64,000 nt of DNA from the NCBI GenBank assembly GCA_000473305.1, contig CP006772.1:992001-1056000 (forward strand), given 5' to 3'. Position numbers and translations under genes: made by a program. This stretch comes from Bacteroidales bacterium CF (lineage in GTDB: Bacteria > Bacteroidota > Bacteroidia > Bacteroidales > UBA932). The notes beneath the pieces were generated by a model. The model was given only the letters and a program-made list of their open reading frames with translations. It was not told the origin of the DNA and made no database searches. Positions 1-64,000 of this stretch are shown here, in pieces. How positions within the stretch are numbered: position 1 is the first letter of the stretch; every line of letters starts with the position of its first letter.

Positions 1-1
1 T

Positions 2-391
2 GAACCATACAAGGGAGATATCGAGAAGAGAAGCAACGGTTCTCTTGTGGCTTTGGAATCAGGTATGGCAGTTGCATATGCGATGGATAAGCTTCAGGAC
101 AGGGGGAAATTCTTTATAAGCCCGGGTGAAGATATATATGCAGGTCAGGTTGTCGGAGAACATACAAGAGCTGATGATTTGGGTATCAATATATGTAAGA
201 CAAAGAAACTTACCAATATACGTGCTTCCGGCACGGATGACAAGGCTGTTCTGCCACCGCCTATATTATTCTCTCTGGAGGAGGCACTTGAGTATATTCA
301 GGAGGATGAACTAGTGGAGGTTACACCTCACAGCATGAGACTAAGGAAAATATACCTTGACGAGAACGAGAGAAAGCGAAGAAAGGGGTGA
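2..391 (+). CDS. bipA: BipA/TypA translational GTPase, C-terminal part (5' end outside window)
   Basis: This is the last 129 residues of the ribosome-binding GTPase BipA (TypA), an EF-G-like factor involved in ribosome assembly and stress adaptation. The frame is open from base 2, so the gene enters from the left edge. The GTG at 47 is an internal valine, not the start. The visible residues match the BipA C-terminal domain: the run around SNGSLVALESG, then FFISPGEDIYAGQVVGEH, and an ending rich in Lys/Arg after TPHSMRLRKIYLDENER. The GTPase and EF-Tu-like domains lie upstream of the window. The stop is followed within 10 bases by the promoter of the next operon, so bipA is probably a separate transcription unit. 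Confidence 0.95.
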   Translation, partial: EPYKGDIEKRSNGSLVALESGMAVAYAMDKLQDRGKFFISPGEDIYAGQVVGEHTRADDLGINICKTKKLTNIRASGTDDKAVLPPPILFSLEEALEYIQEDELVEVTPHSMRLRKIYLDENERKRRKG

Positions 392-397
392 TCCGGG

Positions 398-427
398 TTG
401 CTATTTTAAAAAAATAGATTATCTTTG
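398..427 (+). promoter_or_regulatory. Bacteroidetes-type promoter of the yceD-rpmF-plsX-fabH operon
   Basis: TTG at 398-400, a 19-bp spacer, then TATCTTTG at 420-427 fits the Bacteroidetes sigma-ABfr consensus (TTTG / TAnnTTTG). It sits 17 bp before the ATG at 444 and just after the bipA stop. Confidence 0.75.
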
Positions 428-443
428 CGGGCTCATTTATAAT

Positions 444-965
444 ATGGGAAAAGAGCCGGATAACTTATACACAATTCCTGTAAAGGGGTTGTCAGTCGGA
501 AAACATCAGTACGGTTTTCTGATTGATAAAAAGTTTTTTGAGGATTTTGAAAACTCACAGATTCTCGGAGCATCACTCAAAGTAGATGTTGATCTCGAGA
601 GAAGTGAGACATGGATTAGGATAGTAAGTGCCATTCAAGGAACTATTTCCGTTGAGTGTGACAGATGTCTGGATGAATTGGTTATTCCGTTAAAGACCGA
701 AGCCTCTCTTTTGGTAAGGTTCGTGAAAAACGAGGATGAACCGGAAGAGGATCTGGAGACAATAACACTTGATCCTTCAGAGGCTATTTTAGACCTCAGA
801 CAGTTCTTTTACGATTATATTTGTCTCTCAATGCCTATACAAATGGTGCATGAAGAGGGGAAATGCGATCCGGAGATGATTGCAAGGCTTGAAAATGCGA
901 GGGGAGAGAAACCCGTTGGGGAAAATGGCTCACCTTTTGATAGATTAAAAGATTTATTGAATTAA
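444..965 (+). CDS. yceD: YceD/DUF177 family protein
   Basis: A 173-residue member of the YceD (DUF177) family, a conserved bacterial protein encoded next to ribosomal protein L32. Its cysteine pair lies in the motif CDRCLDEL, typical of the family and probably a metal or structural site. I chose the ATG at 444 because the longer frame from 357 would overlap bipA and the promoter at 398-427, whereas the ATG follows that promoter directly. The protein has no signal peptide and should be cytoplasmic. It is the first gene of an operon with rpmF, plsX and fabH, an order widely conserved in bacteria. Its exact biochemical role is not shown by the sequence. Confidence 0.9.
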   Translation: MGKEPDNLYTIPVKGLSVGKHQYGFLIDKKFFEDFENSQILGASLKVDVDLERSETWIRIVSAIQGTISVECDRCLDELVIPLKTEASLLVRFVKNEDEPEEDLETITLDPSEAILDLRQFFYDYICLSMPIQMVHEEGKCDPEMIARLENARGEKPVGENGSPFDRLKDLLN

Positions 966-985
966 TTAAGTTAAATTATTTAGAT

Positions 986-1168
986 ATGGCACATCCGAAA
1001 CACAAGATTTCAAAAACCCGCAGGGATAAAAGAAGGACCCATGATCATGCAGCGGTTCCAACACTTGCAAATTGTTCTAACTGCGGTGCCGCAGTCCTTT
1101 ATCACCGTGTTTGCCCTGAATGCGGCTACTACAGAGGCCGTCTTATGGTGCAGAAAGCTACTTCGTAG
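986..1168 (+). CDS. rpmF: 50S ribosomal protein L32
   Basis: A 60-residue protein identical in layout to L32, a late-binding component of the large ribosomal subunit. It begins with the family signature AHPKHKISKTRRDKRR and carries a zinc ribbon CxxC...CxxC (CSNC and CPEC). It lies 20 bp after yceD and 9 bp before plsX, the standard yceD-rpmF-plsX arrangement that links translation with lipid synthesis. Retention of all four zinc cysteines marks it as the zinc-binding paralogue. Confidence 0.98.
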   Translation: MAHPKHKISKTRRDKRRTHDHAAVPTLANCSNCGAAVLYHRVCPECGYYRGRLMVQKATS

Positions 1169-1177
1169 TACTCTCAT

Positions 1178-2125
1178 ATGAGGATTGGTCTGGATGTTAT
1201 GGGCGGTGACTACGCTCCTTTGAATACTGTTTCAGGAGCAATAGACGTCTATTCCAAACTAAATCCAGGGACAAAATTGTACCTTTTAGGTGATCAGTTT
1301 AGGATTACCGAGATTTGTAGCCAGAAAGGCTTCGATCCCGGTAATTTTATTATTGTACACTGCTCACAGACAATAAAGATGGACGATCATCCTGTCAAGT
1401 CCTATCAAAAGAAACAGGATTCCAGTATTGTCGTGGGTTTCAATATGCTCCGCAATGGCCAGATTGATGCTTTGGCAAGTGCCGGGAACACCGGCGCAGT
1501 ACTGACCGGCTCATATCAGACCCTAAAGCCTTTACCCGGAATTATGAGACCTTGTATATCTGTTGAGATGCCTCTTCTTAACGGAAAGAAGATGTTGATC
1601 CTGGACGTGGGTTTCAATGTGGATTCCAAGCCTGATGTCCTGTACCAGTTCGGTATCCTTGGATCTATATATGCAAGGGCGATGATGGGAATTTCGAGGC
1701 CTAGGGTAGCGCTTCTCAATGTTGGGGAAGAGGAGGAGAAGGGAAATATGGTGACGAAAGAGGCATACAAACTCATGTCGGATTCAACTGATTTTGACTT
1801 TGTCGGCAATATGGAGGCGAATCGTCTCTTCGATGGCGATATTGCAGATGTACTTGTCACTGATGGTTTCTCCGGAAATATCTGTCTTAAACAGGCAGAA
1901 GGAATGTATAATCTTTTAAGAAAACTCAATATTAAGAATGACTTTCTTGAAGGATACAATTATGAAGATTATGGTGGCACGCCGGTCCTTGGAGTACCGG
2001 CACCGGTGATTATAGGCCATGGAGCCTCATCTCCGCTTGCTGTCGCAAATATGATAACCAGTACCGAAAGGGCTTTGGAACGGGATTTGGTAGGAAAGTT
2101 CAAAGAGGTACTTTTACGAAATTAA
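1178..2125 (+). CDS. plsX: Phosphate acyltransferase PlsX
   Basis: A 315-residue PlsX, which makes acyl-phosphate from acyl-ACP for the first step of glycerophospholipid synthesis by the PlsX/PlsY route. The N-terminal signature RIGLDVMGGDYAP and the internal SAGNTGAVL and DVLVTDGFSGNI motifs are characteristic. It is a peripheral cytoplasmic membrane enzyme with no transmembrane segment. Length is usual for the family. It follows rpmF by 9 bp and is followed by fabH after one base, so translation of plsX and fabH is probably coupled. Confidence 0.97.
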   Translation: MRIGLDVMGGDYAPLNTVSGAIDVYSKLNPGTKLYLLGDQFRITEICSQKGFDPGNFIIVHCSQTIKMDDHPVKSYQKKQDSSIVVGFNMLRNGQIDALASAGNTGAVLTGSYQTLKPLPGIMRPCISVEMPLLNGKKMLILDVGFNVDSKPDVLYQFGILGSIYARAMMGISRPRVALLNVGEEEEKGNMVTKEAYKLMSDSTDFDFVGNMEANRLFDGDIADVLVTDGFSGNICLKQAEGMYNLLRKLNIKNDFLEGYNYEDYGGTPVLGVPAPVIIGHGASSPLAVANMITSTERALERDLVGKFKEVLLRN

Positions 2126-2126
2126 A

Positions 2127-3119
2127 ATGAAAGCTGTAATTAAAGGAATAGGCGGTTATATTCCGGAATATATACTGACAAATCAGGAACTCTCCACAAT
2201 GGTTGATACAACCGATGAGTGGATAATGACAAGAATCGGAGTAAAGGAGAGGCGGATTCTTAAAGAAGACGGGCTTGGCACCTCTTATATGGGAACTCTT
2301 GCCGTAGAAAGCTTGCTCAATAAAACAGGGGTCTCAAAGGATGAGATTGATATGCTGATCTGTGCCACAGTCACTCCTGATATGCTCTTTCCCGCAACTG
2401 CAAACATCATCTGTGACAAAGTCGGTATAAAGAATGCCTGGGGCTATGATATCAATGCCGGATGTTCCGGTTTTATCTTCAGCCTCTCTACTGCAGCATC
2501 CTTTATAGAATCAGGAAGGGCTAAAAAGATTATTCTTGTCACCGGAGAGAGAATGTCTTCTATAACAAACTATCAGGACAGAACGACTTGTCCGCTGTTC
2601 GGAGACGGTGCCGTTGCGATGCTTATTGAGGCAACCGAAGATCTCTCAGTCGGACTTATGGATGAGATTCTACATGTAGACGGTGTAGGGAGACAATATC
2701 TTTTCCAGAAGGCCGGAGGATCAATGTATCCGCCAACAGAAGAGACCATCAGGAACAGGGAGCACTATATCTATCAGGACGGCCAGGTTGTATTCAAATA
2801 TGCCGTAAGCCGCATGGCTGATGTCTCTGCTGAGATGATGGAGAGACATAACCTTAAAGCCTCTGACATTGCCTACCTTATTCCTCACCAGGCCAACCTG
2901 CGAATCATAGATGCAACTGCAAAGAGGATGGGCCTTAAGAAGGATAAGGTTCTGATAAACATAGAGAAATTCGGTAATACAGCGGGTACCTCTATACCAT
3001 TAGTCCTTTGGGAATTCGAAAAGAAATTAAAAAAAGGAGACACACTTATTTTATCGGCATTTGGTGCCGGTTTTACCTGGGGCGCCTTATACTACAAGTG
3101 GGGTTACGATCCTGAGTAG
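2127..3119 (+). CDS. fabH: 3-oxoacyl-ACP synthase III (FabH)
   Basis: A 330-residue beta-ketoacyl-ACP synthase III, the condensing enzyme that starts type II fatty acid synthesis from acetyl-CoA (or a branched primer) and malonyl-ACP. The catalytic triad is visible: Cys in INAGCSGFIFSL, His in PHQANLRI and Asn in FGNTAGTSIP. The start ATG lies one base beyond the plsX stop. It closes the yceD-rpmF-plsX-fabH operon; the next gene is on the opposite strand. The family and the catalytic residues are certain; primer preference cannot be read from the sequence. Confidence 0.97.
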   Translation: MKAVIKGIGGYIPEYILTNQELSTMVDTTDEWIMTRIGVKERRILKEDGLGTSYMGTLAVESLLNKTGVSKDEIDMLICATVTPDMLFPATANIICDKVGIKNAWGYDINAGCSGFIFSLSTAASFIESGRAKKIILVTGERMSSITNYQDRTTCPLFGDGAVAMLIEATEDLSVGLMDEILHVDGVGRQYLFQKAGGSMYPPTEETIRNREHYIYQDGQVVFKYAVSRMADVSAEMMERHNLKASDIAYLIPHQANLRIIDATAKRMGLKKDKVLINIEKFGNTAGTSIPLVLWEFEKKLKKGDTLILSAFGAGFTWGALYYKWGYDPE

Positions 3120-3151
3120 TGTGAGAATTTTCAGGAAACAGTAATCGGTTA

Positions 3152-3853
3152 TTACTTACAATATCCGATAGGCATCATATAGATAGGTTCCTCATCAGCA
3201 GGGAGTTGAAACAGCTTTTTCAACGCCTCGTCTGAAAATGCTCCCACTGCACAGGTGCCAAGATGAAGTGCTTCTGCCTGTAGGTAGACGTTTTCTGCAG
3301 AGTGGCCAAGATCCATAAATACATATCTCTCTTTTCCGCGAGCGCCGTATTTCTTAGAGCTTTTATCATATGCATCACTGTAGAGCAATACCGCAGGAGC
3401 CTCTTTTATCATCTTCTGATTGTATGCAGCAGTGCTGGCCTCATTTCTCAAATCTCCCGATATTGTGCAGATGATGCTGTGATCTTTTGAATTGTACTTG
3501 TATAGGCCCGGTTCTACTCCCTTTACTTTTCCTACCAATACATATATCTCCAGTGGATATAGGGCTCCGGCAGATGGTGCAGTACGCAATCCTCCCTTTA
3601 AAGCCGGGGTGCCATCTCTTTTTGCAGTGATGCCATAAGCTGACCAAAGAATCTGAGAAAGTTGTTCCATAGAAAGTTCCCTGTCCTGGAATTGTCTTCT
3701 GGAACGTCTCTGTTGAAGGGCCTCTTCAACACTCATTGTTCCCTTTAAAGAGGGCGCGGGAAGGATGATTACCTTGTCGTTTTCAGGACTGACTGCAGGA
3801 GATTCATGAGAAACGCCCATCATTAATATAAGTGCTGTGATAAATAGTTTCAT
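3152..3853 (-). CDS. Exported SagB/ThcOx-type nitroreductase family protein
   Basis: A 233-residue flavin reductase-fold protein of the nitroreductase superfamily, closest in type to SagB/ThcOx dehydrogenase domains. The N-terminus (MKLFITALILMMGVSHESPA) is a likely signal peptide, so it should act in the periplasm. The FMN-binding start RRSRRQFQDRELSMEQLSQ, the IL-WSAYGIT segment and TAPSAGALYPLE are typical of the family. No cyclodehydratase or precursor peptide gene lies next to it, so a role in azole peptide synthesis is not supported; exported copies are common in Bacteroidetes with unknown substrate. It converges on fabH with a 32-bp gap. Confidence 0.85.
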   Translation of the reverse strand: MKLFITALILMMGVSHESPAVSPENDKVIILPAPSLKGTMSVEEALQQRRSRRQFQDRELSMEQLSQILWSAYGITAKRDGTPALKGGLRTAPSAGALYPLEIYVLVGKVKGVEPGLYKYNSKDHSIICTISGDLRNEASTAAYNQKMIKEAPAVLLYSDAYDKSSKKYGARGKERYVFMDLGHSAENVYLQAEALHLGTCAVGAFSDEALKKLFQLPADEEPIYMMPIGYCK

Positions 3854-3989
3854 GGTTGAGATGTTTATATTTATTATATGAAAGTAGTAATTTAAAAATT
3901 ATAAGCCAATAAAAATTTTTTCAATAATAGTAAAAGGTTATACTAATTTTAAAAAGATTATTATCTTTACCATTATAAACAATAGAATT

Positions 3990-5240
3990 ATGAAAAAGAC
4001 ACAAACAATAGTATTGCTATTATTGCTGGCATTCCCCGCAATAGTTACAGCACAGACAAAAGAGCTATCGTATAAATTCGGAGGGTTTGTTGAATTCAAG
4101 AGCTATTTCGATGATTACAGGTCAAGAACCTCAAGGTACGACCTTCAATATAAATATCCTTTGTCTCCCGATTTAAATAATAGTGGTATAGATGTAAATA
4201 AAAACAACTCATTGAATTACAGCATAGCTGCCAGCAGACTGACATTTTCGGTTGCCGGTATGAAGTTCCTCAATGCAGAAGTTAATACATATGTAGAGGC
4301 CGATTTTCTGGGTTCTGGAGAGAGTTATATCAACATGTTCAATCTTCGACATCTCTATATGAACTTTCAGTGGAAAAAGAGCTCCCTGCTGTTCGGACAG
4401 ACGAATCATCTGAGTTACGTGTCCGAAGTGGCGTCAAATATGGTAGGATTCGGGTCAGGATATCCATTTAATACTCTTAACAGGGGCATGCAGGTTAGGT
4501 ATGAGACAAAACTTGCCGATAATATCAAATTCCTTGCAGCAGCTGAGATATATAGTGGCCACAAGTCGTTAGGCCCGGCCACAGCACAGGTACAGGCAGG
4601 AATACCTGACTTGCACGCGCAGCTTAAGTTCGGAGAAGCTAACAAGCTTTTCGGAGGAGTTACTTTTGGCTATAAGTTTTTTAAGCCGAGGAATACAGAT
4701 AACGATAAAAACCCTATATCCACAACTGTATCTGCCTTTGATGTAAGTATGTTTGCAAAGGCCGTAATAGGAAAGGGTTACTCTCTAAAGCTTTGGGGAA
4801 TATACGGTGAAAATCTCTCGATGCTGAACATGCTTGGCGGTTATGGTAAAATAGAATATGCAGCTTCTGAACCACTTGACTTTGATTATACCAACTTACG
4901 CACTCTATCTGCCTGGGCAGAGTTTGAAACACCTTCGTATAAAAATTTCAACTTTGGGCTCTTTTACGGTTATCAGAAAAATTGCGGGACAAAAGATAAA
5001 CTGGATACCTCTGCTTATGGATCAAACTATCTCTATTTTTCTGATCAGAAACTGGAGTGGTTTTCTAGAATATCTCCAAGGATAACATATAGCTTGTCCA
5101 AAAAATTGATATTTGGTCTCGAATATAATCTTACATTTGCAAAGTGGTCAAAAAGTGTTGATGAGAACATGAAACCACTTGTCAGCTTCGATGTTAACCA
5201 CAACAACAGGCTGGAATTCATGGCTAAACTTATTTTCTAA
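3990..5240 (+). CDS. Outer-membrane beta-barrel protein, DcaP/porin-like
   Basis: A 416-residue exported protein with a clear signal peptide (MKKTQTIVLLLLLAFPAIVTAQ) and a body of alternating amphipathic strands ending in aromatic residues, finishing in a terminal Phe (FMAKLIF), as expected for an outer-membrane barrel. The N-terminal part (YKFGGFVEFKSYFDDYRSR, then a region like LYMNFQWKKSSLLFGQ) resembles DcaP-like porins of Bacteroidetes. The substrate cannot be inferred. A near-consensus -7 element TATCTTTA is at 3962-3969. The stop codon is two bases before the GTG of the flippase gene, so the pair is probably co-transcribed. Confidence 0.75.
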   Translation: MKKTQTIVLLLLLAFPAIVTAQTKELSYKFGGFVEFKSYFDDYRSRTSRYDLQYKYPLSPDLNNSGIDVNKNNSLNYSIAASRLTFSVAGMKFLNAEVNTYVEADFLGSGESYINMFNLRHLYMNFQWKKSSLLFGQTNHLSYVSEVASNMVGFGSGYPFNTLNRGMQVRYETKLADNIKFLAAAEIYSGHKSLGPATAQVQAGIPDLHAQLKFGEANKLFGGVTFGYKFFKPRNTDNDKNPISTTVSAFDVSMFAKAVIGKGYSLKLWGIYGENLSMLNMLGGYGKIEYAASEPLDFDYTNLRTLSAWAEFETPSYKNFNFGLFYGYQKNCGTKDKLDTSAYGSNYLYFSDQKLEWFSRISPRITYSLSKKLIFGLEYNLTFAKWSKSVDENMKPLVSFDVNHNNRLEFMAKLIF

Positions 5241-5242
5241 AG

Positions 5243-6619
5243 GTGAATACAGGAAGGAGCGATCTTCTTTGGAACTATGCGGCGAGCTTTATGAGGCTTG
5301 CTTCGGCAATGATTATCCTTCCTCTTATTTTACGTTTGCTTCCGGACCAGGAGGTAGGTCTTTGGAACGTTATGATTGGGCTCAATGCCATGATCTATCT
5401 TCTCGATTTTGGTTTTTTTCAAACCTTTTCAAGATCAGTAACATATATTTTCTCTGGAGCAAAGGAGTTAAAAGGAGAGGGACTCGGAGCTGCCAGCGAA
5501 GACGGAAAGATCGATTATTCCCTTCTGAAAGGATCTTTGTCGGCAATGAGAGTCTACTATGCCGGAGTTGCCATATTCCTTGTAATATTACTCTTTACAG
5601 GAGGATATTTTTATATAGAAAAGCTGCTTGAGGGCTATTCAGGTGATGCCGAAAATGCAAGACTTGCCTGGTATTTGTATGGGATATTGCTCTCTTACCA
5701 GTTCTATACTTATTATTACGACGCTCTACTGGTGGGCAGGGGGATGATCAAGCGGTCACGGCAGATAATAGTCTTCTCCCAGTGCACCCATATCATACTT
5801 GCCTCTACAATGCTGATTATGGGGTTTGGGATTATCTCAATGGTCTGTGGACAGACATTGGCTACAATTTTAAACAGAATGCTTTCCAAAAGGGCATTTT
5901 ATGACAAGGAGACCAAAGCAGAGGTCAGAAACGCCCAGCCATCGTCATGGATAGTTATTCTGAAGACTTTATGGAAGACTGCATATAAATCGGGTTTGGC
6001 AAACCTGAGCCTGGTCTTTACAAATAAGATGCTTACTCTTATTGGAGGTCTCTTTATCCCTTTGGCTGTTTTAGGCTCTTACGGAATTACCAAGCAACTT
6101 GCAGATCTCACATATACACTCTCTTTGATCTGGTTCATGACATTCCTTCCGAAATTGACTCAGAACAGGCTTCTTGGTAAGGAGGGTGAAGTAAAACGCA
6201 TCTATATAAAAGCACAATACATTGCACTTGGTGTTTTTGCCGTTCTTTCTGTGGCAGTAGTTACCTTAGGCCCTTGGGCCCTTCGGATTATAAAAAGTAA
6301 TACACCTTTGCTCGGAAGTGATTTATTGATAATACTATTTTCAGCCTCATTGTTTGAAGCATTCACTTTCCTCTCCACATCAGTTTTGGTAAGCAAGAAC
6401 ACTGTTCCGCATTATAAGGCACAGATGGTTACAGCAGTTGCAACAATCGCAATTCTCTTGTTTGTGCTGAATTACACAGAATCAGGGGTAATCGCACTTA
6501 TTATCGTGCCATTCTCTGTTCAGCTTATTTATCAGCACTGGAAATGGACCTGTGTAGTTTTCAGGGATCTTAGGATCAGACTGGCCGACTACGATCCAAG
6601 AAAATATCTCAAATTTTAA
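5243..6619 (+). CDS. Wzx/MATE-type polysaccharide flippase
   Basis: A 458-residue integral membrane protein with about 12 hydrophobic segments and the layout of the polysaccharide-transport (Wzx, MOP superfamily) family, which flips lipid-linked oligosaccharides across the inner membrane. The N-terminal region with LPLILRLLPDQEVGLWNVM and an early FGFFQTFSR segment is typical of these flippases. It starts with GTG, two bases after the preceding barrel gene; no other start is closer. There is no glycosyltransferase cluster beside it, so the substrate is unknown, and it may act with genes elsewhere. Confidence 0.82.
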   Translation: MNTGRSDLLWNYAASFMRLASAMIILPLILRLLPDQEVGLWNVMIGLNAMIYLLDFGFFQTFSRSVTYIFSGAKELKGEGLGAASEDGKIDYSLLKGSLSAMRVYYAGVAIFLVILLFTGGYFYIEKLLEGYSGDAENARLAWYLYGILLSYQFYTYYYDALLVGRGMIKRSRQIIVFSQCTHIILASTMLIMGFGIISMVCGQTLATILNRMLSKRAFYDKETKAEVRNAQPSSWIVILKTLWKTAYKSGLANLSLVFTNKMLTLIGGLFIPLAVLGSYGITKQLADLTYTLSLIWFMTFLPKLTQNRLLGKEGEVKRIYIKAQYIALGVFAVLSVAVVTLGPWALRIIKSNTPLLGSDLLIILFSASLFEAFTFLSTSVLVSKNTVPHYKAQMVTAVATIAILLFVLNYTESGVIALIIVPFSVQLIYQHWKWTCVVFRDLRIRLADYDPRKYLKF

Positions 6620-6631
6620 CCGGAGAATCGA

Positions 6632-8608
6632 CTATCTTCCTCTTCTCTCCCTGCGGCTCGGTTTTCTGGAATCTTTACCGTGAGAACTCTTTTTCCCGGA
6701 CTTCCTGCCAAACTCATCACTCTTCACTCTTCCCTTATCACTCTTCCCTTTTCTCTCTTCACTCCTCACTTTTCCCTCTTCACTATACCCTCTTCTCTTT
6801 TCACTATTCACTTTTCCCTCTTCACTATACCCCCTTCTCTTTTCACTATTCACTTTTCCCTCTTCACTATACCCTCTTCTCTTTTCACTATTCACTTTTC
6901 CCTCTTCACTATACCCCCTTCTCTTATCACTCCTCCCTTTTCTCTCTTCACTCTCACCTCTGCGCTCAGGTCTGTCACCCTTAATCTTGGTGTCTGTTAC
7001 TATTTCCACTTTTAATAATCTTCCGCGATAATCGGTATTGTCAATGGTCTCGACAATGTAAGCAGCTGAATTAGTCGTAACGGAAACAAACGACATCTCT
7101 TTGTGTATATCGATGCGGCCAACGCCTTTCTGACCTATTCCGCAACTTGAGAACATCCTTAGAAGATGTCTCGGTGTTATTCCGGCTTTTGAACCTATAC
7201 TTAGTTTAACCCATGAGTAACCCTTTTCTGTCGGCAGATTGAAACTGCTTTCGCCTTTTCCCTCTCCTCTGGATGACTCTTCACGGATATTCAGATCAGG
7301 GGCGTGTCTGTAATAGTCAAGGAAACGGTTAAATTCAATTGATAGCATCTTCCAGATGATCTCCTCCTTGCTTACATCTTTCCACTTTTCATCTATCAGA
7401 TTTATATATTCCGAAATCTCCTCGCGAATCTCGGCGTTCTTTACCTCCTCTACAAGATGAAGCATCTGACGTGTACAAACCTCTTCTCCGGTAGGAATTT
7501 TGGCCTGTCCGAATGTCTTGCCTATGATCTTTTCAATTCTGCGGATCTTGTGTTGTTCCTTACTGTTAATAATTGCTATTGAGATTCCGCTCTTGTCTGC
7601 ACGACCTGTCCTTCCGCTTCTGTGAGTATATTGTTCAGCCTCATCGGGAAGATTGTAATTGATTACGTGAGTCAGTTCGTTCACGTCTATCCCCCTGGCA
7701 GCGACATCGGTTGCAACTAAAAGGCTTAGATTCTTGCTTCTGAACCTTCTCATCACCTGATCACGCTGAGCCTGTGAAAGTTCTCCGTGAAGTGCATCGG
7801 CATTATATCCATCCTTAATAAGAGACTCGGCAATCTCCTGTGTCTCCTGCCTTGTGCGGCAAAAAATCATACCGTATATGTCGGGATTGTAGTCGGCTAT
7901 TCTTTTGAGTGCCAGATATCTGTCCTTGGCGTGAACAATATAGTAGTAGTGTTTTACATTCTCTGAACCGGAGTTTCTTGTACCCACTGTGACAATTTCC
8001 GGTTTAGTCATATAGTTTTTCGCAATGCCCTCTATCTCAATCGGTAATGTTGCTGAGAAGAGTAAAGTTCTTTTCTCTTGCGGTGTACACTCGAGTATTG
8101 CGTCAAGTTCATCCTTGAACCCCATATTGAGCATCTCGTCAGCTTCGTCAAGTATAAGAGTGTGAATGTTAACCACTGAGGCTACACCTCTGTTCAAAAG
8201 GTCAACCATTCTGCCCGGAGTGGCAACAATTATCTGACACCCTTTTTTTAGAGCTTTAATCTGTCCCTCTATTCCGGCACCACCATAAACGGCAACAATT
8301 TCAAGATTGTCAATATATTTGCCATAATTCGAGATGTCCTGTGCGATTTGTCTGCAAAGCTCGCGTGTAGGACTTAAAATAAGAGCCTGGGTCTCTTTCG
8401 AACTTGTGTCTATTGATTGAAGTAATGGAAGTCCGAAAGCCGCCGTTTTGCCGGTTCCGGTCTGAGCAAGGCAGACTACATCGTCGTTTTCGCTTATGAG
8501 TTTCGGGATTATTCTTTGCTGTACTTCCGTAGGGTTGATAAAGCCAAGATCTGTAATGGCCTTGATAAGAGTATCTTTAAGGCCGAGGCTTTGAAATTGA
8601 TTTGTCAT
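6632..8608 (-). CDS. deaD: DEAD-box ATP-dependent RNA helicase with DbpA-like domain and repeated basic tail
   Basis: A 658-residue RNA helicase of the DeaD/CsdA group, which unwinds structured RNA in ribosome assembly and cold adaptation. Motif I (AQTGTGKT, residues 48-55), the DEAD box in LILDEADEML, SAT in FSATLP, and the helicase C-terminal motifs (ATDVAARGIDV, HRSGRTGRA) are all present. A DbpA-type RNA-binding domain follows around residues 480-550. The last ~100 residues are a low-complexity Arg/Lys/Glu/Ser/Gly tail built from a repeated 14-residue unit (consensus RRGYSEEGKVNSEK), probably disordered and RNA-binding. The gene converges on the flippase with a 12-bp gap. Confidence 0.95.
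   Translation of the reverse strand: MTNQFQSLGLKDTLIKAITDLGFINPTEVQQRIIPKLISENDDVVCLAQTGTGKTAAFGLPLLQSIDTSSKETQALILSPTRELCRQIAQDISNYGKYIDNLEIVAVYGGAGIEGQIKALKKGCQIIVATPGRMVDLLNRGVASVVNIHTLILDEADEMLNMGFKDELDAILECTPQEKRTLLFSATLPIEIEGIAKNYMTKPEIVTVGTRNSGSENVKHYYYIVHAKDRYLALKRIADYNPDIYGMIFCRTRQETQEIAESLIKDGYNADALHGELSQAQRDQVMRRFRSKNLSLLVATDVAARGIDVNELTHVINYNLPDEAEQYTHRSGRTGRADKSGISIAIINSKEQHKIRRIEKIIGKTFGQAKIPTGEEVCTRQMLHLVEEVKNAEIREEISEYINLIDEKWKDVSKEEIIWKMLSIEFNRFLDYYRHAPDLNIREESSRGEGKGESSFNLPTEKGYSWVKLSIGSKAGITPRHLLRMFSSCGIGQKGVGRIDIHKEMSFVSVTTNSAAYIVETIDNTDYRGRLLKVEIVTDTKIKGDRPERRGESEERKGRSDKRRGYSEEGKVNSEKRRGYSEEGKVNSEKRRGYSEEGKVNSEKRRGYSEEGKVRSEERKGKSDKGRVKSDEFGRKSGKKSSHGKDSRKPSRRERRGR
6739..6948 (-). 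repeat. Coding tandem repeat, 42-bp unit, in helicase tail
   Basis: Five consecutive 42-bp units begin at 6739, 6781, 6823, 6865 and 6907. The three inner ones are nearly identical and the outer two are diverged. At one position the units beginning 6781, 6823, 6865 and 6907 alternate T, C, T, C, a synonymous AGA/AGG difference, so the recent duplication unit was an 84-bp pair. The strand is strongly pyrimidine-rich (CTT/TTCC) on the plus strand. Confidence 0.9.
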
Positions 8609-8658
8609 TTAATATAAATAAACAGCAAAGGTATTCTAAATTATTTAAAATCTCACTT

Positions 8659-8790
8659 TTATTCAGCTAAAACTCCACCTTCACGTAATCCGAGCAAAAA
8701 GCCATCCAGGTTTGAAATAACCAAATACGTAATAAATGCAAGAATAATCAATATACTCCAGATAATAATTTGTTTTGTTTTCTTTTTCAT
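8659..8790 (-). CDS. 43-residue single-span membrane protein (small ORF)
   Basis: A short frame read on the minus strand encodes 43 residues: a Lys-rich start (MKKKTKQ), one hydrophobic helix of about 18 residues (IIIWSILIILAFITYLVI) and a C-terminal stretch ending in REGGVLAE. The layout (positive N-terminus, one helix, short tail) is that of a genuine small inner-membrane protein. A -7 element TATGTTTG is 21 bp before the start on the same strand. It fills the gap between the helicase and hydF. I do not recognise the family and assign no function. Confidence 0.55.
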   Translation of the reverse strand: MKKKTKQIIIWSILIILAFITYLVISNLDGFLLGLREGGVLAE

Positions 8791-8811
8791 TGTGTTATAA
8801 TTAAATCTATT

Positions 8812-8819
8812 CAAACATA
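8812..8819 (-). promoter_or_regulatory. -7 element upstream of the 43-residue protein
   Basis: CAAACATA on the plus strand reads TATGTTTG on the minus strand, matching TAnnTTTG. No good -33 TTTG at 19 bp was found, so this is a half-supported promoter. Confidence 0.4.
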
Positions 8820-8860
8820 AAGGTAATTCCCCTTTTTCGGGATCATAATTGGAAAATACT

Positions 8861-8868
8861 TAACTTTG
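8861..8868 (+). promoter_or_regulatory. -7 element upstream of hydF
   Basis: TAACTTTG matches TAnnTTTG and lies 47 bp before the hydF ATG. No matching -33 element is evident. Confidence 0.4.
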
Positions 8869-8915
8869 AGTATGAAATTTATCTTTATTTAAATAATATT
8901 TCCAATTTTAAATAT

Positions 8916-10118
8916 ATGAGCAAGGTCAGACATATAGGTGTCTTCGGTAAGAGAAACACAGGAAAGAGCTCCTTAATCAATACTATTACAGGTCAAAATG
9001 TGGCAATTGTATCTGATATTCCGGGTACAACAACAGACCCTGTAAGAAAAAGAATGGAGATATTCGGTTTAGGACCTGTAGTTTTTATTGATACTGCCGG
9101 TATAGATGATGACGGAAAGTTAGGGGAGAAACGTGTGGAAAAGACCCGGTCAGTAATAAAGACAATAGACCTGGCAATACTTATCTTTACAAATAATCAG
9201 GTTGACAAATATGAGAGAGATTTGATTAAATCTTTCAGAGAGGAGGAGCTGCCTTTTATCATGGTTCACAACCAATCTGACATTGTGGCTCTTGATCCTG
9301 AATTGGCATTGGATCTTTCTGAAAAAGAGAGGATAAGTATCCTGGAGTTTTCATGTTCTCTTTTGGATGAACAAGAGCAGAAAGAGGCTGTGGAGACACT
9401 AACCAGTCTAATTATTGCCGGGTTACAGGACAGCTCACCGGGCAGGACAATTCTTGAAGGTCTTGCAGAAAAGGGTGATAAGATTGTAATGGTTTGTCCT
9501 GTAGATAGTGAGGCACCTGAAGGAAGGCTAATTCTACCACAGGTTAATGCAATAAGGGATGCTCTGGACAGAGATGCCGTGGCTGTAGTTCTTCAGCCGG
9601 AGGCTCTAGAAAAGTATATCAAAGAGGAGGTTGTAAAACCGAAATTGGTTGTTACAGACAGTCAGGCATTTGAATATGTGAGTAAAATTGTTCCGGAAGA
9701 TATCCAGCTTACCGGTTTTAGTATGCTTCTTGCACGTAGCAAGGGGATTTTTCCTCAATATGTAAAAGGAATAGATGCAATTCAAAACCTTAAGCACGGT
9801 GACAGGATACTTATACTTGAATCCTGTACCCATCACAGCTCTTGTGAAGATATAGGAAGAGTAAAGATCCCGCGTCTTTTGCAGAAAAAGTGTGGAATGG
9901 AGTTCTCTTTTGATGTTGTTGGAGGTCTGGATTCCTTACCGGAGAATATTTCAAACTATTCGATGGTAATTCAGTGCGGCGGATGTATGATCACTGACAG
10001 ACAATTACAGGCCAGATTGAGGCCTGCCATAAAATCCGGGATACCTGTTGCAAATTACGGGATGGTGATTGCTTATTGTACCGGAATATATCAGCGGGCT
10101 ATTAACCCGCTGATATAG
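8916..10118 (+). CDS. hydF: [FeFe]-hydrogenase maturation GTPase HydF
   Basis: A 400-residue HydF, the scaffold that assembles and delivers the di-iron subcluster of [FeFe]-hydrogenase. The GTPase domain shows G1 GKRNTGKS (residues 11-18), a threonine-rich switch I in IPGTTTDP, G3 DTAG and G4 NQSD. The C-terminal cluster site has CTH (Cys304, His306) and CGGC (Cys354, Cys357). Family members usually have a His directly before the second Cys pair; here that residue is Gln353. HydE, HydG and the hydrogenase are not in this window, so the maturation genes are scattered or one is outside. The helicase and the small membrane protein lie upstream on the other strand. Confidence 0.95.
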   Translation: MSKVRHIGVFGKRNTGKSSLINTITGQNVAIVSDIPGTTTDPVRKRMEIFGLGPVVFIDTAGIDDDGKLGEKRVEKTRSVIKTIDLAILIFTNNQVDKYERDLIKSFREEELPFIMVHNQSDIVALDPELALDLSEKERISILEFSCSLLDEQEQKEAVETLTSLIIAGLQDSSPGRTILEGLAEKGDKIVMVCPVDSEAPEGRLILPQVNAIRDALDRDAVAVVLQPEALEKYIKEEVVKPKLVVTDSQAFEYVSKIVPEDIQLTGFSMLLARSKGIFPQYVKGIDAIQNLKHGDRILILESCTHHSSCEDIGRVKIPRLLQKKCGMEFSFDVVGGLDSLPENISNYSMVIQCGGCMITDRQLQARLRPAIKSGIPVANYGMVIAYCTGIYQRAINPLI

Positions 10119-10122
10119 AGTT

Positions 10123-10557
10123 TTATTGATGAAGTTTGTTCCATTCAAGCAGAATCTCTCTCTCTTTCCCGTTTACTCTTGAGCCGGGTCTGACGATAGA
10201 GTAGGAGATTGGCGGCATATCGTGTGCTACAATTACACTGTCCACTCTGGAGGCTGTCTCTTTCGTGATTATTCCGGCAGAAAGAATCGATTCATAATAT
10301 GGTTGCAGATTAATGCTCGAAAATCCCTCTTTGGAGCCTCTCTTTATTTTATTGCCGATTAACGGAAGCTTGCTGTACCATGGAAGCTTTGGATTGCTTA
10401 CATGGCAAACCATACATCCCGAATTGCCAATTATGGCAATGGCTTTACCCTGGAAGGAAAGGTCATTTACAGGTTCATGATCAATAGCTCTGAAAGTAAT
10501 TATCAGTGTTGCTGCCAGTATCAGCACCCCGATGATTGTCTTTGAAAGTATGCTCAT
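10123..10557 (-). CDS. Exported haem-binding domain protein (CxxCH)
   Basis: A 144-residue protein with an N-terminal membrane anchor or signal (about residues 5-24) and a single c-type haem motif CMVCH (Cys48, Cys51, His52), resembling the Bacteroidetes haem-binding domain family. A Met-Pro-Pro segment (HDMPPISY) further on could supply the axial Met. It should sit in the periplasm or at the inner membrane and carry electrons. It lies 9 bp downstream of the FMN-binding protein gene on the same strand, which suggests joint redox function. The two genes converge on hydF. Confidence 0.75.
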   Translation of the reverse strand: MSILSKTIIGVLILAATLIITFRAIDHEPVNDLSFQGKAIAIIGNSGCMVCHVSNPKLPWYSKLPLIGNKIKRGSKEGFSSINLQPYYESILSAGIITKETASRVDSVIVAHDMPPISYSIVRPGSRVNGKEREILLEWNKLHQ

Positions 10558-10566
10558 ATCTTAAGT

Positions 10567-11082
10567 TTAATTTTTCGCCGCCTTGTTGAGTATTATCTCG
10601 ACATTTTTCGATATGGCGTTTGCAGAAAAAGTTGCACCTGAATAACTGTCCGCAGATGCCTTTTTCTTTGCTGCATCAGTCACTTTAAGCCCATTCCATG
10701 TGTTGAAGAAGTTTTGTCTTTCTAGCTTCTTCAGATAGGCAGCTGTTTCCCAATTGCTCAATATGGCCACTTTTTTTATACTCTTGTTCTTGTCTGTTAT
10801 GACTATAACAGGAGTTGTGTTATTGTAGCCTTTGATGCCATCTGAATATGGTTTGCTTGACAAACAGTAACCTAAAACTTTTTTGTCTGAGCTTACTATG
10901 TTGAACCACTCTCCCTTGTTTTTTTCAACCGCCACCGCATCAGGGTAGATGCTTTTAACAACATCCAGTCCTGAGATTTCCTTGAAAACAGGAACGTCCT
11001 TTTTAGGGCCATTGTTATTCTGTGAAACTCCAACTGTCGCCAATGCGAATGTAACAAATAATAATGATATAACCTTTTTCAT
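10567..11082 (-). CDS. Exported FMN-binding domain protein (RnfG/NqrC-like)
   Basis: A 171-residue protein with a signal peptide (MKKVISLLFVTFALATVGVSQ) and an FMN-binding domain. The flavinylation motif DSYSGAT (residues 145-151) matches the D-x-x-S/T-G-A-T sites at which ApbE attaches FMN to a Thr, here Thr151. The protein therefore probably carries covalent FMN outside the cytoplasm. It is followed by a CxxCH haem protein in the same direction, making a plausible short electron-transfer chain. No RnfG or NqrC partner genes are nearby, and no apbE gene was seen in this window. Confidence 0.8.
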   Translation of the reverse strand: MKKVISLLFVTFALATVGVSQNNNGPKKDVPVFKEISGLDVVKSIYPDAVAVEKNKGEWFNIVSSDKKVLGYCLSSKPYSDGIKGYNNTTPVIVITDKNKSIKKVAILSNWETAAYLKKLERQNFFNTWNGLKVTDAAKKKASADSYSGATFSANAISKNVEIILNKAAKN

Positions 11083-11114
11083 TTTTTTAAATTAGATGCC
11101 AATCAGACAAAGAA

Positions 11115-11141
11115 GGCCGGTAAAAGTTTACTTTTCCGGCC
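11115..11141 (-). terminator. Hairpin after ppdK
   Basis: GGCCGG-T-AAAAG pairs with CTTTTCCGGCC (one bulged base, 4-nt loop). On the minus strand it follows the ppdK stop and is succeeded by a short T-rich run, so it is a probable terminator separating ppdK from the FMN protein gene. Confidence 0.6.
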
Positions 11142-11163
11142 ATCATCTTTGTGCAAAAATAAA

Positions 11164-13881
11164 TTATTTTGTAGCCTTGATTGCAGCCTGGGCAGCAGCA
11201 AGCCTTGCAATAGGAACACGGAAAGGAGAGCATGAAACATAGTTCATACCTGCATTATGGCAGAATTCCACAGAAGCAGGGTCGCCACCGTGTTCTCCGC
11301 AGATACCGACCTTGAGTTTGGCATTTGTGCCACGACCGCCTTTTATACCCATATCTATGAGTTTTCCGACTGATGTTGTGTCCAGAGTCTGGAAAGGATC
11401 GAAAGGCAGGATCTTCTTATCAAGGTAATCACCCATGAATGCACCTATGTCGTCTCTTGAGAAGCCGTAAGTCATCTGAGTAAGGTCGTTTGTACCGAAT
11501 GAGAAGAATTGAGCAGTCGAAGCCATCTCGTCTGCAAGTAGGGCAGCTCTCGGAATCTCAATCATTGTTCCGTAGAGATATGAAATCTTAACACCAGTTT
11601 TTGCTTCAACATCAGCATGAATCTTATCGCAGATTGTCTTCTGGTAGTCAAGTTCCTTAACAGAGACTGTTACCGGGATCATAATCTCAGGTAGTGGGTT
11701 GAATCCCTCCTTAATCAACTCTGCAGTAGCTTCGAAAATTGCTTTGTACTGAGTTGCACTTACCTCAGGATATGTTATCCCAAGACGGACACCACGGTGA
11801 CCCATCATAGGGTTGGTCTCATGTAGCGACTCTCCACGTTTCTTGATATCCTCAATACTGATATTGAGTTCACTTGCAAGCTCTTGTTGTTTCTCGTGTG
11901 TTTGAGGTACAAATTCATGAAGAGGTGGATCGAGAAGCCTGAAGGTTACAGGTTTGCCGTTCATGACCTTCATTGTGCCTTTCACTGCCTTTTTTATGAA
12001 TGGTTCAAGCTCTTTGAGGGCAACGACTCTCTCTTCCTCTGTCTTCGAAAGAATCATCTTGCGAAGTTTTGCAAGAGGTTGCTCAGAGTTTTTACCGTAG
12101 AACATATGCTCAATACGGAAAAGACCGATACCCTCTGCCCCGAAGTTGATTGCGTTTTGTGCATCTTCAGGAGTATCCGCATTTGTGCGTACACCAAGAA
12201 CGCGATATTTGTCAACGATATTCATGTATTCGACAAAGCGCGGGTTTTCTGAGGCATCCATTGTAGAGATTGCAGAATCGTATACCAGACCCTTGCTTCC
12301 ATTGAGACTGAATACATCACCTTCGCTGTATGTCTTGCCAGCTACGGTAAGTTTTTTTGTCTTGAGATCGATATGAAGAGCATCGCAACCAACTATACAG
12401 CATTTGCCCCAACCTCTTGCGACAAGCGCAGCATGAGAAGTCATACCACCTCTTGCTGTAAGCAGACCGTCAGCGGCACGCATACCCTCTACATCTTCAG
12501 GATTTGTCTCTTCACGGACGAGAATTACTTTTCTTCCCTCTTTTGCAGCTTCTACTGCAGCCTCTGCTGTAAATACAATTGTTCCTACAGAACCACCCGG
12601 GCCTGCAGGTAAACCTTTGGCTATAACCTTGGCCGCTTTTTCAGATGCTGGGTCAAGAATTGGGTGAAGGAGTTCATCAAGTTGAACAGGAGCAACTCTC
12701 ATCACGGATGTCTTTTCGTCAATAAGACCTTCATGTAGCATGTCCATAGCCATATTGAGCGCAGCCAAACCTGTTCTCTTGCCTACACGGCACTGAAGCA
12801 TCCAGAGTTTTCCGTCCTGAATTGTGAACTCAATGTCCTGCATGTCATGGAAGTGTTTCTCAAGATTTTTCTGAATCGAATCAAGTTCAGCATATACTGC
12901 AGGCATTGCTGTTTCAAGAGATGCGAGGTGTTTGTTCTGATCGTTCTTTGTTGCCTCGTTAAGTGGATTAGGTGTACGGATACCGGCTACAACATCCTCT
13001 CCCTGAGCGTTGATAAGCCACTCTCCGTAGAATTTAGCCTCTCCTGTTGCTGGGTTTCTTGAGAAAGCAACTCCTGTTGCAGAATTATCACCCATGTTTC
13101 CGAATACCATTGCCTGAACGTTAACTGCTGTTCCCCACTCATCAGGAATACCCTCTATTCTTCTGTATGAGATGGCACGTTTTCCGTTCCATGATTTGAA
13201 TACTGCACCGATACCTCCCCAAAGTTGCTCATAAGCGTTGTCAGGGAATGATTTGCCTAATACATCAACGATTTTCTTCTTGAAGTCATCGCAGATTTGG
13301 ATCAGGTCTTCAGTGGTCAAGTCTGTGTCACTCTTGTAACCCTTCTTGACTTTTAGTTCATGAAGCATCTTGTCAAGTTGGACACGGATACCTTTACCCT
13401 CTTCAGGCTCTATATTTTCAGCTTTCTCCATAACAACATCTGAATACATCATAATCAGACGGCGGTATGCATCGTATACAAAACGAGGATTCTGGGTTTT
13501 CTTTATCAGGCCGGGAATAGTCTCAGAACACAAACCAATGTTCAGTACTGTCTCCATCATACCTGGCATTGAACTTCTTGCACCGGAACGGCAAGAGACA
13601 AGAAGCGGATTCTCTTTGTCACCGAACTTCATGTCCATGATAGCCTCTGTCTTTGATAATGCAGCATCCACTTCAGCCTTTAGAGCTGCAGGATATTCCA
13701 TGTTGTTCTTGTAGTACTCGACACATGTTTCTGTAGTTATTGTAAAACCGGCAGGAACAGGAATCTCAAGTTTGCACATTTCGGCCAGGTTAGCACCTTT
13801 TCCACCGAGAAGATTTTTCATTGAGCCGTCACCTTCTGCGGTTTTTCCACCGAAAAGGTAAACTCTTTTAATGTCAGACAT
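11164..13881 (-). CDS. ppdK: Pyruvate, phosphate dikinase
   Basis: A 905-residue PPDK, which interconverts pyruvate, ATP and phosphate with PEP, AMP and pyrophosphate and is a central enzyme of PEP metabolism in anaerobic Bacteroidetes. The ATP-grasp N-domain (GGKGANLAEM), the phosphohistidine swivel domain with GGMTSHAALVARG (catalytic His), and the PEP/pyruvate barrel with GICGEHGGDP are all present in the usual order and length. It starts at an ATG at 13881 on the minus strand, 74 bp after the PhoH-like gene, with its own -7 element in that gap. Confidence 0.98.
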   Translation of the reverse strand: MSDIKRVYLFGGKTAEGDGSMKNLLGGKGANLAEMCKLEIPVPAGFTITTETCVEYYKNNMEYPAALKAEVDAALSKTEAIMDMKFGDKENPLLVSCRSGARSSMPGMMETVLNIGLCSETIPGLIKKTQNPRFVYDAYRRLIMMYSDVVMEKAENIEPEEGKGIRVQLDKMLHELKVKKGYKSDTDLTTEDLIQICDDFKKKIVDVLGKSFPDNAYEQLWGGIGAVFKSWNGKRAISYRRIEGIPDEWGTAVNVQAMVFGNMGDNSATGVAFSRNPATGEAKFYGEWLINAQGEDVVAGIRTPNPLNEATKNDQNKHLASLETAMPAVYAELDSIQKNLEKHFHDMQDIEFTIQDGKLWMLQCRVGKRTGLAALNMAMDMLHEGLIDEKTSVMRVAPVQLDELLHPILDPASEKAAKVIAKGLPAGPGGSVGTIVFTAEAAVEAAKEGRKVILVREETNPEDVEGMRAADGLLTARGGMTSHAALVARGWGKCCIVGCDALHIDLKTKKLTVAGKTYSEGDVFSLNGSKGLVYDSAISTMDASENPRFVEYMNIVDKYRVLGVRTNADTPEDAQNAINFGAEGIGLFRIEHMFYGKNSEQPLAKLRKMILSKTEEERVVALKELEPFIKKAVKGTMKVMNGKPVTFRLLDPPLHEFVPQTHEKQQELASELNISIEDIKKRGESLHETNPMMGHRGVRLGITYPEVSATQYKAIFEATAELIKEGFNPLPEIMIPVTVSVKELDYQKTICDKIHADVEAKTGVKISYLYGTMIEIPRAALLADEMASTAQFFSFGTNDLTQMTYGFSRDDIGAFMGDYLDKKILPFDPFQTLDTTSVGKLIDMGIKGGRGTNAKLKVGICGEHGGDPASVEFCHNAGMNYVSCSPFRVPIARLAAAQAAIKATK

Positions 13882-13938
13882 AGTAATTAATTTCTAGATT
13901 TTATGTTTATAATTTAAAATTTTTCAAAAAATAGGGAG

Positions 13939-13946
13939 CAAATATA
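13939..13946 (-). promoter_or_regulatory. -7 element upstream of ppdK
   Basis: CAAATATA on the plus strand reads TATATTTG on the minus strand. It lies 57 bp before the ppdK start. A CAAA (TTTG) is at 13959-13962 but the spacing of 12 bp is short, so only the -7 is well supported. Confidence 0.4.
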
Positions 13947-13955
13947 GTAAAATAT

Positions 13956-15299
13956 TTACAAAAGTTTTCCGGCAAGTTCTGATAGTTCACTTCTCTCTCC
14001 CCGGACAAGATTTATATGTGCAAAAATATCCTGACCAAAAAGTTTCTCCCCAAGGTGGGTCAAACCATTTGAATGAATATCAAGATATGGAGAGTCAATC
14101 TGGTGTATGTCTCCAGTAAATACAAGCTTGGTTCCCTCACCGGCCCTGGTGATTATAGTCTTTACCTCATGAGGTGTAAGATTCTGTGCCTCATCAATTA
14201 TAAAAAATGAGTTTGAAAGGCTTCTTCCTCTGATGTATGCCAGTGGGGTGATGAGCAGTTTTTCGTTCTTGAGCATCTCCTCAATTCTTACTGCCTCCCG
14301 GCTGGTTGGCTTGAAAGCTTTTGAGATAACGGCAAGATTGTCATATAGCGGCAACATATATGGCCCCATCTTCTCCTTCACATCTCCCGGTAGAAATCCC
14401 ATCTCCTGGTTTTGCAGTGGGATAACCGGCCGTGAGAGCAATATCTGATCAAAATCCTGTTCCTGAGCCAAAGCTGCGGCAAGAGCAAGAAGTGTCTTTC
14501 CTGTTCCTGCGGTTCCTGTGAGTGAAACCAGTTTTATGTCAGGATTGAGAAGTGCATCAAGTGCCAGGGTCTGTTCGTCATTTCTCGGATCAATTCCGTA
14601 CGCACGCTGTCTTTTAATCCCGAAAAGGGAGTTTGTGGGTTTATTATATCTTGCCAGCACGTTATTGTTCCCCGTAGGATTCTTGATTGCATATAGCTGA
14701 TTGCTGACCGGATTCTTGATTTTGAACTCCTTGACAGAGACTCCGTCCTCTTTGTAGAAAAGCTGGTCAATTGTCTCTTTTGTCACATTTTCAAGATGAA
14801 CAACCTCTCTTTTAATGTTTTCAACCCTGTCCTCAGTGATTTTGTCTGTCAGGTAATCCTGTGCATTAATTTTAAGAGCTTTGGCTTTAAGCCTTATATT
14901 CACATCCTTTGAAACGAGCGCAACCACTCTGTCGGGGTTTTGCTCTTTTACCCACTGAGTGGTTGCCAGTATTCTGTGATCTTGTGTGTCCTCGAAAAAT
15001 GATTGGAGCATCTGGTCACTGAAAGGGTGGGTCAGTTCGATTTTGAGAAGTCCCAGTCCTTCTCCGATGCGTATACCTTTGTCAAACAGATGGTTGTCAC
15101 TGATTTTATCCATCTCTCTTAGGAACTCTCTGGAATTATAATTTATGGAGTCGTTTCCCTTCTTGAATTTATCCAGCTCTTCAAGAACAGTGATTGGTAT
15201 CACAATGTCGTTTTCCTGGAAATTGTGTATTGCACGGAAATCGTGCAATATTACATTAGTGTCCAGTATAAATATCTTGGGCAATTTGACCTTTTTCAT
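13956..15299 (-). CDS. PIN domain / PhoH-like ATPase (YlaK type)
   Basis: A 447-residue two-domain protein. The N-terminal PIN nuclease-like domain begins with the acidic motif FILDTNVILHDF, with further conserved Asp residues. The C-terminal PhoH NTPase has Walker A GTAGTGKT and Walker B FFIIDEAQNL followed by VFTGD. Proteins of this type are thought to be RNA helicase-nucleases, though substrates are not well established. It starts 3 bp after the purL stop and is read in the same direction, so purL and this gene may share a transcript; the ppdK -7 element lies within its 3' end region. Confidence 0.93.
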   Translation of the reverse strand: MKKVKLPKIFILDTNVILHDFRAIHNFQENDIVIPITVLEELDKFKKGNDSINYNSREFLREMDKISDNHLFDKGIRIGEGLGLLKIELTHPFSDQMLQSFFEDTQDHRILATTQWVKEQNPDRVVALVSKDVNIRLKAKALKINAQDYLTDKITEDRVENIKREVVHLENVTKETIDQLFYKEDGVSVKEFKIKNPVSNQLYAIKNPTGNNNVLARYNKPTNSLFGIKRQRAYGIDPRNDEQTLALDALLNPDIKLVSLTGTAGTGKTLLALAAALAQEQDFDQILLSRPVIPLQNQEMGFLPGDVKEKMGPYMLPLYDNLAVISKAFKPTSREAVRIEEMLKNEKLLITPLAYIRGRSLSNSFFIIDEAQNLTPHEVKTIITRAGEGTKLVFTGDIHQIDSPYLDIHSNGLTHLGEKLFGQDIFAHINLVRGERSELSELAGKLL

Positions 15300-15302
15300 A
15301 AC

Positions 15303-18300
15303 TCATGTTTTTGAAATCCACTTTCTGGCATTAACAAACATTTCCAGCCAAGGTGTAACCTCATCATCAACCCTGCTTCTGGTGTAGTGTGCCCATGTCT
15401 GAGGGTATATACACCTTTCCGGGTGAGGCATCATGGCCAGATGTCTGCCGTCACTGCTGCAGATTCCTGCAACACCCTCAGGAGAACCGTTAGGGTTTGC
15501 AGGATATTCACCATAATTGTATCGTACGGCTACATTGTATTTTGAAATCTCTTGAGGGAAATAGAATTTTCCTTCACCATGGGCTACCCATATTCCAAGT
15601 TGTGAGCCCTTAAGTGACGAGAGCATTATTGACGGGGATTCCTCGACTGTCACCCCAACGAATGCACTTTCATATTTGTGACTGTCGTTGTGCTTCATCT
15701 TAGGTGAACCATCCTTTTCGCCTGAGTTTATCAGACCAAGTTCTGCCATAAGCTGACATCCGTTGCAGACTCCCAGTGACATGGTATCCTTCCTGTTGTA
15801 GAAGTCATCTATCGCTTTTCGTGCCTTTTCGTTGTACATAAAGGCCCCGGCCCATCCTTTTGCAGAGCCGAGAGTGTCTGCATTTGAGAATCCACCTACA
15901 AATACAACCATTTTTACCTCTTTGAGATCCTCCCGGCCGTTTATAAGGTCTGTCATGTGAACATCCTTGACAGCAAAGCCTGCAAGATGGAGAGCCCATG
16001 CCATTTCTCGGTCGCCGTTCGATCCTTTTTCACGGATTATGGCAGCAATTGGCCTTGAAGAAGTCTCCTTTACGTCCTGAATTCCATAAGAAGACCTTTT
16101 ACCGGTATAGCCCTCAGGAAACTTGTACTTCAATGGCTGTGACTTATAATTGGTGAACCTTGAAAAAGCAAGCTTTTCTCCTACCTGGTCTACATCGAAA
16201 AGATATGATGTCTTGAACCACAAATCCCTGTAATAGTCAATGTCCAGACTTATATCCAGCTTGTTGGCCTTCAGTGTGAGAGTTCTCTCTTCTGTTGTTG
16301 TGCCGATATTATATATGGTTATGCCGTGACTGGCGGCAATCTCTTCGACTTTTTCAATGTTTTCAGCCGAAGATTGAACTACAACTCCTGCAATTTCCGC
16401 AAAGAGAAGTTTAATAGAATCCTTTATGTTTATTGATGATAGTTCAGCACTGATTCCACCTCCGGTATTTGAGAAACACATCTCCAGCAGAGTTGTGACA
16501 ATTCCTCCGGCAGATATATCATGGCCGGAAAGTAATGTGTCTTTTGCCACCATCTCCTGAACAGCCGAGAAGCAACTTGCGAAATAGTCCGGATTGTCGA
16601 TGTCAGGAACTTCATTGCCCAGTTGATTTGTAACCTGTGCGAGTGCTGAACCTCCAAGAGCAAAGCTGTTTTCATTCAATACAGTAAAAGGAATGAGGTA
16701 AATATTACTTTCAGGTGAATTGGCAATGACAGGCCTTACAACTCTTCTTACATCCATACTCTCACCGGCAGCAGATATTATCAATGTGCCCGGAGAGAGA
16801 ACCTTACTGCCGTCAGGATATTTCTGAGTCATAGACAGAGAGTCCTTGCCGGTAGGAATGTTTATTCCCAATGCTATAGAGAAATCGCTTGCAGCCTTAA
16901 CTGCCGAGTAAAGTCTGGAATCCTCACCTTCATTCCTGCAAGGCCACATCCAGTTAGCAGAGAGTGAAACCCCCTTAATTCCTTGTTTGATAGGAGTCCA
17001 TACAATGTTTGTCAGAGACTCTGATATTGCCATCCTGCTGCCGGCTTCCGCATCTATCAGTGCAACGGCAGGTGCATGTCCTATTGATGTTGCAACACCC
17101 TCAATATTGTTGTATCCGATAGCTGCTACTCCCAGGTTGTTCAGCGGTAGCTGAATCTCACCGGCTGTCTGCTGATTTGCAATCAGTCCGGTAACAGAAC
17201 GGTCTACCTTGTTGGTAAGCCAATCCTTGCAGGCAACCGATTCCAGCTGCATTACCATCTCCAGATAGTATTCAATATCCTCCTCGTCATACTCCAACGG
17301 ATCCCATCTATGCGGCACGGTGACATCTTCCATGATTGTTTTGGGAGCAGCCCCGAACATGTCTTCCAGTGCCAGATCTATAGGCGTATCACCATTCTTG
17401 CTGTTTTTTAAAGTGAAATTCTTTCGGCCCGTAGCCTCTCCGACAACATACATCGGAGCTCTCTCTCTGGCCGCAACTCTTTCAAGTTCTGCCACGTCCT
17501 TCTCCTTGATAACCAGCCCCATTCTCTCTTGGGATTCATTACCGATTATCTCTTTTGCAGAGAGTGTGGGATCTCCGATAGGAAGTTTGCTGATATCTAT
17601 GTCCCCTCCGGTCTCTTCCACCAGTTCTGAAAGACAGTTTAGATGGCCGCCGGCCCCATGGTCATGTACTGATATGATTGAGTTTTCATCGCTCTCGGCC
17701 AGTGTGCGGATTGCATTATAAACCCTTTTTTGCATCTCGGGGTTGGACCTCTGTATTGCATTTAATTCGATAGCGTTGTCATACTCTCCTGTTGCAACGG
17801 ATGAAACAGCACCACCACCCATACCGATGCGGTAGTTATCCCCACCGAGTATTACAACCTTATCTCCGGTTTCCGGAGTATCTTTTTTTGAGTAACTCTT
17901 TTTGGCAAAGCCAACACCTCCGGCGAGCATTATCACCTTGTCGTAGCCATATTCCTTGCTGTGTTCGTCATGTTCAAATGTGAGCAGAGATCCGCAAATA
18001 AGAGGTTGCCCGAATTTGTTGCCGAAATCGCTGGCTCCGTTGGAGGCTTTGATCAAAATCTCCTCAGGTGTCTGGTATAGCCAGTTTCTGCCCTCATTAC
18101 ACTCCCAGTACCTTCCTTCAACCTCAAACCTCGGGTAGGATGTCATATATACAGCAGTACCGGCAATAGGAAAAGAGCCCTTACCTCCGGCAATCCTGTC
18201 CCTGATTTCACCGCCGCTTCCTGTGGCTGCACCATTGAATGGCTCTACAGTAGTAGGAAAATTGTGTGTTTCAGCTTTCAGTGAAATAACGGTCTCTTCA

Positions 18301-19010
18301 TCGCGAAGCACAAAAAGGTCAGGTTTATCTCCGCTTTTAGGAGCAAACATTGAAATACGAGGACCCTCAAGAAATGCACAATTGTCCTTGTATGCAGATA
18401 CTATCCTGTTGGGATTCTCGAGTGATGTTTTCTTGATAAGTTTGAAAAGTGTCGACTCTTTCTCTTTTCCATCTATGATAAATGTACCGTTGAAAATCTT
18501 ATGGCGGCAATGCTCAGAGTTCACCTGGGAGAAGCCGAATACCTCTCCGTCTGTAAGCGAACGACCGAGTTTTTTACTCAATCCTGTCAGATAGTCAATT
18601 TCATCATTATTAAGAGCGAGACCCTCCTGAAGGTTGTACTCGGAGATATCTGTTATATACTTTACAGGTTCTGCCTCTCTGTTTATGCTGAAAACATTGT
18701 TGTCCAGATTGTTGTATATTCTCTGAAGCATCTTGTCATGATGAGCATCCGGAGAATTTACCCTGAAAAATTCCTCAATCCTCTCAACTCCCGATATGTT
18801 CATGTTTTGAGTAATCTCCACAGCAGTAGTACTCCAGGGAGTTATCATCTCTTTTCTAGGTCCGACAAAATAGCCTTGCAACAACTCTTCCGGCACCTCA
18901 CCGGCATCACCGAAAAGCCATTTTAAAGCGTTTACACTCTCATCAGGCAGTGACCCTTTAACCTGTACTGCTATAATGTTTTGCTGATCATTTGAAAAGA
19001 AAAGAATCAT
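15303..19010 (-). CDS. purL: Phosphoribosylformylglycinamidine synthase (large, fused form)
   Basis: A 1235-residue FGAM synthase that converts FGAR, ATP and glutamine to FGAM in purine synthesis. The order is typical of the single-chain large form: an N-terminal domain, two AIR-synthase-like halves (including the ATP site with [10 protein letters not shown]) and a C-terminal glutamine amidotransferase with Cys in GVCNGCQLM and His in [11 protein letters not shown] use the ATG at 19010 (MILFFSND) because the longer frame needs a TTG at 19037. It faces folC, with 76 bp between the two starts. Confidence 0.97.
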
Positions 19011-19086
19011 AAGGAAAAGATGTGAAATAATCCACAAAATTACTCCTTTTTAAGTAATAAATTGCCAATTTTGCAAAAAACATAAT

Positions 19087-20388
19087 ATGTTCGACATAGA
19101 TTCATATAACAGGGAACTTGAAGCTATTTTTACGATGTTCCCTTCATATCAGAAAGTAGGCAAGTTGGCCTATAAACCCGGCCTGGACAGCATGAAGGAT
19201 TTTGATGACAAGCTGGGGAATCCCCATCGTAAATTCAAAACAATACATATTGCAGGTACTAACGGTAAAGGTTCCGTTTCTCATATGATTGCCGCTGTGC
19301 TCCAGAAAGCCGGTTTGAAGACCGGACTCTATACATCACCTCATTTGGTTGATTTCAGAGAGAGGATAAAGATAAACGGAGAGATGATTCCGAGGGAGTA
19401 TGTCTACGATTTTCTCATTAAGTGGAAACCATACATGGAGAGTGAAAAGCCATCCTTTTTTGAGATTACCACTGCAATGGCCTTTGATTATTTTGCGAAT
19501 GAGAGCGTAGATATTGCCATTATTGAGACAGGTCTTGGCGGAAGGCTCGACTCGACAAACATTATAACTCCGATGCTGAGCATAATTACAAATATCGACC
19601 TGGATCATTGCGAACACCTCGGTTTTACATTGGGTGAGATAGCAAGAGAAAAGGCCGGAATAATAAAGCATGGTGTCCCTGTGGTGATAGGAGAGGTGCT
19701 GCACTCCACCAGACCTGTCTTTACAAGAAAGGCGGAGGAGATGGAGTCGAAAATTCTTTTTGCACAGGAGTATAAGTTCAAAGATATCAGGGTTGCCGAC
19801 TATGATCTGGATCTGAAGGGTGATTACCAGAGATTTAATTTAAGAACAGTTTTGACCTCCCTCTATGTTCTTTCTACAAATGAGAAATTCCGCGATATAG
19901 TTCATGACAACTGGAGTGATACAATTATCCGGGAGGCATTGAAAACTGCTGCAAAGACAACCGGCCTAAGGGGAAGGTGGGAATATCTGGTTGACAATCC
20001 TCCTGTTCTGTGTGATACAGGGCATAATGCAAACGGATTGAGTGAAGTCTTTTCACAGTTAAGGTCTTTGAAGGTAAAAAGGCTTTTTATAACCCTAGGC
20101 TTTGTTGCAGACAAGGATCTTGAGAGAGTTCTCGGTCTTATGCCCCTGGATGCATATTATTTCATAACACAGGCTCAGATTCCGAGAGCACTCGATGCCG
20201 GAATTCTTGCTGAAAAGGTTTTTAGTCTGGGTATCAAGGGAGAGGTAAAAACTTCGGTAGAGCAGGCTATCATTGATTATAAGAAAATCAGAGAGGAGGG
20301 AGACCTGCTTTTTATAGGTGGTTCTAACTTCATCGTTGCAGAGGCAATCACTTTTTTTGAAAAAAATCCTAATTTTTTTGCAGAATAA
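19087..20388 (+). CDS. folC: Folylpolyglutamate / dihydrofolate synthase
   Basis: A 433-residue Mur-ligase-family enzyme that adds glutamate to folates and, in the bifunctional form, joins dihydropteroate to glutamate. The ATP loop IAGTNGKGSVSHMI is clear, and the central domain carries ETGLGGRLDSTN and HCEHLGFTLGEIA. The C-terminal ligase domain has DTGHNANGL. Length fits FolC. The start ATG at 19087 is preferred over later Met residues because it gives the usual N-terminus. The last codons overlap the -33 box of the tRNA-Val promoter. Confidence 0.96.
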   Translation: MFDIDSYNRELEAIFTMFPSYQKVGKLAYKPGLDSMKDFDDKLGNPHRKFKTIHIAGTNGKGSVSHMIAAVLQKAGLKTGLYTSPHLVDFRERIKINGEMIPREYVYDFLIKWKPYMESEKPSFFEITTAMAFDYFANESVDIAIIETGLGGRLDSTNIITPMLSIITNIDLDHCEHLGFTLGEIAREKAGIIKHGVPVVIGEVLHSTRPVFTRKAEEMESKILFAQEYKFKDIRVADYDLDLKGDYQRFNLRTVLTSLYVLSTNEKFRDIVHDNWSDTIIREALKTAAKTTGLRGRWEYLVDNPPVLCDTGHNANGLSEVFSQLRSLKVKRLFITLGFVADKDLERVLGLMPLDAYYFITQAQIPRALDAGILAEKVFSLGIKGEVKTSVEQAIIDYKKIREEGDLLFIGGSNFIVAEAITFFEKNPNFFAE

Positions 20389-20407
20389 AAAAATGCATCT
20401 ATCTTTG
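20377..20407 (+). promoter_or_regulatory. Promoter of tRNA-Val
   Basis: TTTG at 20377-20380, 19-bp spacer, TATCTTTG at 20400-20407: a full match to the Bacteroidetes consensus. The -33 box lies inside the last codons of folC. The tRNA starts 30 bp after the -7 element. Confidence 0.85.
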
Positions 20408-20437
20408 CAATCCCAAACGAAAACAACGGGTCCTAAA

Positions 20438-20512
20438 GGGAGCATAGCTCAGTTGGTTTAGAGCATCTGCCTTACAAGCAGAGGGTCGGGGGTTCGACTC
20501 CCTCTGCTCCCA
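20438..20512 (+). tRNA. tRNA-Val (anticodon TAC)
   Basis: A 75-nt cloverleaf. The acceptor stem GGGAGCA pairs with TGCTCCC; the D arm has AGCTCAGTTGGTTTAGAGC; the anticodon stem CTGCC/GGCAG-like region carries loop CTTACAA with anticodon TAC; the T arm has GGTTCGACTCC. Discriminator is A and CCA is not encoded. Confidence 0.97.
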
Positions 20513-20528
20513 CGAAAGCGGAAAAAAC

Positions 20529-20570
20529 AGGGTTTTATTGAGGTCTGAAAGCCAAAATAAAACCCTTTTT
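20529..20570 (+). terminator. Rho-independent terminator after tRNA-Val
   Basis: AGGGTTTTATT (20529-20539) pairs perfectly with AATAAAACCCT (20556-20566), 16-nt loop, then a run of T. It ends the tRNA transcript. Confidence 0.85.
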
Positions 20571-20609
20571 CTTTTATGTTTTTACTGAAGGTCGGAAGTA
20601 ATTTATTTT

Positions 20610-20617
20610 TATCTTTG
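20610..20617 (+). promoter_or_regulatory. -7 element upstream of the first ECF sigma gene
   Basis: TATCTTTG lies 23 bp before the sigma factor ATG. No TTTG at the usual distance was found. Confidence 0.55.
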
Positions 20618-20640
20618 AAAAAATAACTTCAAAACACCTG

Positions 20641-21195
20641 ATGGAGAGTACAACGACAATCGCGATACCGTCGCTGGATGAGATATACCAGAAGTATCAC
20701 TCTGTACTCTGTTTTTTCGCCTATAAATTCACCAGGTCATACCAGGAGGCGGAAGATATAGTGCACTCTGTATTTGAGAAGATAATAGACAAAAAGCCCG
20801 ACATTCAGAATGAAGGTGCCCTGAAGTCATACCTCTTTTCTTCTGTACACAATGCTTGCCTTAATACAATAAGTAAAGCGGGTGTCAGGAAAAAATACAC
20901 AGACTATACCACTATTCATGAAAGTGGCATAGATAATTCAAGCTACCTGATTGAGAGGGTAGAGGCTGAAATCCTTTGGGAGGTATTCTCAAAGGTTGAT
21001 GCCCTGCCTTCCGAATGTAAAAAGGTATTCAGGATGAGCTATATCGAGGATATGAGCAATCAGGAGATTGCCGATAAACTGGGTATATCCGTTAATACTG
21101 TTAAAAGTCAGAAAGCCAGAGCTAAACAGCTGCTGAAAGACTCCCTGAAGGAGCTCTTTGTGCTTGCAATGGCAATTATTAAGTATTACAATTAA
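20641..21195 (+). CDS. ECF RNA polymerase sigma factor (FecI-like)
   Basis: A 184-residue sigma-70 family ECF factor. Region 2 (YQKYHSVLCFFAYKFT...EAEDIVHSVFEKI) contacts core and the -10 region; region 4 ends in a helix-turn-helix with MSNQEIADKLGISVNTVKSQ. The final residues are hydrophobic. It is followed by a FecR anti-sigma gene and a SusC with an STN signalling domain, the standard FecI-FecR-TonB receptor relay of Bacteroidetes: substrate binding at SusC relieves FecR restraint and the sigma factor turns on the operon. It probably regulates the genes 22474-34647. Confidence 0.93.
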   Translation: MESTTTIAIPSLDEIYQKYHSVLCFFAYKFTRSYQEAEDIVHSVFEKIIDKKPDIQNEGALKSYLFSSVHNACLNTISKAGVRKKYTDYTTIHESGIDNSSYLIERVEAEILWEVFSKVDALPSECKKVFRMSYIEDMSNQEIADKLGISVNTVKSQKARAKQLLKDSLKELFVLAMAIIKYYN

Positions 21196-21273
21196 TTTTA
21201 AACCATTCCACCCTTTTGCATATTCAGACTGTCCTATATACAAGAGGGCAAGGAAATCTTATTTCAGACTACA

Positions 21274-22449
21274 ATGAACGAAGATCAAATCGAAAGAATC
21301 AAATCACTGCTGACAAAAATGCTATTGTCAGGCCTGACTGACCAGGAGAGGGAAGAGCTAGACCGGTGGAGGTGCTCTTCTGAGGAAAATGAGTCCCTGT
21401 TCAGGAGACTCACAGATAAAAAATACCTTGAAGAGCGGTACAGGGATTTCCGCAAAGCTTCGGACAAACAAAAAGGTATAGGATACAGATTGAATATTAA
21501 TTTCCGGAACAGATGGGTCAGAAGGGTAGCGGCGGTTCTTATAATCGGTGCTGCAACGTTTTCGCTTTATCAGATAGTATCCGATATAAGAGAAAAGAGT
21601 ATGTCTGATGAATTGTTATCCGGGAACATAAACACGGAAGATCGTGCTGTTACGTTGACAGTAGACGGTAAAACAGTTTTTAACCTCGGGGATTTATCCG
21701 AAAACACAAGGTTGGCCGGACTCGATCTCAAGGTGGAGAGCGGGGTGCTTAGGTATAAATCCGCTAAAAGCGAACTGACGGCTGAGAGTGGAGAAATCTC
21801 GATTCATGAGGTGTCTGTCCCTGAAATAAAGATGTTTAAAATTGTATTACCTGACGGATCCGGTGTATGGTTGAATTCCTGCAGCCGTCTTTCATACCCG
21901 TCAAGCTTTGATGAGACATCAAGAGTTGTCTCTCTTGATGGTGAAGGATACTTTGAAATAGCAAAGGATGCCTCAAGACCCTTTATTGTCAAAGGAAATG
22001 GCATGAGTGTGAGAGTTACCGGAACCAAGTTCAATTTCAAGGCGTACAGCGGCGACCACAAGCTCTCTGCAACACTTGTTGAGGGAAAAGTGAGTGTCGG
22101 GTATAGTGATGCATCGGGTCAGGAGCATATCTATAAAATGAAACAGGGTCAGCAGTCCAATCTGAATGTAAGAGAGATGAAGATGGAGGTCAAAGAGGTT
22201 AATACATCACTTTATACAAGTTGGCTTGATGGTTTGTATTTCTTCGACTCTCAAAGGCTGGAAGATATTATGGCGGATTTGGAAAGGTGGTATGGAGTTA
22301 CTGTGGTCTTTGAAGACGATGCGCTGAGGGAGAAGATTTTATCGGGTAAGCTATATAGGGAAGATAGTGCGGAAAAGATGCTCGAGTCATTCGAGAAGCT
22401 GATGCCGGGACACTTTAAACGAGATGGAAAAACTGTAACAGTATATTAA
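21274..22449 (+). CDS. FecR-family anti-sigma factor
   Basis: A 391-residue membrane-bound regulator. Residues near 70-95 (RWVRRVAAVLIIGAATFSLY) form one transmembrane helix separating a short cytoplasmic anti-sigma region from a periplasmic FecR domain with LPDGSGVWLNSCSRLSYP and VRVTGTKFNFKAYS. The C-terminal part (SGKLYREDSAEKMLESFEK) matches the domain that follows FecR in Bacteroidetes and resembles an STN-like fold. It receives the signal from the STN domain of the SusC encoded 24 bp downstream. The gene is separated from the sigma gene by 78 bp with no obvious terminator. Confidence 0.93.
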   Translation: MNEDQIERIKSLLTKMLLSGLTDQEREELDRWRCSSEENESLFRRLTDKKYLEERYRDFRKASDKQKGIGYRLNINFRNRWVRRVAAVLIIGAATFSLYQIVSDIREKSMSDELLSGNINTEDRAVTLTVDGKTVFNLGDLSENTRLAGLDLKVESGVLRYKSAKSELTAESGEISIHEVSVPEIKMFKIVLPDGSGVWLNSCSRLSYPSSFDETSRVVSLDGEGYFEIAKDASRPFIVKGNGMSVRVTGTKFNFKAYSGDHKLSATLVEGKVSVGYSDASGQEHIYKMKQGQQSNLNVREMKMEVKEVNTSLYTSWLDGLYFFDSQRLEDIMADLERWYGVTVVFEDDALREKILSGKLYREDSAEKMLESFEKLMPGHFKRDGKTVTVY

Positions 22450-22473
22450 AATTACAAACTAACTTATCGTACT

Positions 22474-25400
22474 ATGAAAAAAATCGAGAGTCACAGGATC
22501 TCTTTTGTTTTCCTGTTCCTGATTATGTTGTTGAGCACATCAGGAACGCTCCCGGCCCAGACACAAAAGGATCTTTATAATGTAAAGCTTGACAACCTTA
22601 CATTGAAAGAGGCGATGGTGAAGATTACATCGCAAAGTGGGTACTATTTTGTCTATGAAGATGCTGATATTGTAAGTGTTCCAAAAATCAGCAAAGAGTT
22701 CCGTTCCAGCAGCATTGAGCAGATAATGGCTGAATGTCTCAAGGGAACCGGACTATCTTTTAAAATTGAGAAAAAGGTAATTTACATCAAGAAAGAGGGG
22801 AAAAGTGCCAACCCTGGCAAAGACCCGAAGAAACTATCAGTGTCGGAGGATTCATTATATGTCTTCGGTAAAGTGACTGATGTCAATAATCTGCCTTTAC
22901 CGGGTGCCTCCGTCGAGGTCAAAGGGGCCAAAAACAAGGGTGTGGTTGCCGACTATGATGGTAATTACAGACTCAGATTGACAGATGCTACAAAAGAGAG
23001 CACTCTTGTATTCAATTTTCTCGGTATGCAGAAACAGGAGGTGTCAATTGACGGCAGAAGAGAGATAAATGTTGCTCTGAGAGAGATGGAAAATGAGTTG
23101 GAGCAGATTGTCGTGGTAGGATACGGAGTTACCAAGAAAAAGGATATTGCGGGATCTATTGAGAACATAAGCGCATCAGAACTTGCCAAGACAAATAGCC
23201 AGAACTTTCAGAAGGCAATTCAGGGAAAGATGTCGGGCGTTCAGATTACCTCTTCATCAGGTATCCCCGGCTCTTCTTTCTCTATCAATATCCGAGGCAG
23301 AGGTTCAATAAATGCTGACACTCAGCCATTGTATATAGTTGATGGAGTGCAGATTACAAATGGCGCGCAAAATACCAACATTCTTACCAATGCTGACGTT
23401 ATGGCCGGTTTAAATCCGGACGATATTGAATCTATTAGTGTTCTTAAAGATGGTGCTTCGGCTTCAATATATGGAGCTCAGGCGGCAAACGGTGTTGTAA
23501 TCATAACTACAAAGAAAGGTGCGTCAGGAAAGACACGGGTATCTATAAACGCCACAACCGGAATTCAGGAGATTGCAAGAAAGGTTCCGGTGATGTCGGG
23601 GCCTCAGTGGGCACAATTCGCTCTGCTTGAATACAAGAATTATGATTTGTATAACGGGACAAATAAGTATCAGGATCAGCTCAATCTTTTTAAAAGTTTT
23701 GGCTGGGGAGATGACGGATACTCAAATGCACCCACAACTGATTGGTATGATGAGATTTTTCGCAAGGCGGTAGTCAATAACTACCAGATAAATCTCTCCG
23801 GAGGAACAGAAAAGACAAAATTTTACCTCTCTGCCGGATATAATAAGACTGATGGTATCATCAAACAGACAGGTTTTAACAGGAAATCTGCAAGGTTGAA
23901 TTTAAGTCACGAGATAGCACCGTGGCTTACAATTAACTCCAATAACACTTTCAGTGGTACCGTCCATAATCAGTCATCCGTTGTAGGAGCTGCGAATCCG
24001 GCCAGAACAGCTATGTTCCTTCTTCCGGGTGTATCTCCAAGGGATGAAAACGGAGAGTATTATTCAGATCTGACATATGGTTATTTTTTGTACAATATTC
24101 CGCAGATGCTGGAGCTTAACGAATATGTGGGCAAAACTCACAACCTGCTCTCTGCCAACGACCTTACTTTAAAGTTGGCAAAAGGTCTTGAATTCAAGAG
24201 CAGTTACAACTTTGACTTGACATGGCTTAACGAGCACCAGTTCAGTGATCCCAGGACAAGGCTTGGTTCAAGGGTGAACGGCTCGATCGCCGCAAACTCG
24301 ACTGATATAAACAAGTTCCAGACAGAGCAGGTATTTACATACAATACTACTATAAATGAGAACAGATTGACTGCTGTTGCAGGATTTTCATACAGCAGCT
24401 ATCAATATCATATGATAGGTGCTGAGGCAAACGGTGTTTCCAGCCCGGATCTTAAACTTCTGAGCAGTGCCGCAACGCCGATAGCAACTACAGAGTCATA
24501 TTCTGAGTGGAAGATGGCAGGTTTCTTCGGAAGAGTCAGCTATGCAATCAGAGATAAATATATTTTCACAGGTACAGTAAGGTATGACGGCTCATCAAGA
24601 TTTGGAAAGGACAACCTTTGGGGTCTGTTCCCGTCAATCTCTTTTGCATGGAGGATGAAAGAGGAGAGGTTCTTAAAAGATATCGACTGGCTGAACGATC
24701 TTAAAATCAGGGCCAGTTATGGTGTAACAGGAAATGCAAGCATCGGAGATTATGTTTCGGCAAGGTTATATGCTGCTAACTCAGCTTATGGCGGAAGTTC
24801 CGGAATTATCCCTTCATCCATAGGAAACCAGAAACTTACCTGGGAGAAGAAACACTCAAAGAACATCGGTATCACAGCAGGTATATTTAAAGGAAGGATC
24901 AGCACCAATATAGATTTTTACAGCGATGATACTAAAGACCTCCTTTATTACAGGGTCATTCCACAGACTACAGGTTTCAGCGAGATTCCCTCAAATATGG
25001 GAGGAGTCAGGAATCAGGGTCTCGATTTACAACTTAATGTAGTCAGCTTTGACACTGATAATTTCTCATGGGAGACATCGTTTAACCTCTCATGGTGCAA
25101 AAATGAGATAACTGAGCTTCAGGACGGTCTGGATGAGCTTGGTCAGTATAAGGTGGGCAAGCCTATAACATCTGAAAATGTTTACAGGTGGGCAGGCGTC
25201 AACACGTCAGACGGTAGGCCGATGTATTACGACAAGGATGGTTACATTACCTACAATCCGACTCTTGAGGACCGAGTATGGACCAAAGGAACAGACCCTA
25301 CATTCTTCGGAGGCATAGACAATACTTTCAGATGGAAAAACCTCACCTTCTCGTTTTTCTTCCAGTTCCAGAGAGGAGCCGTGAAATATTTCAACGACAA

Positions 25401-25800
25401 GGCCGTATTAATCGGACAGGCAGCAGACAACAACCTTCTTGAGGAGATGTATAACAGTTATTGGAGTAATCCGGGAGATGTCACATGGGTGCCTAAACCA
25501 GTTCTTGACGGCGCTTATCCCGGAAATCCCATGAAGTATGATAATAACGGGGAGACCCGTATGAGTCTGATTTACGAATCCACAGATTTTATAAAGCTCA
25601 AGAATGTAAATATCAGTTACAATCTTCCGGAGAAACTGGTTAAAAAGCTGAAACTGCAGGATGCGCAAATATTTGCAAATGGATACAATCTGTGGACAAC
25701 TACCCCGTATCAGGGATATGATCCCGAATCAGTGGGTATTGACAGAGGCGTTTACCCGCAATCCAAGAGCTACAGTATAGGTATAAAGATCAACTTTTAA
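22474..25800 (+). CDS. SusC/RagA-type TonB-dependent transporter with STN domain
   Basis: An 1108-residue outer-membrane transporter. After a signal sequence it has an STN signalling domain (about residues 33-103, LDNLTLKEAMVKITSQSGYY), a carboxypeptidase regulatory-like domain (about 128-205, GKVTDVNNLPLPGASVEVKG), a plug domain with VVVGYGVTKKK and KDGASASIYGAQAANGV, and a C-terminal barrel ending in Phe (SIGIKINF). The STN domain and the upstream sigma/FecR pair show that it senses its own substrate. It works with the SusD lipoprotein encoded 12 bp downstream. The neighbouring peptidases suggest peptide rather than glycan import. Confidence 0.97.
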   Translation: MKKIESHRISFVFLFLIMLLSTSGTLPAQTQKDLYNVKLDNLTLKEAMVKITSQSGYYFVYEDADIVSVPKISKEFRSSSIEQIMAECLKGTGLSFKIEKKVIYIKKEGKSANPGKDPKKLSVSEDSLYVFGKVTDVNNLPLPGASVEVKGAKNKGVVADYDGNYRLRLTDATKESTLVFNFLGMQKQEVSIDGRREINVALREMENELEQIVVVGYGVTKKKDIAGSIENISASELAKTNSQNFQKAIQGKMSGVQITSSSGIPGSSFSINIRGRGSINADTQPLYIVDGVQITNGAQNTNILTNADVMAGLNPDDIESISVLKDGASASIYGAQAANGVVIITTKKGASGKTRVSINATTGIQEIARKVPVMSGPQWAQFALLEYKNYDLYNGTNKYQDQLNLFKSFGWGDDGYSNAPTTDWYDEIFRKAVVNNYQINLSGGTEKTKFYLSAGYNKTDGIIKQTGFNRKSARLNLSHEIAPWLTINSNNTFSGTVHNQSSVVGAANPARTAMFLLPGVSPRDENGEYYSDLTYGYFLYNIPQMLELNEYVGKTHNLLSANDLTLKLAKGLEFKSSYNFDLTWLNEHQFSDPRTRLGSRVNGSIAANSTDINKFQTEQVFTYNTTINENRLTAVAGFSYSSYQYHMIGAEANGVSSPDLKLLSSAATPIATTESYSEWKMAGFFGRVSYAIRDKYIFTGTVRYDGSSRFGKDNLWGLFPSISFAWRMKEERFLKDIDWLNDLKIRASYGVTGNASIGDYVSARLYAANSAYGGSSGIIPSSIGNQKLTWEKKHSKNIGITAGIFKGRISTNIDFYSDDTKDLLYYRVIPQTTGFSEIPSNMGGVRNQGLDLQLNVVSFDTDNFSWETSFNLSWCKNEITELQDGLDELGQYKVGKPITSENVYRWAGVNTSDGRPMYYDKDGYITYNPTLEDRVWTKGTDPTFFGGIDNTFRWKNLTFSFFFQFQRGAVKYFNDKAVLIGQAADNNLLEEMYNSYWSNPGDVTWVPKPVLDGAYPGNPMKYDNNGETRMSLIYESTDFIKLKNVNISYNLPEKLVKKLKLQDAQIFANGYNLWTTTPYQGYDPESVGIDRGVYPQSKSYSIGIKINF

Positions 25801-25812
25801 AAACTTCATGAA

Positions 25813-27243
25813 ATGAAAACTATAAAGCTATTAACATTAATATCACTGCTTCTGGTTTTGAATTCATGTGATTCTTTACTGGATGTTGACACGAAACACG
25901 CATTGCCGCAGGAAAAGATTAAGACCGTTGCCGGCTGTGAGAGCCTTATCATAGGGGTATATGACTTATTGCAGGATCCTTATTATTCCGGGAGAGACCT
26001 AATCTGTATCCCTGATGTAATGGGTGATAACTGCGAGCCATCTCCGAGTTCAACAAAATATTCGGAACAATATAATTTTCAGCCATATTACAATATGGAT
26101 ATCTGGGAGTCTGCATACAAGCAGATAGGAGCTTTGAATGAAGCCATTCTTTATCTGTCAGAACTGGAGCAGACCGGGAAGGTGAAATCTCTCACCGGCG
26201 AGGCGCTTTTCCTGAGAGCCTACAACTACTTCAATCTGGCAATTATCTACAGCCGTGTTCCCGGTCATCTTGTGGATAACTTCAATCTATGCGTACCACT
26301 ATTAATAAAGCCATTTTTCAATGAGGGTGGAAGCATTACAGAGCAGGCTTCAGTAAAGAGGGCTACGGTAGATGCTGTCTGGGAGCAGATATTGCTGGAT
26401 CTTAACAATGCCTTTACAATGTTGGAGAACAATGACAGCGGATTGTACCCATTCAGGATTTCAGCTGTTGCAGTTAAGGCTCTCCAGTCACGTGCTTACC
26501 TCTACAAGGGTGATTGGGCAAACACAGTCCTGGCTTCCAATTATGTTATTTCAAACTCTCCGGTGGGATTATACGATGGAAAATATACAGATATCTTCTC
26601 CGGGGGAAAAGAGTCTTTATGGCAGTTACATTATAATGTTACAGAAAATCTGGCCTCTACATCTCTTCACTCTACATACGGTACTGTTGACAATGGTGCA
26701 AGAGATGCTGAAGGATTTGGGGATGGTACAGGTGCAGGTGATGCACAGCTCTCGGTAACAGCTGACTTTATGGATTTGATTGATCAGGAAAAGGATACAA
26801 GATTCCAGGCGCTGAGAAAGGTTCATTACTATGGACAGGATCTTTGGTGGACAACAAAGTTTAACAGCTGGGGGGGTGTATTCGGATTGGATGATATTCC
26901 TCTTCTGAGGATCTCTGAAGTATATCTTAACAGAGCTGAGGCTTACGCGCATCAGACATCATACACATTGGCAAGGAATGACCTGAATCTTCTGATGAAT
27001 AAGAGAGGTCTTGCAAATACTGATGTTTCAAATTCAGAACTGTTGGATGAGATATTGCTGCAGAGGAGAATTGAGCTTGCTTTTGAAGGTCACAGATTCT
27101 TTGACATGAAGAGACTGGGAAGGGATATCCCAAGGGCTAACGGAATGGCTGCCATACCTTATGAGGATTATCGTGTTGTTGCTCCTATAAGCACTACGGA
27201 AATGGATGTTAACAAGGAACTTGTGAATAATCCCGGATATTAA
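25813..27243 (+). CDS. SusD/RagB-family substrate-binding lipoprotein
   Basis: A 476-residue SusD-like surface lipoprotein with lipobox LVLNSC and TPR-like helices. The family signatures are visible: the tail motif with LLRISEVYLNRAEAYAHQ, RRIELAFEGHRFFDMKRLG and the final NPGY. It forms a lid over the SusC barrel and captures ligand outside the cell. It is 12 bp downstream of susC and 27 bp upstream of an accessory lipoprotein, all in one operon. Confidence 0.96.
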   Translation: MKTIKLLTLISLLLVLNSCDSLLDVDTKHALPQEKIKTVAGCESLIIGVYDLLQDPYYSGRDLICIPDVMGDNCEPSPSSTKYSEQYNFQPYYNMDIWESAYKQIGALNEAILYLSELEQTGKVKSLTGEALFLRAYNYFNLAIIYSRVPGHLVDNFNLCVPLLIKPFFNEGGSITEQASVKRATVDAVWEQILLDLNNAFTMLENNDSGLYPFRISAVAVKALQSRAYLYKGDWANTVLASNYVISNSPVGLYDGKYTDIFSGGKESLWQLHYNVTENLASTSLHSTYGTVDNGARDAEGFGDGTGAGDAQLSVTADFMDLIDQEKDTRFQALRKVHYYGQDLWWTTKFNSWGGVFGLDDIPLLRISEVYLNRAEAYAHQTSYTLARNDLNLLMNKRGLANTDVSNSELLDEILLQRRIELAFEGHRFFDMKRLGRDIPRANGMAAIPYEDYRVVAPISTTEMDVNKELVNNPGY

Positions 27244-27270
27244 TTATAACTCATACTTATACTCAAGAAA

Positions 27271-28314
27271 ATGAAAAAATCAATATCAATAATAGGCAAT
27301 TTATTCCTTGCTGCTATACTGCTCTTCTCTTGCCAGAAAGAGGATTGGACATACAAAGGCCCGCAGTATTATGAATTCAGCGCCTCTGCGAATAAACAGG
27401 GAACAATAAGCAATATCCTCCAGAAAGAGAACAATAAAATTGGGCTGGATTCGATTTGTGTCCAGATAATCAAACCTGCAGATGGTGATATAACAGTAAA
27501 CTACGAGATTGTAGATCAGCTTTTTTATCTTACTGATAAAGACAGATATGTTGAGGAACTTCCGGAAGGGACAGATATCTCGGTTGTTGACACAGTATAC
27601 ACTACTGCTGTAATCGGTCGTGACTATGAGATTCTTACATCTGATGGACAGACTTTCTCCCAGTCGACTATGACAGGATCACTCGTAATACCTCAAGGTA
27701 AATATTTTGGATATATACAAATCAGGATGCTGAAGAAAGCGGGAAACAATTTTTATGTGGTGCTAAAAGACTCTCCTGATACAAAGGCAAACAAACCCAC
27801 TTCCATTCTGAATTATAAACTGGCTCCGGACAGAGTGTTCTATTTCCAGGAGACTTTCCTCGAAGAGATACCTCAGACATGGACTCTTTTAGATAAAGAC
27901 GGGGACGGGTATAACTGGAACTACTATGATGGTGCAGCCACTTCTGATTCATGGATGTCCGGCGGGGTAGGAGCCTTAACCCCGGAAAATTATCTTGTTT
28001 CACCTGCAATTGAGCTTGGCAGCACTACTGATGCCATACTGCTTACATTCGAAGTGGCTGCCGGAGATACAGATTATCCGGAGGAAAATTACAGAGTTAT
28101 AATCTCAGAGAATCCTATCACACTCGCAAACTGCAGACAGGCTACAATCCTGAGAGATTGGACTGAGCTTGATGAGACCTATGGCGATTTCAAGCCTCAG
28201 ACGATAGATTTGACAGCTTATAAAGGAAAGAAGGTATATATCGGTTTTATTCACGGTAATTGTACTGACTGTTATTACTTCTTGCTCAGAAATGTAAAAG
28301 TTTATGGACAGTAA
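27271..28314 (+). CDS. Surface lipoprotein with choice-of-anchor-J-like jelly-roll domain
   Basis: A 347-residue lipoprotein (lipobox LLFSC, Cys near residue 21). The C-terminal half (from FQETFLEEIPQTWTLLDKDGDG through NYYDGAATSDSW and ENYLVSPAIELG) matches choice-of-anchor-J/cleaved-adhesin domains that bind substrate on the surface. The N-terminal half (EFSASANKQGTISN...) resembles Ig-like domains of SusCD-associated binding proteins. It is encoded between susD and the peptidases and probably serves as an additional surface binding protein for the same ligand. Confidence 0.8.
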   Translation: MKKSISIIGNLFLAAILLFSCQKEDWTYKGPQYYEFSASANKQGTISNILQKENNKIGLDSICVQIIKPADGDITVNYEIVDQLFYLTDKDRYVEELPEGTDISVVDTVYTTAVIGRDYEILTSDGQTFSQSTMTGSLVIPQGKYFGYIQIRMLKKAGNNFYVVLKDSPDTKANKPTSILNYKLAPDRVFYFQETFLEEIPQTWTLLDKDGDGYNWNYYDGAATSDSWMSGGVGALTPENYLVSPAIELGSTTDAILLTFEVAAGDTDYPEENYRVIISENPITLANCRQATILRDWTELDETYGDFKPQTIDLTAYKGKKVYIGFIHGNCTDCYYFLLRNVKVYGQ

Positions 28315-28315
28315 T

Positions 28316-29428
28316 ATGGAAAAGAGAGTATTGGACGAAAGGCTCAGGCAGATATTTGTTGAATTGACATCAATTGACGCAACTTCAGGAAAGGAGTCAG
28401 CTGTGGCTGACTATATCATCCGCTTTGTCAATAATTTAGGTTTAAAAAGTTATAGGGATAATGCTGAAGAGTTATCCGGTGGAAATTCAGGAAATGTTAT
28501 TGTTGAAATAATGGGCGGAGGAGAATATCTGCTTGCCTCACATATGGACACACCAAGGTCGACGACCGGGTTGAAACATCAGTTTAAAGATGACAGAATT
28601 ACTTCTGATGGGACAACTCCTTTAGGAGTGGATGATCGTGGGGGCCTTTCTTCAATACTCTTTGCTCTTGAAAAGGCGGTTGAAAACAAAACTCTCAAAC
28701 CTTGCACACTTCTTTTTACAGTTTGTGAAGAGACAACTCTTGCCGGATCCCTCTACTTTAAACCGGCTCCGAATCTTAAATATGGTTTTATTTTCGACTC
28801 TTATATGACTCCGGGACATTTCGTTACAAGAACATGCGGAGCTATTAATTTTGAGTTGGTTATAAAAGGAAAGTCGTCACATGCAGGGATATCTCCTGAA
28901 AAGGGCATTAATGCAATCATGGTTTCGGCCGAGGCTATGACAAAATTTCCTTTTGGAAGGATTGACGAGGTGACAACTGCAAACATCGGAAGCGTTAACG
29001 GAGGAACAAATACAAATGTCGTATGCGACGAGGTTGTATTGAAAGGGGAACTCAGGACAGATTTTGTGTCTCATGGTGAGGAGCTTATGGGGAAAATCCT
29101 GACTGATTTCACAGGTGTATGTGAAAAACATGGAGCATCAATGGAGTCGAAATATTTCTGGGATTTTTTACCGTACAATATCACAGAAAGTGACCTGCCA
29201 TACATCCATTTCTCACAAGTGGCCGAAACCCTCGGCATAGAGTCTGTTCCGGCCAAGTCCATGGGGGGCAGTGATGCTAACTCTCTCAATGCAAAAGGTA
29301 TTAAGACCATAAATTTGGGAGTGGGGGCACAGAATCCGCACGGCAACGATGAGTTTATCCTTTATGAAGATCTTAGCAATGCATCAATGCTTGCATATCA
29401 ATTACTAACAACAGAAATAAAAAACTAA
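28316..29428 (+). CDS. M20-family peptidase (peptidase T-like)
   Basis: A 370-residue cytoplasmic metallopeptidase of the M20 family, resembling PepT-like tripeptidases. Metal ligands are visible: His-x-Asp in ASHMDTP, Asp in VDDRGG, the Glu pair in VCEETTL and a later Asp in FIFDSYMTP. A central dimerisation segment follows (KGKSSHAGISPEKG). No signal peptide is seen, so it acts on imported peptides. I prefer ATG 28316 (MEKRVLDERLRQ); an in-frame ATG at 28304 would overlap the previous gene by 11 bp. The gene starts just after that stop. Confidence 0.9.
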   Translation: MEKRVLDERLRQIFVELTSIDATSGKESAVADYIIRFVNNLGLKSYRDNAEELSGGNSGNVIVEIMGGGEYLLASHMDTPRSTTGLKHQFKDDRITSDGTTPLGVDDRGGLSSILFALEKAVENKTLKPCTLLFTVCEETTLAGSLYFKPAPNLKYGFIFDSYMTPGHFVTRTCGAINFELVIKGKSSHAGISPEKGINAIMVSAEAMTKFPFGRIDEVTTANIGSVNGGTNTNVVCDEVVLKGELRTDFVSHGEELMGKILTDFTGVCEKHGASMESKYFWDFLPYNITESDLPYIHFSQVAETLGIESVPAKSMGGSDANSLNAKGIKTINLGVGAQNPHGNDEFILYEDLSNASMLAYQLLTTEIKN

Positions 29429-29429
29429 A

Positions 29430-30293
29430 ATGGACAAAATATCTATGCTTTTTGCAATAATTCTCTTATTGCATTTCACATCTTGTACCCAAAATGAAAA
29501 GTCAGATCTGGAATATCTACCTGAAAAAATTGACTCAAAAGGAACTTTGGTTATTGAAGGGGGTGGTGACAGAATAGAGGTGATTTTAAAAACAATAATC
29601 AAATATGGAGGGGGAGATAGTGCAAAACTTCTTGTTGTTCCTTTTGCCAGTGGTGTTGCAGAGGAGACAGGTATTAAACAGAGTGCCGAGTTCAGAGATC
29701 TTGGCTGCACTAATTCGGATTACATCTTTTGTTCCAAGGATAGTGTCGATTCTCCGGAAAGTCTCGCTAAACTGGATGGTGTAACTGCGATATTTTTCTC
29801 CGGAGGAGATCAGGTTATTCTAAGTGATTACCTTGAGGGAACAAAATTCCTGGAAAAAATAAGGGAGATTTATAAAAAAGGAGGAGTTATTAGCGGAACA
29901 AGTGCCGGTGCAGCAATCATGAGCAGGATAATGCTTACGGGAACCAGTGCGAGCGATACCTCCGACATGCCGGAATTCAATTATATAAAGGAGAAGGATG
30001 TTATAACAGCACAGGGATTTGCATTCCTCAACAATATCATTATTGACCAGCATTTCATAACAAGAAAGAGGCAGGTCAGATTGATAAATGTACTGCTGGA
30101 TAACCCGGGATACAGAGGAATTGGTATAGACGAGGAGGCTGCAATAGTGGTGAAACCTGATAATACAATGGAGGTTATCGGTACAAACAGAGTGATGGTT
30201 TTTGAACCTTACAAACCTTCAGCAAAAGGTAGTGGCGATGTTAGCAGTTTCAAGCTAACCATTCTCTCTTCAGGCGATAAGTATAATTTCTAA
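29430..30293 (+). CDS. Cyanophycinase-like S51 peptidase lipoprotein
   Basis: A 287-residue lipoprotein (lipobox HFTSC) of the S51 family. The nucleophile motif SGTSAGAAIMS, the FFSGGDQVIL segment and the DQHFITRKRQVRLINVL block followed by GIGIDEEAAIVV are those of cyanophycinase, which cleaves the Asp-Arg polymer cyanophycin into beta-Asp-Arg dipeptides. It starts one base after the M20 gene. Location on the cell surface or in the periplasm would place it before import. Whether the true substrate is cyanophycin or another isopeptide is not shown; the lipoprotein signal is a departure from intracellular CphB. Confidence 0.88.
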   Translation: MDKISMLFAIILLLHFTSCTQNEKSDLEYLPEKIDSKGTLVIEGGGDRIEVILKTIIKYGGGDSAKLLVVPFASGVAEETGIKQSAEFRDLGCTNSDYIFCSKDSVDSPESLAKLDGVTAIFFSGGDQVILSDYLEGTKFLEKIREIYKKGGVISGTSAGAAIMSRIMLTGTSASDTSDMPEFNYIKEKDVITAQGFAFLNNIIIDQHFITRKRQVRLINVLLDNPGYRGIGIDEEAAIVVKPDNTMEVIGTNRVMVFEPYKPSAKGSGDVSSFKLTILSSGDKYNF

Positions 30294-30331
30294 AATTTAA
30301 CTACTTTAGTATAATCTAAAACTTAAACGAA

Positions 30332-31936
30332 ATGGCGCATCTAAAAAAGATTCCACACACATTTGTCATAATAGGTTTTCTTATACTTGTCTGTGGAATC
30401 CTTACATGGTTTGTCCCGGCCGGACAATTTGAATACGAGAAAAAGGATGTTAACGGGGTGACAAGAGATGTCATTGTCAATAATTCATATCATGTTGTTG
30501 AGTCATCGCCTCAGACCTGGCAAATATTCGGATCACTTTTGGAGGGTTTTAAAAAACAAGCCGGCATTATTGCATTTGTACTTATTATCGGCGGAGCTTT
30601 CCAGATACTGAACAGTAGCCGTGCAATTGACTTCGGAATACTCTCGTTTCTTGAAAAATCCGGACACCTTGAAAAGCGGTGGATATTCAGAAAACTGGGT
30701 GTGAACAATATGGTGATTATATTGTCGATGACCATTTTCAGCTTGTTCGGGGCTGTTTTCGGGATGAGTGAGGAGACACTGGCATTTGTGATAATATTCG
30801 TTCCACTGGCAATCTCTATGGGCTACGACTCGATCACAGGATTGCTGATGGTCTATGTCGCTGCTCATATGGGTTTCTCTGGGGCCATAATCAATCCCTT
30901 TACAATAGGGATAGCACAGGGATTATCCGGATTACAGCTCTTTTCCGGATTTGAGTACAGGCTGGTTGTCTGGATTATTCTTACGGCATTGATTATAACT
31001 GTTACTTTGATTTATGCATCCAAGGTGAAGAAAAATCCGAGATTCTCGCCCATGTATGAGCTGGACGAATATTGGAGGAATAGGGAGATGGAGGCAGTAA
31101 AGGTGGATTTTGCAACAAAAACCCCTGTTTCTGCCTGGATAGTATTCGCAATTACAACAATCATACTTGTGCTGTTTTCCGTTGACCACCCTACCACTAC
31201 GATAAGTCTTGGAGGTGCGAATATTACATTCATCTGTTTACCTGTTCTGACTGCTTTGTTTGCAATAACCGGATTCCTCACTCTCAGAAAATCCTATCTG
31301 TTCTTTATCCTGAATATTCTCGCCTTTACAATTGTCTTTCTGGTTGTAGGAGTATTAGGATACGGATGGTATCTTTCTGAGATATCGGCGCTCTTCCTGG
31401 CTATGGGAATCATATCCGGCATAGCAATGGGTTCCGGGGCAAATACTATTGTCAAGGAGTTTATAACAGGGACTAAGGATATCCTGACCGCAGCACTTAT
31501 TGTCGGGCTCGCAGGTGGAATAATACAGGTGCTTACAGAGGGTAAGATAATGGATACAATTCTCTACTCACTCTCCTCTACAATGGAGGGAACCGGTAAA
31601 GGGGCAACTGTCTCGATAATGTATTTTATACAGACATGTATCAACATTTTCATACCTTCCGGTTCAGCAAAGGCAGCTCTCACCATGCCGATTATGGCTC
31701 CATTTTCTGATGTTATCGGCCTTTCCAGACAGGCTACAGTAATGGCATTTCAGTTCGGGGACGGCTTCACAAACATGATTACCCCTACATCCGCTGTGCT
31801 TATTGGTGCTCTTGGAATAGCAAGAATTCCGTATGAGGTGTGGATAAAATGGTTTTGGAAAATACTTCTGGCATTCATGATTCTGGGTTTAATACTGCTT
31901 ATGCCGACAGTATATATGCAACTTAATGGATTTTAG
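30332..31936 (+). CDS. YfcC-family inner-membrane transporter (amino acid/dicarboxylate type)
   Basis: A 534-residue inner-membrane protein with about 12 transmembrane segments, of the YfcC branch of the DcuC/arginine-ornithine antiporter superfamily. The start HTFVIIGFLILVCGILTWFVPAG and the central FGAVFGMSEETLAF and SGSAKAALTMPIMAPFSD segments are typical. It sits in the same operon between the S51 and M14 peptidase genes and probably carries the products of peptide breakdown, or exchanges amino acids. Substrate choice is an inference from context only. Confidence 0.85.
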   Translation: MAHLKKIPHTFVIIGFLILVCGILTWFVPAGQFEYEKKDVNGVTRDVIVNNSYHVVESSPQTWQIFGSLLEGFKKQAGIIAFVLIIGGAFQILNSSRAIDFGILSFLEKSGHLEKRWIFRKLGVNNMVIILSMTIFSLFGAVFGMSEETLAFVIIFVPLAISMGYDSITGLLMVYVAAHMGFSGAIINPFTIGIAQGLSGLQLFSGFEYRLVVWIILTALIITVTLIYASKVKKNPRFSPMYELDEYWRNREMEAVKVDFATKTPVSAWIVFAITTIILVLFSVDHPTTTISLGGANITFICLPVLTALFAITGFLTLRKSYLFFILNILAFTIVFLVVGVLGYGWYLSEISALFLAMGIISGIAMGSGANTIVKEFITGTKDILTAALIVGLAGGIIQVLTEGKIMDTILYSLSSTMEGTGKGATVSIMYFIQTCINIFIPSGSAKAALTMPIMAPFSDVIGLSRQATVMAFQFGDGFTNMITPTSAVLIGALGIARIPYEVWIKWFWKILLAFMILGLILLMPTVYMQLNGF

Positions 31937-32000
31937 TCTATAACGCATTAAATAAATTAATTAACAAATAAGAGCGGATTCAATTCTGCTAATTTTAAAG

Positions 32001-33518
32001 ATGAAAAAATTTCCTCTTTTAGCTTTAGCTTTGTCAATTTCTATTTTTGGAAGTCAAACTATGACAGCCCAGAGCAGGCAATTCAAAACTCCTGCAGAGG
32101 CAAGAGACTTCACAGAAGTCTCTAAATACGGCGAAATGGTTGAGTTTATACATCAACTTGATATCTCCTCAGACATTCTTACAGTTGAAAAGATTGGAGA
32201 ATCTGTAAAAGGGCGCGACCTGCTCATGCTTAAATTTTCCAGCTCAACATTTGGAGAAGATAAAAGAAAAATAAAGGTGCTTATACATGCTCAGCAGCAT
32301 GGCAACGAGCAATCTGGAAAGGAGGGAGCGCTCCTTCTGGCTCAGGAGCTGATAAAGCCTGAAAATGCACACCTTTTCAAAAATCTGGATCTAGCGCTTA
32401 TTCCTCAGGTCAATCCTGATGGATCGGAGCTGAATAGTCGCCGTAACGGTAACGGTATGGACCTGAACAGAAACCATCTCATCATGACTGAGCCTGAGGT
32501 GGTCGCTTTACACAAGATATTTGACAAATACCTTTTTGAGGTTACAATGGATGTCCATGAGTATTACCCTTATGGACAGACTTGGAAGGATTTCGGATAC
32601 AGGACCAATTCTGATATACTTATCGGGTTCAATACACATCCCACAATTCCGGAATCTATAAGAAAATATCAGCAGAAGAAAATAAAGCCATACTACTCTG
32701 CATTTCTGACGTCAAAGGGCGTATCAAACGCTATGTATAGTCCCGGAGGACCACCTGAACAGGATTATATCAGGTACAGTACATTCGACATAAACGACGG
32801 ACGCCAGAGTTACGGGATTCAAAATACATTCTCCTTTATTCAGGAGGGTATGAACGGAGTTGACGCACTTGTTGATAATCTGGCTCATCGTGCACATTCA
32901 CAGTTTTATGGGATGCTTGCCTTACTCAGATTTGTCTCCGAAAATCATACAGAGATGCAAGCTGTCGTAGCTAAAGAAAGACAACTTGAAAATATTACAG
33001 TTCCTGAAGTTCCCCTCCAGATGGAGCATTTTCCGGACGGAAGCAAGCTGGAACTTCCTGTATATTCATATTCGACAAACAGAGATTCAATCATCATTGT
33101 AAATGATTTCAGACCGGTGGTAAAACCTACCCTGACAATCAGCAGACCATGCGGTTATCTGTTCCCGAAAAGTCATCAGGATCTCATTGATTGGGCCTTC
33201 AGGCACGGTTTTGAGGTAAAACCTTTCAAGATGGATAAAAATACTATGTTGGAGCGAATGATTATTTCAAAAATAGATTCAATTGATTTTGAGAGAGACA
33301 CAATTGCAATTCCGCAGATTGAGGTGCGTAAGATAGAACCAAAAACGATTAATCTTGAAGAGTATATTTTTATCCCTACTTATCAGCTAAAGGGAAATAT
33401 GCTCATCACGGCAATCGAGCCGCAATCGGAACTAGGACTCGCCACATACAGCCAGTTTGCTTACCTGATGAAGGTAAACTCTACATACCCTGTTATCAGA
33501 GTAAGTTCAAATAGATAA
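32001..33518 (+). CDS. Exported M14-family zinc carboxypeptidase
   Basis: A 505-residue metallocarboxypeptidase with a signal peptide (MKKFPLLALALSISIFGSQTMTAQ). The zinc-binding H-x-x-E is in QHGNEQSGKEG, with further M14 signatures in PQVNPDGSELNSRRNGNGMD, LNRNH and VTMDVHEYYPYGQ (third His). A C-terminal extension of about 170 residues follows the catalytic domain. It should work in the periplasm, removing C-terminal residues from peptides, and is placed between the YfcC transporter and the racemase genes. Confidence 0.9.
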   Translation: MKKFPLLALALSISIFGSQTMTAQSRQFKTPAEARDFTEVSKYGEMVEFIHQLDISSDILTVEKIGESVKGRDLLMLKFSSSTFGEDKRKIKVLIHAQQHGNEQSGKEGALLLAQELIKPENAHLFKNLDLALIPQVNPDGSELNSRRNGNGMDLNRNHLIMTEPEVVALHKIFDKYLFEVTMDVHEYYPYGQTWKDFGYRTNSDILIGFNTHPTIPESIRKYQQKKIKPYYSAFLTSKGVSNAMYSPGGPPEQDYIRYSTFDINDGRQSYGIQNTFSFIQEGMNGVDALVDNLAHRAHSQFYGMLALLRFVSENHTEMQAVVAKERQLENITVPEVPLQMEHFPDGSKLELPVYSYSTNRDSIIIVNDFRPVVKPTLTISRPCGYLFPKSHQDLIDWAFRHGFEVKPFKMDKNTMLERMIISKIDSIDFERDTIAIPQIEVRKIEPKTINLEEYIFIPTYQLKGNMLITAIEPQSELGLATYSQFAYLMKVNSTYPVIRVSSNR

Positions 33519-33543
33519 AAAGTAATCATAAATAATTATTATC

Positions 33544-34647
33544 ATGAAAATTGAGAGAATTGAAATACGTCATACAAAAATGGACCTTGTTACCCCATTT
33601 ACAACATCAATGGGAACAGAGTATGATGAAGAGCACATAATGGTCAGAGTTGATGCTGAAGGTGTGACCGGTTGGGGTGAAAGCGTCGCAGAAGGAACTC
33701 CGTTCTACTCTTATGAGACAGTTCCGACAGCCTGGCACATCATGAAAGATTTTTTAATCCCTTCTATCATTGGCAAAGAGATCAATGAGGCATCCGATGT
33801 TGTTAAAATGTATGAGAGAGTCCGCGGACACATGATGGCAAAGGCCGGTATTGAGGCAGCCATCTGGGATGCGCTTGCAAAGAGTAAGGGAATCTCATTG
33901 TCCAAATTGCTCGGAGGAACCAGAGAGAAGATAAATATCGGTGTGAGTATCGGAATACCAACTTCAGCAAATGAATTGCTAAGGAATATTGAGCATTTTC
34001 TTGCAGAGGGTTATCAAAGAATCAAGATCAAGATAGCTCCGGGTCACGACCTTGAGCTTGTGAAAGCTGTAAGAAGGGAGTATCCTGATATAATGTTCCA
34101 GGTAGATGCCAACTCAGCATACACGCTTGCAGATGTAGACCTTTTCAAAAAAATGGATGACTACAATCTCTCTCTAATTGAGCAACCGCTCGGATATGAG
34201 GACATATACGACCATTCCAAATTGCAGCGTGAAATAAAAAGCCCGATCTGCCTTGATGAGAGCATCCATTCTCTTGATGATACCAGAGCAGCAATCGAGC
34301 TTAAGAGTTGCAGGATAATAAACATCAAGCCGGGCAGGGTAGGCGGTTATACCGAGTCCAAACTTATACACGACTATTGTGCCAGTATGGGCATCCCTGT
34401 ATGGCACGGAGGAATGCTTGAATCAGGTATAGGCCGTGCCGGAAATGTGGCACTTGCCTCTCTTCCAAACTTCACCCTTCCGGGAGACATATCTGCGAGC
34501 AAGAAGTATTATAAGGAGGACATTGTAGACCCTCCGTTCGTCGTGAATCCCGACGGGACAATGAACGTTCCAACCGGCCCCGGAATAGGTGTGGAGATTA
34601 ACATGAAGAATCTCGATAAATTCACGGTTAGGAGAGAATTTTTTTAG
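33544..34647 (+). CDS. Enolase-superfamily enzyme, N-succinylamino acid racemase/OSBS-like
   Basis: A 367-residue member of the muconate-lactonising subgroup of the enolase superfamily. It has the catalytic Lys pair in IKIKIAPG, metal ligands in QVDANSAY, LIEQPL and CLDESIH, and the second catalytic Lys in NIKPGRVGG, plus GGMLESGIGRA. This pattern fits the N-succinylamino acid racemase/o-succinylbenzoate synthase group, also related to dipeptide epimerases. There is no menaquinone gene nearby, so amino acid or dipeptide racemisation fits the peptidase context better than OSBS activity. It is the last gene of the block. Confidence 0.85.
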   Translation: MKIERIEIRHTKMDLVTPFTTSMGTEYDEEHIMVRVDAEGVTGWGESVAEGTPFYSYETVPTAWHIMKDFLIPSIIGKEINEASDVVKMYERVRGHMMAKAGIEAAIWDALAKSKGISLSKLLGGTREKINIGVSIGIPTSANELLRNIEHFLAEGYQRIKIKIAPGHDLELVKAVRREYPDIMFQVDANSAYTLADVDLFKKMDDYNLSLIEQPLGYEDIYDHSKLQREIKSPICLDESIHSLDDTRAAIELKSCRIINIKPGRVGGYTESKLIHDYCASMGIPVWHGGMLESGIGRAGNVALASLPNFTLPGDISASKKYYKEDIVDPPFVVNPDGTMNVPTGPGIGVEINMKNLDKFTVRREFF

Positions 34648-34650
34648 TTA

Positions 34651-34781
34651 ATTTTGTGGCACTGATTTTTCTATTTAGCTGTAAAACTGCCGTATACAAA
34701 TTTGTAAAATAAAAAGAAAAATGCCCGATATTATGTAACGAACATAGTATCGGGCATTTAGAAAAATCAGTGCCACTAAAT
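34651..34781. repeat. Nested inverted repeat / terminator between convergent genes
   Basis: Outer arms GTGGCACTGATTTTTCT (34656-34672) and their perfect complement (34760-34776) extend with one mismatch to about 34651-34781. Inside lies a second hairpin, 34719-34736 with 34742-34759 and a 5-nt loop, holding ATGCCCGATA/TATCGGGCAT. On the minus strand the inner hairpin is followed by TTTTCTTTTTATTTT, so it is a good terminator for the susD at 34782. The outer arms begin right at the susD stop codon and look like MITE ends, but no duplicated target site is clear. Confidence 0.75.
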
Positions 34782-36233
34782 CTACTCAGTATATCCAGGA
34801 TTCTGTTGAAGTTCCGGATATATTAATCTCTGTGAATGTGACATTGGCAGACAAACCTTAAAGCTTGTCGGGGTGATTGTAACAGCCTCACCTGTACACC
34901 AATGGAAACCGCCACTCCTTGTTACACTGTTTTTTGTACGCATAAGATCAAAGAATCGATGTCCTTCACCTACAAGCTCTTTCCTTCTTTCTGTCAAGAT
35001 ATCGTTGAGGGTGATGGTAGAAACATTTGTGTAGTTAAGTATCCTATTCTGCCTTAAAGTATTTATAAAACCAGCTGCAGTAGTCGGGCTGGTATGAAGT
35101 GCTGCCTCTGCCGCAATCAGGTATGCTTCAGAGAGTCTCATTATAATCGGATTGTTCATCTTTGCGTCAACATAACCGGTGCCCGGGAATTTACCCAGCC
35201 AATCCTTATGGTCCGAAATGATAGATGTGGATCCATCCCTAATCATTAGACTACGGATATCAGCAGTTTGGTTTTTAAGTATGGCTATAAGCGACTGTGT
35301 AGGTATGATACGACCTGTAGAGTTGATTTCCGAGCCATGCCACAATGGATAATACCAAGAGTTGTATCCTCCGTCATCATCAAGATGTGAGGTTCTTCTT
35401 ACAAGCAGTTCCAGAATTGTCTCCACTCCACCTTCCTGACTCCAATAGTTGACATAATTAGCCCTGCTTGCCAGTGTGTACGGAGAGTTGGTTATGACAT
35501 CCTGTGCTGCGGTAAGAGCAAGACCCCATTGTTCAGTGTAAAGATATGCACGGGCTTGGAGTAGCCTTGCTGACCAGTAATTCATGTGTCCTGTATTTTT
35601 ACTTTTAGAAAGTAGTGGAAGTGCCTCTTCAAGGTCTGTAAATACCTGATTATATGTCTGGGCAACGGTACTTCTCGGCTTCCTGGCTTCTGTTGCAGAA
35701 ACAGTCTTGGTTATGATAACTGCACCCAAAGATGCTCCATTGTCGTTTGCAAATGGATAACCATAGCATCTTGCAAGATCGAAGTATACGAGTGCCCTTG
35801 TGGCAAGAGCCTGACCTTTAATGTCATTTTTTGTGGTTATATCATTTGTTGTAGAGGTAGGAATCTTCTCCCAGTTTTCCAAAATGGTGTTAGCCCTCAT
35901 TATCACCTCATAACACTTGTTCCAGAGTTCAAAGTATGAGCTTTGTTCCGAAGAGTAGTCCATTGTATATACTGCAACCCATCCTCCTCCGGAGTCTTTA
36001 GTCTGAAGGTCATCTGCCCGGAGTTCTCCCAGGACAGGTATATAAGCTCCGTAGTAGTCATACCACTTCATGTCTGAGTACAATCCGTTGATTGCATTGG
36101 TTGCGTCTGTAAGGGTAAGCATTGCTGTTGCCGAACTTACCTGATCGGTCGGTTCTGTATCAAGGAATCCTTCGCAAGATGTAAAGGATAATGCCGCGAA
36201 CGCAATAACTATATTTATTATAAATTTTTTCAT
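34782..36233 (-). CDS. SusD/RagB-family lipoprotein (second SusCD pair)
   Basis: A 483-residue SusD-like lipoprotein (MKKFIINIVIAFAALSFTSC, lipobox at residue ~20). Family signatures are present: KGQALATRALVYFDLARCYGY, IMRLSEAYLIAAEAAL and RRKELVGEGHRFFDLMR, ending NPGYTE. It lies 14 bp downstream of the SusC-like gene. No regulator or enzyme is encoded in the same transcription unit, and the upstream SusC appears to be truncated, so this pair may be silent. It converges on the racemase gene, with the inverted repeat between. Confidence 0.93.
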   Translation of the reverse strand: MKKFIINIVIAFAALSFTSCEGFLDTEPTDQVSSATAMLTLTDATNAINGLYSDMKWYDYYGAYIPVLGELRADDLQTKDSGGGWVAVYTMDYSSEQSSYFELWNKCYEVIMRANTILENWEKIPTSTTNDITTKNDIKGQALATRALVYFDLARCYGYPFANDNGASLGAVIITKTVSATEARKPRSTVAQTYNQVFTDLEEALPLLSKSKNTGHMNYWSARLLQARAYLYTEQWGLALTAAQDVITNSPYTLASRANYVNYWSQEGGVETILELLVRRTSHLDDDGGYNSWYYPLWHGSEINSTGRIIPTQSLIAILKNQTADIRSLMIRDGSTSIISDHKDWLGKFPGTGYVDAKMNNPIIMRLSEAYLIAAEAALHTSPTTAAGFINTLRQNRILNYTNVSTITLNDILTERRKELVGEGHRFFDLMRTKNSVTRSGGFHWCTGEAVTITPTSFKVCLPMSHSQRLIYPELQQNPGYTE

Positions 36234-36247
36234 ATTTCTGATGGTTT

Positions 36248-39151
36248 TTATTTAAGGGTCAGTTCAACACCAATAGTGAATGTTCTCATGGCTGGCATCG
36301 AGAAGTTGTAGTACCCGCTGTCTCTGACTTCCGGGTCAAAGTTCAGACCAGAGAAGGTGAGCAGGTTCGCACCGGCTATATATATTCTCGCATTGGCCTT
36401 CTCCTTGAGAACCTTTGTCAAATCATAAGATATTGTGAGATTTTTAAGCCTCAGGTAGTCACCTTTCTTAAGGAAACGAGAGGAGTCATAATAGCCACCG
36501 TATGCATTATCGGCAATACGCATTGGTACATTTGTGTCATCACCGGCAACAGTCCATCTGTTCAGCTGATCGGCACCTATATTGTTGCGATAGCTGTATC
36601 CGTCCGAATCAATATCATCCAATGCATTATCCCATACATAATGCCCATATTTGTAACTCCATGACATTGAGACTGACAGATTTTTATAACTGAAATTTGA
36701 ACTAAAGCCACCAAAACCCTTAGGAATAGCAGTCATGCCTTCCAAAATCATCGAAGAGGCCTGCTTCCTGTTAACAGGAGTCATATCATAAGAGCCGTCT
36801 TCCAGTAGGGTGCCTTTTGCATAAAGAGGAGAACCGTTTTCAGGATCTACACCAAGATATTTACGTGTATAGTACTGATAATATGAATATCCTGCTGTCC
36901 AGATATGAGGACGACTGACGATAGATTCACCCTTCTCGGACATCTCCAGTATCTCATTTGTGTACTTACTCCAGTGAATATTGAAGTCCCAGTTAATGTC
37001 CCTGTTTTTAATAATGTTAGCGTGTAAAGACAGTTCAACACCTTTGTTTTGCATAGATCCGACATTTCTCAGAGCTGTCTGGAATCCTGTAGTTGTAGGG
37101 ACAGAGGCATCAAGAAGAAGATCCTTGGTTGTTCTTTGATAGTATTCAGCCACAATTCCGAACCTTTGAAGGAAGTCATACTCGATTGCAACATTCCAGT
37201 TAAGATTCTTCTCCCAGGTTAGGTCATAGTTTGCAAGATTACTTGGATATGCAGCATTTCCCTCACCATAAATATCATAAGAGAACAGTGACATATAACC
37301 ATATAGACTGCTTGGAAGAGTACCGCTAGTACCATAAGAGGCACGAAGCCTGATATTATCAGCCCACTCTATATCTTTCATAAACTTCTCATTGGTTATT
37401 TTCCATGAACCGGAAATTGACCAGAAGTTACCCCATCTTTTCTCCGGGCTCAGCCTTGATGAGCCGTCACGACGGAATGTACCTGTCAGAAAATATCTGT
37501 TGTCATAGTCATAGTTAAGATTACTAATTACTGACAAAAGAGTTGACTGATCATTATATGTCCCACCCTCCTTGAGAGTAGCTGCAAGATAGGTGGACTG
37601 CATACCATAGTTGGCGAAATCAGACTTGGACAGATTTGTGTATTGTTGTGAGTCATCTTCGGCTTCCCAACCACCCATAAAGGCAACATGATGTTTATCT
37701 GCAAAAGTCTTGTCATAAGAGAGAGTAGATGAACTTACCAATTTTTCAACTCTCCTGTACCTGTCACCAATGTATCCGTTTCCATATGCAGTACCGTTAG
37801 GGTGTCCCATCATCCAACCGAAACGGTCGTCAATGCGTGTATAGTCATAGCTAAGGATCGTCTTGGCCTTGAGCCCCGGAAGAATATCTGCTTCAGCAAA
37901 ACCCTTTAACATAGTCCTGCCCTGTTTTGAGTATGCAATCTGTTTGTCGAAATTAGGGACAGGATTTCTGTATGAACCATTGTAAGACTCCATCCAGTAA
38001 TTGCCCTCCGCATCCTTGTACGGCCATCTTGATGTAAGGTAAACTTTCCATAAATAGTATGGATTGTCTTTTGCTGCACCATCCTGATTACCTTTCTGAT
38101 TTGTACTTGTGAACTGGAAGGAACCTCCAACCTTTACATGCTTGCTTGCCTGTGCCTCCGCGTTAAAGGTGGTAGAAATCCTTGTGAGTTTTTCCATTAC
38201 ATTGACACCTTGCTGGTCATTGTAACCGACCGAAGCGTATACCTTTGACTGAGGTCCGCCTCCCGAAATGTTGAATTCATAATTCTGTGAAACCGCATTG
38301 CGGAACAGAACATCTTCCCAGTCAACATATTCGTATCCCTCCTTCTTTGACGGGTAGTACTGTTCAACCTTCGCATTTACATATGAAGATACAGACCCGT
38401 AACTTGCCCATGAGCTTGGATTTGCATTGGCATAGTTTGTCCAGGCTTCTCTGTGAAGCATTTCGGCTTCTGAGTCACTTGCAAGAGGATAATTGTTATA
38501 TGCAAAATAAGATACACCGGCACTGGCTTTAAATGTCGAAACAATCTTTCCGGTATTTCCCTTTTTTGTTGTTATCAAAATCACACCGTTTGCTGCTCTG
38601 GACCCATATAGAGAAGCTGCAGCTGCGTCCTTTAATATTGTAATGGTTTCTATATCGCTTGGATTAAGATAGTTCATTGTGCTTGACCAAATGTTCGCGG
38701 ATGAAAGGTCTCCGCTTGTAGCCGGTATACCGTCAATAACATAGAGTGGATCATTTCCGGCATTAAAGGAGCTGAAACCGCGAACCCTTATTTCAGGCAT
38801 GCCTCCTGGTTGACCGGATGTCTGTGCAATCGAAACTCCCGCAACAGCTCCGGTTATGGCTTGCTCGAAGGTAACTACGGGAATGTCTTTAATAGCATCT
38901 CCTTTAACCATCGTTGCAGACCCTGAATAAGAGCCCTTCTTCACGTTGCCGTAAGCTACAACCATCACCTCATCCAATCCGACTGCCTGTTGTGACAATA
39001 CAGCGTTGATAACAACCTTTCCCTCAACAGGGATTTCTACGGTTTGATAACCGATAGAAGAGAATACAAGAACAGCGTTAGATGGTACTTTGTCCAATGA
39101 ATAAGAGCCATTGGCATCTGCTACGGTAGCGGTTTTTGTCCCTTTGATCAT
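36248..39151 (-). CDS. SusC-like TonB-dependent transporter lacking its N-terminus (probable truncated gene)
   Basis: About 967 residues of a SusC transporter, beginning in the middle of the carboxypeptidase regulatory-like domain (MIKGTKTATVADANGSYSLD). The frame is open back to an in-frame TGA at 39188-39190, giving only KILHTGIPYATV before that Met, which continues the same domain. There is no signal peptide, TonB box region, STN or first beta strand. The plug (VVAYGNVKKGS, KDAAAASLYGSRAANGV) and the barrel to SIGV-type C-terminus are intact with no internal frameshift. It could be a pseudogene after deletion or rearrangement, or a silent cassette. The SusD beside it is intact. Confidence 0.85.
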   Translation of the reverse strand: MIKGTKTATVADANGSYSLDKVPSNAVLVFSSIGYQTVEIPVEGKVVINAVLSQQAVGLDEVMVVAYGNVKKGSYSGSATMVKGDAIKDIPVVTFEQAITGAVAGVSIAQTSGQPGGMPEIRVRGFSSFNAGNDPLYVIDGIPATSGDLSSANIWSSTMNYLNPSDIETITILKDAAAASLYGSRAANGVILITTKKGNTGKIVSTFKASAGVSYFAYNNYPLASDSEAEMLHREAWTNYANANPSSWASYGSVSSYVNAKVEQYYPSKKEGYEYVDWEDVLFRNAVSQNYEFNISGGGPQSKVYASVGYNDQQGVNVMEKLTRISTTFNAEAQASKHVKVGGSFQFTSTNQKGNQDGAAKDNPYYLWKVYLTSRWPYKDAEGNYWMESYNGSYRNPVPNFDKQIAYSKQGRTMLKGFAEADILPGLKAKTILSYDYTRIDDRFGWMMGHPNGTAYGNGYIGDRYRRVEKLVSSSTLSYDKTFADKHHVAFMGGWEAEDDSQQYTNLSKSDFANYGMQSTYLAATLKEGGTYNDQSTLLSVISNLNYDYDNRYFLTGTFRRDGSSRLSPEKRWGNFWSISGSWKITNEKFMKDIEWADNIRLRASYGTSGTLPSSLYGYMSLFSYDIYGEGNAAYPSNLANYDLTWEKNLNWNVAIEYDFLQRFGIVAEYYQRTTKDLLLDASVPTTTGFQTALRNVGSMQNKGVELSLHANIIKNRDINWDFNIHWSKYTNEILEMSEKGESIVSRPHIWTAGYSYYQYYTRKYLGVDPENGSPLYAKGTLLEDGSYDMTPVNRKQASSMILEGMTAIPKGFGGFSSNFSYKNLSVSMSWSYKYGHYVWDNALDDIDSDGYSYRNNIGADQLNRWTVAGDDTNVPMRIADNAYGGYYDSSRFLKKGDYLRLKNLTISYDLTKVLKEKANARIYIAGANLLTFSGLNFDPEVRDSGYYNFSMPAMRTFTIGVELTLK

Positions 39152-39230
39152 TACTGTAGCATAGGGAATTCCAGTGTGTAATATTTTTCAAAAAGCAGAT
39201 TTACATTATATTTGAATTCTTAAACTTAAA

Positions 39231-39238
39231 TATATTTG
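39231..39238 (+). promoter_or_regulatory. -7 element upstream of the membrane protein at 39246
   Basis: TATATTTG matches TAnnTTTG; TTTG at 39211-39214 lies 16 bp before it, shorter than the usual 19. It is only 7 bp from the ATG, implying a leaderless or nearly leaderless message if used. Confidence 0.35.
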
Positions 39239-39245
39239 GATACTT

Positions 39246-39704
39246 ATGGAAAATGCGAAGAGTAAGTACAATTTCGGTTTAATTATCTTATTAATAGTAG
39301 TTTTGAGTTCTGTTATACTGTATCAACAAGGTGCGTTCAAAAAGCCTTCGTTTGAAACCCAGATGGCTAAAGCCGCAAAAAAATTGAACAGGCAATGCCC
39401 CCAAATGATTGATCCCGAGACCCAATTGGACAGCGCAGTGGTTTTCAGGGATTCATTATTTCAGTACAATTATACAATGGTAAAAATGGTCAGGGACTCG
39501 ACCGACACTCTCGGATTCAGACATTATATGAAACCGAAGCTGCTCAAATTCGTCAGATATAACAATGAACTGAAGCCATACAGAGATCACAGAGTTATTA
39601 TGGAATACATATACCGTGACAAAAATGGTTCGTTACTCGGCAAATTCACATTCACACCGAAAAAATATCTGGAGGAGGATTTTTACAGGACAAGTCCATT
39701 CTGA
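39246..39704 (+). CDS. Hypothetical single-span membrane protein
   Basis: A 152-residue protein with a short charged N-terminus, one transmembrane helix (about residues 10-30, FGLIILLIVVLSSVILYQQ) and a soluble domain that begins with an amphipathic helix ending in NRQCPQMIDPETQLDS and continues with a repeated strand pattern (FQYNYTMVKMV). The CP-x-x-ID-x-x-T-x-LDS pattern recurs in Bacteroidetes hypothetical membrane proteins that I cannot name. The gene is read away from the truncated SusC and stands alone. I assign no function. Confidence 0.8.
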   Translation: MENAKSKYNFGLIILLIVVLSSVILYQQGAFKKPSFETQMAKAAKKLNRQCPQMIDPETQLDSAVVFRDSLFQYNYTMVKMVRDSTDTLGFRHYMKPKLLKFVRYNNELKPYRDHRVIMEYIYRDKNGSLLGKFTFTPKKYLEEDFYRTSPF

Positions 39705-39803
39705 TTCATATGTTTTAAAAGAAATCGTGAATATTTTGTAACTCGATTAAACTTATTCCTTCCGATTCAGTCAAAATAAAGTATAATTTATATTAACCTA
39801 TCA

Positions 39804-41480
39804 ATGAGAAAAATTCTATTACTGGCAGTTCTTCTGCTGGCCAATCTGTCACTTCCTGCTCAGGATAAGATGCTTGACCTGCTCAAGGGCGAACTGAAGA
39901 GCCAAATGGCAACACTTCAGAAGGGAGAATATCCTCCTTACTACATGAACTACAGGGTGGTCGATAATTTTACCCGTACTATCCGATCTTCAATGGGTGC
40001 AACCAATACCGTGGAAGAGGAGAAGCAGATCATCTTTGTACCACAAGTTAGGATTGGAAGCCCGGAATTCGACAACTTTCATGAGTCGCAAAATGGAGTG
40101 ATGACCAACAGATTCGCTGGTCCTCCGACCATTCTCCTTCCTTCAGATCTCCAGAATGGAGCAGAAGCATTCAAGGAGATTATCCGTGAAGAGGTAAACA
40201 AACGTTACAAATTTGCAAAGAAGAGCCTCGAGAGTGCAAAGGCAAAAAGCGGTGTCAAAGTCGAGAATGAGGATAAATCTGCAGATTTCACATCTGTGAA
40301 GGCAGAAAAATATTTCGAACCGGCCCTTTCAGCTGATAAGATAGCCCTTGATACCGATGCCTGGCAGAAAAAACTGAATAAATACACAGCACTGCTTACC
40401 GAAAACAAAGATGTAATATCGGCAAATGCAACACTTAACTTCAAGATTTGGAGGAAATACTTCGTTTCGACAGAAGGTGCAGAGATAGCAGAGAACAGAG
40501 TGTATGTCCTGCTTAGCATTAAGGGAATGACAATGGCTGATGACGGAATGGAACTTCCGTTAAATGAGAGCTACATGGCTTTTTCTTTGGACGAAATTCC
40601 TTCTGATGCAGTAATTATAAAGGATATCAAAGCTATGTCCGCAAAACTCTCAGAGTTGAAAACAGCTCCGCTTGTGCAGCCGTTTACCGGTCCGGCACTT
40701 CTTTCAGGTTCAGCCAGCGGTGTCTTTTTCCATGAAATATTCGGACACAGGGTTGAGGGACAGAAAATGAAAAGCGATTCTGACGGTCAGACATTCAAAA
40801 ATATGGTCGGTGACTATGTCCTACCTAAAAGTCTGAGCGTTTATATGGATCCTACAATGAAAAAATATCACGGTCACCCACTTAACGGTTACTATATTTT
40901 TGATGATCAGGGTGTGAGAGGAGAGAGAGTAGAGGTTGTAAAAGACGGTATACTACGCAACTTTCTTATGACACGTACCGGGTTGAACGGTTTCCCGAAA
41001 TCTAACGGACACGCCAGAGCTGAATTCGAGATGGATCCGACTTCCCGCCAATCTAACCTTATTGTAGAGACCAGCGAATACAAGAGTGATGCTGAGCTTC
41101 GCAAATTACTGATTGATGAGGCTAAAAAGCAAGGTAAGGAGTATGGATACTTTTTCAAATCAGTTACCGGAGGTTTTACACAGACAGGCAGGAGCGGCGC
41201 AAACTCCTTCAATGTCACACCGCTTGAGGTTTACAGAATATATGTAGACGGAAGAAAGGATGAATTGGTAAGAGGAGTCGATATGATCGGAACACCTTTG
41301 TCAATGTTCTCAAATATAGAATACGCCGGGGGCGACTTTGAAATATTTACAGGTACATGCGGTGCTTCATCAGGGTATGTTCCGGTGACAGCAATATCGC
41401 CAACAATTCTTGTAAACAAGGTTGAGCTTCAGAAAAAGGCAAAACCGACAGTAACACCGGCACTATTGCCTCGTCCGTAA
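39804..41480 (+). CDS. Exported TldD-like metalloprotease
   Basis: A 558-residue protein of the TldD/PmbA family with a signal peptide (MRKILLLAVLLLANLSLPAQ). The zinc site HEIFGHRVE (H310, E311, H315; HExxxH) is intact, followed by GVRGERVEVVKDGILRNFL and SGYVPVTAISPTILV. Canonical TldD is cytoplasmic and pairs with TldE (PmbA) to process peptides such as microcin B17 precursor; this copy is exported, so it works in the periplasm or on the surface. It is followed after 24 bp by a paralogue lacking the zinc site, matching the TldD/TldE heterodimer. Confidence 0.9.
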   Translation: MRKILLLAVLLLANLSLPAQDKMLDLLKGELKSQMATLQKGEYPPYYMNYRVVDNFTRTIRSSMGATNTVEEEKQIIFVPQVRIGSPEFDNFHESQNGVMTNRFAGPPTILLPSDLQNGAEAFKEIIREEVNKRYKFAKKSLESAKAKSGVKVENEDKSADFTSVKAEKYFEPALSADKIALDTDAWQKKLNKYTALLTENKDVISANATLNFKIWRKYFVSTEGAEIAENRVYVLLSIKGMTMADDGMELPLNESYMAFSLDEIPSDAVIIKDIKAMSAKLSELKTAPLVQPFTGPALLSGSASGVFFHEIFGHRVEGQKMKSDSDGQTFKNMVGDYVLPKSLSVYMDPTMKKYHGHPLNGYYIFDDQGVRGERVEVVKDGILRNFLMTRTGLNGFPKSNGHARAEFEMDPTSRQSNLIVETSEYKSDAELRKLLIDEAKKQGKEYGYFFKSVTGGFTQTGRSGANSFNVTPLEVYRIYVDGRKDELVRGVDMIGTPLSMFSNIEYAGGDFEIFTGTCGASSGYVPVTAISPTILVNKVELQKKAKPTVTPALLPRP

Positions 41481-41504
41481 TTTATAAAAATAAACATTTG
41501 AGAA

Positions 41505-43211
41505 ATGAGACACATAAAATCAATATTTAGAAGACTAGGCGCTTTTATTATCCTATATACCTGCCTCTCTTCCATATCTTACGGTCAGAGGAATGAATCC
41601 GTGCTTTTCAAGGCAATGCAGGATGAGATGGACCGTACAAAAAAAGAACTTACACTACCGGATGCCCCTTCAACATATTTTGTCGGGTACACTGTTGCTG
41701 AGAATACATATCTTTCAGTAAGCAGTTCTCTTGGAACTATTACATATACAAAGGAGAGCCCGAGAGAGAGGGTACACTCGGTAAACCTGTATGTCGGTGA
41801 CAGTCAGTTTTCGAGTGACTATTCATATACCGACAATGGTATCAACCTTAACTTCTTTACAACACGTGACGACAACTATGATCAGCTCCGCCGTAACTTC
41901 TGGCAGACATCGGACGTAGCATACAAGTTTGCAGTAGAGGTGTACAAGTCAAAAAAGAATGCAGTAAAGACTGCAACAATTTCCGAAGAGGAGAAAGCCT
42001 TGCCGGATATGTTGCCACTTACCGGAACAGTGGTTTCAACTCCTGCAATACCGGAATTTAATTTGAACAAAAAGGCATATCAGGATCTTGCCAACAAGCT
42101 CTCTGTGATATTTGAAAAATACCCTTCAGTATTCGGTTCAAGCGTAGAAATAGGAGGCATTCAAACAGTTTACTACTATTTGACAACTGAGGGTACTAAG
42201 ATTAAGGAACCTGCGGGTTATGTCTCAATTGTCATAAAAGGCAGCGTGAGAAATGATTTAGGTCAGGTTGTAGAGGATAAGAAGGCCATTTATGCAAAAA
42301 ACTTTGATAAACTTCCGGCAGAGTCAGAACTGATCTCTTCCGTAACGAGTTTTGCGGAAAGACTTTCAACTCTTGCAAAAGCACCTAACATACATGAATA
42401 TTATCTGGGCCCGGTTCTTTTTGAGGAGTCAGCATCAGCAAAAATCTTTGCAGACAATCTTATAGATCCTTCAGGAATAGTGGCTTTCAGGCAACCCTTC
42501 CAGGTGATGGCCTCTGTTGCAAGGGCTGAGAACGTTGGGGATGCAAAAAACGTCAAACCATTGGAAGACAGAATTGGGAAAAAAGTGATCGACAACAGAC
42601 TCAATGTTCAGAACAGGACAGATTTGACCGAGTACGAAGGAATGTCATTGATAGGAAACTACACTCTTGATGCACAAGGTGTCGTGCCTGTCAAGGAGAT
42701 TAAACTGGTTGAGAATGGTATTCTTAAATCTTTGCTCAGTTCAAGGGTTCCGACAAAAAAGGTCAAAGGATCTACAGGAAGCCTAAGATACGGAGTAATT
42801 CCGAGATCTATCACTAAAGCAGTCGCTCCGGGAACCCTTATCGTTTCAGCACCGGAAGGGGCTTCATCTTCAGAACTGAAGAGTCAGCTCATCAAAGCGG
42901 CTATAGAGGAAGGCCTTGACTATGCTTATATTGTAAGAAACTTTGCAGGTGGTACGGATCAGTACCTGTATAAGGTGTCTGTTAAGGATGGTTCAGAGAC
43001 TCTGGTTACAGGTGCTGAGATATCCCCGATCCAGTTTATCAAACTTAAAAGAGTATTAGGCGTCTCAAAAGATGAGATGGCATTCAACTATCTATATAAA
43101 GGATCAATTCCTACTTCAATAATTGCCCCTAAATCGGTACTTATCGAAGATATAGAGATTATGAACAAACCGATGAATGTTCAGAAAGAGTCGCCTCTTA
43201 TTGCTAAATAA
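41505..43211 (+). CDS. Exported PmbA/TldE-like protein without zinc site
   Basis: A 568-residue paralogue of the preceding protein, with signal peptide (ending SYGQ). At the place where the neighbour reads ASGVFFHEIFGHRVEG, this protein reads ESASAKIFADNL, so the HExxxH ligands are missing. TldE in the known TldD-TldE pair also lacks the metal site and acts as a partner. The same direction and 24-bp gap support a heterodimer. The substrate is unknown. A strong terminator follows. Confidence 0.88.
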   Translation: MRHIKSIFRRLGAFIILYTCLSSISYGQRNESVLFKAMQDEMDRTKKELTLPDAPSTYFVGYTVAENTYLSVSSSLGTITYTKESPRERVHSVNLYVGDSQFSSDYSYTDNGINLNFFTTRDDNYDQLRRNFWQTSDVAYKFAVEVYKSKKNAVKTATISEEEKALPDMLPLTGTVVSTPAIPEFNLNKKAYQDLANKLSVIFEKYPSVFGSSVEIGGIQTVYYYLTTEGTKIKEPAGYVSIVIKGSVRNDLGQVVEDKKAIYAKNFDKLPAESELISSVTSFAERLSTLAKAPNIHEYYLGPVLFEESASAKIFADNLIDPSGIVAFRQPFQVMASVARAENVGDAKNVKPLEDRIGKKVIDNRLNVQNRTDLTEYEGMSLIGNYTLDAQGVVPVKEIKLVENGILKSLLSSRVPTKKVKGSTGSLRYGVIPRSITKAVAPGTLIVSAPEGASSSELKSQLIKAAIEEGLDYAYIVRNFAGGTDQYLYKVSVKDGSETLVTGAEISPIQFIKLKRVLGVSKDEMAFNYLYKGSIPTSIIAPKSVLIEDIEIMNKPMNVQKESPLIAK

Positions 43212-43228
43212 CTATATGCATTAAAATT

Positions 43229-43270
43229 GAGAGGCCCGCCCGGTGTATACCGGACGGGCCTCTCTCTTTC
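43229..43270. terminator. Bidirectional terminator between convergent genes
   Basis: GAGAGGCCCGCCCGGT (43229-43244) pairs with ACCGGACGGGCCTCTC (43249-43264) with one mismatch and a 4-nt loop (GTAT). Short T-rich runs lie on each side. It serves the TldE-like gene and the esterase gene. Confidence 0.85.
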
Positions 43271-43282
43271 CAGATTGTCCTG

Positions 43283-44140
43283 TTAATATCCAAGGCCTTT
43301 ATTCTCAGCCATTCTGGAATATATGAAAAGATGCTGCTCTACTGCAAATTTCCAGTATTTCCAGGTATGAGCGCCGGGACTCATAATCAACACATGTGGG
43401 ATTTTGAGCTCTTCGCACCTTTTGGCAAAGTTAAGAGTACTGTTGGCATAATAGTCCTGAGAGCCGCAAGTTGCTAACAGAAGTTTATCACCGGCCTTGA
43501 ATGCCGGATTTAGCATGGTACTGTCAAGACGTGTTGTGACTGAATTTGTCTCAAAGTTTGCGCAACCTTCGCTGTACGGACCTATCACTTGCGAAAGCTG
43601 GTAATCCTTGCGTTTTGAGTCCGGAAGGTAGAGGACACCTGACATACTTCCACCTGCCCTGAATTTTGAGACATCATCCAGAAAAGTGCTGAGCGCACCA
43701 TGTCCGCCCATACTTAATCCGGATATAAAAATCTTTTCGGGAACCAGCCCGTACTCCTTGACCATCATCGGATATAACTCTTTGTGAAAAAAGGTCTTCC
43801 ATTGCATCTTGGTACTGTCAATATTGTTCAGGTACCAACTGTTATAAAATCCGTCAGGGGTTATTATGATAAAGCCCCATTTATTGCTTAACTCCTGAAT
43901 GTCTGTCTTTTTGCTCCAATCACTCCAGCATCCGCTCCAGCCATGCAAAAGGAAGAGAGCAGGAGTACCCTTGCCTGACTCAATATTCCACCCGGAAGGT
44001 GTAAATACAAGTACAGTGTCATTTGTCTTCAGATTTGCAGAGTTGATGACATATTTTTTCTGTGCATAAACGTTCGTCTGGCAGAAAAAAGCGAGGCAAC
44101 AAAAAATTAGCATCGCAGGTAGAACTTTAATCTTTTTCAT
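43283..44140 (-). CDS. Exported esterase-family alpha/beta hydrolase
   Basis: A 285-residue exported protein (signal peptide ending NVYAQ) of the esterase-D/feruloyl-esterase-like group. It shows the oxyanion segment LFLLHGWSGCWSDWS and the nucleophile motif SGLSMGGHGALS. The catalytic Asp and His are expected near DYYANS and SPGAHTWKYW. These enzymes cleave acyl groups from carbohydrates or other esters; a substrate is not shown here. A -7 element TAATTTTG (44172-44179, minus strand) lies upstream and faces the neighbouring HD gene's promoter. Confidence 0.87.
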   Translation of the reverse strand: MKKIKVLPAMLIFCCLAFFCQTNVYAQKKYVINSANLKTNDTVLVFTPSGWNIESGKGTPALFLLHGWSGCWSDWSKKTDIQELSNKWGFIIITPDGFYNSWYLNNIDSTKMQWKTFFHKELYPMMVKEYGLVPEKIFISGLSMGGHGALSTFLDDVSKFRAGGSMSGVLYLPDSKRKDYQLSQVIGPYSEGCANFETNSVTTRLDSTMLNPAFKAGDKLLLATCGSQDYYANSTLNFAKRCEELKIPHVLIMSPGAHTWKYWKFAVEQHLFIYSRMAENKGLGY

Positions 44141-44171
44141 GTTGTTATTTGAATATCAAGGTAATTTTAGT

Positions 44172-44179
44172 CAAAATTA
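44172..44179 (-). promoter_or_regulatory. -7 element upstream of the esterase gene
   Basis: CAAAATTA on the plus strand reads TAATTTTG on the minus strand, about 32 bp before the esterase ATG. No -33 box is obvious. Confidence 0.45.
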
Positions 44180-44182
44180 GAC

Positions 44183-44190
44183 TATTTTTG
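44183..44190 (+). promoter_or_regulatory. -7 element upstream of the 7TM-HD gene
   Basis: TATTTTTG matches TAnnTTTG and lies 27 bp before the ATG at 44218. It is 3 bp from the divergent -7 element for the esterase gene, so the two promoters probably compete. Confidence 0.5.
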
Positions 44191-44217
44191 TGAAGTTGTG
44201 AATCTAAAAATCAAGCA

Positions 44218-46242
44218 ATGGAAAGCATGATTGACCACATAAAACGGAATCATTTGTATATCAGTTTATTCTTGGCTGCATTGATTCTTGCCTTTTTGAT
44301 ACCAAATGAGGGGAAATTCAAATATGAATATACAAGAGGCCGTCCCTGGATGTATGAGACACTTATATCTCCGGTGGATTTTCCGATTCTCAAGAACGAA
44401 GCCGAGCTTAATGCTGAAAAAAACCAGAAGGCTGCACTTATTGTCTCTTATTATAATTGGTCAGGCAACACTTTAAGTGTAGCAGAAGATTACCTTATGG
44501 GCAGACAGGAGGTCATTGCCGACAGGCAGCTCTTCGATTTCATCGATGGATATATACAGCAGATTTATGAAAGGGGTGTAGTGGAGAACTTTCCCGATTC
44601 CAACATACTCGGCAAGGCTATAATCATTCAGAAGAACGGAGAGAACATAGAGACGGCTGCATCTGAAGTATATACAAGAAAGCAGGCTCAGAATCTTCTT
44701 CGCTCCTCTATTGTGGGACAATTCCCCGGATTGAACATCTCAGAGCTCTTCAGGGAGGCAGATATGGACAAACTTATTGTGCCCAATCTATCACTTGATA
44801 AAAATGCAACGGAGATGGCCCATAAAAATTCAATTAATTATATCTCTCCGACCAAAGGTATGCTTTATGCGGGTCAATTGATAGTGGCAAAGGGTGAGAC
44901 AATAACTGCAGATATCGAGCAGCTGCTCGACTCATACAAGGCCGAATATGAGATGACTATGGGATATACCGGTAATCTGTGGCTTTTAAAGTTGGGCCAT
45001 TTTCTATTTATTTCCGGGATTCTGGTTTTGTTTACCATTATGCTCTCGTTTCTAAAGAAAGAGGTGCTTGATGAGTCTAATAAGCTATATTTCATGCTTC
45101 TCCAGCTTGGCCTTATAGTAGCCGTTACCTCAGTGGTGAAGAATATAAACATAGATTATCTTTACATTATTCCGTTCCCTGTATTTGCACTATACATCAC
45201 ATCGTTTTTCACATCAAAGATAGTGCTTCCGATCTATCTTATATTCATGCTTCCTGTGGTGCTTATTGCACAAAGAGGGTATGAGATCTATTTTCTGAAT
45301 GTCATTGCAGGAGGTGTTGTTGTTTATGCCTTTAAATACTGGAACAGAGGATGGCTTCAGTTTATAAATTCAATCCTGGTATTTCTGGTACTGTCACTTT
45401 CATACCTCTCTTTCAGGCTTATTGAATACGGCTCATTTTCAGGATTAAATTCACAATATTTCCTCTATTTTGTGTGGAATGCAGTTCTTGTTGTTGCAGC
45501 ATACCCTCTCGTCTTTCTTTTCGAGAAGATATTCGGACTTCTCTCCAATCCGAGGCTGAGAGATCTTGCCGATACTACGACTCCATTGTTACAAAAGCTT
45601 TCAGAGGTCGCTCCCGGAACATTCCAGCACTCGCTTCAGGTTGCAAATCTTGCCGAGAGTGCAGCAAGAGATATTGGAGCCTATGCATTGCTTGCAAGGG
45701 TGGGAGCCCTTTATCACGATATAGGCAAAATGGAGGCTCCGCAATATTTTACGGAAAATCAGATAAATACAAACTTTAACCCGCATGAAAATCTAACTCC
45801 TTTGGAGAGTGCCAGAATCATCATAAATCATGTGGACAAAGGTGCTGAGATGGCAAAAAAAGAGAGGCTGCCACAGAACATAATAGATTTCATACTATCA
45901 CACCACGGACATTCATGGGCAGGTTTCTTTTACAAGAAGTATCTTGAGCAAGGAGGAGATCCGGCAAACAAAAGCGAGTTTACATACAAGGGTATCCTTC
46001 CTGCTTACAAGGAACAGGTTATAGTCATGATGGCAGATGCAGTTGAGGCGGCTTCACGTTCGGTGAAGGATTTTTCTGAAGAGAGTCTTACTGAGCTTGT
46101 CAACAGGGTTGTTGACGGTCGTGTTGCAGATGACCAGCTTTATGGAGCAGAGATATCAATCAGGGAGATTGGAAAGGTTAAGAGGGTCTTTGTCCAGAAG
46201 CTAATGCAGATGAATCACAGAAGAGTTTCATACAACGTATGA
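44218..46242 (+). CDS. pgpH: 7TM-HD family phosphohydrolase (PgpH-like)
   Basis: A 674-residue membrane protein with one N-terminal helix (LYISLFLAALILAFLIP), a periplasmic 7TMR-HD-type domain of about 240 residues, seven hydrophobic segments (about 260-450) and a C-terminal HD phosphohydrolase domain with ALYHDIGKMEAP (HD near residue 500) and further His/Asp residues in SHHGHSWAGFF and MMADAVEAASRS. This layout is that of PgpH-type c-di-AMP phosphodiesterases; the activity of this copy is inferred from family. It is read from its own promoter and ends in a hairpin. Confidence 0.92.
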   Translation: MESMIDHIKRNHLYISLFLAALILAFLIPNEGKFKYEYTRGRPWMYETLISPVDFPILKNEAELNAEKNQKAALIVSYYNWSGNTLSVAEDYLMGRQEVIADRQLFDFIDGYIQQIYERGVVENFPDSNILGKAIIIQKNGENIETAASEVYTRKQAQNLLRSSIVGQFPGLNISELFREADMDKLIVPNLSLDKNATEMAHKNSINYISPTKGMLYAGQLIVAKGETITADIEQLLDSYKAEYEMTMGYTGNLWLLKLGHFLFISGILVLFTIMLSFLKKEVLDESNKLYFMLLQLGLIVAVTSVVKNINIDYLYIIPFPVFALYITSFFTSKIVLPIYLIFMLPVVLIAQRGYEIYFLNVIAGGVVVYAFKYWNRGWLQFINSILVFLVLSLSYLSFRLIEYGSFSGLNSQYFLYFVWNAVLVVAAYPLVFLFEKIFGLLSNPRLRDLADTTTPLLQKLSEVAPGTFQHSLQVANLAESAARDIGAYALLARVGALYHDIGKMEAPQYFTENQINTNFNPHENLTPLESARIIINHVDKGAEMAKKERLPQNIIDFILSHHGHSWAGFFYKKYLEQGGDPANKSEFTYKGILPAYKEQVIVMMADAVEAASRSVKDFSEESLTELVNRVVDGRVADDQLYGAEISIREIGKVKRVFVQKLMQMNHRRVSYNV

Positions 46243-46249
46243 TACAATA

Positions 46250-46280
46250 AAAAAAGGTGGCCGGACGGTCACCCTTTTAA
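46250..46280. terminator. Terminator between the 7TM-HD gene and the helical protein
   Basis: AAAAAGGTGGCCG pairs with CGGTCACCCTTTT with G-T pairs, followed by TTAATAAG. It lies between convergent genes and can serve either. Confidence 0.6.
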
Positions 46281-46299
46281 TAAGAACTTTTCAAGATCT

Positions 46300-47025
46300 T
46301 TATTCAAATACAGATTCCAGTTTCTGATATACTTTGTGCATCTTCTCGATAGCTGCCTTGCTCTTCTCAACATTCTTGCCTGCAAGTACCTCTTTAACGT
46401 TAACTGTTACATCATAAAGCTCCTTAGAAATTGTATAATACTTAGGAGTATTATCTTTAAGACGTTTTGTCAGTTTGTCCTGAGGATATTTAGTCACAGC
46501 GTCAGCTTCAGCAATAAGTTGATCCATTACAGCTGCAACCTCGTCAAACTTGTTTTCAGGAAGCATTTTATGATAAATTACATAAAGAGTTTTATGGTAA
46601 GCATCCATCTCTTTAACAAAAGGCTTAACAACCCTGTTCATAGCCTCATATGCTGAGTGGAACTTTTCGGCGGCAAGGAGCATAGCATCCATGTTCTTCT
46701 CATCACATGCCTTGTAGTAACTCTCGGCAACAGCGTTGAATTTCACAAGCTCACTCTTCCAAAGACCCTCTTTTTCCCTAAGAATACCCGGCAACTTAGC
46801 AGCATTCATCTTAGCCATATTCTCTTTGATGGCAGGGACGAAACTTCTGATAGTAGCTGTGTCTTTTGCAGGATATGCTTTATGCCACAAAGGGAATATT
46901 ATCTTGTGGAAATTTGCAAGTTCAGGTACAGAGGTAGATATCTCTGCCGAATGGTCCTGAGCGTAAGAAATTGTACTTCCTGCCAGAAAGCACAATACAA
47001 ATGTTATTAATGTCAGTTTTTTCAT
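46300..47025 (-). CDS. Exported helical protein with two homologous halves, possibly metal-binding
   Basis: A 241-residue exported protein (signal peptide MKKLTLITFVLCFLAGSTISYAQ). The mature part is an internal duplication of about 100 residues. Each half has a His-x7-His on one helix, FHKIIFPLWHK (His40, His48) and YHKTLYVIYHK (His144, His152), and a third His near its end (His123, KFHSAYEAM; His230, KMHKVYQKL). The prediction is an all-helix bundle. Conserved His in equivalent places suggests metal or haem binding, but no known family name is certain. It is read from the minus strand and has no partner gene nearby. Confidence 0.8.
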   Translation of the reverse strand: MKKLTLITFVLCFLAGSTISYAQDHSAEISTSVPELANFHKIIFPLWHKAYPAKDTATIRSFVPAIKENMAKMNAAKLPGILREKEGLWKSELVKFNAVAESYYKACDEKNMDAMLLAAEKFHSAYEAMNRVVKPFVKEMDAYHKTLYVIYHKMLPENKFDEVAAVMDQLIAEADAVTKYPQDKLTKRLKDNTPKYYTISKELYDVTVNVKEVLAGKNVEKSKAAIEKMHKVYQKLESVFE

Positions 47026-47100
47026 TTTAATTTAATATAAATTTTAGACAGATCATTATATGCAATAATTGTTCCGAGATGTATTCTGAAATTAATCACC

Positions 47101-47108
47101 TATCTTTG
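47101..47108 (+). promoter_or_regulatory. -7 element upstream of the HAD gene
   Basis: TATCTTTG, an exact TAnnTTTG match, 19 bp before the ATG. The expected -33 TTTG is not seen. Confidence 0.5.
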
Positions 47109-47127
47109 CAACTCAAAAAAAATATAG

Positions 47128-47790
47128 ATGACAGGGATAATATTTGATATGGATGGCGTGATCCTTGACAGCAATCCATACCACAGGGATGCGTGGTTGA
47201 GTTTTTTAAGAAAGAGGGGAGTGATAATAGATGAGCAGACTTTTCTGGACAAGATATTCGGAAGCACAGGTAAAGAGGCACTTCGGCATTTTCTGGGACA
47301 GGATCTCACAGATGAGACGCTTGTTGATTACACAAGGGCAATAGATGCTGAATTCAGAGAAAATTTTCTGCTTGATCAGAAAGTCGGGCCGATTAAAGAT
47401 CTTAGAAAATTTCTTGAATCTGTTAAAATGGCAGGTTGCAGGATTGCACTTGCGACTTCAGCTCCAAATGAGAATGTCAGGGTGGTATTTCAAAAACTTG
47501 AACTGAACAGCTATTTTGATATAATCGTTGACCAGTCTCAAATCACCAAAGGAAAACCTGATCCAGAAATATACAACCTTACTGTAGAAAAACTGGGATT
47601 ACCCAAGGATCAGTGTGTGGTTCTGGAAGACTCGCTTGTCGGAGTCACTTCAGCATGCAGGGCCGGGCTGAAGGTTATAGGTATCACCTCGACACAGCCT
47701 GAATCCGCCCTGAAGAATGTAGGCGCATCAATATGCATCGGGGACTACACCGGATTCACATTCGAAGATGTGGTGAAATTGTTGGCGTAA
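47128..47790 (+). CDS. HAD-superfamily phosphatase (beta-phosphoglucomutase-like)
   Basis: A 220-residue HAD hydrolase with the nucleophile loop FDMDGVILDS (Asp7, Asp9), Ser/Thr of motif II in ALATSAPNE, Lys in GKPDPEIY and the acidic motif III in VLEDSLVGV. It has a helical C1 cap between residues 15 and 80 (with GSTGKEALRHFLG). The pattern fits the beta-phosphoglucomutase/phosphatase-like group, cytoplasmic. Whether it is a mutase or a sugar-phosphate phosphatase is not decided by sequence. It stands alone; the region after it contains an intergenic palindromic element. Confidence 0.9.
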   Translation: MTGIIFDMDGVILDSNPYHRDAWLSFLRKRGVIIDEQTFLDKIFGSTGKEALRHFLGQDLTDETLVDYTRAIDAEFRENFLLDQKVGPIKDLRKFLESVKMAGCRIALATSAPNENVRVVFQKLELNSYFDIIVDQSQITKGKPDPEIYNLTVEKLGLPKDQCVVLEDSLVGVTSACRAGLKVIGITSTQPESALKNVGASICIGDYTGFTFEDVVKLLA

Positions 47791-47816
47791 GCATCTTTTA
47801 TATTTGGTGAAATACG

Positions 47817-48032
47817 CATCGCCAATTTGCCTTTTAAGCCGCTTACAAATAAGAGGAAAATACTGAATCAGGGCATTCGGTCAGTAAATAGGATTACGGA
47901 GCCCCGGAAAAACACGAAATCAAATCACGTTAAGAAAAACCAGTGTCTTTGAGACTTATGGCTTAATCGCGACTGAAGATGGACTTCCCTGATTAGGTAT
48001 ATCTCCAATATAAAAAACGGCTTATGAGGCCA
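47817..48032. repeat. Intergenic palindromic element, copy 1
   Basis: Between HAD and exonuclease genes, an imperfect inverted repeat joins ATTTGCCTTTTAAGCCGCTT ... ATACTGAATCAGGG (47825-47873) with CCCTGATTAGGTAT ... ACGGCTTATGAGGCC (47987-48031); the arms are about 46 nt long and separated by about 113 nt. The arms resemble those of the element at 63102-63232, so it is a repeated element. No protein-coding frame is seen in this 348-base gap. Confidence 0.7.
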
Positions 48033-48138
48033 TAGGGATTCTTCAATTATCCAAAAATGCACTTTGTTATGCGCATATAATCAACTATATACAAAAAACT
48101 ATGGCAAGGTGCCGTTTCTGTGTTATTTTTGTACCCCA

Positions 48139-48642
48139 ATGAACAGTTTTGCCGCAATTGATTTTGAAACAGCCAATGAACAGCCAACCAGCATCTGCAG
48201 TGTCGGTGTGGTTATTGTGCGCGATGGTGATATTGTGGACAGATTTTATAGTCTGATCCGGCCAGAACCGGAGTATTACCGTTATATAAATATGACAGTT
48301 CATGGCATTACATATGACGATACAATGAATGCCCCCGTATTTCCAACGGTATGGCGTAAGATAGAACCGCTGATAGAGGGTTTGCCTCTGGTAGCCCACA
48401 ATAAATCATTTGACGAGAATTGCCTGAAAGCCTGCTTCCGTATGTATCAGTTGGACTATCCTGACTATGAATTTAATTGCACCTTGAAGCAAGCCAGGAA
48501 ACAAATTAAGGGTTTGCCCGATTATAAGCTCAATACCGTCTCGGCATATTGTGGTTTTCATCTTGAGAATCATCACCATGCCCTGGCTGATGCGGAGGCC
48601 TGCGCACACATTGGAATCCACCTTTGGGGAAAGAAATTTTAA
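48139..48642 (+). CDS. DEDDh 3'-5' exonuclease domain protein (DnaQ-like)
   Basis: A 167-residue exonuclease of the DnaQ/RNase T fold, resembling stand-alone DNA polymerase III epsilon-like proteins. Catalytic residues are visible: DFE in AAIDFETAN (Asp8, Glu10), Asp in HNKSFDENC and His/Asp in HHALADAEA. I chose ATG 48139 because the longer frame from 48064 has an unrelated 25-residue N-terminus, whereas this ATG gives the family start MNSFAAIDFE. It stands alone. A TATTTTTG box at 48124-48131 is too close (7 bp) to be certain as promoter. Confidence 0.93.
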   Translation: MNSFAAIDFETANEQPTSICSVGVVIVRDGDIVDRFYSLIRPEPEYYRYINMTVHGITYDDTMNAPVFPTVWRKIEPLIEGLPLVAHNKSFDENCLKACFRMYQLDYPDYEFNCTLKQARKQIKGLPDYKLNTVSAYCGFHLENHHHALADAEACAHIGIHLWGKKF

Positions 48643-48764
48643 TCTAAATATCAATAATATAAGAGGGGTCTGGAAAATCATTGTTGACTTAACCAGAAAT
48701 AATATAATGATTAATATTGAACAATACTGTTAATAAATTTTGCATGATTAATGAGTGTTTGTGT

Positions 48765-48772
48765 TACTTTTG
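48765..48772 (+). promoter_or_regulatory. -7 element upstream of the second ECF sigma gene
   Basis: TACTTTTG matches TAnnTTTG, 18 bp before the ATG at 48791. TTTG at 48739-48742 lies 22 bp upstream, slightly longer than the usual spacing. Confidence 0.55.
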
Positions 48773-48790
48773 TTTAACTCTCCTTAAATT

Positions 48791-49354
48791 ATGGATAAGA
48801 AAACATCATTTGTCGACAGTGTAAATTCCCGTTCTCTTGATGCATTTGAAGATATTTTCAAACTTCACTACAAGGAACTTGTGTACTTTTCGAGTATCAT
48901 TTGCAATTCGATTCAGGATGCTGAAGATATTGTCCATGATGTCCTGATTCAATTATGGGAAAGTTCATATAAGTTTGAAAATCAGATTGCCCTGCGGTCA
49001 TTTTTGTATACAAGCACAAGAAATAAAACAATCAACTTTGTCAAGAGGTATAACAAGCAACTGAACGATATCTCATTTCTGGATATGAGTGATAGTAATG
49101 AGTCAATTATTGAAGCGATAACAGATGCAGAATTATTATCCCTCATCAATAAGGCTATTTCCCGCCTTCCTGCAGAGTGTGCTAAAGTAATGAAACTAAT
49201 ATTACAGGGACATTCCTCTGCCGAAATATCAGTCTTACTTGATTTGGCCCAGAGTACTGTAAGGGCTCAGAAGAGGCGTGGACTTTTACTATTACGTCAG
49301 TACATGCCAAATGAAGCATTAACATTTTTTATAATTTTTTTTAAAATTATTTAG
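48791..49354 (+). CDS. ECF RNA polymerase sigma factor (second locus)
   Basis: A 187-residue FecI-like ECF factor. Region 2 (FKLHYKELVYFSSIICNSIQ, DAEDIVHDVLIQLWES) and region 4 (LPAECAKVMKLILQGHSSAE, ISVLLDLAQSTVRAQKRRG) are clear, with a hydrophobic C-terminal tail. It precedes a FecR gene and a SusC with an STN domain and so probably governs the operon 50626-61958 by substrate sensing. It is distinct in sequence from the sigma factor at 20641. Confidence 0.93.
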   Translation: MDKKTSFVDSVNSRSLDAFEDIFKLHYKELVYFSSIICNSIQDAEDIVHDVLIQLWESSYKFENQIALRSFLYTSTRNKTINFVKRYNKQLNDISFLDMSDSNESIIEAITDAELLSLINKAISRLPAECAKVMKLILQGHSSAEISVLLDLAQSTVRAQKRRGLLLLRQYMPNEALTFFIIFFKII

Positions 49355-49402
49355 TCATTTTTTCCTGTTCGATTGCTCTATATAAAAAGAAATCGGATTT
49401 AT

Positions 49403-50536
49403 ATGACTGGTTTTGAAAAAATATCTGAATCGGCGCTGCGTTGTTTCAGATGGTTAATCCTCGGAGATGAGGATGTTAAAGGCTGTAATCTGTCTGATAC
49501 AGAGAGAAAAATAATTGAGAAGTATTCAGATGTGGATGTTCTTCAAAGGGAACTTGATCTTTTTGATTCAATTGACAATTCTAAAGCATATTTGAAATTT
49601 GTTGAGTCGGTAAGAAAGTCCGCGAGGGAGCGAAGGGCAAAATTGTTAAGAAGAACTTTTATAGGCGTATCCGCAGCAGCTGTTATACTTCTTCTTATAG
49701 TAGCAGGAGGTGTGTTTGGTGGAGGTGATGATGTCACTGTTGTGAATAAATATGCTTTGGCAGAATCTGAAAAAGTATTGCTTATTACTTCGGAAGGTGA
49801 GACATACTCGACCTCCGGTGAAATTAAGGTTGAGGATGAGAAGGTGGTTGCAGAGAAGAGCAAGCTTATTTCAACTGAAAGGGATTATGCAGAACAGGCT
49901 AAAATAAATGAATTGATCACCCCGGCAGGAGTAAGACAAAAGATTACGCTTCCGGATGGTTCCATCGTATGGCTTAATGCAGCCAGTTCATTAAAATTCC
50001 CGACAAATTTTGATGATACAGCAAGAGTGGTTAAACTTTGTGGTGAGGCATATTTCGATGTCGTAAAATCCTCGAGACCGTTTGTTGTAAAAATCGAAAA
50101 TGCCAGCATTATGGTCTACGGAACTACTTTTAATATATCATCCTACCAAAGTGCGTCGCTCTCAAATATTTCCCTTTACACAGGCTCAATCGGTCTAAAA
50201 ACAGACAGAAGTTCAATTAAGCTTATCCCGGGACATTATGTGGAAATAGATAATATGACTCAGCTTATCTCTGATCCGGAAGAGAATTTTTCTGACTCTC
50301 CGGACTGGATGAGAGGAAGAATGGAATTTCTTTCGCAACCTCTCGGAAAAGTCTTTGAGGTTATTGGCAGGTGGTATGGAGTTAATTATGAGATATCTCC
50401 TGAAATCAGAAATCTAGAGGTTACAATTATGATTTCCGACAAAACAAGTTTGGAGGAGCTGTCAGAGCTGCTTGAGATGACCCAGAATATTTCTGTTCTT
50501 AATGAAAACAATAAACTAGTAATAACCAAACACTGA
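49403..50536 (+). CDS. FecR-family anti-sigma factor (second locus)
   Basis: A 377-residue FecR-like regulator. A helix of about 20 residues (FIGVSAAAVILLLIVAGGVFGG) crosses the inner membrane; the periplasmic FecR domain carries LPDGSIVWLNAASSLKFP, GEAYFDVVKSSRPFVVKIEN and MVYGTTFNISSYQ, and a C-terminal domain like that of other Bacteroidetes FecR proteins follows. ATG 49403 (MTGFEKISE) is preferred over a TTG at 49373. The gap to susC holds the hairpin at 50551-50580. Confidence 0.92.
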   Translation: MTGFEKISESALRCFRWLILGDEDVKGCNLSDTERKIIEKYSDVDVLQRELDLFDSIDNSKAYLKFVESVRKSARERRAKLLRRTFIGVSAAAVILLLIVAGGVFGGGDDVTVVNKYALAESEKVLLITSEGETYSTSGEIKVEDEKVVAEKSKLISTERDYAEQAKINELITPAGVRQKITLPDGSIVWLNAASSLKFPTNFDDTARVVKLCGEAYFDVVKSSRPFVVKIENASIMVYGTTFNISSYQSASLSNISLYTGSIGLKTDRSSIKLIPGHYVEIDNMTQLISDPEENFSDSPDWMRGRMEFLSQPLGKVFEVIGRWYGVNYEISPEIRNLEVTIMISDKTSLEELSELLEMTQNISVLNENNKLVITKH

Positions 50537-50550
50537 TTAAATAAAAAAAA

Positions 50551-50580
50551 GATGTAACTGACTTGCAGGCCAGTTACATC
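50551..50580. other. Hairpin in the fecR-susC intergenic region
   Basis: GATGTAACTG (50551-50560) pairs perfectly with CAGTTACATC (50571-50580), 10-nt loop. On the plus strand it is preceded by eight A and followed by CGGAACC, so it is not a standard plus-strand terminator; on the minus strand it has a T run. It may be a processing or attenuation site for the susC operon. Confidence 0.55.
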
Positions 50581-50625
50581 CGGAACCAGATCTGAATAAC
50601 CTTAAATCAAATCTTTAACAAAACT

Positions 50626-53600
50626 ATGAAAAAAAAGCCATCCTTATTAAACTGGACCACAAAACTGGCTGCTTTTCTTCTGTTATTTTCCCTATGGTCG
50701 GATATGACCTTCGGGAACACAGGTGTGACAGAAGCAGCGGAGCAGCGTGTTACCCTTAAAATCAAAGAGGATAACCTTACAAATGTGATCCAGTCAATTA
50801 TGAAACAATCGGGTTGTGAAATCGTTTTTTTTACATCCCAAACGACATCCATAACATGTCGTAATATTTTTATCAGTTCTGAGAGTGCAGAAAAAGCTTT
50901 GGAAACAGTTCTAAAAGGAACAGGGCTGACATTTAGAAAACAAAACGGTAAATATGTTATCCTGCAGGATCCGGCCGGTAAAGTCCAAAGGGAGCAGAAG
51001 TTACAGGAGGTTACTATTTCCGGAAGAGTTACCGATAGTGGGGGAGAACCGTTACCGGCTGTTAACATAATCATTAAGGGAACAAAAAAAGGTACAAATA
51101 CTGATATTGACGGAAAGTATAGAATAAACGTTCCGGTAAATGGTGTTACCCTTCAGTTCTCTTTTTTGGGAATGGAGACAAAGGATGTCAAGATAGCAGC
51201 ATCTGACAATACCACTCTTAATGTTGTACTTAGAGAGTCAGATAATACTCTTAAAGAGCTCACATTTATATCCACCGGTTACCAGAAGATGAATAAAAGA
51301 GATATGGTAGGGGCGCTATCGACTATTAAGGCTGATGATATCCTTAGGCCGAATTACGTCTCTATTGACCAGATGCTTCAGGGAATAGTGCCGGGAATGA
51401 TTGTTACTAATACAAGTGCCAGGGCCGGAACAACACCATCAATTCAGATCAGGGGAACATCAACTCTTCTTGGAGACTCTTCTCCTCTGTGGGTTGTAGA
51501 CGGTATAATTCAGGAAGATCCAATTAAAATCACGGCAGCAACACTCCTTTCCGATGATATGAAGAATATTATTGGCAATCAGGTATCTTGGCTAAATCCT
51601 CAGGATATTGAAACAATAACCGTACTGAAAGATGCCTCATCTACTGCAATTTATGGTTCAAAGGCGTCAAACGGAGTAATTGTTATTACCACAAAACAGG
51701 CAAAAGACGGCAGTAACAGTCTTACTGTAAATTATACCGGCAGTGTAACTGTTAATGGCAGACCAAACTATGGTCAGTTTAATATGATGAACTCACAGGA
51801 GAGAATTCAGTTTGCCGATGAAGTATTTGCCTCAGGTGTTCCCTACTCATCGGTTCCACACTATGATTATTACAGTTATGAGGGTACAAAGAGGCTTCTC
51901 ATAGAAGGATATATGACTCAGGACGAGTTTAACGCTAAACGGACTTTTTTTGAAACGGGGAATACCGATTGGTTTAAGTTGCTTACAAGAAACGCAATAA
52001 GCCAGAACCAGAATTTAAGTCTCTCAGGCGGATCTAATAAAATGAGTTTTACATCCTCTTTGGCTTATACCAATCAGCAAGGGCAGGAGATAGGAAATGA
52101 TTCCAAAAGATACTCAGGCAGATTGGCTACAACATATAAAATAAGTGAAAGAGCGAGATTGACTATTTCAATGACAGGTAGCTATGTGGAAAATACCGGG
52201 TTTGGAAACGGAGTCAGTCCTCTGAATTACGCTATAAACACAAGCAGGGCAATTCCTGCATATGATGAAAATGGAAGTCTTGCGTTTTATCAGAAGGTAA
52301 GAACATATAAATATAATGTAATTCAGCCTTCCTTAGGATACAATATTATCAATGAGAGAAACAACTCATCGACTAATAGTATTAATATGAGATATAATGC
52401 AAATGCAGACTTTACTTGGAATCTTTTACCATGGTTGACATATAATTTTACCGGGGGCTATAACTACTCCGCCACCAACTTATCTACATATATGTCGGAG
52501 AAGACATATTATATTGCAAATAATTACAGGGGTTATGACTATGGTTCGGTACTGCCTGATTCTGATTATTTTAAGGCAGCCATTCTTCCTTTCGGCGGAG
52601 AGTACTTTACAAATGATGCAAGACAGAGTTCATACGATATACAGAATAAGATTTCTATGTTCTGGAACTTTAAAAATAACAGCAGACTTAATGTCCTGTT
52701 AGGACACGAACTCAGGTCTGCAACAAATGTGACAGTTGCAAATACCGTATGGGGCTATTCTAAAGAGAGAGGAGAGATAATTATAAAACCGACATTACCT
52801 ACAGATCTGGTTCCAACTGCCGGATCAATATATACCTATACAGGTTATGGAATTTTAGATAATCTATATTCAAACAGATGGAAAAAGACAAACCAGATAA
52901 ACAACTTTATGTCTCTCTTTTCGATATTGGCATATACATATAAAGACAAATATATTATAAATGCCAGTATAAGAAATGACTTTTCTAACCGTTTCGGACA
53001 AGATATAAATCGCCGGCTGGATCCTACATATTCACTCGGATTCTCCTGGAGAGCAGCAGATGAAAAATTTGTAAAAGATAATCTCCCGCAAATTACACAA
53101 TTAAACCTTCGCGCAACATATGGAATACAGGGTAATGCCCTGACAAATGAAAGTCCTGAGCTATTACTTAACAAGCAGTCAAAAAAGAGTGTTTTTAATC
53201 AATACTATTCTACAATCAGCAAGATTCCGAATCCTAATCTCTCTTGGGAGAGAACTACAAGCTGGAACTTTGGAGCAGACATTATGCTCTTTAATAAGAT
53301 CAGCTTGGTAATGGATTACTATACAAGAAGATCTAATGCTGTCATCAGCCAGAACATACCATTTGAATATGGTATTCTATCTACAACTATGAATGGTGGC
53401 ATTATATACAACAAAGGTGTTGAGGCGACTATATCATTCTCACCTATTAATACTAAAAATAAAGGATTTAGTATAAGTCTTAATTCATCCAAGAACTGGA
53501 ACACAACCGGGCCAACTGTTTCTACTACAACGCTTTCACAATACCTTACAGGTAGGAACGGAGTAATTATGAAGGAAGGTTATCCATTAAATGCATTTTG

Positions 53601-54249
53601 GTCCTACTCATTTGCAGGACTTGACCCGAACAACGGAAATCCTAAATTCAATCTGTTTGACACTGATCCTGCGGTTGCGAAAGCTGATCAGACATCTTTT
53701 CTGGTTTATTCCGGAGAGACAACTCCATCTTTTACCGGTGGTTTAAATCTTAATTTCAGATATAAATCACTCTCTGTAGGAACAGGATTCTCAATGCTTC
53801 TTGGCGGAAAGACAAGGCTTACCAATCCATATGCAGAATTCTCTTCCGGGCTGAAGTTACCATCCAGTGAAAGCAATGTAAGTCGCCAACTGGTTAACAG
53901 ATGGAAAAAATCCGGGGATGAGCTGCATACAAATATTCCTTCTATAAATCCGACAACTACTACACTGACAAGCCTTCCTAATGGTTCTTCCGGATATTTG
54001 GTGGATTTTTGGTCGCTTTCGAATACACAGGTTGTAGACGCATCGTTTTTACGATGCAGAAATATTGATATTAGTTGGAGATTAAACAAAAATACAGTGG
54101 ATTACCTTGGACTAAAGAGTTTGTCGGTAACCGCCACACTAAATAATATATTTGTGATTGCCTCAAAAAGATTTAACGGACTGGATCCGGAATTGAAAAA
54201 CAGTGTTATGCCTAAATCATTATCACTGTCAATATCAATTGGTCTATAA
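50626..54249 (+). CDS. SusC/RagA-type TonB-dependent transporter with STN domain (second locus)
   Basis: A 1207-residue outer-membrane transporter with signal sequence, STN domain (about residues 43-105, IKEDNLTNVIQSIMKQSGC), carboxypeptidase regulatory-like domain (about 128-200, GRVTDSGGEPLPAVNIIIKG), plug (KDASSTAIYGSKASNGV) and barrel, ending SLSISIGL. The presence of STN links it to the sigma/FecR pair before it. It is followed by susD and then six genes encoding a lipoprotein, thioredoxin-fold and protease-fold proteins, which points to protein or peptide import rather than polysaccharide. The gene is of full length. Confidence 0.96.
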   Translation: MKKKPSLLNWTTKLAAFLLLFSLWSDMTFGNTGVTEAAEQRVTLKIKEDNLTNVIQSIMKQSGCEIVFFTSQTTSITCRNIFISSESAEKALETVLKGTGLTFRKQNGKYVILQDPAGKVQREQKLQEVTISGRVTDSGGEPLPAVNIIIKGTKKGTNTDIDGKYRINVPVNGVTLQFSFLGMETKDVKIAASDNTTLNVVLRESDNTLKELTFISTGYQKMNKRDMVGALSTIKADDILRPNYVSIDQMLQGIVPGMIVTNTSARAGTTPSIQIRGTSTLLGDSSPLWVVDGIIQEDPIKITAATLLSDDMKNIIGNQVSWLNPQDIETITVLKDASSTAIYGSKASNGVIVITTKQAKDGSNSLTVNYTGSVTVNGRPNYGQFNMMNSQERIQFADEVFASGVPYSSVPHYDYYSYEGTKRLLIEGYMTQDEFNAKRTFFETGNTDWFKLLTRNAISQNQNLSLSGGSNKMSFTSSLAYTNQQGQEIGNDSKRYSGRLATTYKISERARLTISMTGSYVENTGFGNGVSPLNYAINTSRAIPAYDENGSLAFYQKVRTYKYNVIQPSLGYNIINERNNSSTNSINMRYNANADFTWNLLPWLTYNFTGGYNYSATNLSTYMSEKTYYIANNYRGYDYGSVLPDSDYFKAAILPFGGEYFTNDARQSSYDIQNKISMFWNFKNNSRLNVLLGHELRSATNVTVANTVWGYSKERGEIIIKPTLPTDLVPTAGSIYTYTGYGILDNLYSNRWKKTNQINNFMSLFSILAYTYKDKYIINASIRNDFSNRFGQDINRRLDPTYSLGFSWRAADEKFVKDNLPQITQLNLRATYGIQGNALTNESPELLLNKQSKKSVFNQYYSTISKIPNPNLSWERTTSWNFGADIMLFNKISLVMDYYTRRSNAVISQNIPFEYGILSTTMNGGIIYNKGVEATISFSPINTKNKGFSISLNSSKNWNTTGPTVSTTTLSQYLTGRNGVIMKEGYPLNAFWSYSFAGLDPNNGNPKFNLFDTDPAVAKADQTSFLVYSGETTPSFTGGLNLNFRYKSLSVGTGFSMLLGGKTRLTNPYAEFSSGLKLPSSESNVSRQLVNRWKKSGDELHTNIPSINPTTTTLTSLPNGSSGYLVDFWSLSNTQVVDASFLRCRNIDISWRLNKNTVDYLGLKSLSVTATLNNIFVIASKRFNGLDPELKNSVMPKSLSLSISIGL

Positions 54250-54265
54250 TATAAATAGCTTGAAA

Positions 54266-55774
54266 ATGAAAAAAATACTATATATATCGATTATTTTGAT
54301 TGTAACCTCTTGCTCGGAATTTTTGGAGCCAAAGTCTCAAACCGAGTATGTACCGAGGGATATCAATGCCCTGAGCGAACTTCTTATAGGGGATGCCTAT
54401 CTGGACCCCAACAACCAGTCTGCATCGGCTTTCGGGTACAACGAAATACTTACTGATGACTGGGCTTGTACAGTTGAGAATTGTGTAAATTCCAACAATG
54501 AATCCCGCTATGCAAAATATAAGGCAATATATGCCTGGCATCCTGATATGTTTAAAATTTCCAACGAATTTGGAGTATACTACAATACATGGAAAACATT
54601 CTATAAATATATATTAGGATGCAATGCTGTATTGGATTATCTTGATAACGTCGAGGGTAGCGATGAAGAGAAGAGTTATGTAAAGGGTCAGGCGCTGGCT
54701 CTTCGGGCCTTCTACTATTTCAACCTTGTGAATCTGTACGGGGAGCCCTATTCTTACAATAAAAAGGCGTTTGGAGTGCCGTTGAAACTAAACAGTAATC
54801 TTGATATAAACTACCCTTCACGTGCAACCGTAGAAGAGGTCTATATTCAGATTGTTAAGGACTTGAATGAAGCCGAAGAATCATTCAGCTCTCTTCCAAA
54901 AAGTAAGCAGTTCATTAAAGACGGACGTATTACGATGCCGATGATTCAGTTAATGCAAGCGAGAGTTGCTTTATTTGTAGAGGATTTCGACAGGGTTATT
55001 CAGTATGGAAATAAAGTTATCACTGACTGGGGTTTTAAGCTCCTGGACCTAAATTCATTTACCTCAACATCTGCACAGCCGTACTATAATTTTACCAGCT
55101 ATAGCAATCCCGAGGCGATCTGGCTTTTCGGAAGCAGCATAGATATGTACAAATTCACAACGGAGTATCTGTATAAAATACCTACATCTACATCCCAAAC
55201 AAGAAGGATGTTCAATGCATCCCAATCTCTATTGAGTTCATTCGAGGCCTCCGATCTAAGAAAAAACAACTACATTCTTAAGGAAAGTACCTCCGTTTCC
55301 AATTATGTCCCTGCCGGAAAACTCCCGGTTGGAACTACTTATTTGGCATTATCAACAGAGTTCGGAAGGGCTTTCAGACTTTCTGAGGCATATCTGATGC
55401 TTGCGGAGGCTTACTATATGAAAAACAGACCGGAGGATGCAGTTACACTTCTTGAAGAATTAAGAATCAACCGTTTTCTCAAGTCTTCAGGTACCAATTA
55501 TAAAGTTCCGGCAGGCAGTGAATCTGGAATAGCTCTGTACAATTTTATAAAATCAGAGCGCCGTAGAGAGATGTGTTTCGAAGGACTCAGATGGTACGAC
55601 ATGAGAAGATGGGGAATGGAGAGTTTTTCACGTGAGTGGAAAGAGGAGGGAGTTGTAGTTGCAACCTTTACCATGGAGAAGAACGACCCGGCTTATACGC
55701 TGCCAATACCGTACGATGTTATTGATCTGAATCCGAATCTGGTTCAAAACAAATTATCAACTGCTAAATATTGA
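54266..55774 (+). CDS. SusD/RagB-family lipoprotein (second locus)
   Basis: A 502-residue SusD-like lipoprotein (MKKILYISIILIVTSC, Cys16 as lipid site). Family signatures: KGQALALRAFYYFNLVNLYG, RLSEAYLMLAEAYY and RRREMCFEGLRWYDMRRWG. I chose ATG 54266 because the earlier in-frame start at 54203 lies inside susC and adds a non-signal N-terminus. It captures the ligand for the SusC encoded 16 bp upstream and is followed by a lipoprotein gene after 2 bp. Confidence 0.94.
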   Translation: MKKILYISIILIVTSCSEFLEPKSQTEYVPRDINALSELLIGDAYLDPNNQSASAFGYNEILTDDWACTVENCVNSNNESRYAKYKAIYAWHPDMFKISNEFGVYYNTWKTFYKYILGCNAVLDYLDNVEGSDEEKSYVKGQALALRAFYYFNLVNLYGEPYSYNKKAFGVPLKLNSNLDINYPSRATVEEVYIQIVKDLNEAEESFSSLPKSKQFIKDGRITMPMIQLMQARVALFVEDFDRVIQYGNKVITDWGFKLLDLNSFTSTSAQPYYNFTSYSNPEAIWLFGSSIDMYKFTTEYLYKIPTSTSQTRRMFNASQSLLSSFEASDLRKNNYILKESTSVSNYVPAGKLPVGTTYLALSTEFGRAFRLSEAYLMLAEAYYMKNRPEDAVTLLEELRINRFLKSSGTNYKVPAGSESGIALYNFIKSERRREMCFEGLRWYDMRRWGMESFSREWKEEGVVVATFTMEKNDPAYTLPIPYDVIDLNPNLVQNKLSTAKY

Positions 55775-55776
55775 TT

Positions 55777-56748
55777 ATGAAAAATATAAAAACATATATA
55801 GTCATTGTTCTTGCTTCATTGTTGACACTCTCATGCTATAAAGAGGATCCAATTATACCGTCAACATCCGAAGGCTCTGAAAGATTTACTTTCCCTCAGG
55901 GAAACAGCGACTTCGATTTAGAAGCGGCCAGGATTAACGAACAATTTGGAGTAAAAATCATATATAAGGACTTCAAGAATGTTGATTTTAATCTTTCATG
56001 GACCTCTCCCGGTTTTGGGAAAGTTGGATACGCTATTCCTCAGGATCAGCAAAAAGAGGCAGTAATGTTTGCCGTTGACCAAATTTTCGGTAACCTGACA
56101 CCTCAAATTACGAAAAAGGTACTCCCTCCATACTTCTATTTGGCAGATAGCATTTATCAAAAGACTGTTGTGGGCTACCTCGAATATATTTCTGCAACAA
56201 CATACAACTATGCGGGACTGGATTTCTGGTGTTTCACATGGAATGGGGTGAGACCTTGGACCAAAAACAACAACGATGGAACGATATCATATAGTTCGCA
56301 AGTTTATAGACCAAGAAACTCCTTCGAATATTTCTATCGAAGAGGAGTAATGCTAAAGGAGATCTATAAGAAAGCGGTAACAATGGGTAATATCAAGGTT
56401 CCCGAGGGATTCAGCTCCGATTTAGATTTTGTTACTGCAGTAAAATCTGCAACAGGAACAGAGAATGATCCAAACTACTATTTGAAAAGAGGTTTTCCGG
56501 GTATTATGAATTCTGCTTTAAACTTTAATCTTAGTAAGCTATCTTCAATTTCCAGTACCGGACCGACACAAATTTTCATAGACTATATTCACCTATGTAT
56601 GAGATATTCAGCAGACTCTATAGAAATTCTTTGTCCGAAAGCAAAATACCCCATCATACATCAAAAGTATCCTATCGTAATAAATTATATGAAGGATAAA
56701 TATGGCGTGGATCTTGAAAAAATATCCAAAAAACCGCAGATTCCTTAA
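55777..56748 (+). CDS. Lipoprotein related to SusCD-associated zinc-metallohydrolase lipoproteins, no HExxH seen
   Basis: A 323-residue lipoprotein (lipobox LTLSCYKE). The layout, with an early segment QFGVKIIYKDFKNVDFNLSW, then DQQKEAVMFAVDQIFG and a conserved FYLADSIYQ, recalls the lipoproteins with HExxH often found next to SusCD pairs. No HExxH occurs in this protein; the expected region reads FEYFYRRGVMLKEIYKKA. If the relationship is right, it is a non-catalytic copy. ATG 55777 is used; a TTG at 55771 would give the start MIMK. It lies 2 bp after susD and 3 bp before the thioredoxin gene. Assignment to this family is tentative. Confidence 0.65.
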   Translation: MKNIKTYIVIVLASLLTLSCYKEDPIIPSTSEGSERFTFPQGNSDFDLEAARINEQFGVKIIYKDFKNVDFNLSWTSPGFGKVGYAIPQDQQKEAVMFAVDQIFGNLTPQITKKVLPPYFYLADSIYQKTVVGYLEYISATTYNYAGLDFWCFTWNGVRPWTKNNNDGTISYSSQVYRPRNSFEYFYRRGVMLKEIYKKAVTMGNIKVPEGFSSDLDFVTAVKSATGTENDPNYYLKRGFPGIMNSALNFNLSKLSSISSTGPTQIFIDYIHLCMRYSADSIEILCPKAKYPIIHQKYPIVINYMKDKYGVDLEKISKKPQIP

Positions 56749-56751
56749 TTA

Positions 56752-57750
56752 ATGAAAAAAATATTTACACTATTGGTGCTCACCGCTATTGCGGGGGGCA
56801 GTGCGACAGCTCAGTTCCGGCTGAATTGTAAGATAAGAGCGATAGGCTCCGTAAACGTCACACTTACAAACCTTAACAACGACACTCTAATTAATGGAGT
56901 TGTAAGAAGTGGAGAGGAGTTTTCCTCAGGAATCCTTGATATCAGGGAGGATCTCTACAGGCTTAGTATTGGAATGATTAAGAGGGATGTGATTCTTGGT
57001 AATTCTCCGATTCAGATAAAGGGGTTCGTAGATGCAAAAAATGAGAATACATCAAATATTCAAATTATAGGGTCCCCACAGTCTGATAGTTTGCATAATG
57101 CTTTAGGAATATTTAAGAACTGGGGAAAAGGTGCCTGGGATTGGACTAAGATAGAAAATGGCTTCTCTCCGATAGTTCTTACCTCTGTTGTTGTCCTGAA
57201 CGAACAATTTTTCGCCCAGAAATATGAAATTCTTAAATTGCTGAATGAGAGCTATTCGTATGAGGTTAAAAAAAATCTGCTCAGCAGTAGAATAAGAGAG
57301 ATATTTACAACTGCCGATAATTTTAAGGTAGGAGCAAAATCAACTGATTTTACACTTCCTGATAGAAATGGTGTAATGCACTCCACTTCCCAAATTAGAG
57401 GTAAACTTATTCTTGTGGATTTTTGGGCCTCGTGGTGCGGCCCTTGCCGCAAGGAGATGAAAAGCCTTCAGAATATATACGAAGAGATTAAGGGAGAAGA
57501 CCTTGTATTTATTAGCGTCTCTTTGGATGATGACAGAGAGAAATGGATTAAAGCAATGGATATAGACAAGATTCCCTGGCTCGCTTTATGGGACGATAGG
57601 GGCTTCTATAACACTCCATTCCAGAAACAATACGGCTTTTCTCAGATTCCTTTCATAATTCTCATAGGTAAAGATGGTAAAATATTAGCCAGAGGGCTGA
57701 GAGGTGAAGATGTAAAAGCAGAAATTTTAAAACACAGAAATAAAAAATAG
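56752..57750 (+). CDS. TlpA/ResA-like exported thiol-disulphide oxidoreductase
   Basis: A 332-residue exported protein (MKKIFTLLVLTAIAGGSATAQ) with an N-terminal beta-rich domain (DUF4369-like) and a C-terminal thioredoxin/AhpC-TSA domain with active site FWASWCGPC (Cys229, Cys232) and the later cis-Pro segment QIPFIILIGKDG. It reduces or isomerises disulphides in the periplasm or at the outer membrane. It sits 3 bp after the lipoprotein gene and 3 bp before the subtilase-like gene, which links thiol chemistry to the locus. Confidence 0.93.
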   Translation: MKKIFTLLVLTAIAGGSATAQFRLNCKIRAIGSVNVTLTNLNNDTLINGVVRSGEEFSSGILDIREDLYRLSIGMIKRDVILGNSPIQIKGFVDAKNENTSNIQIIGSPQSDSLHNALGIFKNWGKGAWDWTKIENGFSPIVLTSVVVLNEQFFAQKYEILKLLNESYSYEVKKNLLSSRIREIFTTADNFKVGAKSTDFTLPDRNGVMHSTSQIRGKLILVDFWASWCGPCRKEMKSLQNIYEEIKGEDLVFISVSLDDDREKWIKAMDIDKIPWLALWDDRGFYNTPFQKQYGFSQIPFIILIGKDGKILARGLRGEDVKAEILKHRNKK

Positions 57751-57753
57751 CAG

Positions 57754-59493
57754 ATGAAAAAGATATTAACATTATTTATAGCGTCAATAGTAGTAATCAG
57801 CATGGCTGCACAGTCCGGTCCTGAGGATTATGCCAGGACAAGTGTTGCAAAGGGTAGCTGGTACAAAAGCGCTCCGGAATCAGGTATTTACGGGATTGAT
57901 CTTGAAGGGGCGAAGAGATTGGTGAAAGATAGAAAGATAAAAAAGAGACCAATTGTTGCGTTGATTGGAAACGGAATAGATGCCGAGCATGAAGCACTTA
58001 AAGAATCATTGTGGTTCAACCCGAAGGAGAAACCGGACGGGATTGATAATGATAATAACGGTTATATTGATGATATCAACGGCTGGAACTTTATCGGATC
58101 GAAAGATGGAACGACAATGGATTATACGACAAAGGAGGGAATTCGTGAATGGCTGAGACTCAAGGATAAATATGGCGATCTGATTTTTGACGGTGAGAAA
58201 TTCTTTAAATATGTGAATGGCAAAAGAGAATATTTAACTACCCCGGTTGATAAGAAAGAGTATAAATATTTTTACGATCTTTTACTTAGCAATGAGGCAC
58301 CCGTTGGAAGAACCTATGCAGGATATGTTACAGCATTCATGCTTAAAGAGTATGTTGAAAAGTGGGATAAGGAGATAACGGAACGTTTCAGTAATAAACA
58401 AAAGTGTGAAATATCACTTGATGATTTCAAGAAGTTTATGACTGAGAAGAACATTGAAAATGACTCACTGCAAAGTATTGCATACTCTTTCAGTTATTTA
58501 TACGGAAGTATGGTCAAGGGTTATATGAAAGATAAAACCGTTGACTCGACCTGGAATATGATTTACAGAAATTTTGCTAATAAGCAGATACAGTTTTCTC
58601 TGAAAAATTTCCAAACGGAATTTAATACAACTGCGATAGATAACAGAGCCACTATTGTCGGAGATAATCCTAATGATATAAATGACTTTAAATATGGTAA
58701 TAATTCACTGTTGACATCAGCGTCTATGTCAGGTACAATGAACTCAGGAATAATAGCTGGTCGGGATGTCAACAACTCCGGCTTTTCCGGAATTTTCCCT
58801 GAAGCAAAGGTGATGACACTTGTAACCAATGCGGTTAATGGAGAGCCTTATGTGAAGGATTTGGCTCTGGCAATAAAATATGCTGTTAGTAACAGTGCGG
58901 ATATAATTCTTTTGCCATATCAGTTATCGTTCATTCCTGCCGACAAGATGGATTGGATCTATGAAGCAATTGGAGAAGCGGAGAAGAGGGGAATTCTGGT
59001 TATTGTCCCTGTGTGGGAGGCCGGAGAGGATCTTGCTGTTAAGAAATATTATCCCTCAAGAGATAGTTATAAGGGAAAATCATTTAAGAATATTATGACC
59101 GTTGCCAATTCTGACTCTTTGGGCTTGCCTTCACAGATTTCCAACTATGGAAAAGAGGGCCTTGACACATATGCCCCTGGAAATCTAATTTACTCTACGC
59201 TTCCCGGAGATATATATAAAATAGCTTCATCTTCAACTTTCGGGGCAATAGTGGCTGCCGGCTCGGCGGCATTCATCAAGGCATATTTCCCTGAGCTAAG
59301 CGGAGCCGATATACGAGAACTTCTGCTGAAAAACTGCACAGACAGAAGCGGTCTGGAGGTGGAAAAGAGCATTCGTCAAGGGGAAAAAATTGAGAAGGAG
59401 TTGTTTTTATTCGAGCAGTTATGTGAATCTGCGGGGATTCTTAATTTGAAAAAGAGTGTGGAGGCTGCATTAAAGTATAAAGTGAAAAAATAA
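57754..59493 (+). CDS. Subtilisin-fold (S8) protein lacking all three catalytic residues
   Basis: A 579-residue exported protein (signal ending MAAQ) with clear S8 (subtilase) features but a missing triad. The Asp motif reads VALIGNGID (residues 68-76), with Gly72 where subtilases have the catalytic Asp. The His motif, normally HGTHVAG, reads SGTMNSG (326-332), with Ser326 for His. The Ser motif, normally GTSxAAP, reads SSTFGAI (493-499), with Thr495 for Ser. Between them an inserted region of about 200 residues follows the first motif. The fold looks retained, but it cannot act as a normal serine protease; a binding or scaffold role is an inference. It lies in the same tight operon as the thioredoxin and aspartic-protease genes. 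Confidence 0.9.
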   Translation: MKKILTLFIASIVVISMAAQSGPEDYARTSVAKGSWYKSAPESGIYGIDLEGAKRLVKDRKIKKRPIVALIGNGIDAEHEALKESLWFNPKEKPDGIDNDNNGYIDDINGWNFIGSKDGTTMDYTTKEGIREWLRLKDKYGDLIFDGEKFFKYVNGKREYLTTPVDKKEYKYFYDLLLSNEAPVGRTYAGYVTAFMLKEYVEKWDKEITERFSNKQKCEISLDDFKKFMTEKNIENDSLQSIAYSFSYLYGSMVKGYMKDKTVDSTWNMIYRNFANKQIQFSLKNFQTEFNTTAIDNRATIVGDNPNDINDFKYGNNSLLTSASMSGTMNSGIIAGRDVNNSGFSGIFPEAKVMTLVTNAVNGEPYVKDLALAIKYAVSNSADIILLPYQLSFIPADKMDWIYEAIGEAEKRGILVIVPVWEAGEDLAVKKYYPSRDSYKGKSFKNIMTVANSDSLGLPSQISNYGKEGLDTYAPGNLIYSTLPGDIYKIASSSTFGAIVAAGSAAFIKAYFPELSGADIRELLLKNCTDRSGLEVEKSIRQGEKIEKELFLFEQLCESAGILNLKKSVEAALKYKVKK

Positions 59494-59497
59494 AGTT

Positions 59498-60676
59498 ATG
59501 GTTAATAATAATCTTTGGTCGAGGATAACAATTACACTTTGTGTTATCCTCTCCTCACTCTCCTATAATAATGCTTTCTCGCAGTCGACGACTGCGGTTA
59601 TTCCTTATGAGATGTCATCCGGGAAGATGATTGTCAAGATGTATCTTAACGAAAAGGAGGAGCGTTTCATTTTTGATACCGGAGCAGGCAAGACATCTCT
59701 CTCAACCCGGTATTGCCACGAAAACAACTATATTGTCTTCGATTCCACACTTATCAGTGATGCCACGAGCAATACTTCATACTATAAAATGACAAGAATC
59801 GGATCATTGCTGACAACAGATCAAAAAATCAGATTTACATCAATTCCGACTTTGATTATGCCGGAGCCCTCGCCCCTAAGATGTTTGAATGTTATAGGAA
59901 TAATAGGAAGCGACATCCTTCAGAATCTGATATGTACCATTGATCCTAATAGCAAGACAATAACCCTTGCAACTGCCGAAAAGCCGGTTGCCGAGTCATT
60001 CAGATATTCTCACAGGTTTGTGGAAAACAGCTTTATGCCTATATTCTCGCTTTATCTTAACGGAGTTGAGACAACAGTGCTTTTTGACACAGGTTGTTCA
60101 TCATTTATGACCCTTAAAGACAAAGATTTTGAAAATATGAAAAAGTTAAATGCGGTAAAGGTTGTAAAAGAGGGGGAGGGAATAACCAACATCGGACTTT
60201 CCGGCAAACTCGAATCAATAAGCAATTACCTTGTATATATAAAAGATATGAGGGTCGGCCCCGTTAAATTTGCAAATGTAGTTACCGAAACATCAACCAC
60301 TCCACACACATTGATGGGCACAAATTTTCTCAATTTTGCCAAAGTGATTATAGATTATCCTAGAAGATTGATTTACTACCTGCCATATACCTCAGAACCA
60401 ATTACCCCTGTATATAAAACTACAAATTTTGGAATTACAATCAAGGATAGAAAACTTGTAGTCACTCATATCTGGAAAAACCTTGAGGGAGTATTGTCAG
60501 AGGGGGATTCAATCACTCATATTAATGGAACCGAGACTGGTGAATACGATTTTTGTGATCTCTATTCGGGGATAAAAGAGTTGAAAGTTCCTGGTAAAAA
60601 AATGTTCACGATTAGAAAAAAAGATGGTAAGAGCATTGAATTGGAATATATAGTCGAAAATTTTGAATTTAAATAA
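59498..60676 (+). CDS. Two-lobed aspartic protease-like protein with PDZ domain
   Basis: A 392-residue exported protein (hydrophobic N-terminus ending NAFSQ). Two retropepsin-like lobes carry FIFDTGAGKTSLS (DTGA, residues 60-63) and VLFDTGCSSFMTL (DTGC, 197-200), so both catalytic Asp residues for a single-chain aspartic protease are in place. The C-terminal part (about 300-390, with GVLSEGDSITHINGTE) is a PDZ domain for peptide binding. It follows the dead subtilase after 4 bp and precedes the thioredoxin fusion. It is the only protease-like product of the locus with apparently intact active-site residues. Confidence 0.9.
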   Translation: MVNNNLWSRITITLCVILSSLSYNNAFSQSTTAVIPYEMSSGKMIVKMYLNEKEERFIFDTGAGKTSLSTRYCHENNYIVFDSTLISDATSNTSYYKMTRIGSLLTTDQKIRFTSIPTLIMPEPSPLRCLNVIGIIGSDILQNLICTIDPNSKTITLATAEKPVAESFRYSHRFVENSFMPIFSLYLNGVETTVLFDTGCSSFMTLKDKDFENMKKLNAVKVVKEGEGITNIGLSGKLESISNYLVYIKDMRVGPVKFANVVTETSTTPHTLMGTNFLNFAKVIIDYPRRLIYYLPYTSEPITPVYKTTNFGITIKDRKLVVTHIWKNLEGVLSEGDSITHINGTETGEYDFCDLYSGIKELKVPGKKMFTIRKKDGKSIELEYIVENFEFK

Positions 60677-60683
60677 GAGTACA

Positions 60684-61958
60684 ATGAAAAAAAATATATT
60701 ATTGCTATTAATTAGCTTTTTATCAATGGATCTGTTAGCACAAGTAGCAGAGACAAAGACAGAGACACTTCCATTTAGAGAGATAGACGGTCGTATTGTG
60801 CTGACAGTGACAATGAACGGAAAAGAGGGAGACTTTATTTTAGATATGGCAGGGAAATGTGCACTACTTCCGGAATTCGCTGAAAAGTCCGGGATTAAGG
60901 ATATTAAACCAAAAGACGACCGTAATGACAATTTTCTTTATAAACATGTGCAAACCAGCGGTAAGTGTACAATAAATACAATCTCAATCGGCAATAACAT
61001 TTTTGCCAATTCTCTTTCAGCCCTCATCATATCCGGAGAATCAGCAGAATACCTCAGAAAATTGGGAATCTCAGGCACAATTGGCGGTTCATTGCTTCAA
61101 AATGTTGTGATTACGATTGATAAAAAAAATAAAAAAATTTATGCTTCGACGCCATTCAAACCATCATTTATAAGCACTGCGGAGAGAACTTACTGTAAAA
61201 TTCTGCCTGGAGTAACGCCTGAATTTCAGATATCAATAAACGGAAATCCTATACAGGTTATATTGGATACATGGGAGCACGGGCTTGTTTCATTAAATTC
61301 AGAATCGCTTCTACCGGTCAAAGGAATAAAGAAGGTTTCGGGAATGATTTCAGGGAAAGGTTATAGTGATGATGTTAATGCCGTTCAGGCCGCTCGTGTT
61401 GACAATGTCTCTTTTATAAATGTAACAATCAAAAATGGAATTGTAACTGTAAATCCCTTGTTTATAAAACCGGTTGTCGGTCTCTCTATGTTGGATTACG
61501 GGGTTATTTCTGTTGATTACCAAAGATCTAAAATATATTTTCAATCTTATGATAAAACAATAATAAAGGAGGAACAAAAGAGAGAATTGGCAAAAGTAGA
61601 GCCTGGTAAAGTCAATCCAATAACTAAGGATGAGTTTATTGAATATATTTTCAACTACAAGAGCGGAGATGAATTTTCTCTAAAGGGTGACAAACCTGTT
61701 ATTATTGATTTTTGGGCGACATGGTGCGGACCCTGCAAAAAGCTACTGCCGGAGCTGGAAAAATTAGCATTAAAATATAAGGACAGGGTTATCTTCTATA
61801 AGATTAATGCCGATTTGGAGAAAGAGTTGTGTTCAAAATTCAATATAAATGCTTTGCCTACCCTAATTATGGCAGCTCCCGGCAAGGCACCGATTTTTGA
61901 AATCGGAGACAAGCCGGAAAAAATAATTGATATAATAGAAAATATACTATTGAAATAA
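60684..61958 (+). CDS. Degenerate two-lobed aspartic protease-like protein fused to a thioredoxin domain
   Basis: A 424-residue exported protein (signal peptide ending LLAQ). The N-terminal part matches the aspartic-protease-like paralogue at 59498, but the active-site motifs are altered: FILDMAGK (residues 52-58, DMA instead of DTG) and VILDTWEHGL (192-201, DTW instead of DTG). The Asp residues remain but the Gly of each motif is gone. The C-terminal domain is an intact thioredoxin with DFWATWCGPCKK (Cys348, Cys351) and cis-Pro in NALPTLIM. I use ATG 60684; the TTG at 60663 would overlap the preceding gene. A terminator follows, closing the operon. Confidence 0.88.
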   Translation: MKKNILLLLISFLSMDLLAQVAETKTETLPFREIDGRIVLTVTMNGKEGDFILDMAGKCALLPEFAEKSGIKDIKPKDDRNDNFLYKHVQTSGKCTINTISIGNNIFANSLSALIISGESAEYLRKLGISGTIGGSLLQNVVITIDKKNKKIYASTPFKPSFISTAERTYCKILPGVTPEFQISINGNPIQVILDTWEHGLVSLNSESLLPVKGIKKVSGMISGKGYSDDVNAVQAARVDNVSFINVTIKNGIVTVNPLFIKPVVGLSMLDYGVISVDYQRSKIYFQSYDKTIIKEEQKRELAKVEPGKVNPITKDEFIEYIFNYKSGDEFSLKGDKPVIIDFWATWCGPCKKLLPELEKLALKYKDRVIFYKINADLEKELCSKFNINALPTLIMAAPGKAPIFEIGDKPEKIIDIIENILLK

Positions 61959-61981
61959 TATAGCAGCCTTATTTGTTATGC

Positions 61982-62013
61982 AATGGGATTGATCTTAGGT
62001 CAATCCCATTTAT
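61982..62013. terminator. Terminator of the second SusCD operon
   Basis: AATGGGATTGA (61982-61992) pairs perfectly with TCAATCCCATT (62000-62010), 7-nt loop, followed by TTATAT. It lies between convergent coding regions and can serve both. Confidence 0.75.
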
Positions 62014-62031
62014 ATGATACGAGGTGCCGGG

Positions 62032-62690
62032 TCAGAATACAACACGAACTAATGCTGTGGGCAAAAATCCCTGCTGATATGTATATGATGTTTTTCCTGT
62101 AGATGGATCGAACGATTCAGAATAGATGTTATCTCTGTCTGTGACGTTTATCAGGTCTATACCACATTCAAAGGTAGCTCCACGAAAATTATATTTATAG
62201 GTAACTTTAGCATCGGCCTTAAGGTAATCCTTATTTCTCTTCGAATAGGCTTTTAAATCGTCGTATACTACTTTTCCCGATGCCAATGATGCTTCGTAAT
62301 CGACCTCCAGGGAACGTATTCCTCCACTCCAGACAACTCTGAAGTTAAAATCTACAGAACTGTTTTTGGTAAACGGGAATTCAAAACCAAGAAGACAGTT
62401 AGTTGCATAGTTTGATGCATACTTGGTACTTCTCCATATATTATCACTTGGTTTGTATTTTGAATCGAAAAGTGACGCTGTAATTAATAAATACCAGTTC
62501 TTACTCAGATATTTTTCAAGCGTTAATTCTATTCCATAGTTTTTCCCCAGGCCGTTATTTACCAGACTGTCTTTGTCTTCTGTGCCATTGTAATATGTTG
62601 AACCTAAATTTAATACGCAAAAATTTGAAGCCCTTGGTTCAACCGGGATATCCCATAGATCTTGATAATATGCTTCCAGCTTGGGGAGGA
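62032..62690 (-). pseudogene. 3' remnant of a TonB-dependent receptor gene (5' part lost)
   Basis: The minus-strand frame is open from 62032 to 62748 without an ATG, GTG or TTG codon before 62286, so a start-codon search finds only the last 84 residues. Reading upstream gives barrel segments with KLEAYYQDLWDIPVEPR, GLGKNYGIELTLEKYLSKNW and FRVVWSGGIRSLE, then GATFECGIDLINVTDRDNIY and the final QGFLPTALVRVVF. This is the C-terminal third of an outer-membrane TonB receptor barrel. Recognisable sequence stops near 62690, where an unrelated gene fragment on the other strand begins. It is a broken gene. Confidence 0.8.
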
Positions 62691-63036
62691 TAATAAGGGA
62701 AATGTATTTGCGAAAAGGGTTGGGGGTGTCAGGTGCTTTTTCAATGATTCAGGAAACAGATGGGTTAATGATACTACAATTTCAATCCTTTATGGTGATA
62801 TTTCTAAGGAACCTTTTTATAATCCTTCTGTAATGGGCTTAATTCCTCAGGTTAATGAACTATATGTTAAAAACAGCAGAAATAAGATGGTTCCGTTAAC
62901 AGAGACAGGATGGGATAAAAATGGTGATAATCCCACCCATTTAGTTTTATACTTTACCTCGAGTTATGAAGGAATTAAATTTACCGGTTCTACAGGATCG
63001 GTTTTATGGGTAGATGATATCAGATTTGTCTATTGA
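62683..63036 (+). pseudogene. 3' remnant of a PCMD-domain protein gene (5' part lost)
   Basis: The plus-strand frame from about 62683 encodes a C-terminal segment with FYNPSVMGLIPQVNELYVKN, then HLVLYFTSSYEG and SVLWVDDIRFVY. This pattern matches the end of PCMD (putative carbohydrate metabolism) domain proteins of Bacteroidetes, which are usually exported SusCD-associated proteins. No signal peptide or start is present; the nearest start codon (TTG 62662) lies inside the neighbouring TonB-receptor remnant on the other strand. Together with that remnant it marks a deletion or inversion scar. Confidence 0.65.
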
Positions 63037-63101
63037 TTTGGCAGAATAGTCGCTCCTAGACAGCGTATTCATCGGGTACTATTCTTTTTCTTAATTTGTT
63101 C

Positions 63102-63232
63102 TCAATAGCCGCTTTTATACTGTGGAAAAATACCGGATAAGGCCTGTCCATCCTCAGTCACTCTGTTCCCTCCGGCTGAAATGCCCTTATCCGGTATTTT
63201 TTCACTAATTTGTCAGCGGCTTATGAGGCAAA
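63102..63232. repeat. Intergenic palindromic element, copy 2
   Basis: Arms TAGCCGCTTTT...GGAAAAATACCGGATAAGG (63106-63142) and CCTTATCCGGTATTTTTTC...TCAGCGGCTTATGAGGCA (63185-63230) are inverted repeats with about 42 nt between. The outer end ATTTGCCTCATAAGCCGCT, read on the minus strand, matches the outer end of the element at 47817. It can fold into a long hairpin. Confidence 0.75.
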
Positions 63233-63562
63233 TCGCCGAATCTTAAATCTTCCCTCCGGTCGTTGAACTGTCCCCGCACTTTTTCCTGAAAACCGACTGT
63301 GAAATTGGCTAAAATAGCAACGCACCCTTCTGATTGGCTGCTGGAAGCTCAGTCTGTCAGTGATAGTATTGTTTCAAAAAAAGGCCTTTTGCGGCTTTAT
63401 GGCTTCAATTGCTCTTTTCTTTTCATACTTGAATGCCTCTGTGGCACATCTTTTGACAACCAACTATTTCTTTGATGTTTATACAAATGTAGTTGTTAAG
63501 GTTCGAGATAATAACGATGCATATGTAACAATGTTAACAGATCAGAATAATCGATGCCACAT
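63233..63562. other. Non-coding stretch after the palindromic element
   Basis: About 330 bases without a convincing gene. A 68-residue frame at 63360-63566 overlaps the start of the next gene by 4 bp and shows no family features. The segment is probably an intergenic remnant and the promoter region of the S41 peptidase gene. Confidence 0.4.
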
Positions 63563-64000
63563 ATGAAACGCATATTTTTCTTAATAACCTTCATTTGTAT
63601 TTCTTTAATCTCTTTTGCAGAACGATATCAGACCTTAAATGCTTCAGAGAAAGAGGAATTGGTGAAAATTTGTAAAGTCTGGGGATTTCTGAAATATTAC
63701 CATCCAGCATTAGAAAATGATAAACAGGATTGGGATAAGGAGTTAATAAGTATTCTAAGCCAGCCATATAAAGGAATTAATAGTCAGAATATAAATCTCT
63801 TATTAGAAGATTTGACTGACAAATTGGGAAAGGTACATAAAAACGATTCAAAGCTCCCATTTAGAAATGAACTGGTTAAGCTTTTACCTGATAACAGTTG
63901 GATACATGATACTATTCTTCTTGGCGAATCTCTTAGTAAGAAACTCATACAAATTGAATCTGCAAAAAGAAAAAAGGGGTCATACTATTTTCAATACACC
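63563..64000 (+). CDS. S41-family peptidase, N-terminal part (3' end outside window)
   Basis: The frame from ATG 63563 stays open to the end of the window (146 codons). The N-terminus MKRIFFLITFICISLISFAE is a signal peptide. The segment KVWGFLKYYHPALENDKQDW is the hallmark of the N-terminal domain of exported S41 (tail-specific protease-like) peptidases of Bacteroidetes, which precedes the PDZ and catalytic domains; those lie outside the window. The catalytic Ser/Lys cannot be checked. It is read away from the palindromic element. Confidence 0.85.
   Translation, partial: MKRIFFLITFICISLISFAERYQTLNASEKEELVKICKVWGFLKYYHPALENDKQDWDKELISILSQPYKGINSQNINLLLEDLTDKLGKVHKNDSKLPFRNELVKLLPDNSWIHDTILLGESLSKKLIQIESAKRKKGSYYFQYT

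Follow-up and report, generated by a model that had tools for sequence, protein, structure and literature searches.

The operon described here occupies positions 48791..61958 of the window, the 64,000-nucleotide stretch that was analysed (C1:992001-1056000) of the 2.66 Mb, single-contig genome of Bacteroidales bacterium CF. It comprises nine genes on one strand, whose set and order, as first described, were recovered in full, and whose domain assignments are supported by Pfam and NCBIfam (Table 1). The tight spacing reported from susD onward is reproduced with ATG starts at 54266 for SusD (picked within the open reading frame 54203-55774), 55777 for the lipoprotein and 60684 for the last gene, which give intergenic gaps of 2, 3, 3, 4 and 7 bp.

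Table 1. Genes of the operon, with positions in the window
Gene	Product	Coordinates	Strand	Supporting match or feature
1	ECF-type sigma factor	48791..49354	+	PF04542 1.5e-9, PF08281 1.7e-7
2	FecR-type anti-sigma factor	49373..50536	+	PF04773 6.9e-16, PF16344 1.5e-10
3	SusC/RagA TonB-dependent transporter, N-terminal STN-like domain	50626..54249	+	TIGR04056 5.8e-179
4	SusD/RagB lipoprotein	54266..55774	+	PF14322 1.6e-23, PF07980 2.4e-22
5	Lipoprotein, degenerate TIGR04549/Peptidase_Mx1 zinc-metallopeptidase fold	55777..56748	+	signal end TLSC-YKEDP
6	TlpA/ResA-like thioredoxin, CGPC	56752..57750	+	PF13905 5.5e-20
7	Pseudo-subtilase, S8 fold, catalytic residues lost	57754..59493	+	PF00082 2.4e-18
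8	Aspartic protease with two lobes, DTGA and DTGC both intact, PDZ-like domain at the C-terminus	59498..60676	+	PF13650 2.5e-10, two stretches
9	Degenerate two-lobed aspartic-protease fold (DMAG, DTWE) and thioredoxin (CGPC)	60684..61958	+	PF00085 84.5 bits

The gene 3 product is a SusC/RagA barrel, scoring 597.6 bits against TIGR04056 (cut-off 368), and the SusD gene directly downstream scores 80.4 bits against PF07980 (cut-off 23.1). The STN domain attributed to SusC in the initial annotation is a closer call: the protein has an STN-like start, but its 27.2 bits lie slightly below the Pfam cut-off of 28.4, while the orthologue in genome G035 reaches 41.1 bits, above that cut-off, and the orthologue in genome G018 has no Pfam STN match at E 1e-5. 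Among solved structures, the nearest to SusC are 8ypu and 8ypt (best match 8ypu, 6e-86), RagA comes next (6sli, 3e-60) and the peptide transporter BT_2264 (5fq6, 1e-30) stands lower in the ranking. At E 0.1, Pfam finds no CAZyme family in any of the nine genes, and because the operon holds no carbohydrate-active enzyme gene it does not qualify as a polysaccharide utilisation locus, a candidate reading that was rejected. By eye, SusD and the gene 5 product are the sole surface-lipidated candidates among the proteins examined, and the products of genes 6-9 have ordinary signal peptides with no lipobox, so that they are likelier to be periplasmic than to be surface binding modules.

Gene 5, first annotated merely as a lipoprotein, encodes a degenerate zinc-metallopeptidase fold, a third degenerate protease that had been overlooked. 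Its fold is that of TIGR04549/Peptidase_Mx1 (hhalign E 2.9e-14), with a score of 16.6 bits, below the TIGR04549 cut-off of 75; four of nine scanned family members match this NCBIfam model weakly (best E 3.4e-4) and the other five do not match it. The HExxH zinc site is missing from all 20 gene 5 family sequences. The gene is single-copy in the host genome (E 0.01 or better).

The subtilase-fold protein encoded by gene 7 does lack the catalytic triad, as originally noted, and the oxyanion Asn is lost as well. Aligned with active S8 proteases of like layout, it shows G/S/E/T where these have Asp, His, oxyanion Asn and Ser, the Asp/His/Ser set of an active S8 subtilase being replaced by G/S/T. 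Across the nine pseudo-S8 orthologues Gly always takes the place of Asp, His gives way to S, G, P or Q and Asn to E or D, and the Ser column holds T, S, I, F or E, the G035 protein retaining Ser only. The triad is broken in 9/9 of these orthologues, and of the 11 S8 proteins in the outgroup 10 retain all four residues, the exception being L037 of genome G318, which reads D/Q/N/G, as verified by translation. In a tree with the outgroup proteins, the nine pseudo-S8 lie on one side of a branch with support 100/99. Matches at E < 1e-120 occur in 6 of 139 family genomes; in a set of 395 phylum genomes no protein other than that of the window matches at E < 1e-100, and of 34 other matches at 1e-60 to 1e-93, the six inspected all have an intact triad.

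An example of natural fusion is found in G809, in which pseudo-S8 and aspartic protease form one open frame of 897 aa. The end of the pseudo-S8 (GKRYG) continues as GHAVREQIQRKTDTIPFE, which matches the mature start of the separate aspartic protease of G835, QVQRQTDTIPFE; the stop, the spacer and the second signal peptide are all gone. This fusion, a single case in a draft genome that is 71% complete, suggests a physical partnership, and the pseudo-subtilase is probably a partner of the aspartic protease.

Gene 8 has the motifs predicted for an active two-domain aspartic protease. DTG or DSG stands in both lobes of all 11 gene 8-type sequences (10 core, one outgroup; DSG in lobe 2 of one of them), and the single intact aspartic protease initially proposed is kept in 9/9 core genomes. 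Its profile matches PDB 9iy9 (E 6e-8), a putative endopeptidase of Bacteroides fragilis with a 420-residue chain, in which the match starts at residue 155 and no thioredoxin fusion was seen. The PDZ domain first ascribed to gene 8 receives no Pfam call; it is nevertheless likely, since a six-sequence profile gives weak matches, the best at E 4e-5, to PDZ chains whose structures have been solved. In the gene 9 family, lobe 1 reads D-M/L-A/S-G and lobe 2 D-T-W in 5/5 sequences. The degeneracy described for this protein therefore concerns the DTG context, which is lost, and not the two catalytic aspartates, which are both retained; with that context gone, its aspartic-protease domain is likely inactive. 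Its C-terminus is a thioredoxin (PF00085, 84.5 bits), with CGPC in three of five sequences and CIPC in two.

The full nine-gene order recurs in G035 and G018 with different neighbours (the first four genes identified by Pfam, the last five by alignment), sigma genes standing at the matching position in both, and the core of gene 5, pseudo-S8 and aspartic protease is also found in G103, G141, G835, G809, G797 and G824. Given this recurrence beside different neighbours and the core in six more genomes, the gene set is beyond chance, and the conserved synteny proposed as a check is borne out. The core order SusC-SusD-lipoprotein-(TlpA)-pseudo-S8-aspartic protease is seen in the window, G035, G018, G103, G835 and G809, and in 9/9 genomes the pseudo-S8 adjoins the aspartic protease and gene 5 (or lies one gene away from the latter). 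In G103, SusC, SusD, gene 5 and pseudo-S8 are accompanied by two aspartic proteases and the fusion of aspartic fold and thioredoxin, without TlpA. G141 holds genes 5-9 and an M16 peptidase, with a mobile-element stretch of ~14 kb bearing a phage-type integrase that splits FecR-SusC-SusD from the lipoprotein. The last four genomes, G835, G809, G797 and G824, belong to the window's family; the first three have SusD upstream, truncated in G797 by the contig start, and none was found before gene 5 in G824, where 565 bp of sequence, repeat-like and apparently non-coding, extend to the contig start. Strong matches to gene 5 (three-sequence profile, E < 1e-40), pseudo-S8 and the gene 9 N-terminus (E < 1e-100) fall in the identical 3 genomes of an order sample of 344, with the host genome counted in, and a match to gene 9 reaching past its thioredoxin part occurs only in G035 and G018 among 60 relatives.

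The thioredoxin parts are less constant. Five of nine core genomes were seen to have the aspartic-thioredoxin fusion, and in four of nine a TlpA-like gene separates lipoprotein and pseudo-S8, which makes the redox step accessory to the core; no thioredoxin part was seen inside 4/9 core loci. The fusion was not seen in G835, G809, G797 or G824, the G835 contig stopping 750 bp past the protease. In G797, a TlpA-like gene lies 336 bp beyond the protease. Both CGPC proteins suggested to open disulphides are present in the window, and thioredoxin folds are frequent at related loci (below), but they are optional in the core, and the disulphide step was rejected as a defining feature because part of the core set is devoid of them. 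A disulphide-rich substrate is possible.

More widely, the gene 5 family marks 20 loci, which are those found here and not a random sample, and of which five, with profile matches of E 1.1e-18 or weaker, are less sure members. A SusD-family gene is directly upstream in 18 of the 20; at the other two, it is 14 kb off (G141, contig 10) or was not seen (G824). The payload includes a peptidase fold at 15/20 loci, a thioredoxin fold at 14/20 (counting the more distant TlpA of G797 and G323-C13) and either of them at 19/20; no peptidase gene was seen at five loci, and G250 has neither. Peptidase types across related loci comprise metzincin, S9, S41, M16 and aspartic. Metzincins of the DUF4953/DUF5117 type are found at G338, G141-C12 and G323-C4, the last with a second paralogue that by eye has no zinc motif and with a thioredoxin-S9 fusion. 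TlpA/thioredoxin genes occur at G323-C7, G004, G094 and G240, TlpA with S41 at G366, and an aspartic protease with a double thioredoxin at G361; at G323-C13 an M16 gene lies between FecR and SusC, and TlpA follows gene 5 after 716 bp. The absence of glycoside hydrolases first noted for the operon extends to these loci, no CAZyme family being found among their scanned payload genes. GH-like genes lie near L102, L064 and L098, by eye as separate units.

Selection was estimated from one genome pair, window versus G035, by the Nei-Gojobori method (own script). The dN/dS ratios are 0.093, 0.145, 0.124, 0.082 and 0.070 for genes 5 to 9, with dS near saturation for gene 9 (1.94). Constraint on the degenerate-fold genes is on a par with that on the intact protease, and they are under purifying selection. 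In the same comparison dS climbs along the operon from 0.40 to 1.94, which may reflect a recombination mosaic. Horizontal transfer of the operon was considered from protein identities and from the neighbours, which differ. Proteins 5-9 are 92, 85, 79, 87 and 76% identical to those of G035 (three core genes: 67, 92 and 70%) and 61, 45, 50, 42 and 48% identical to those of G018 (same core genes: 67, 87 and 73%).

Several known systems resemble the operon in part. RagAB of Porphyromonas gingivalis and BT2263/BT2264 of Bacteroides thetaiotaomicron likewise combine a SusC/RagA TonB-dependent barrel with a SusD/RagB lid and are described as peptide systems in the accessible portions of PMC11817032 and PMC7782687, in which a pseudo-protease set or a thioredoxin fusion is not mentioned. 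TIGR04549 loci (substrate import-associated zinc metallohydrolase lipoprotein) share with gene 5 its place after SusD and its fold; HExxH is kept in the three true members fetched, whereas the gene 5 family has lost it. In the levan and dextran utilisomes of B. thetaiotaomicron, surface lipoproteins assemble on SusCD and catch substrate (PMC7618045, accessible part); by analogy gene 5 may fill a similar binding role, although the operon differs from glycan utilisomes in having protease folds and no glycoside hydrolase. PUL BT4240-50 and the BT3013 PUL of the same species are, like the window operon, SusCD loci with peptidases, theirs being of the M60-like type and, in the portions of the sources available, acting on glycoprotein; a peptidase and no CAZymes are ascribed to the BT3013 PUL (PMC11992087, accessible part), and the main text of that paper has 0 occurrences of thioredoxin. 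No description of the nine-gene set was found among the literature matches listed, from a coverage lying mostly outside subscription journals. For this reason the operon is placed with the peptide SusCD loci as an apparent variant, and not with TIGR04549, active S8 proteases or PULs.

The preferred reading, to which a probability of about 0.6 is given, is that of a RagAB-like import system for a protein or peptide, with periplasmic processing. It builds on the composition of the operon, the catalytic residues that have been lost, the aspartic protease that is conserved intact, the recurrence and the purifying selection. The capture and import of such a substrate by SusCD, as initially suggested, gain support from the lack of CAZymes, the peptidase-bearing related loci and the synteny. 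The sigma/FecR/STN-SusC relay would turn the operon on when substrate is present. SusD and the surface gene 5 lipoprotein, deprived of HExxH, would grip the substrate at the cell surface uncut, and SusC would bring it in via TonB. Once in the periplasm it would be cut by the intact aspartic protease, with the pseudo-subtilase as a substrate-presenting scaffold or regulator; such a partnership would account for their side-by-side position in all core genomes and for the one fusion. In loci that have them, the TlpA-like protein and the thioredoxin with an aspartic fold would reduce disulphides or hold them, and the dead fold in gene 9 would act as a peptide-docking module for its thioredoxin. 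A bolder and rather doubtful extension would see in the operon a utilisome that feeds on proteins in place of glycans and is made up mostly of dead proteases of three catalytic classes. The dead metalloprotease would catch the polypeptide at the surface, the dead subtilase would be the obligate partner of the live aspartic protease, and the dead pepsin-like domain would dock thioredoxin on the incoming chain, disulphide-linked proteins being unfolded and cut in one complex.

The missing catalytic motifs in three of the four protease-fold genes, together with the likewise degenerate S8 of another clade (L037), could also mean that the protease folds are decaying remnants and that only SusCD, TlpA and one protease work in an ordinary peptide-uptake locus. 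Plain pseudogenisation was rejected in view of the low dN/dS and the conservation of the degenerate folds. Decay of this kind is disfavoured, and highly improbable, given dN/dS values of 0.07-0.12, similar to that of the intact protease, full-length frames with the same fixed changes over several families (D to G in 9/9, DTW in 5/5), and a single pseudo-S8 clade that retains its neighbours.

Other readings keep the genes functional and change the substrate or the purpose. FecR/STN-type regulation would suit a system that takes up a protein or peptide carrying iron or haem under a ferric-citrate-type relay, the dead folds gripping it and the thioredoxins and aspartic protease opening it; STN-SusC proteins with sigma/FecR are, however, also usual in glycan loci, and no haem, siderophore or metal gene was found in the operon or in four scanned neighbour genes. 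A Riemerella TIGR04549 gene beside RagB and SusC genes (B739_0101-0103) speaks for such a role through its entry, up or down, in an iron-limitation RNA-seq table (PMC5429918, accessible part), but the reading is unlikely. A role in the thiol-dependent maturation or quality control of proteins in the cell's own envelope or at its surface, in which SusCD would be a partner instead of a nutrient importer, would agree with the thioredoxin-fold genes at 14 of the 20 gene 5 loci and the PDZ-like domain of the protease; against a complete SusC-SusD pair with its own sigma/FecR and a patchy occurrence (strong matches in 3/344 order genomes), which points to an optional nutrient or niche trait and not to housekeeping, it appears improbable. 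The same patchiness, and the presence of disulphide-reductase folds and a single selective protease beside an import system, could fit a defence in which disulphide-bearing antimicrobial or signal peptides (host defensins, bacteriocins) are captured and destroyed, not eaten, a very unlikely explanation as the thioredoxin part was not seen inside four of nine core loci.

Protein uptake in Bacteroidota is far less well understood than the glycan SusCD loci. The gene 5 family, with no HExxH, would flag SusCD loci whose predictable substrate is peptides, not sugars. As a compact and recurrent operon with a natural fusion of pseudo-protease and protease, the locus would offer a test of inactive protease folds as substrate-handling subunits.

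On contig 10 of G141, SusD and the lipoprotein (gene 5) lie ~14 kb apart with a phage-type integrase between them, and a mobile element has apparently inserted within the operon at this point. In G824, AT-rich tandem repeats and apparently non-coding sequence directly precede the lipoprotein gene at the position taken by SusD in other genomes. In G809, the pseudo-subtilase and the aspartic protease form a single 897-aa frame from which the inner signal peptide has gone. dS between the window's operon and its G035 counterpart (two genomes) climbs from 0.40 to 1.94 over the operon's length, a gradient that may be a sign of recombination in the upstream part.

Degenerate peptidases also occur elsewhere. 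An outgroup S8 protein from G318 belongs to a separate clade and retains Asp and Asn, with His replaced by Gln and Ser by Gly; judged by these residues, it is an independently degenerate subtilase. A G323 locus with a lipoprotein of the gene 5 family carries an intact metzincin adjoined by a second paralogue without HExxH (read by eye), together with a thioredoxin-S9 peptidase fusion.

The gene-poor gap 3′ of the nine-gene operon holds a short ORF, followed by an S41 peptidase gene. This ORF matches just the final 38 positions of the PCMD domain and is probably a gene remnant. Another sigma/SusC/SusD locus is present in the window; from its payload, it looks like a further locus for peptide use.

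Positions of the features in the window and in DNA stretches (L-numbers) from related genomes
Feature	Source	Position	Content
Second sigma/SusC/SusD locus	window	20641-34647	cleaved-adhesin domain protein; M20, S51 and M14 peptidases; DcuC-type permease; enolase-superfamily gene
dS comparison	window; G035	55777-61958; L023 10255-16427	
Short ORF	window	62662-63036	
S41 peptidase gene	window	63554	
SusD-lipoprotein interval	G141	L103 14893 to L064 9368	
Tandem repeats and apparently non-coding sequence	G824	L122 1-565	
Fused frame	G809	L120 623-3316	
Second metzincin paralogue and thioredoxin-S9 fusion	G323	L065 12447-14756, 14760-17933	
S8 protein	G318	L037 1477-3141
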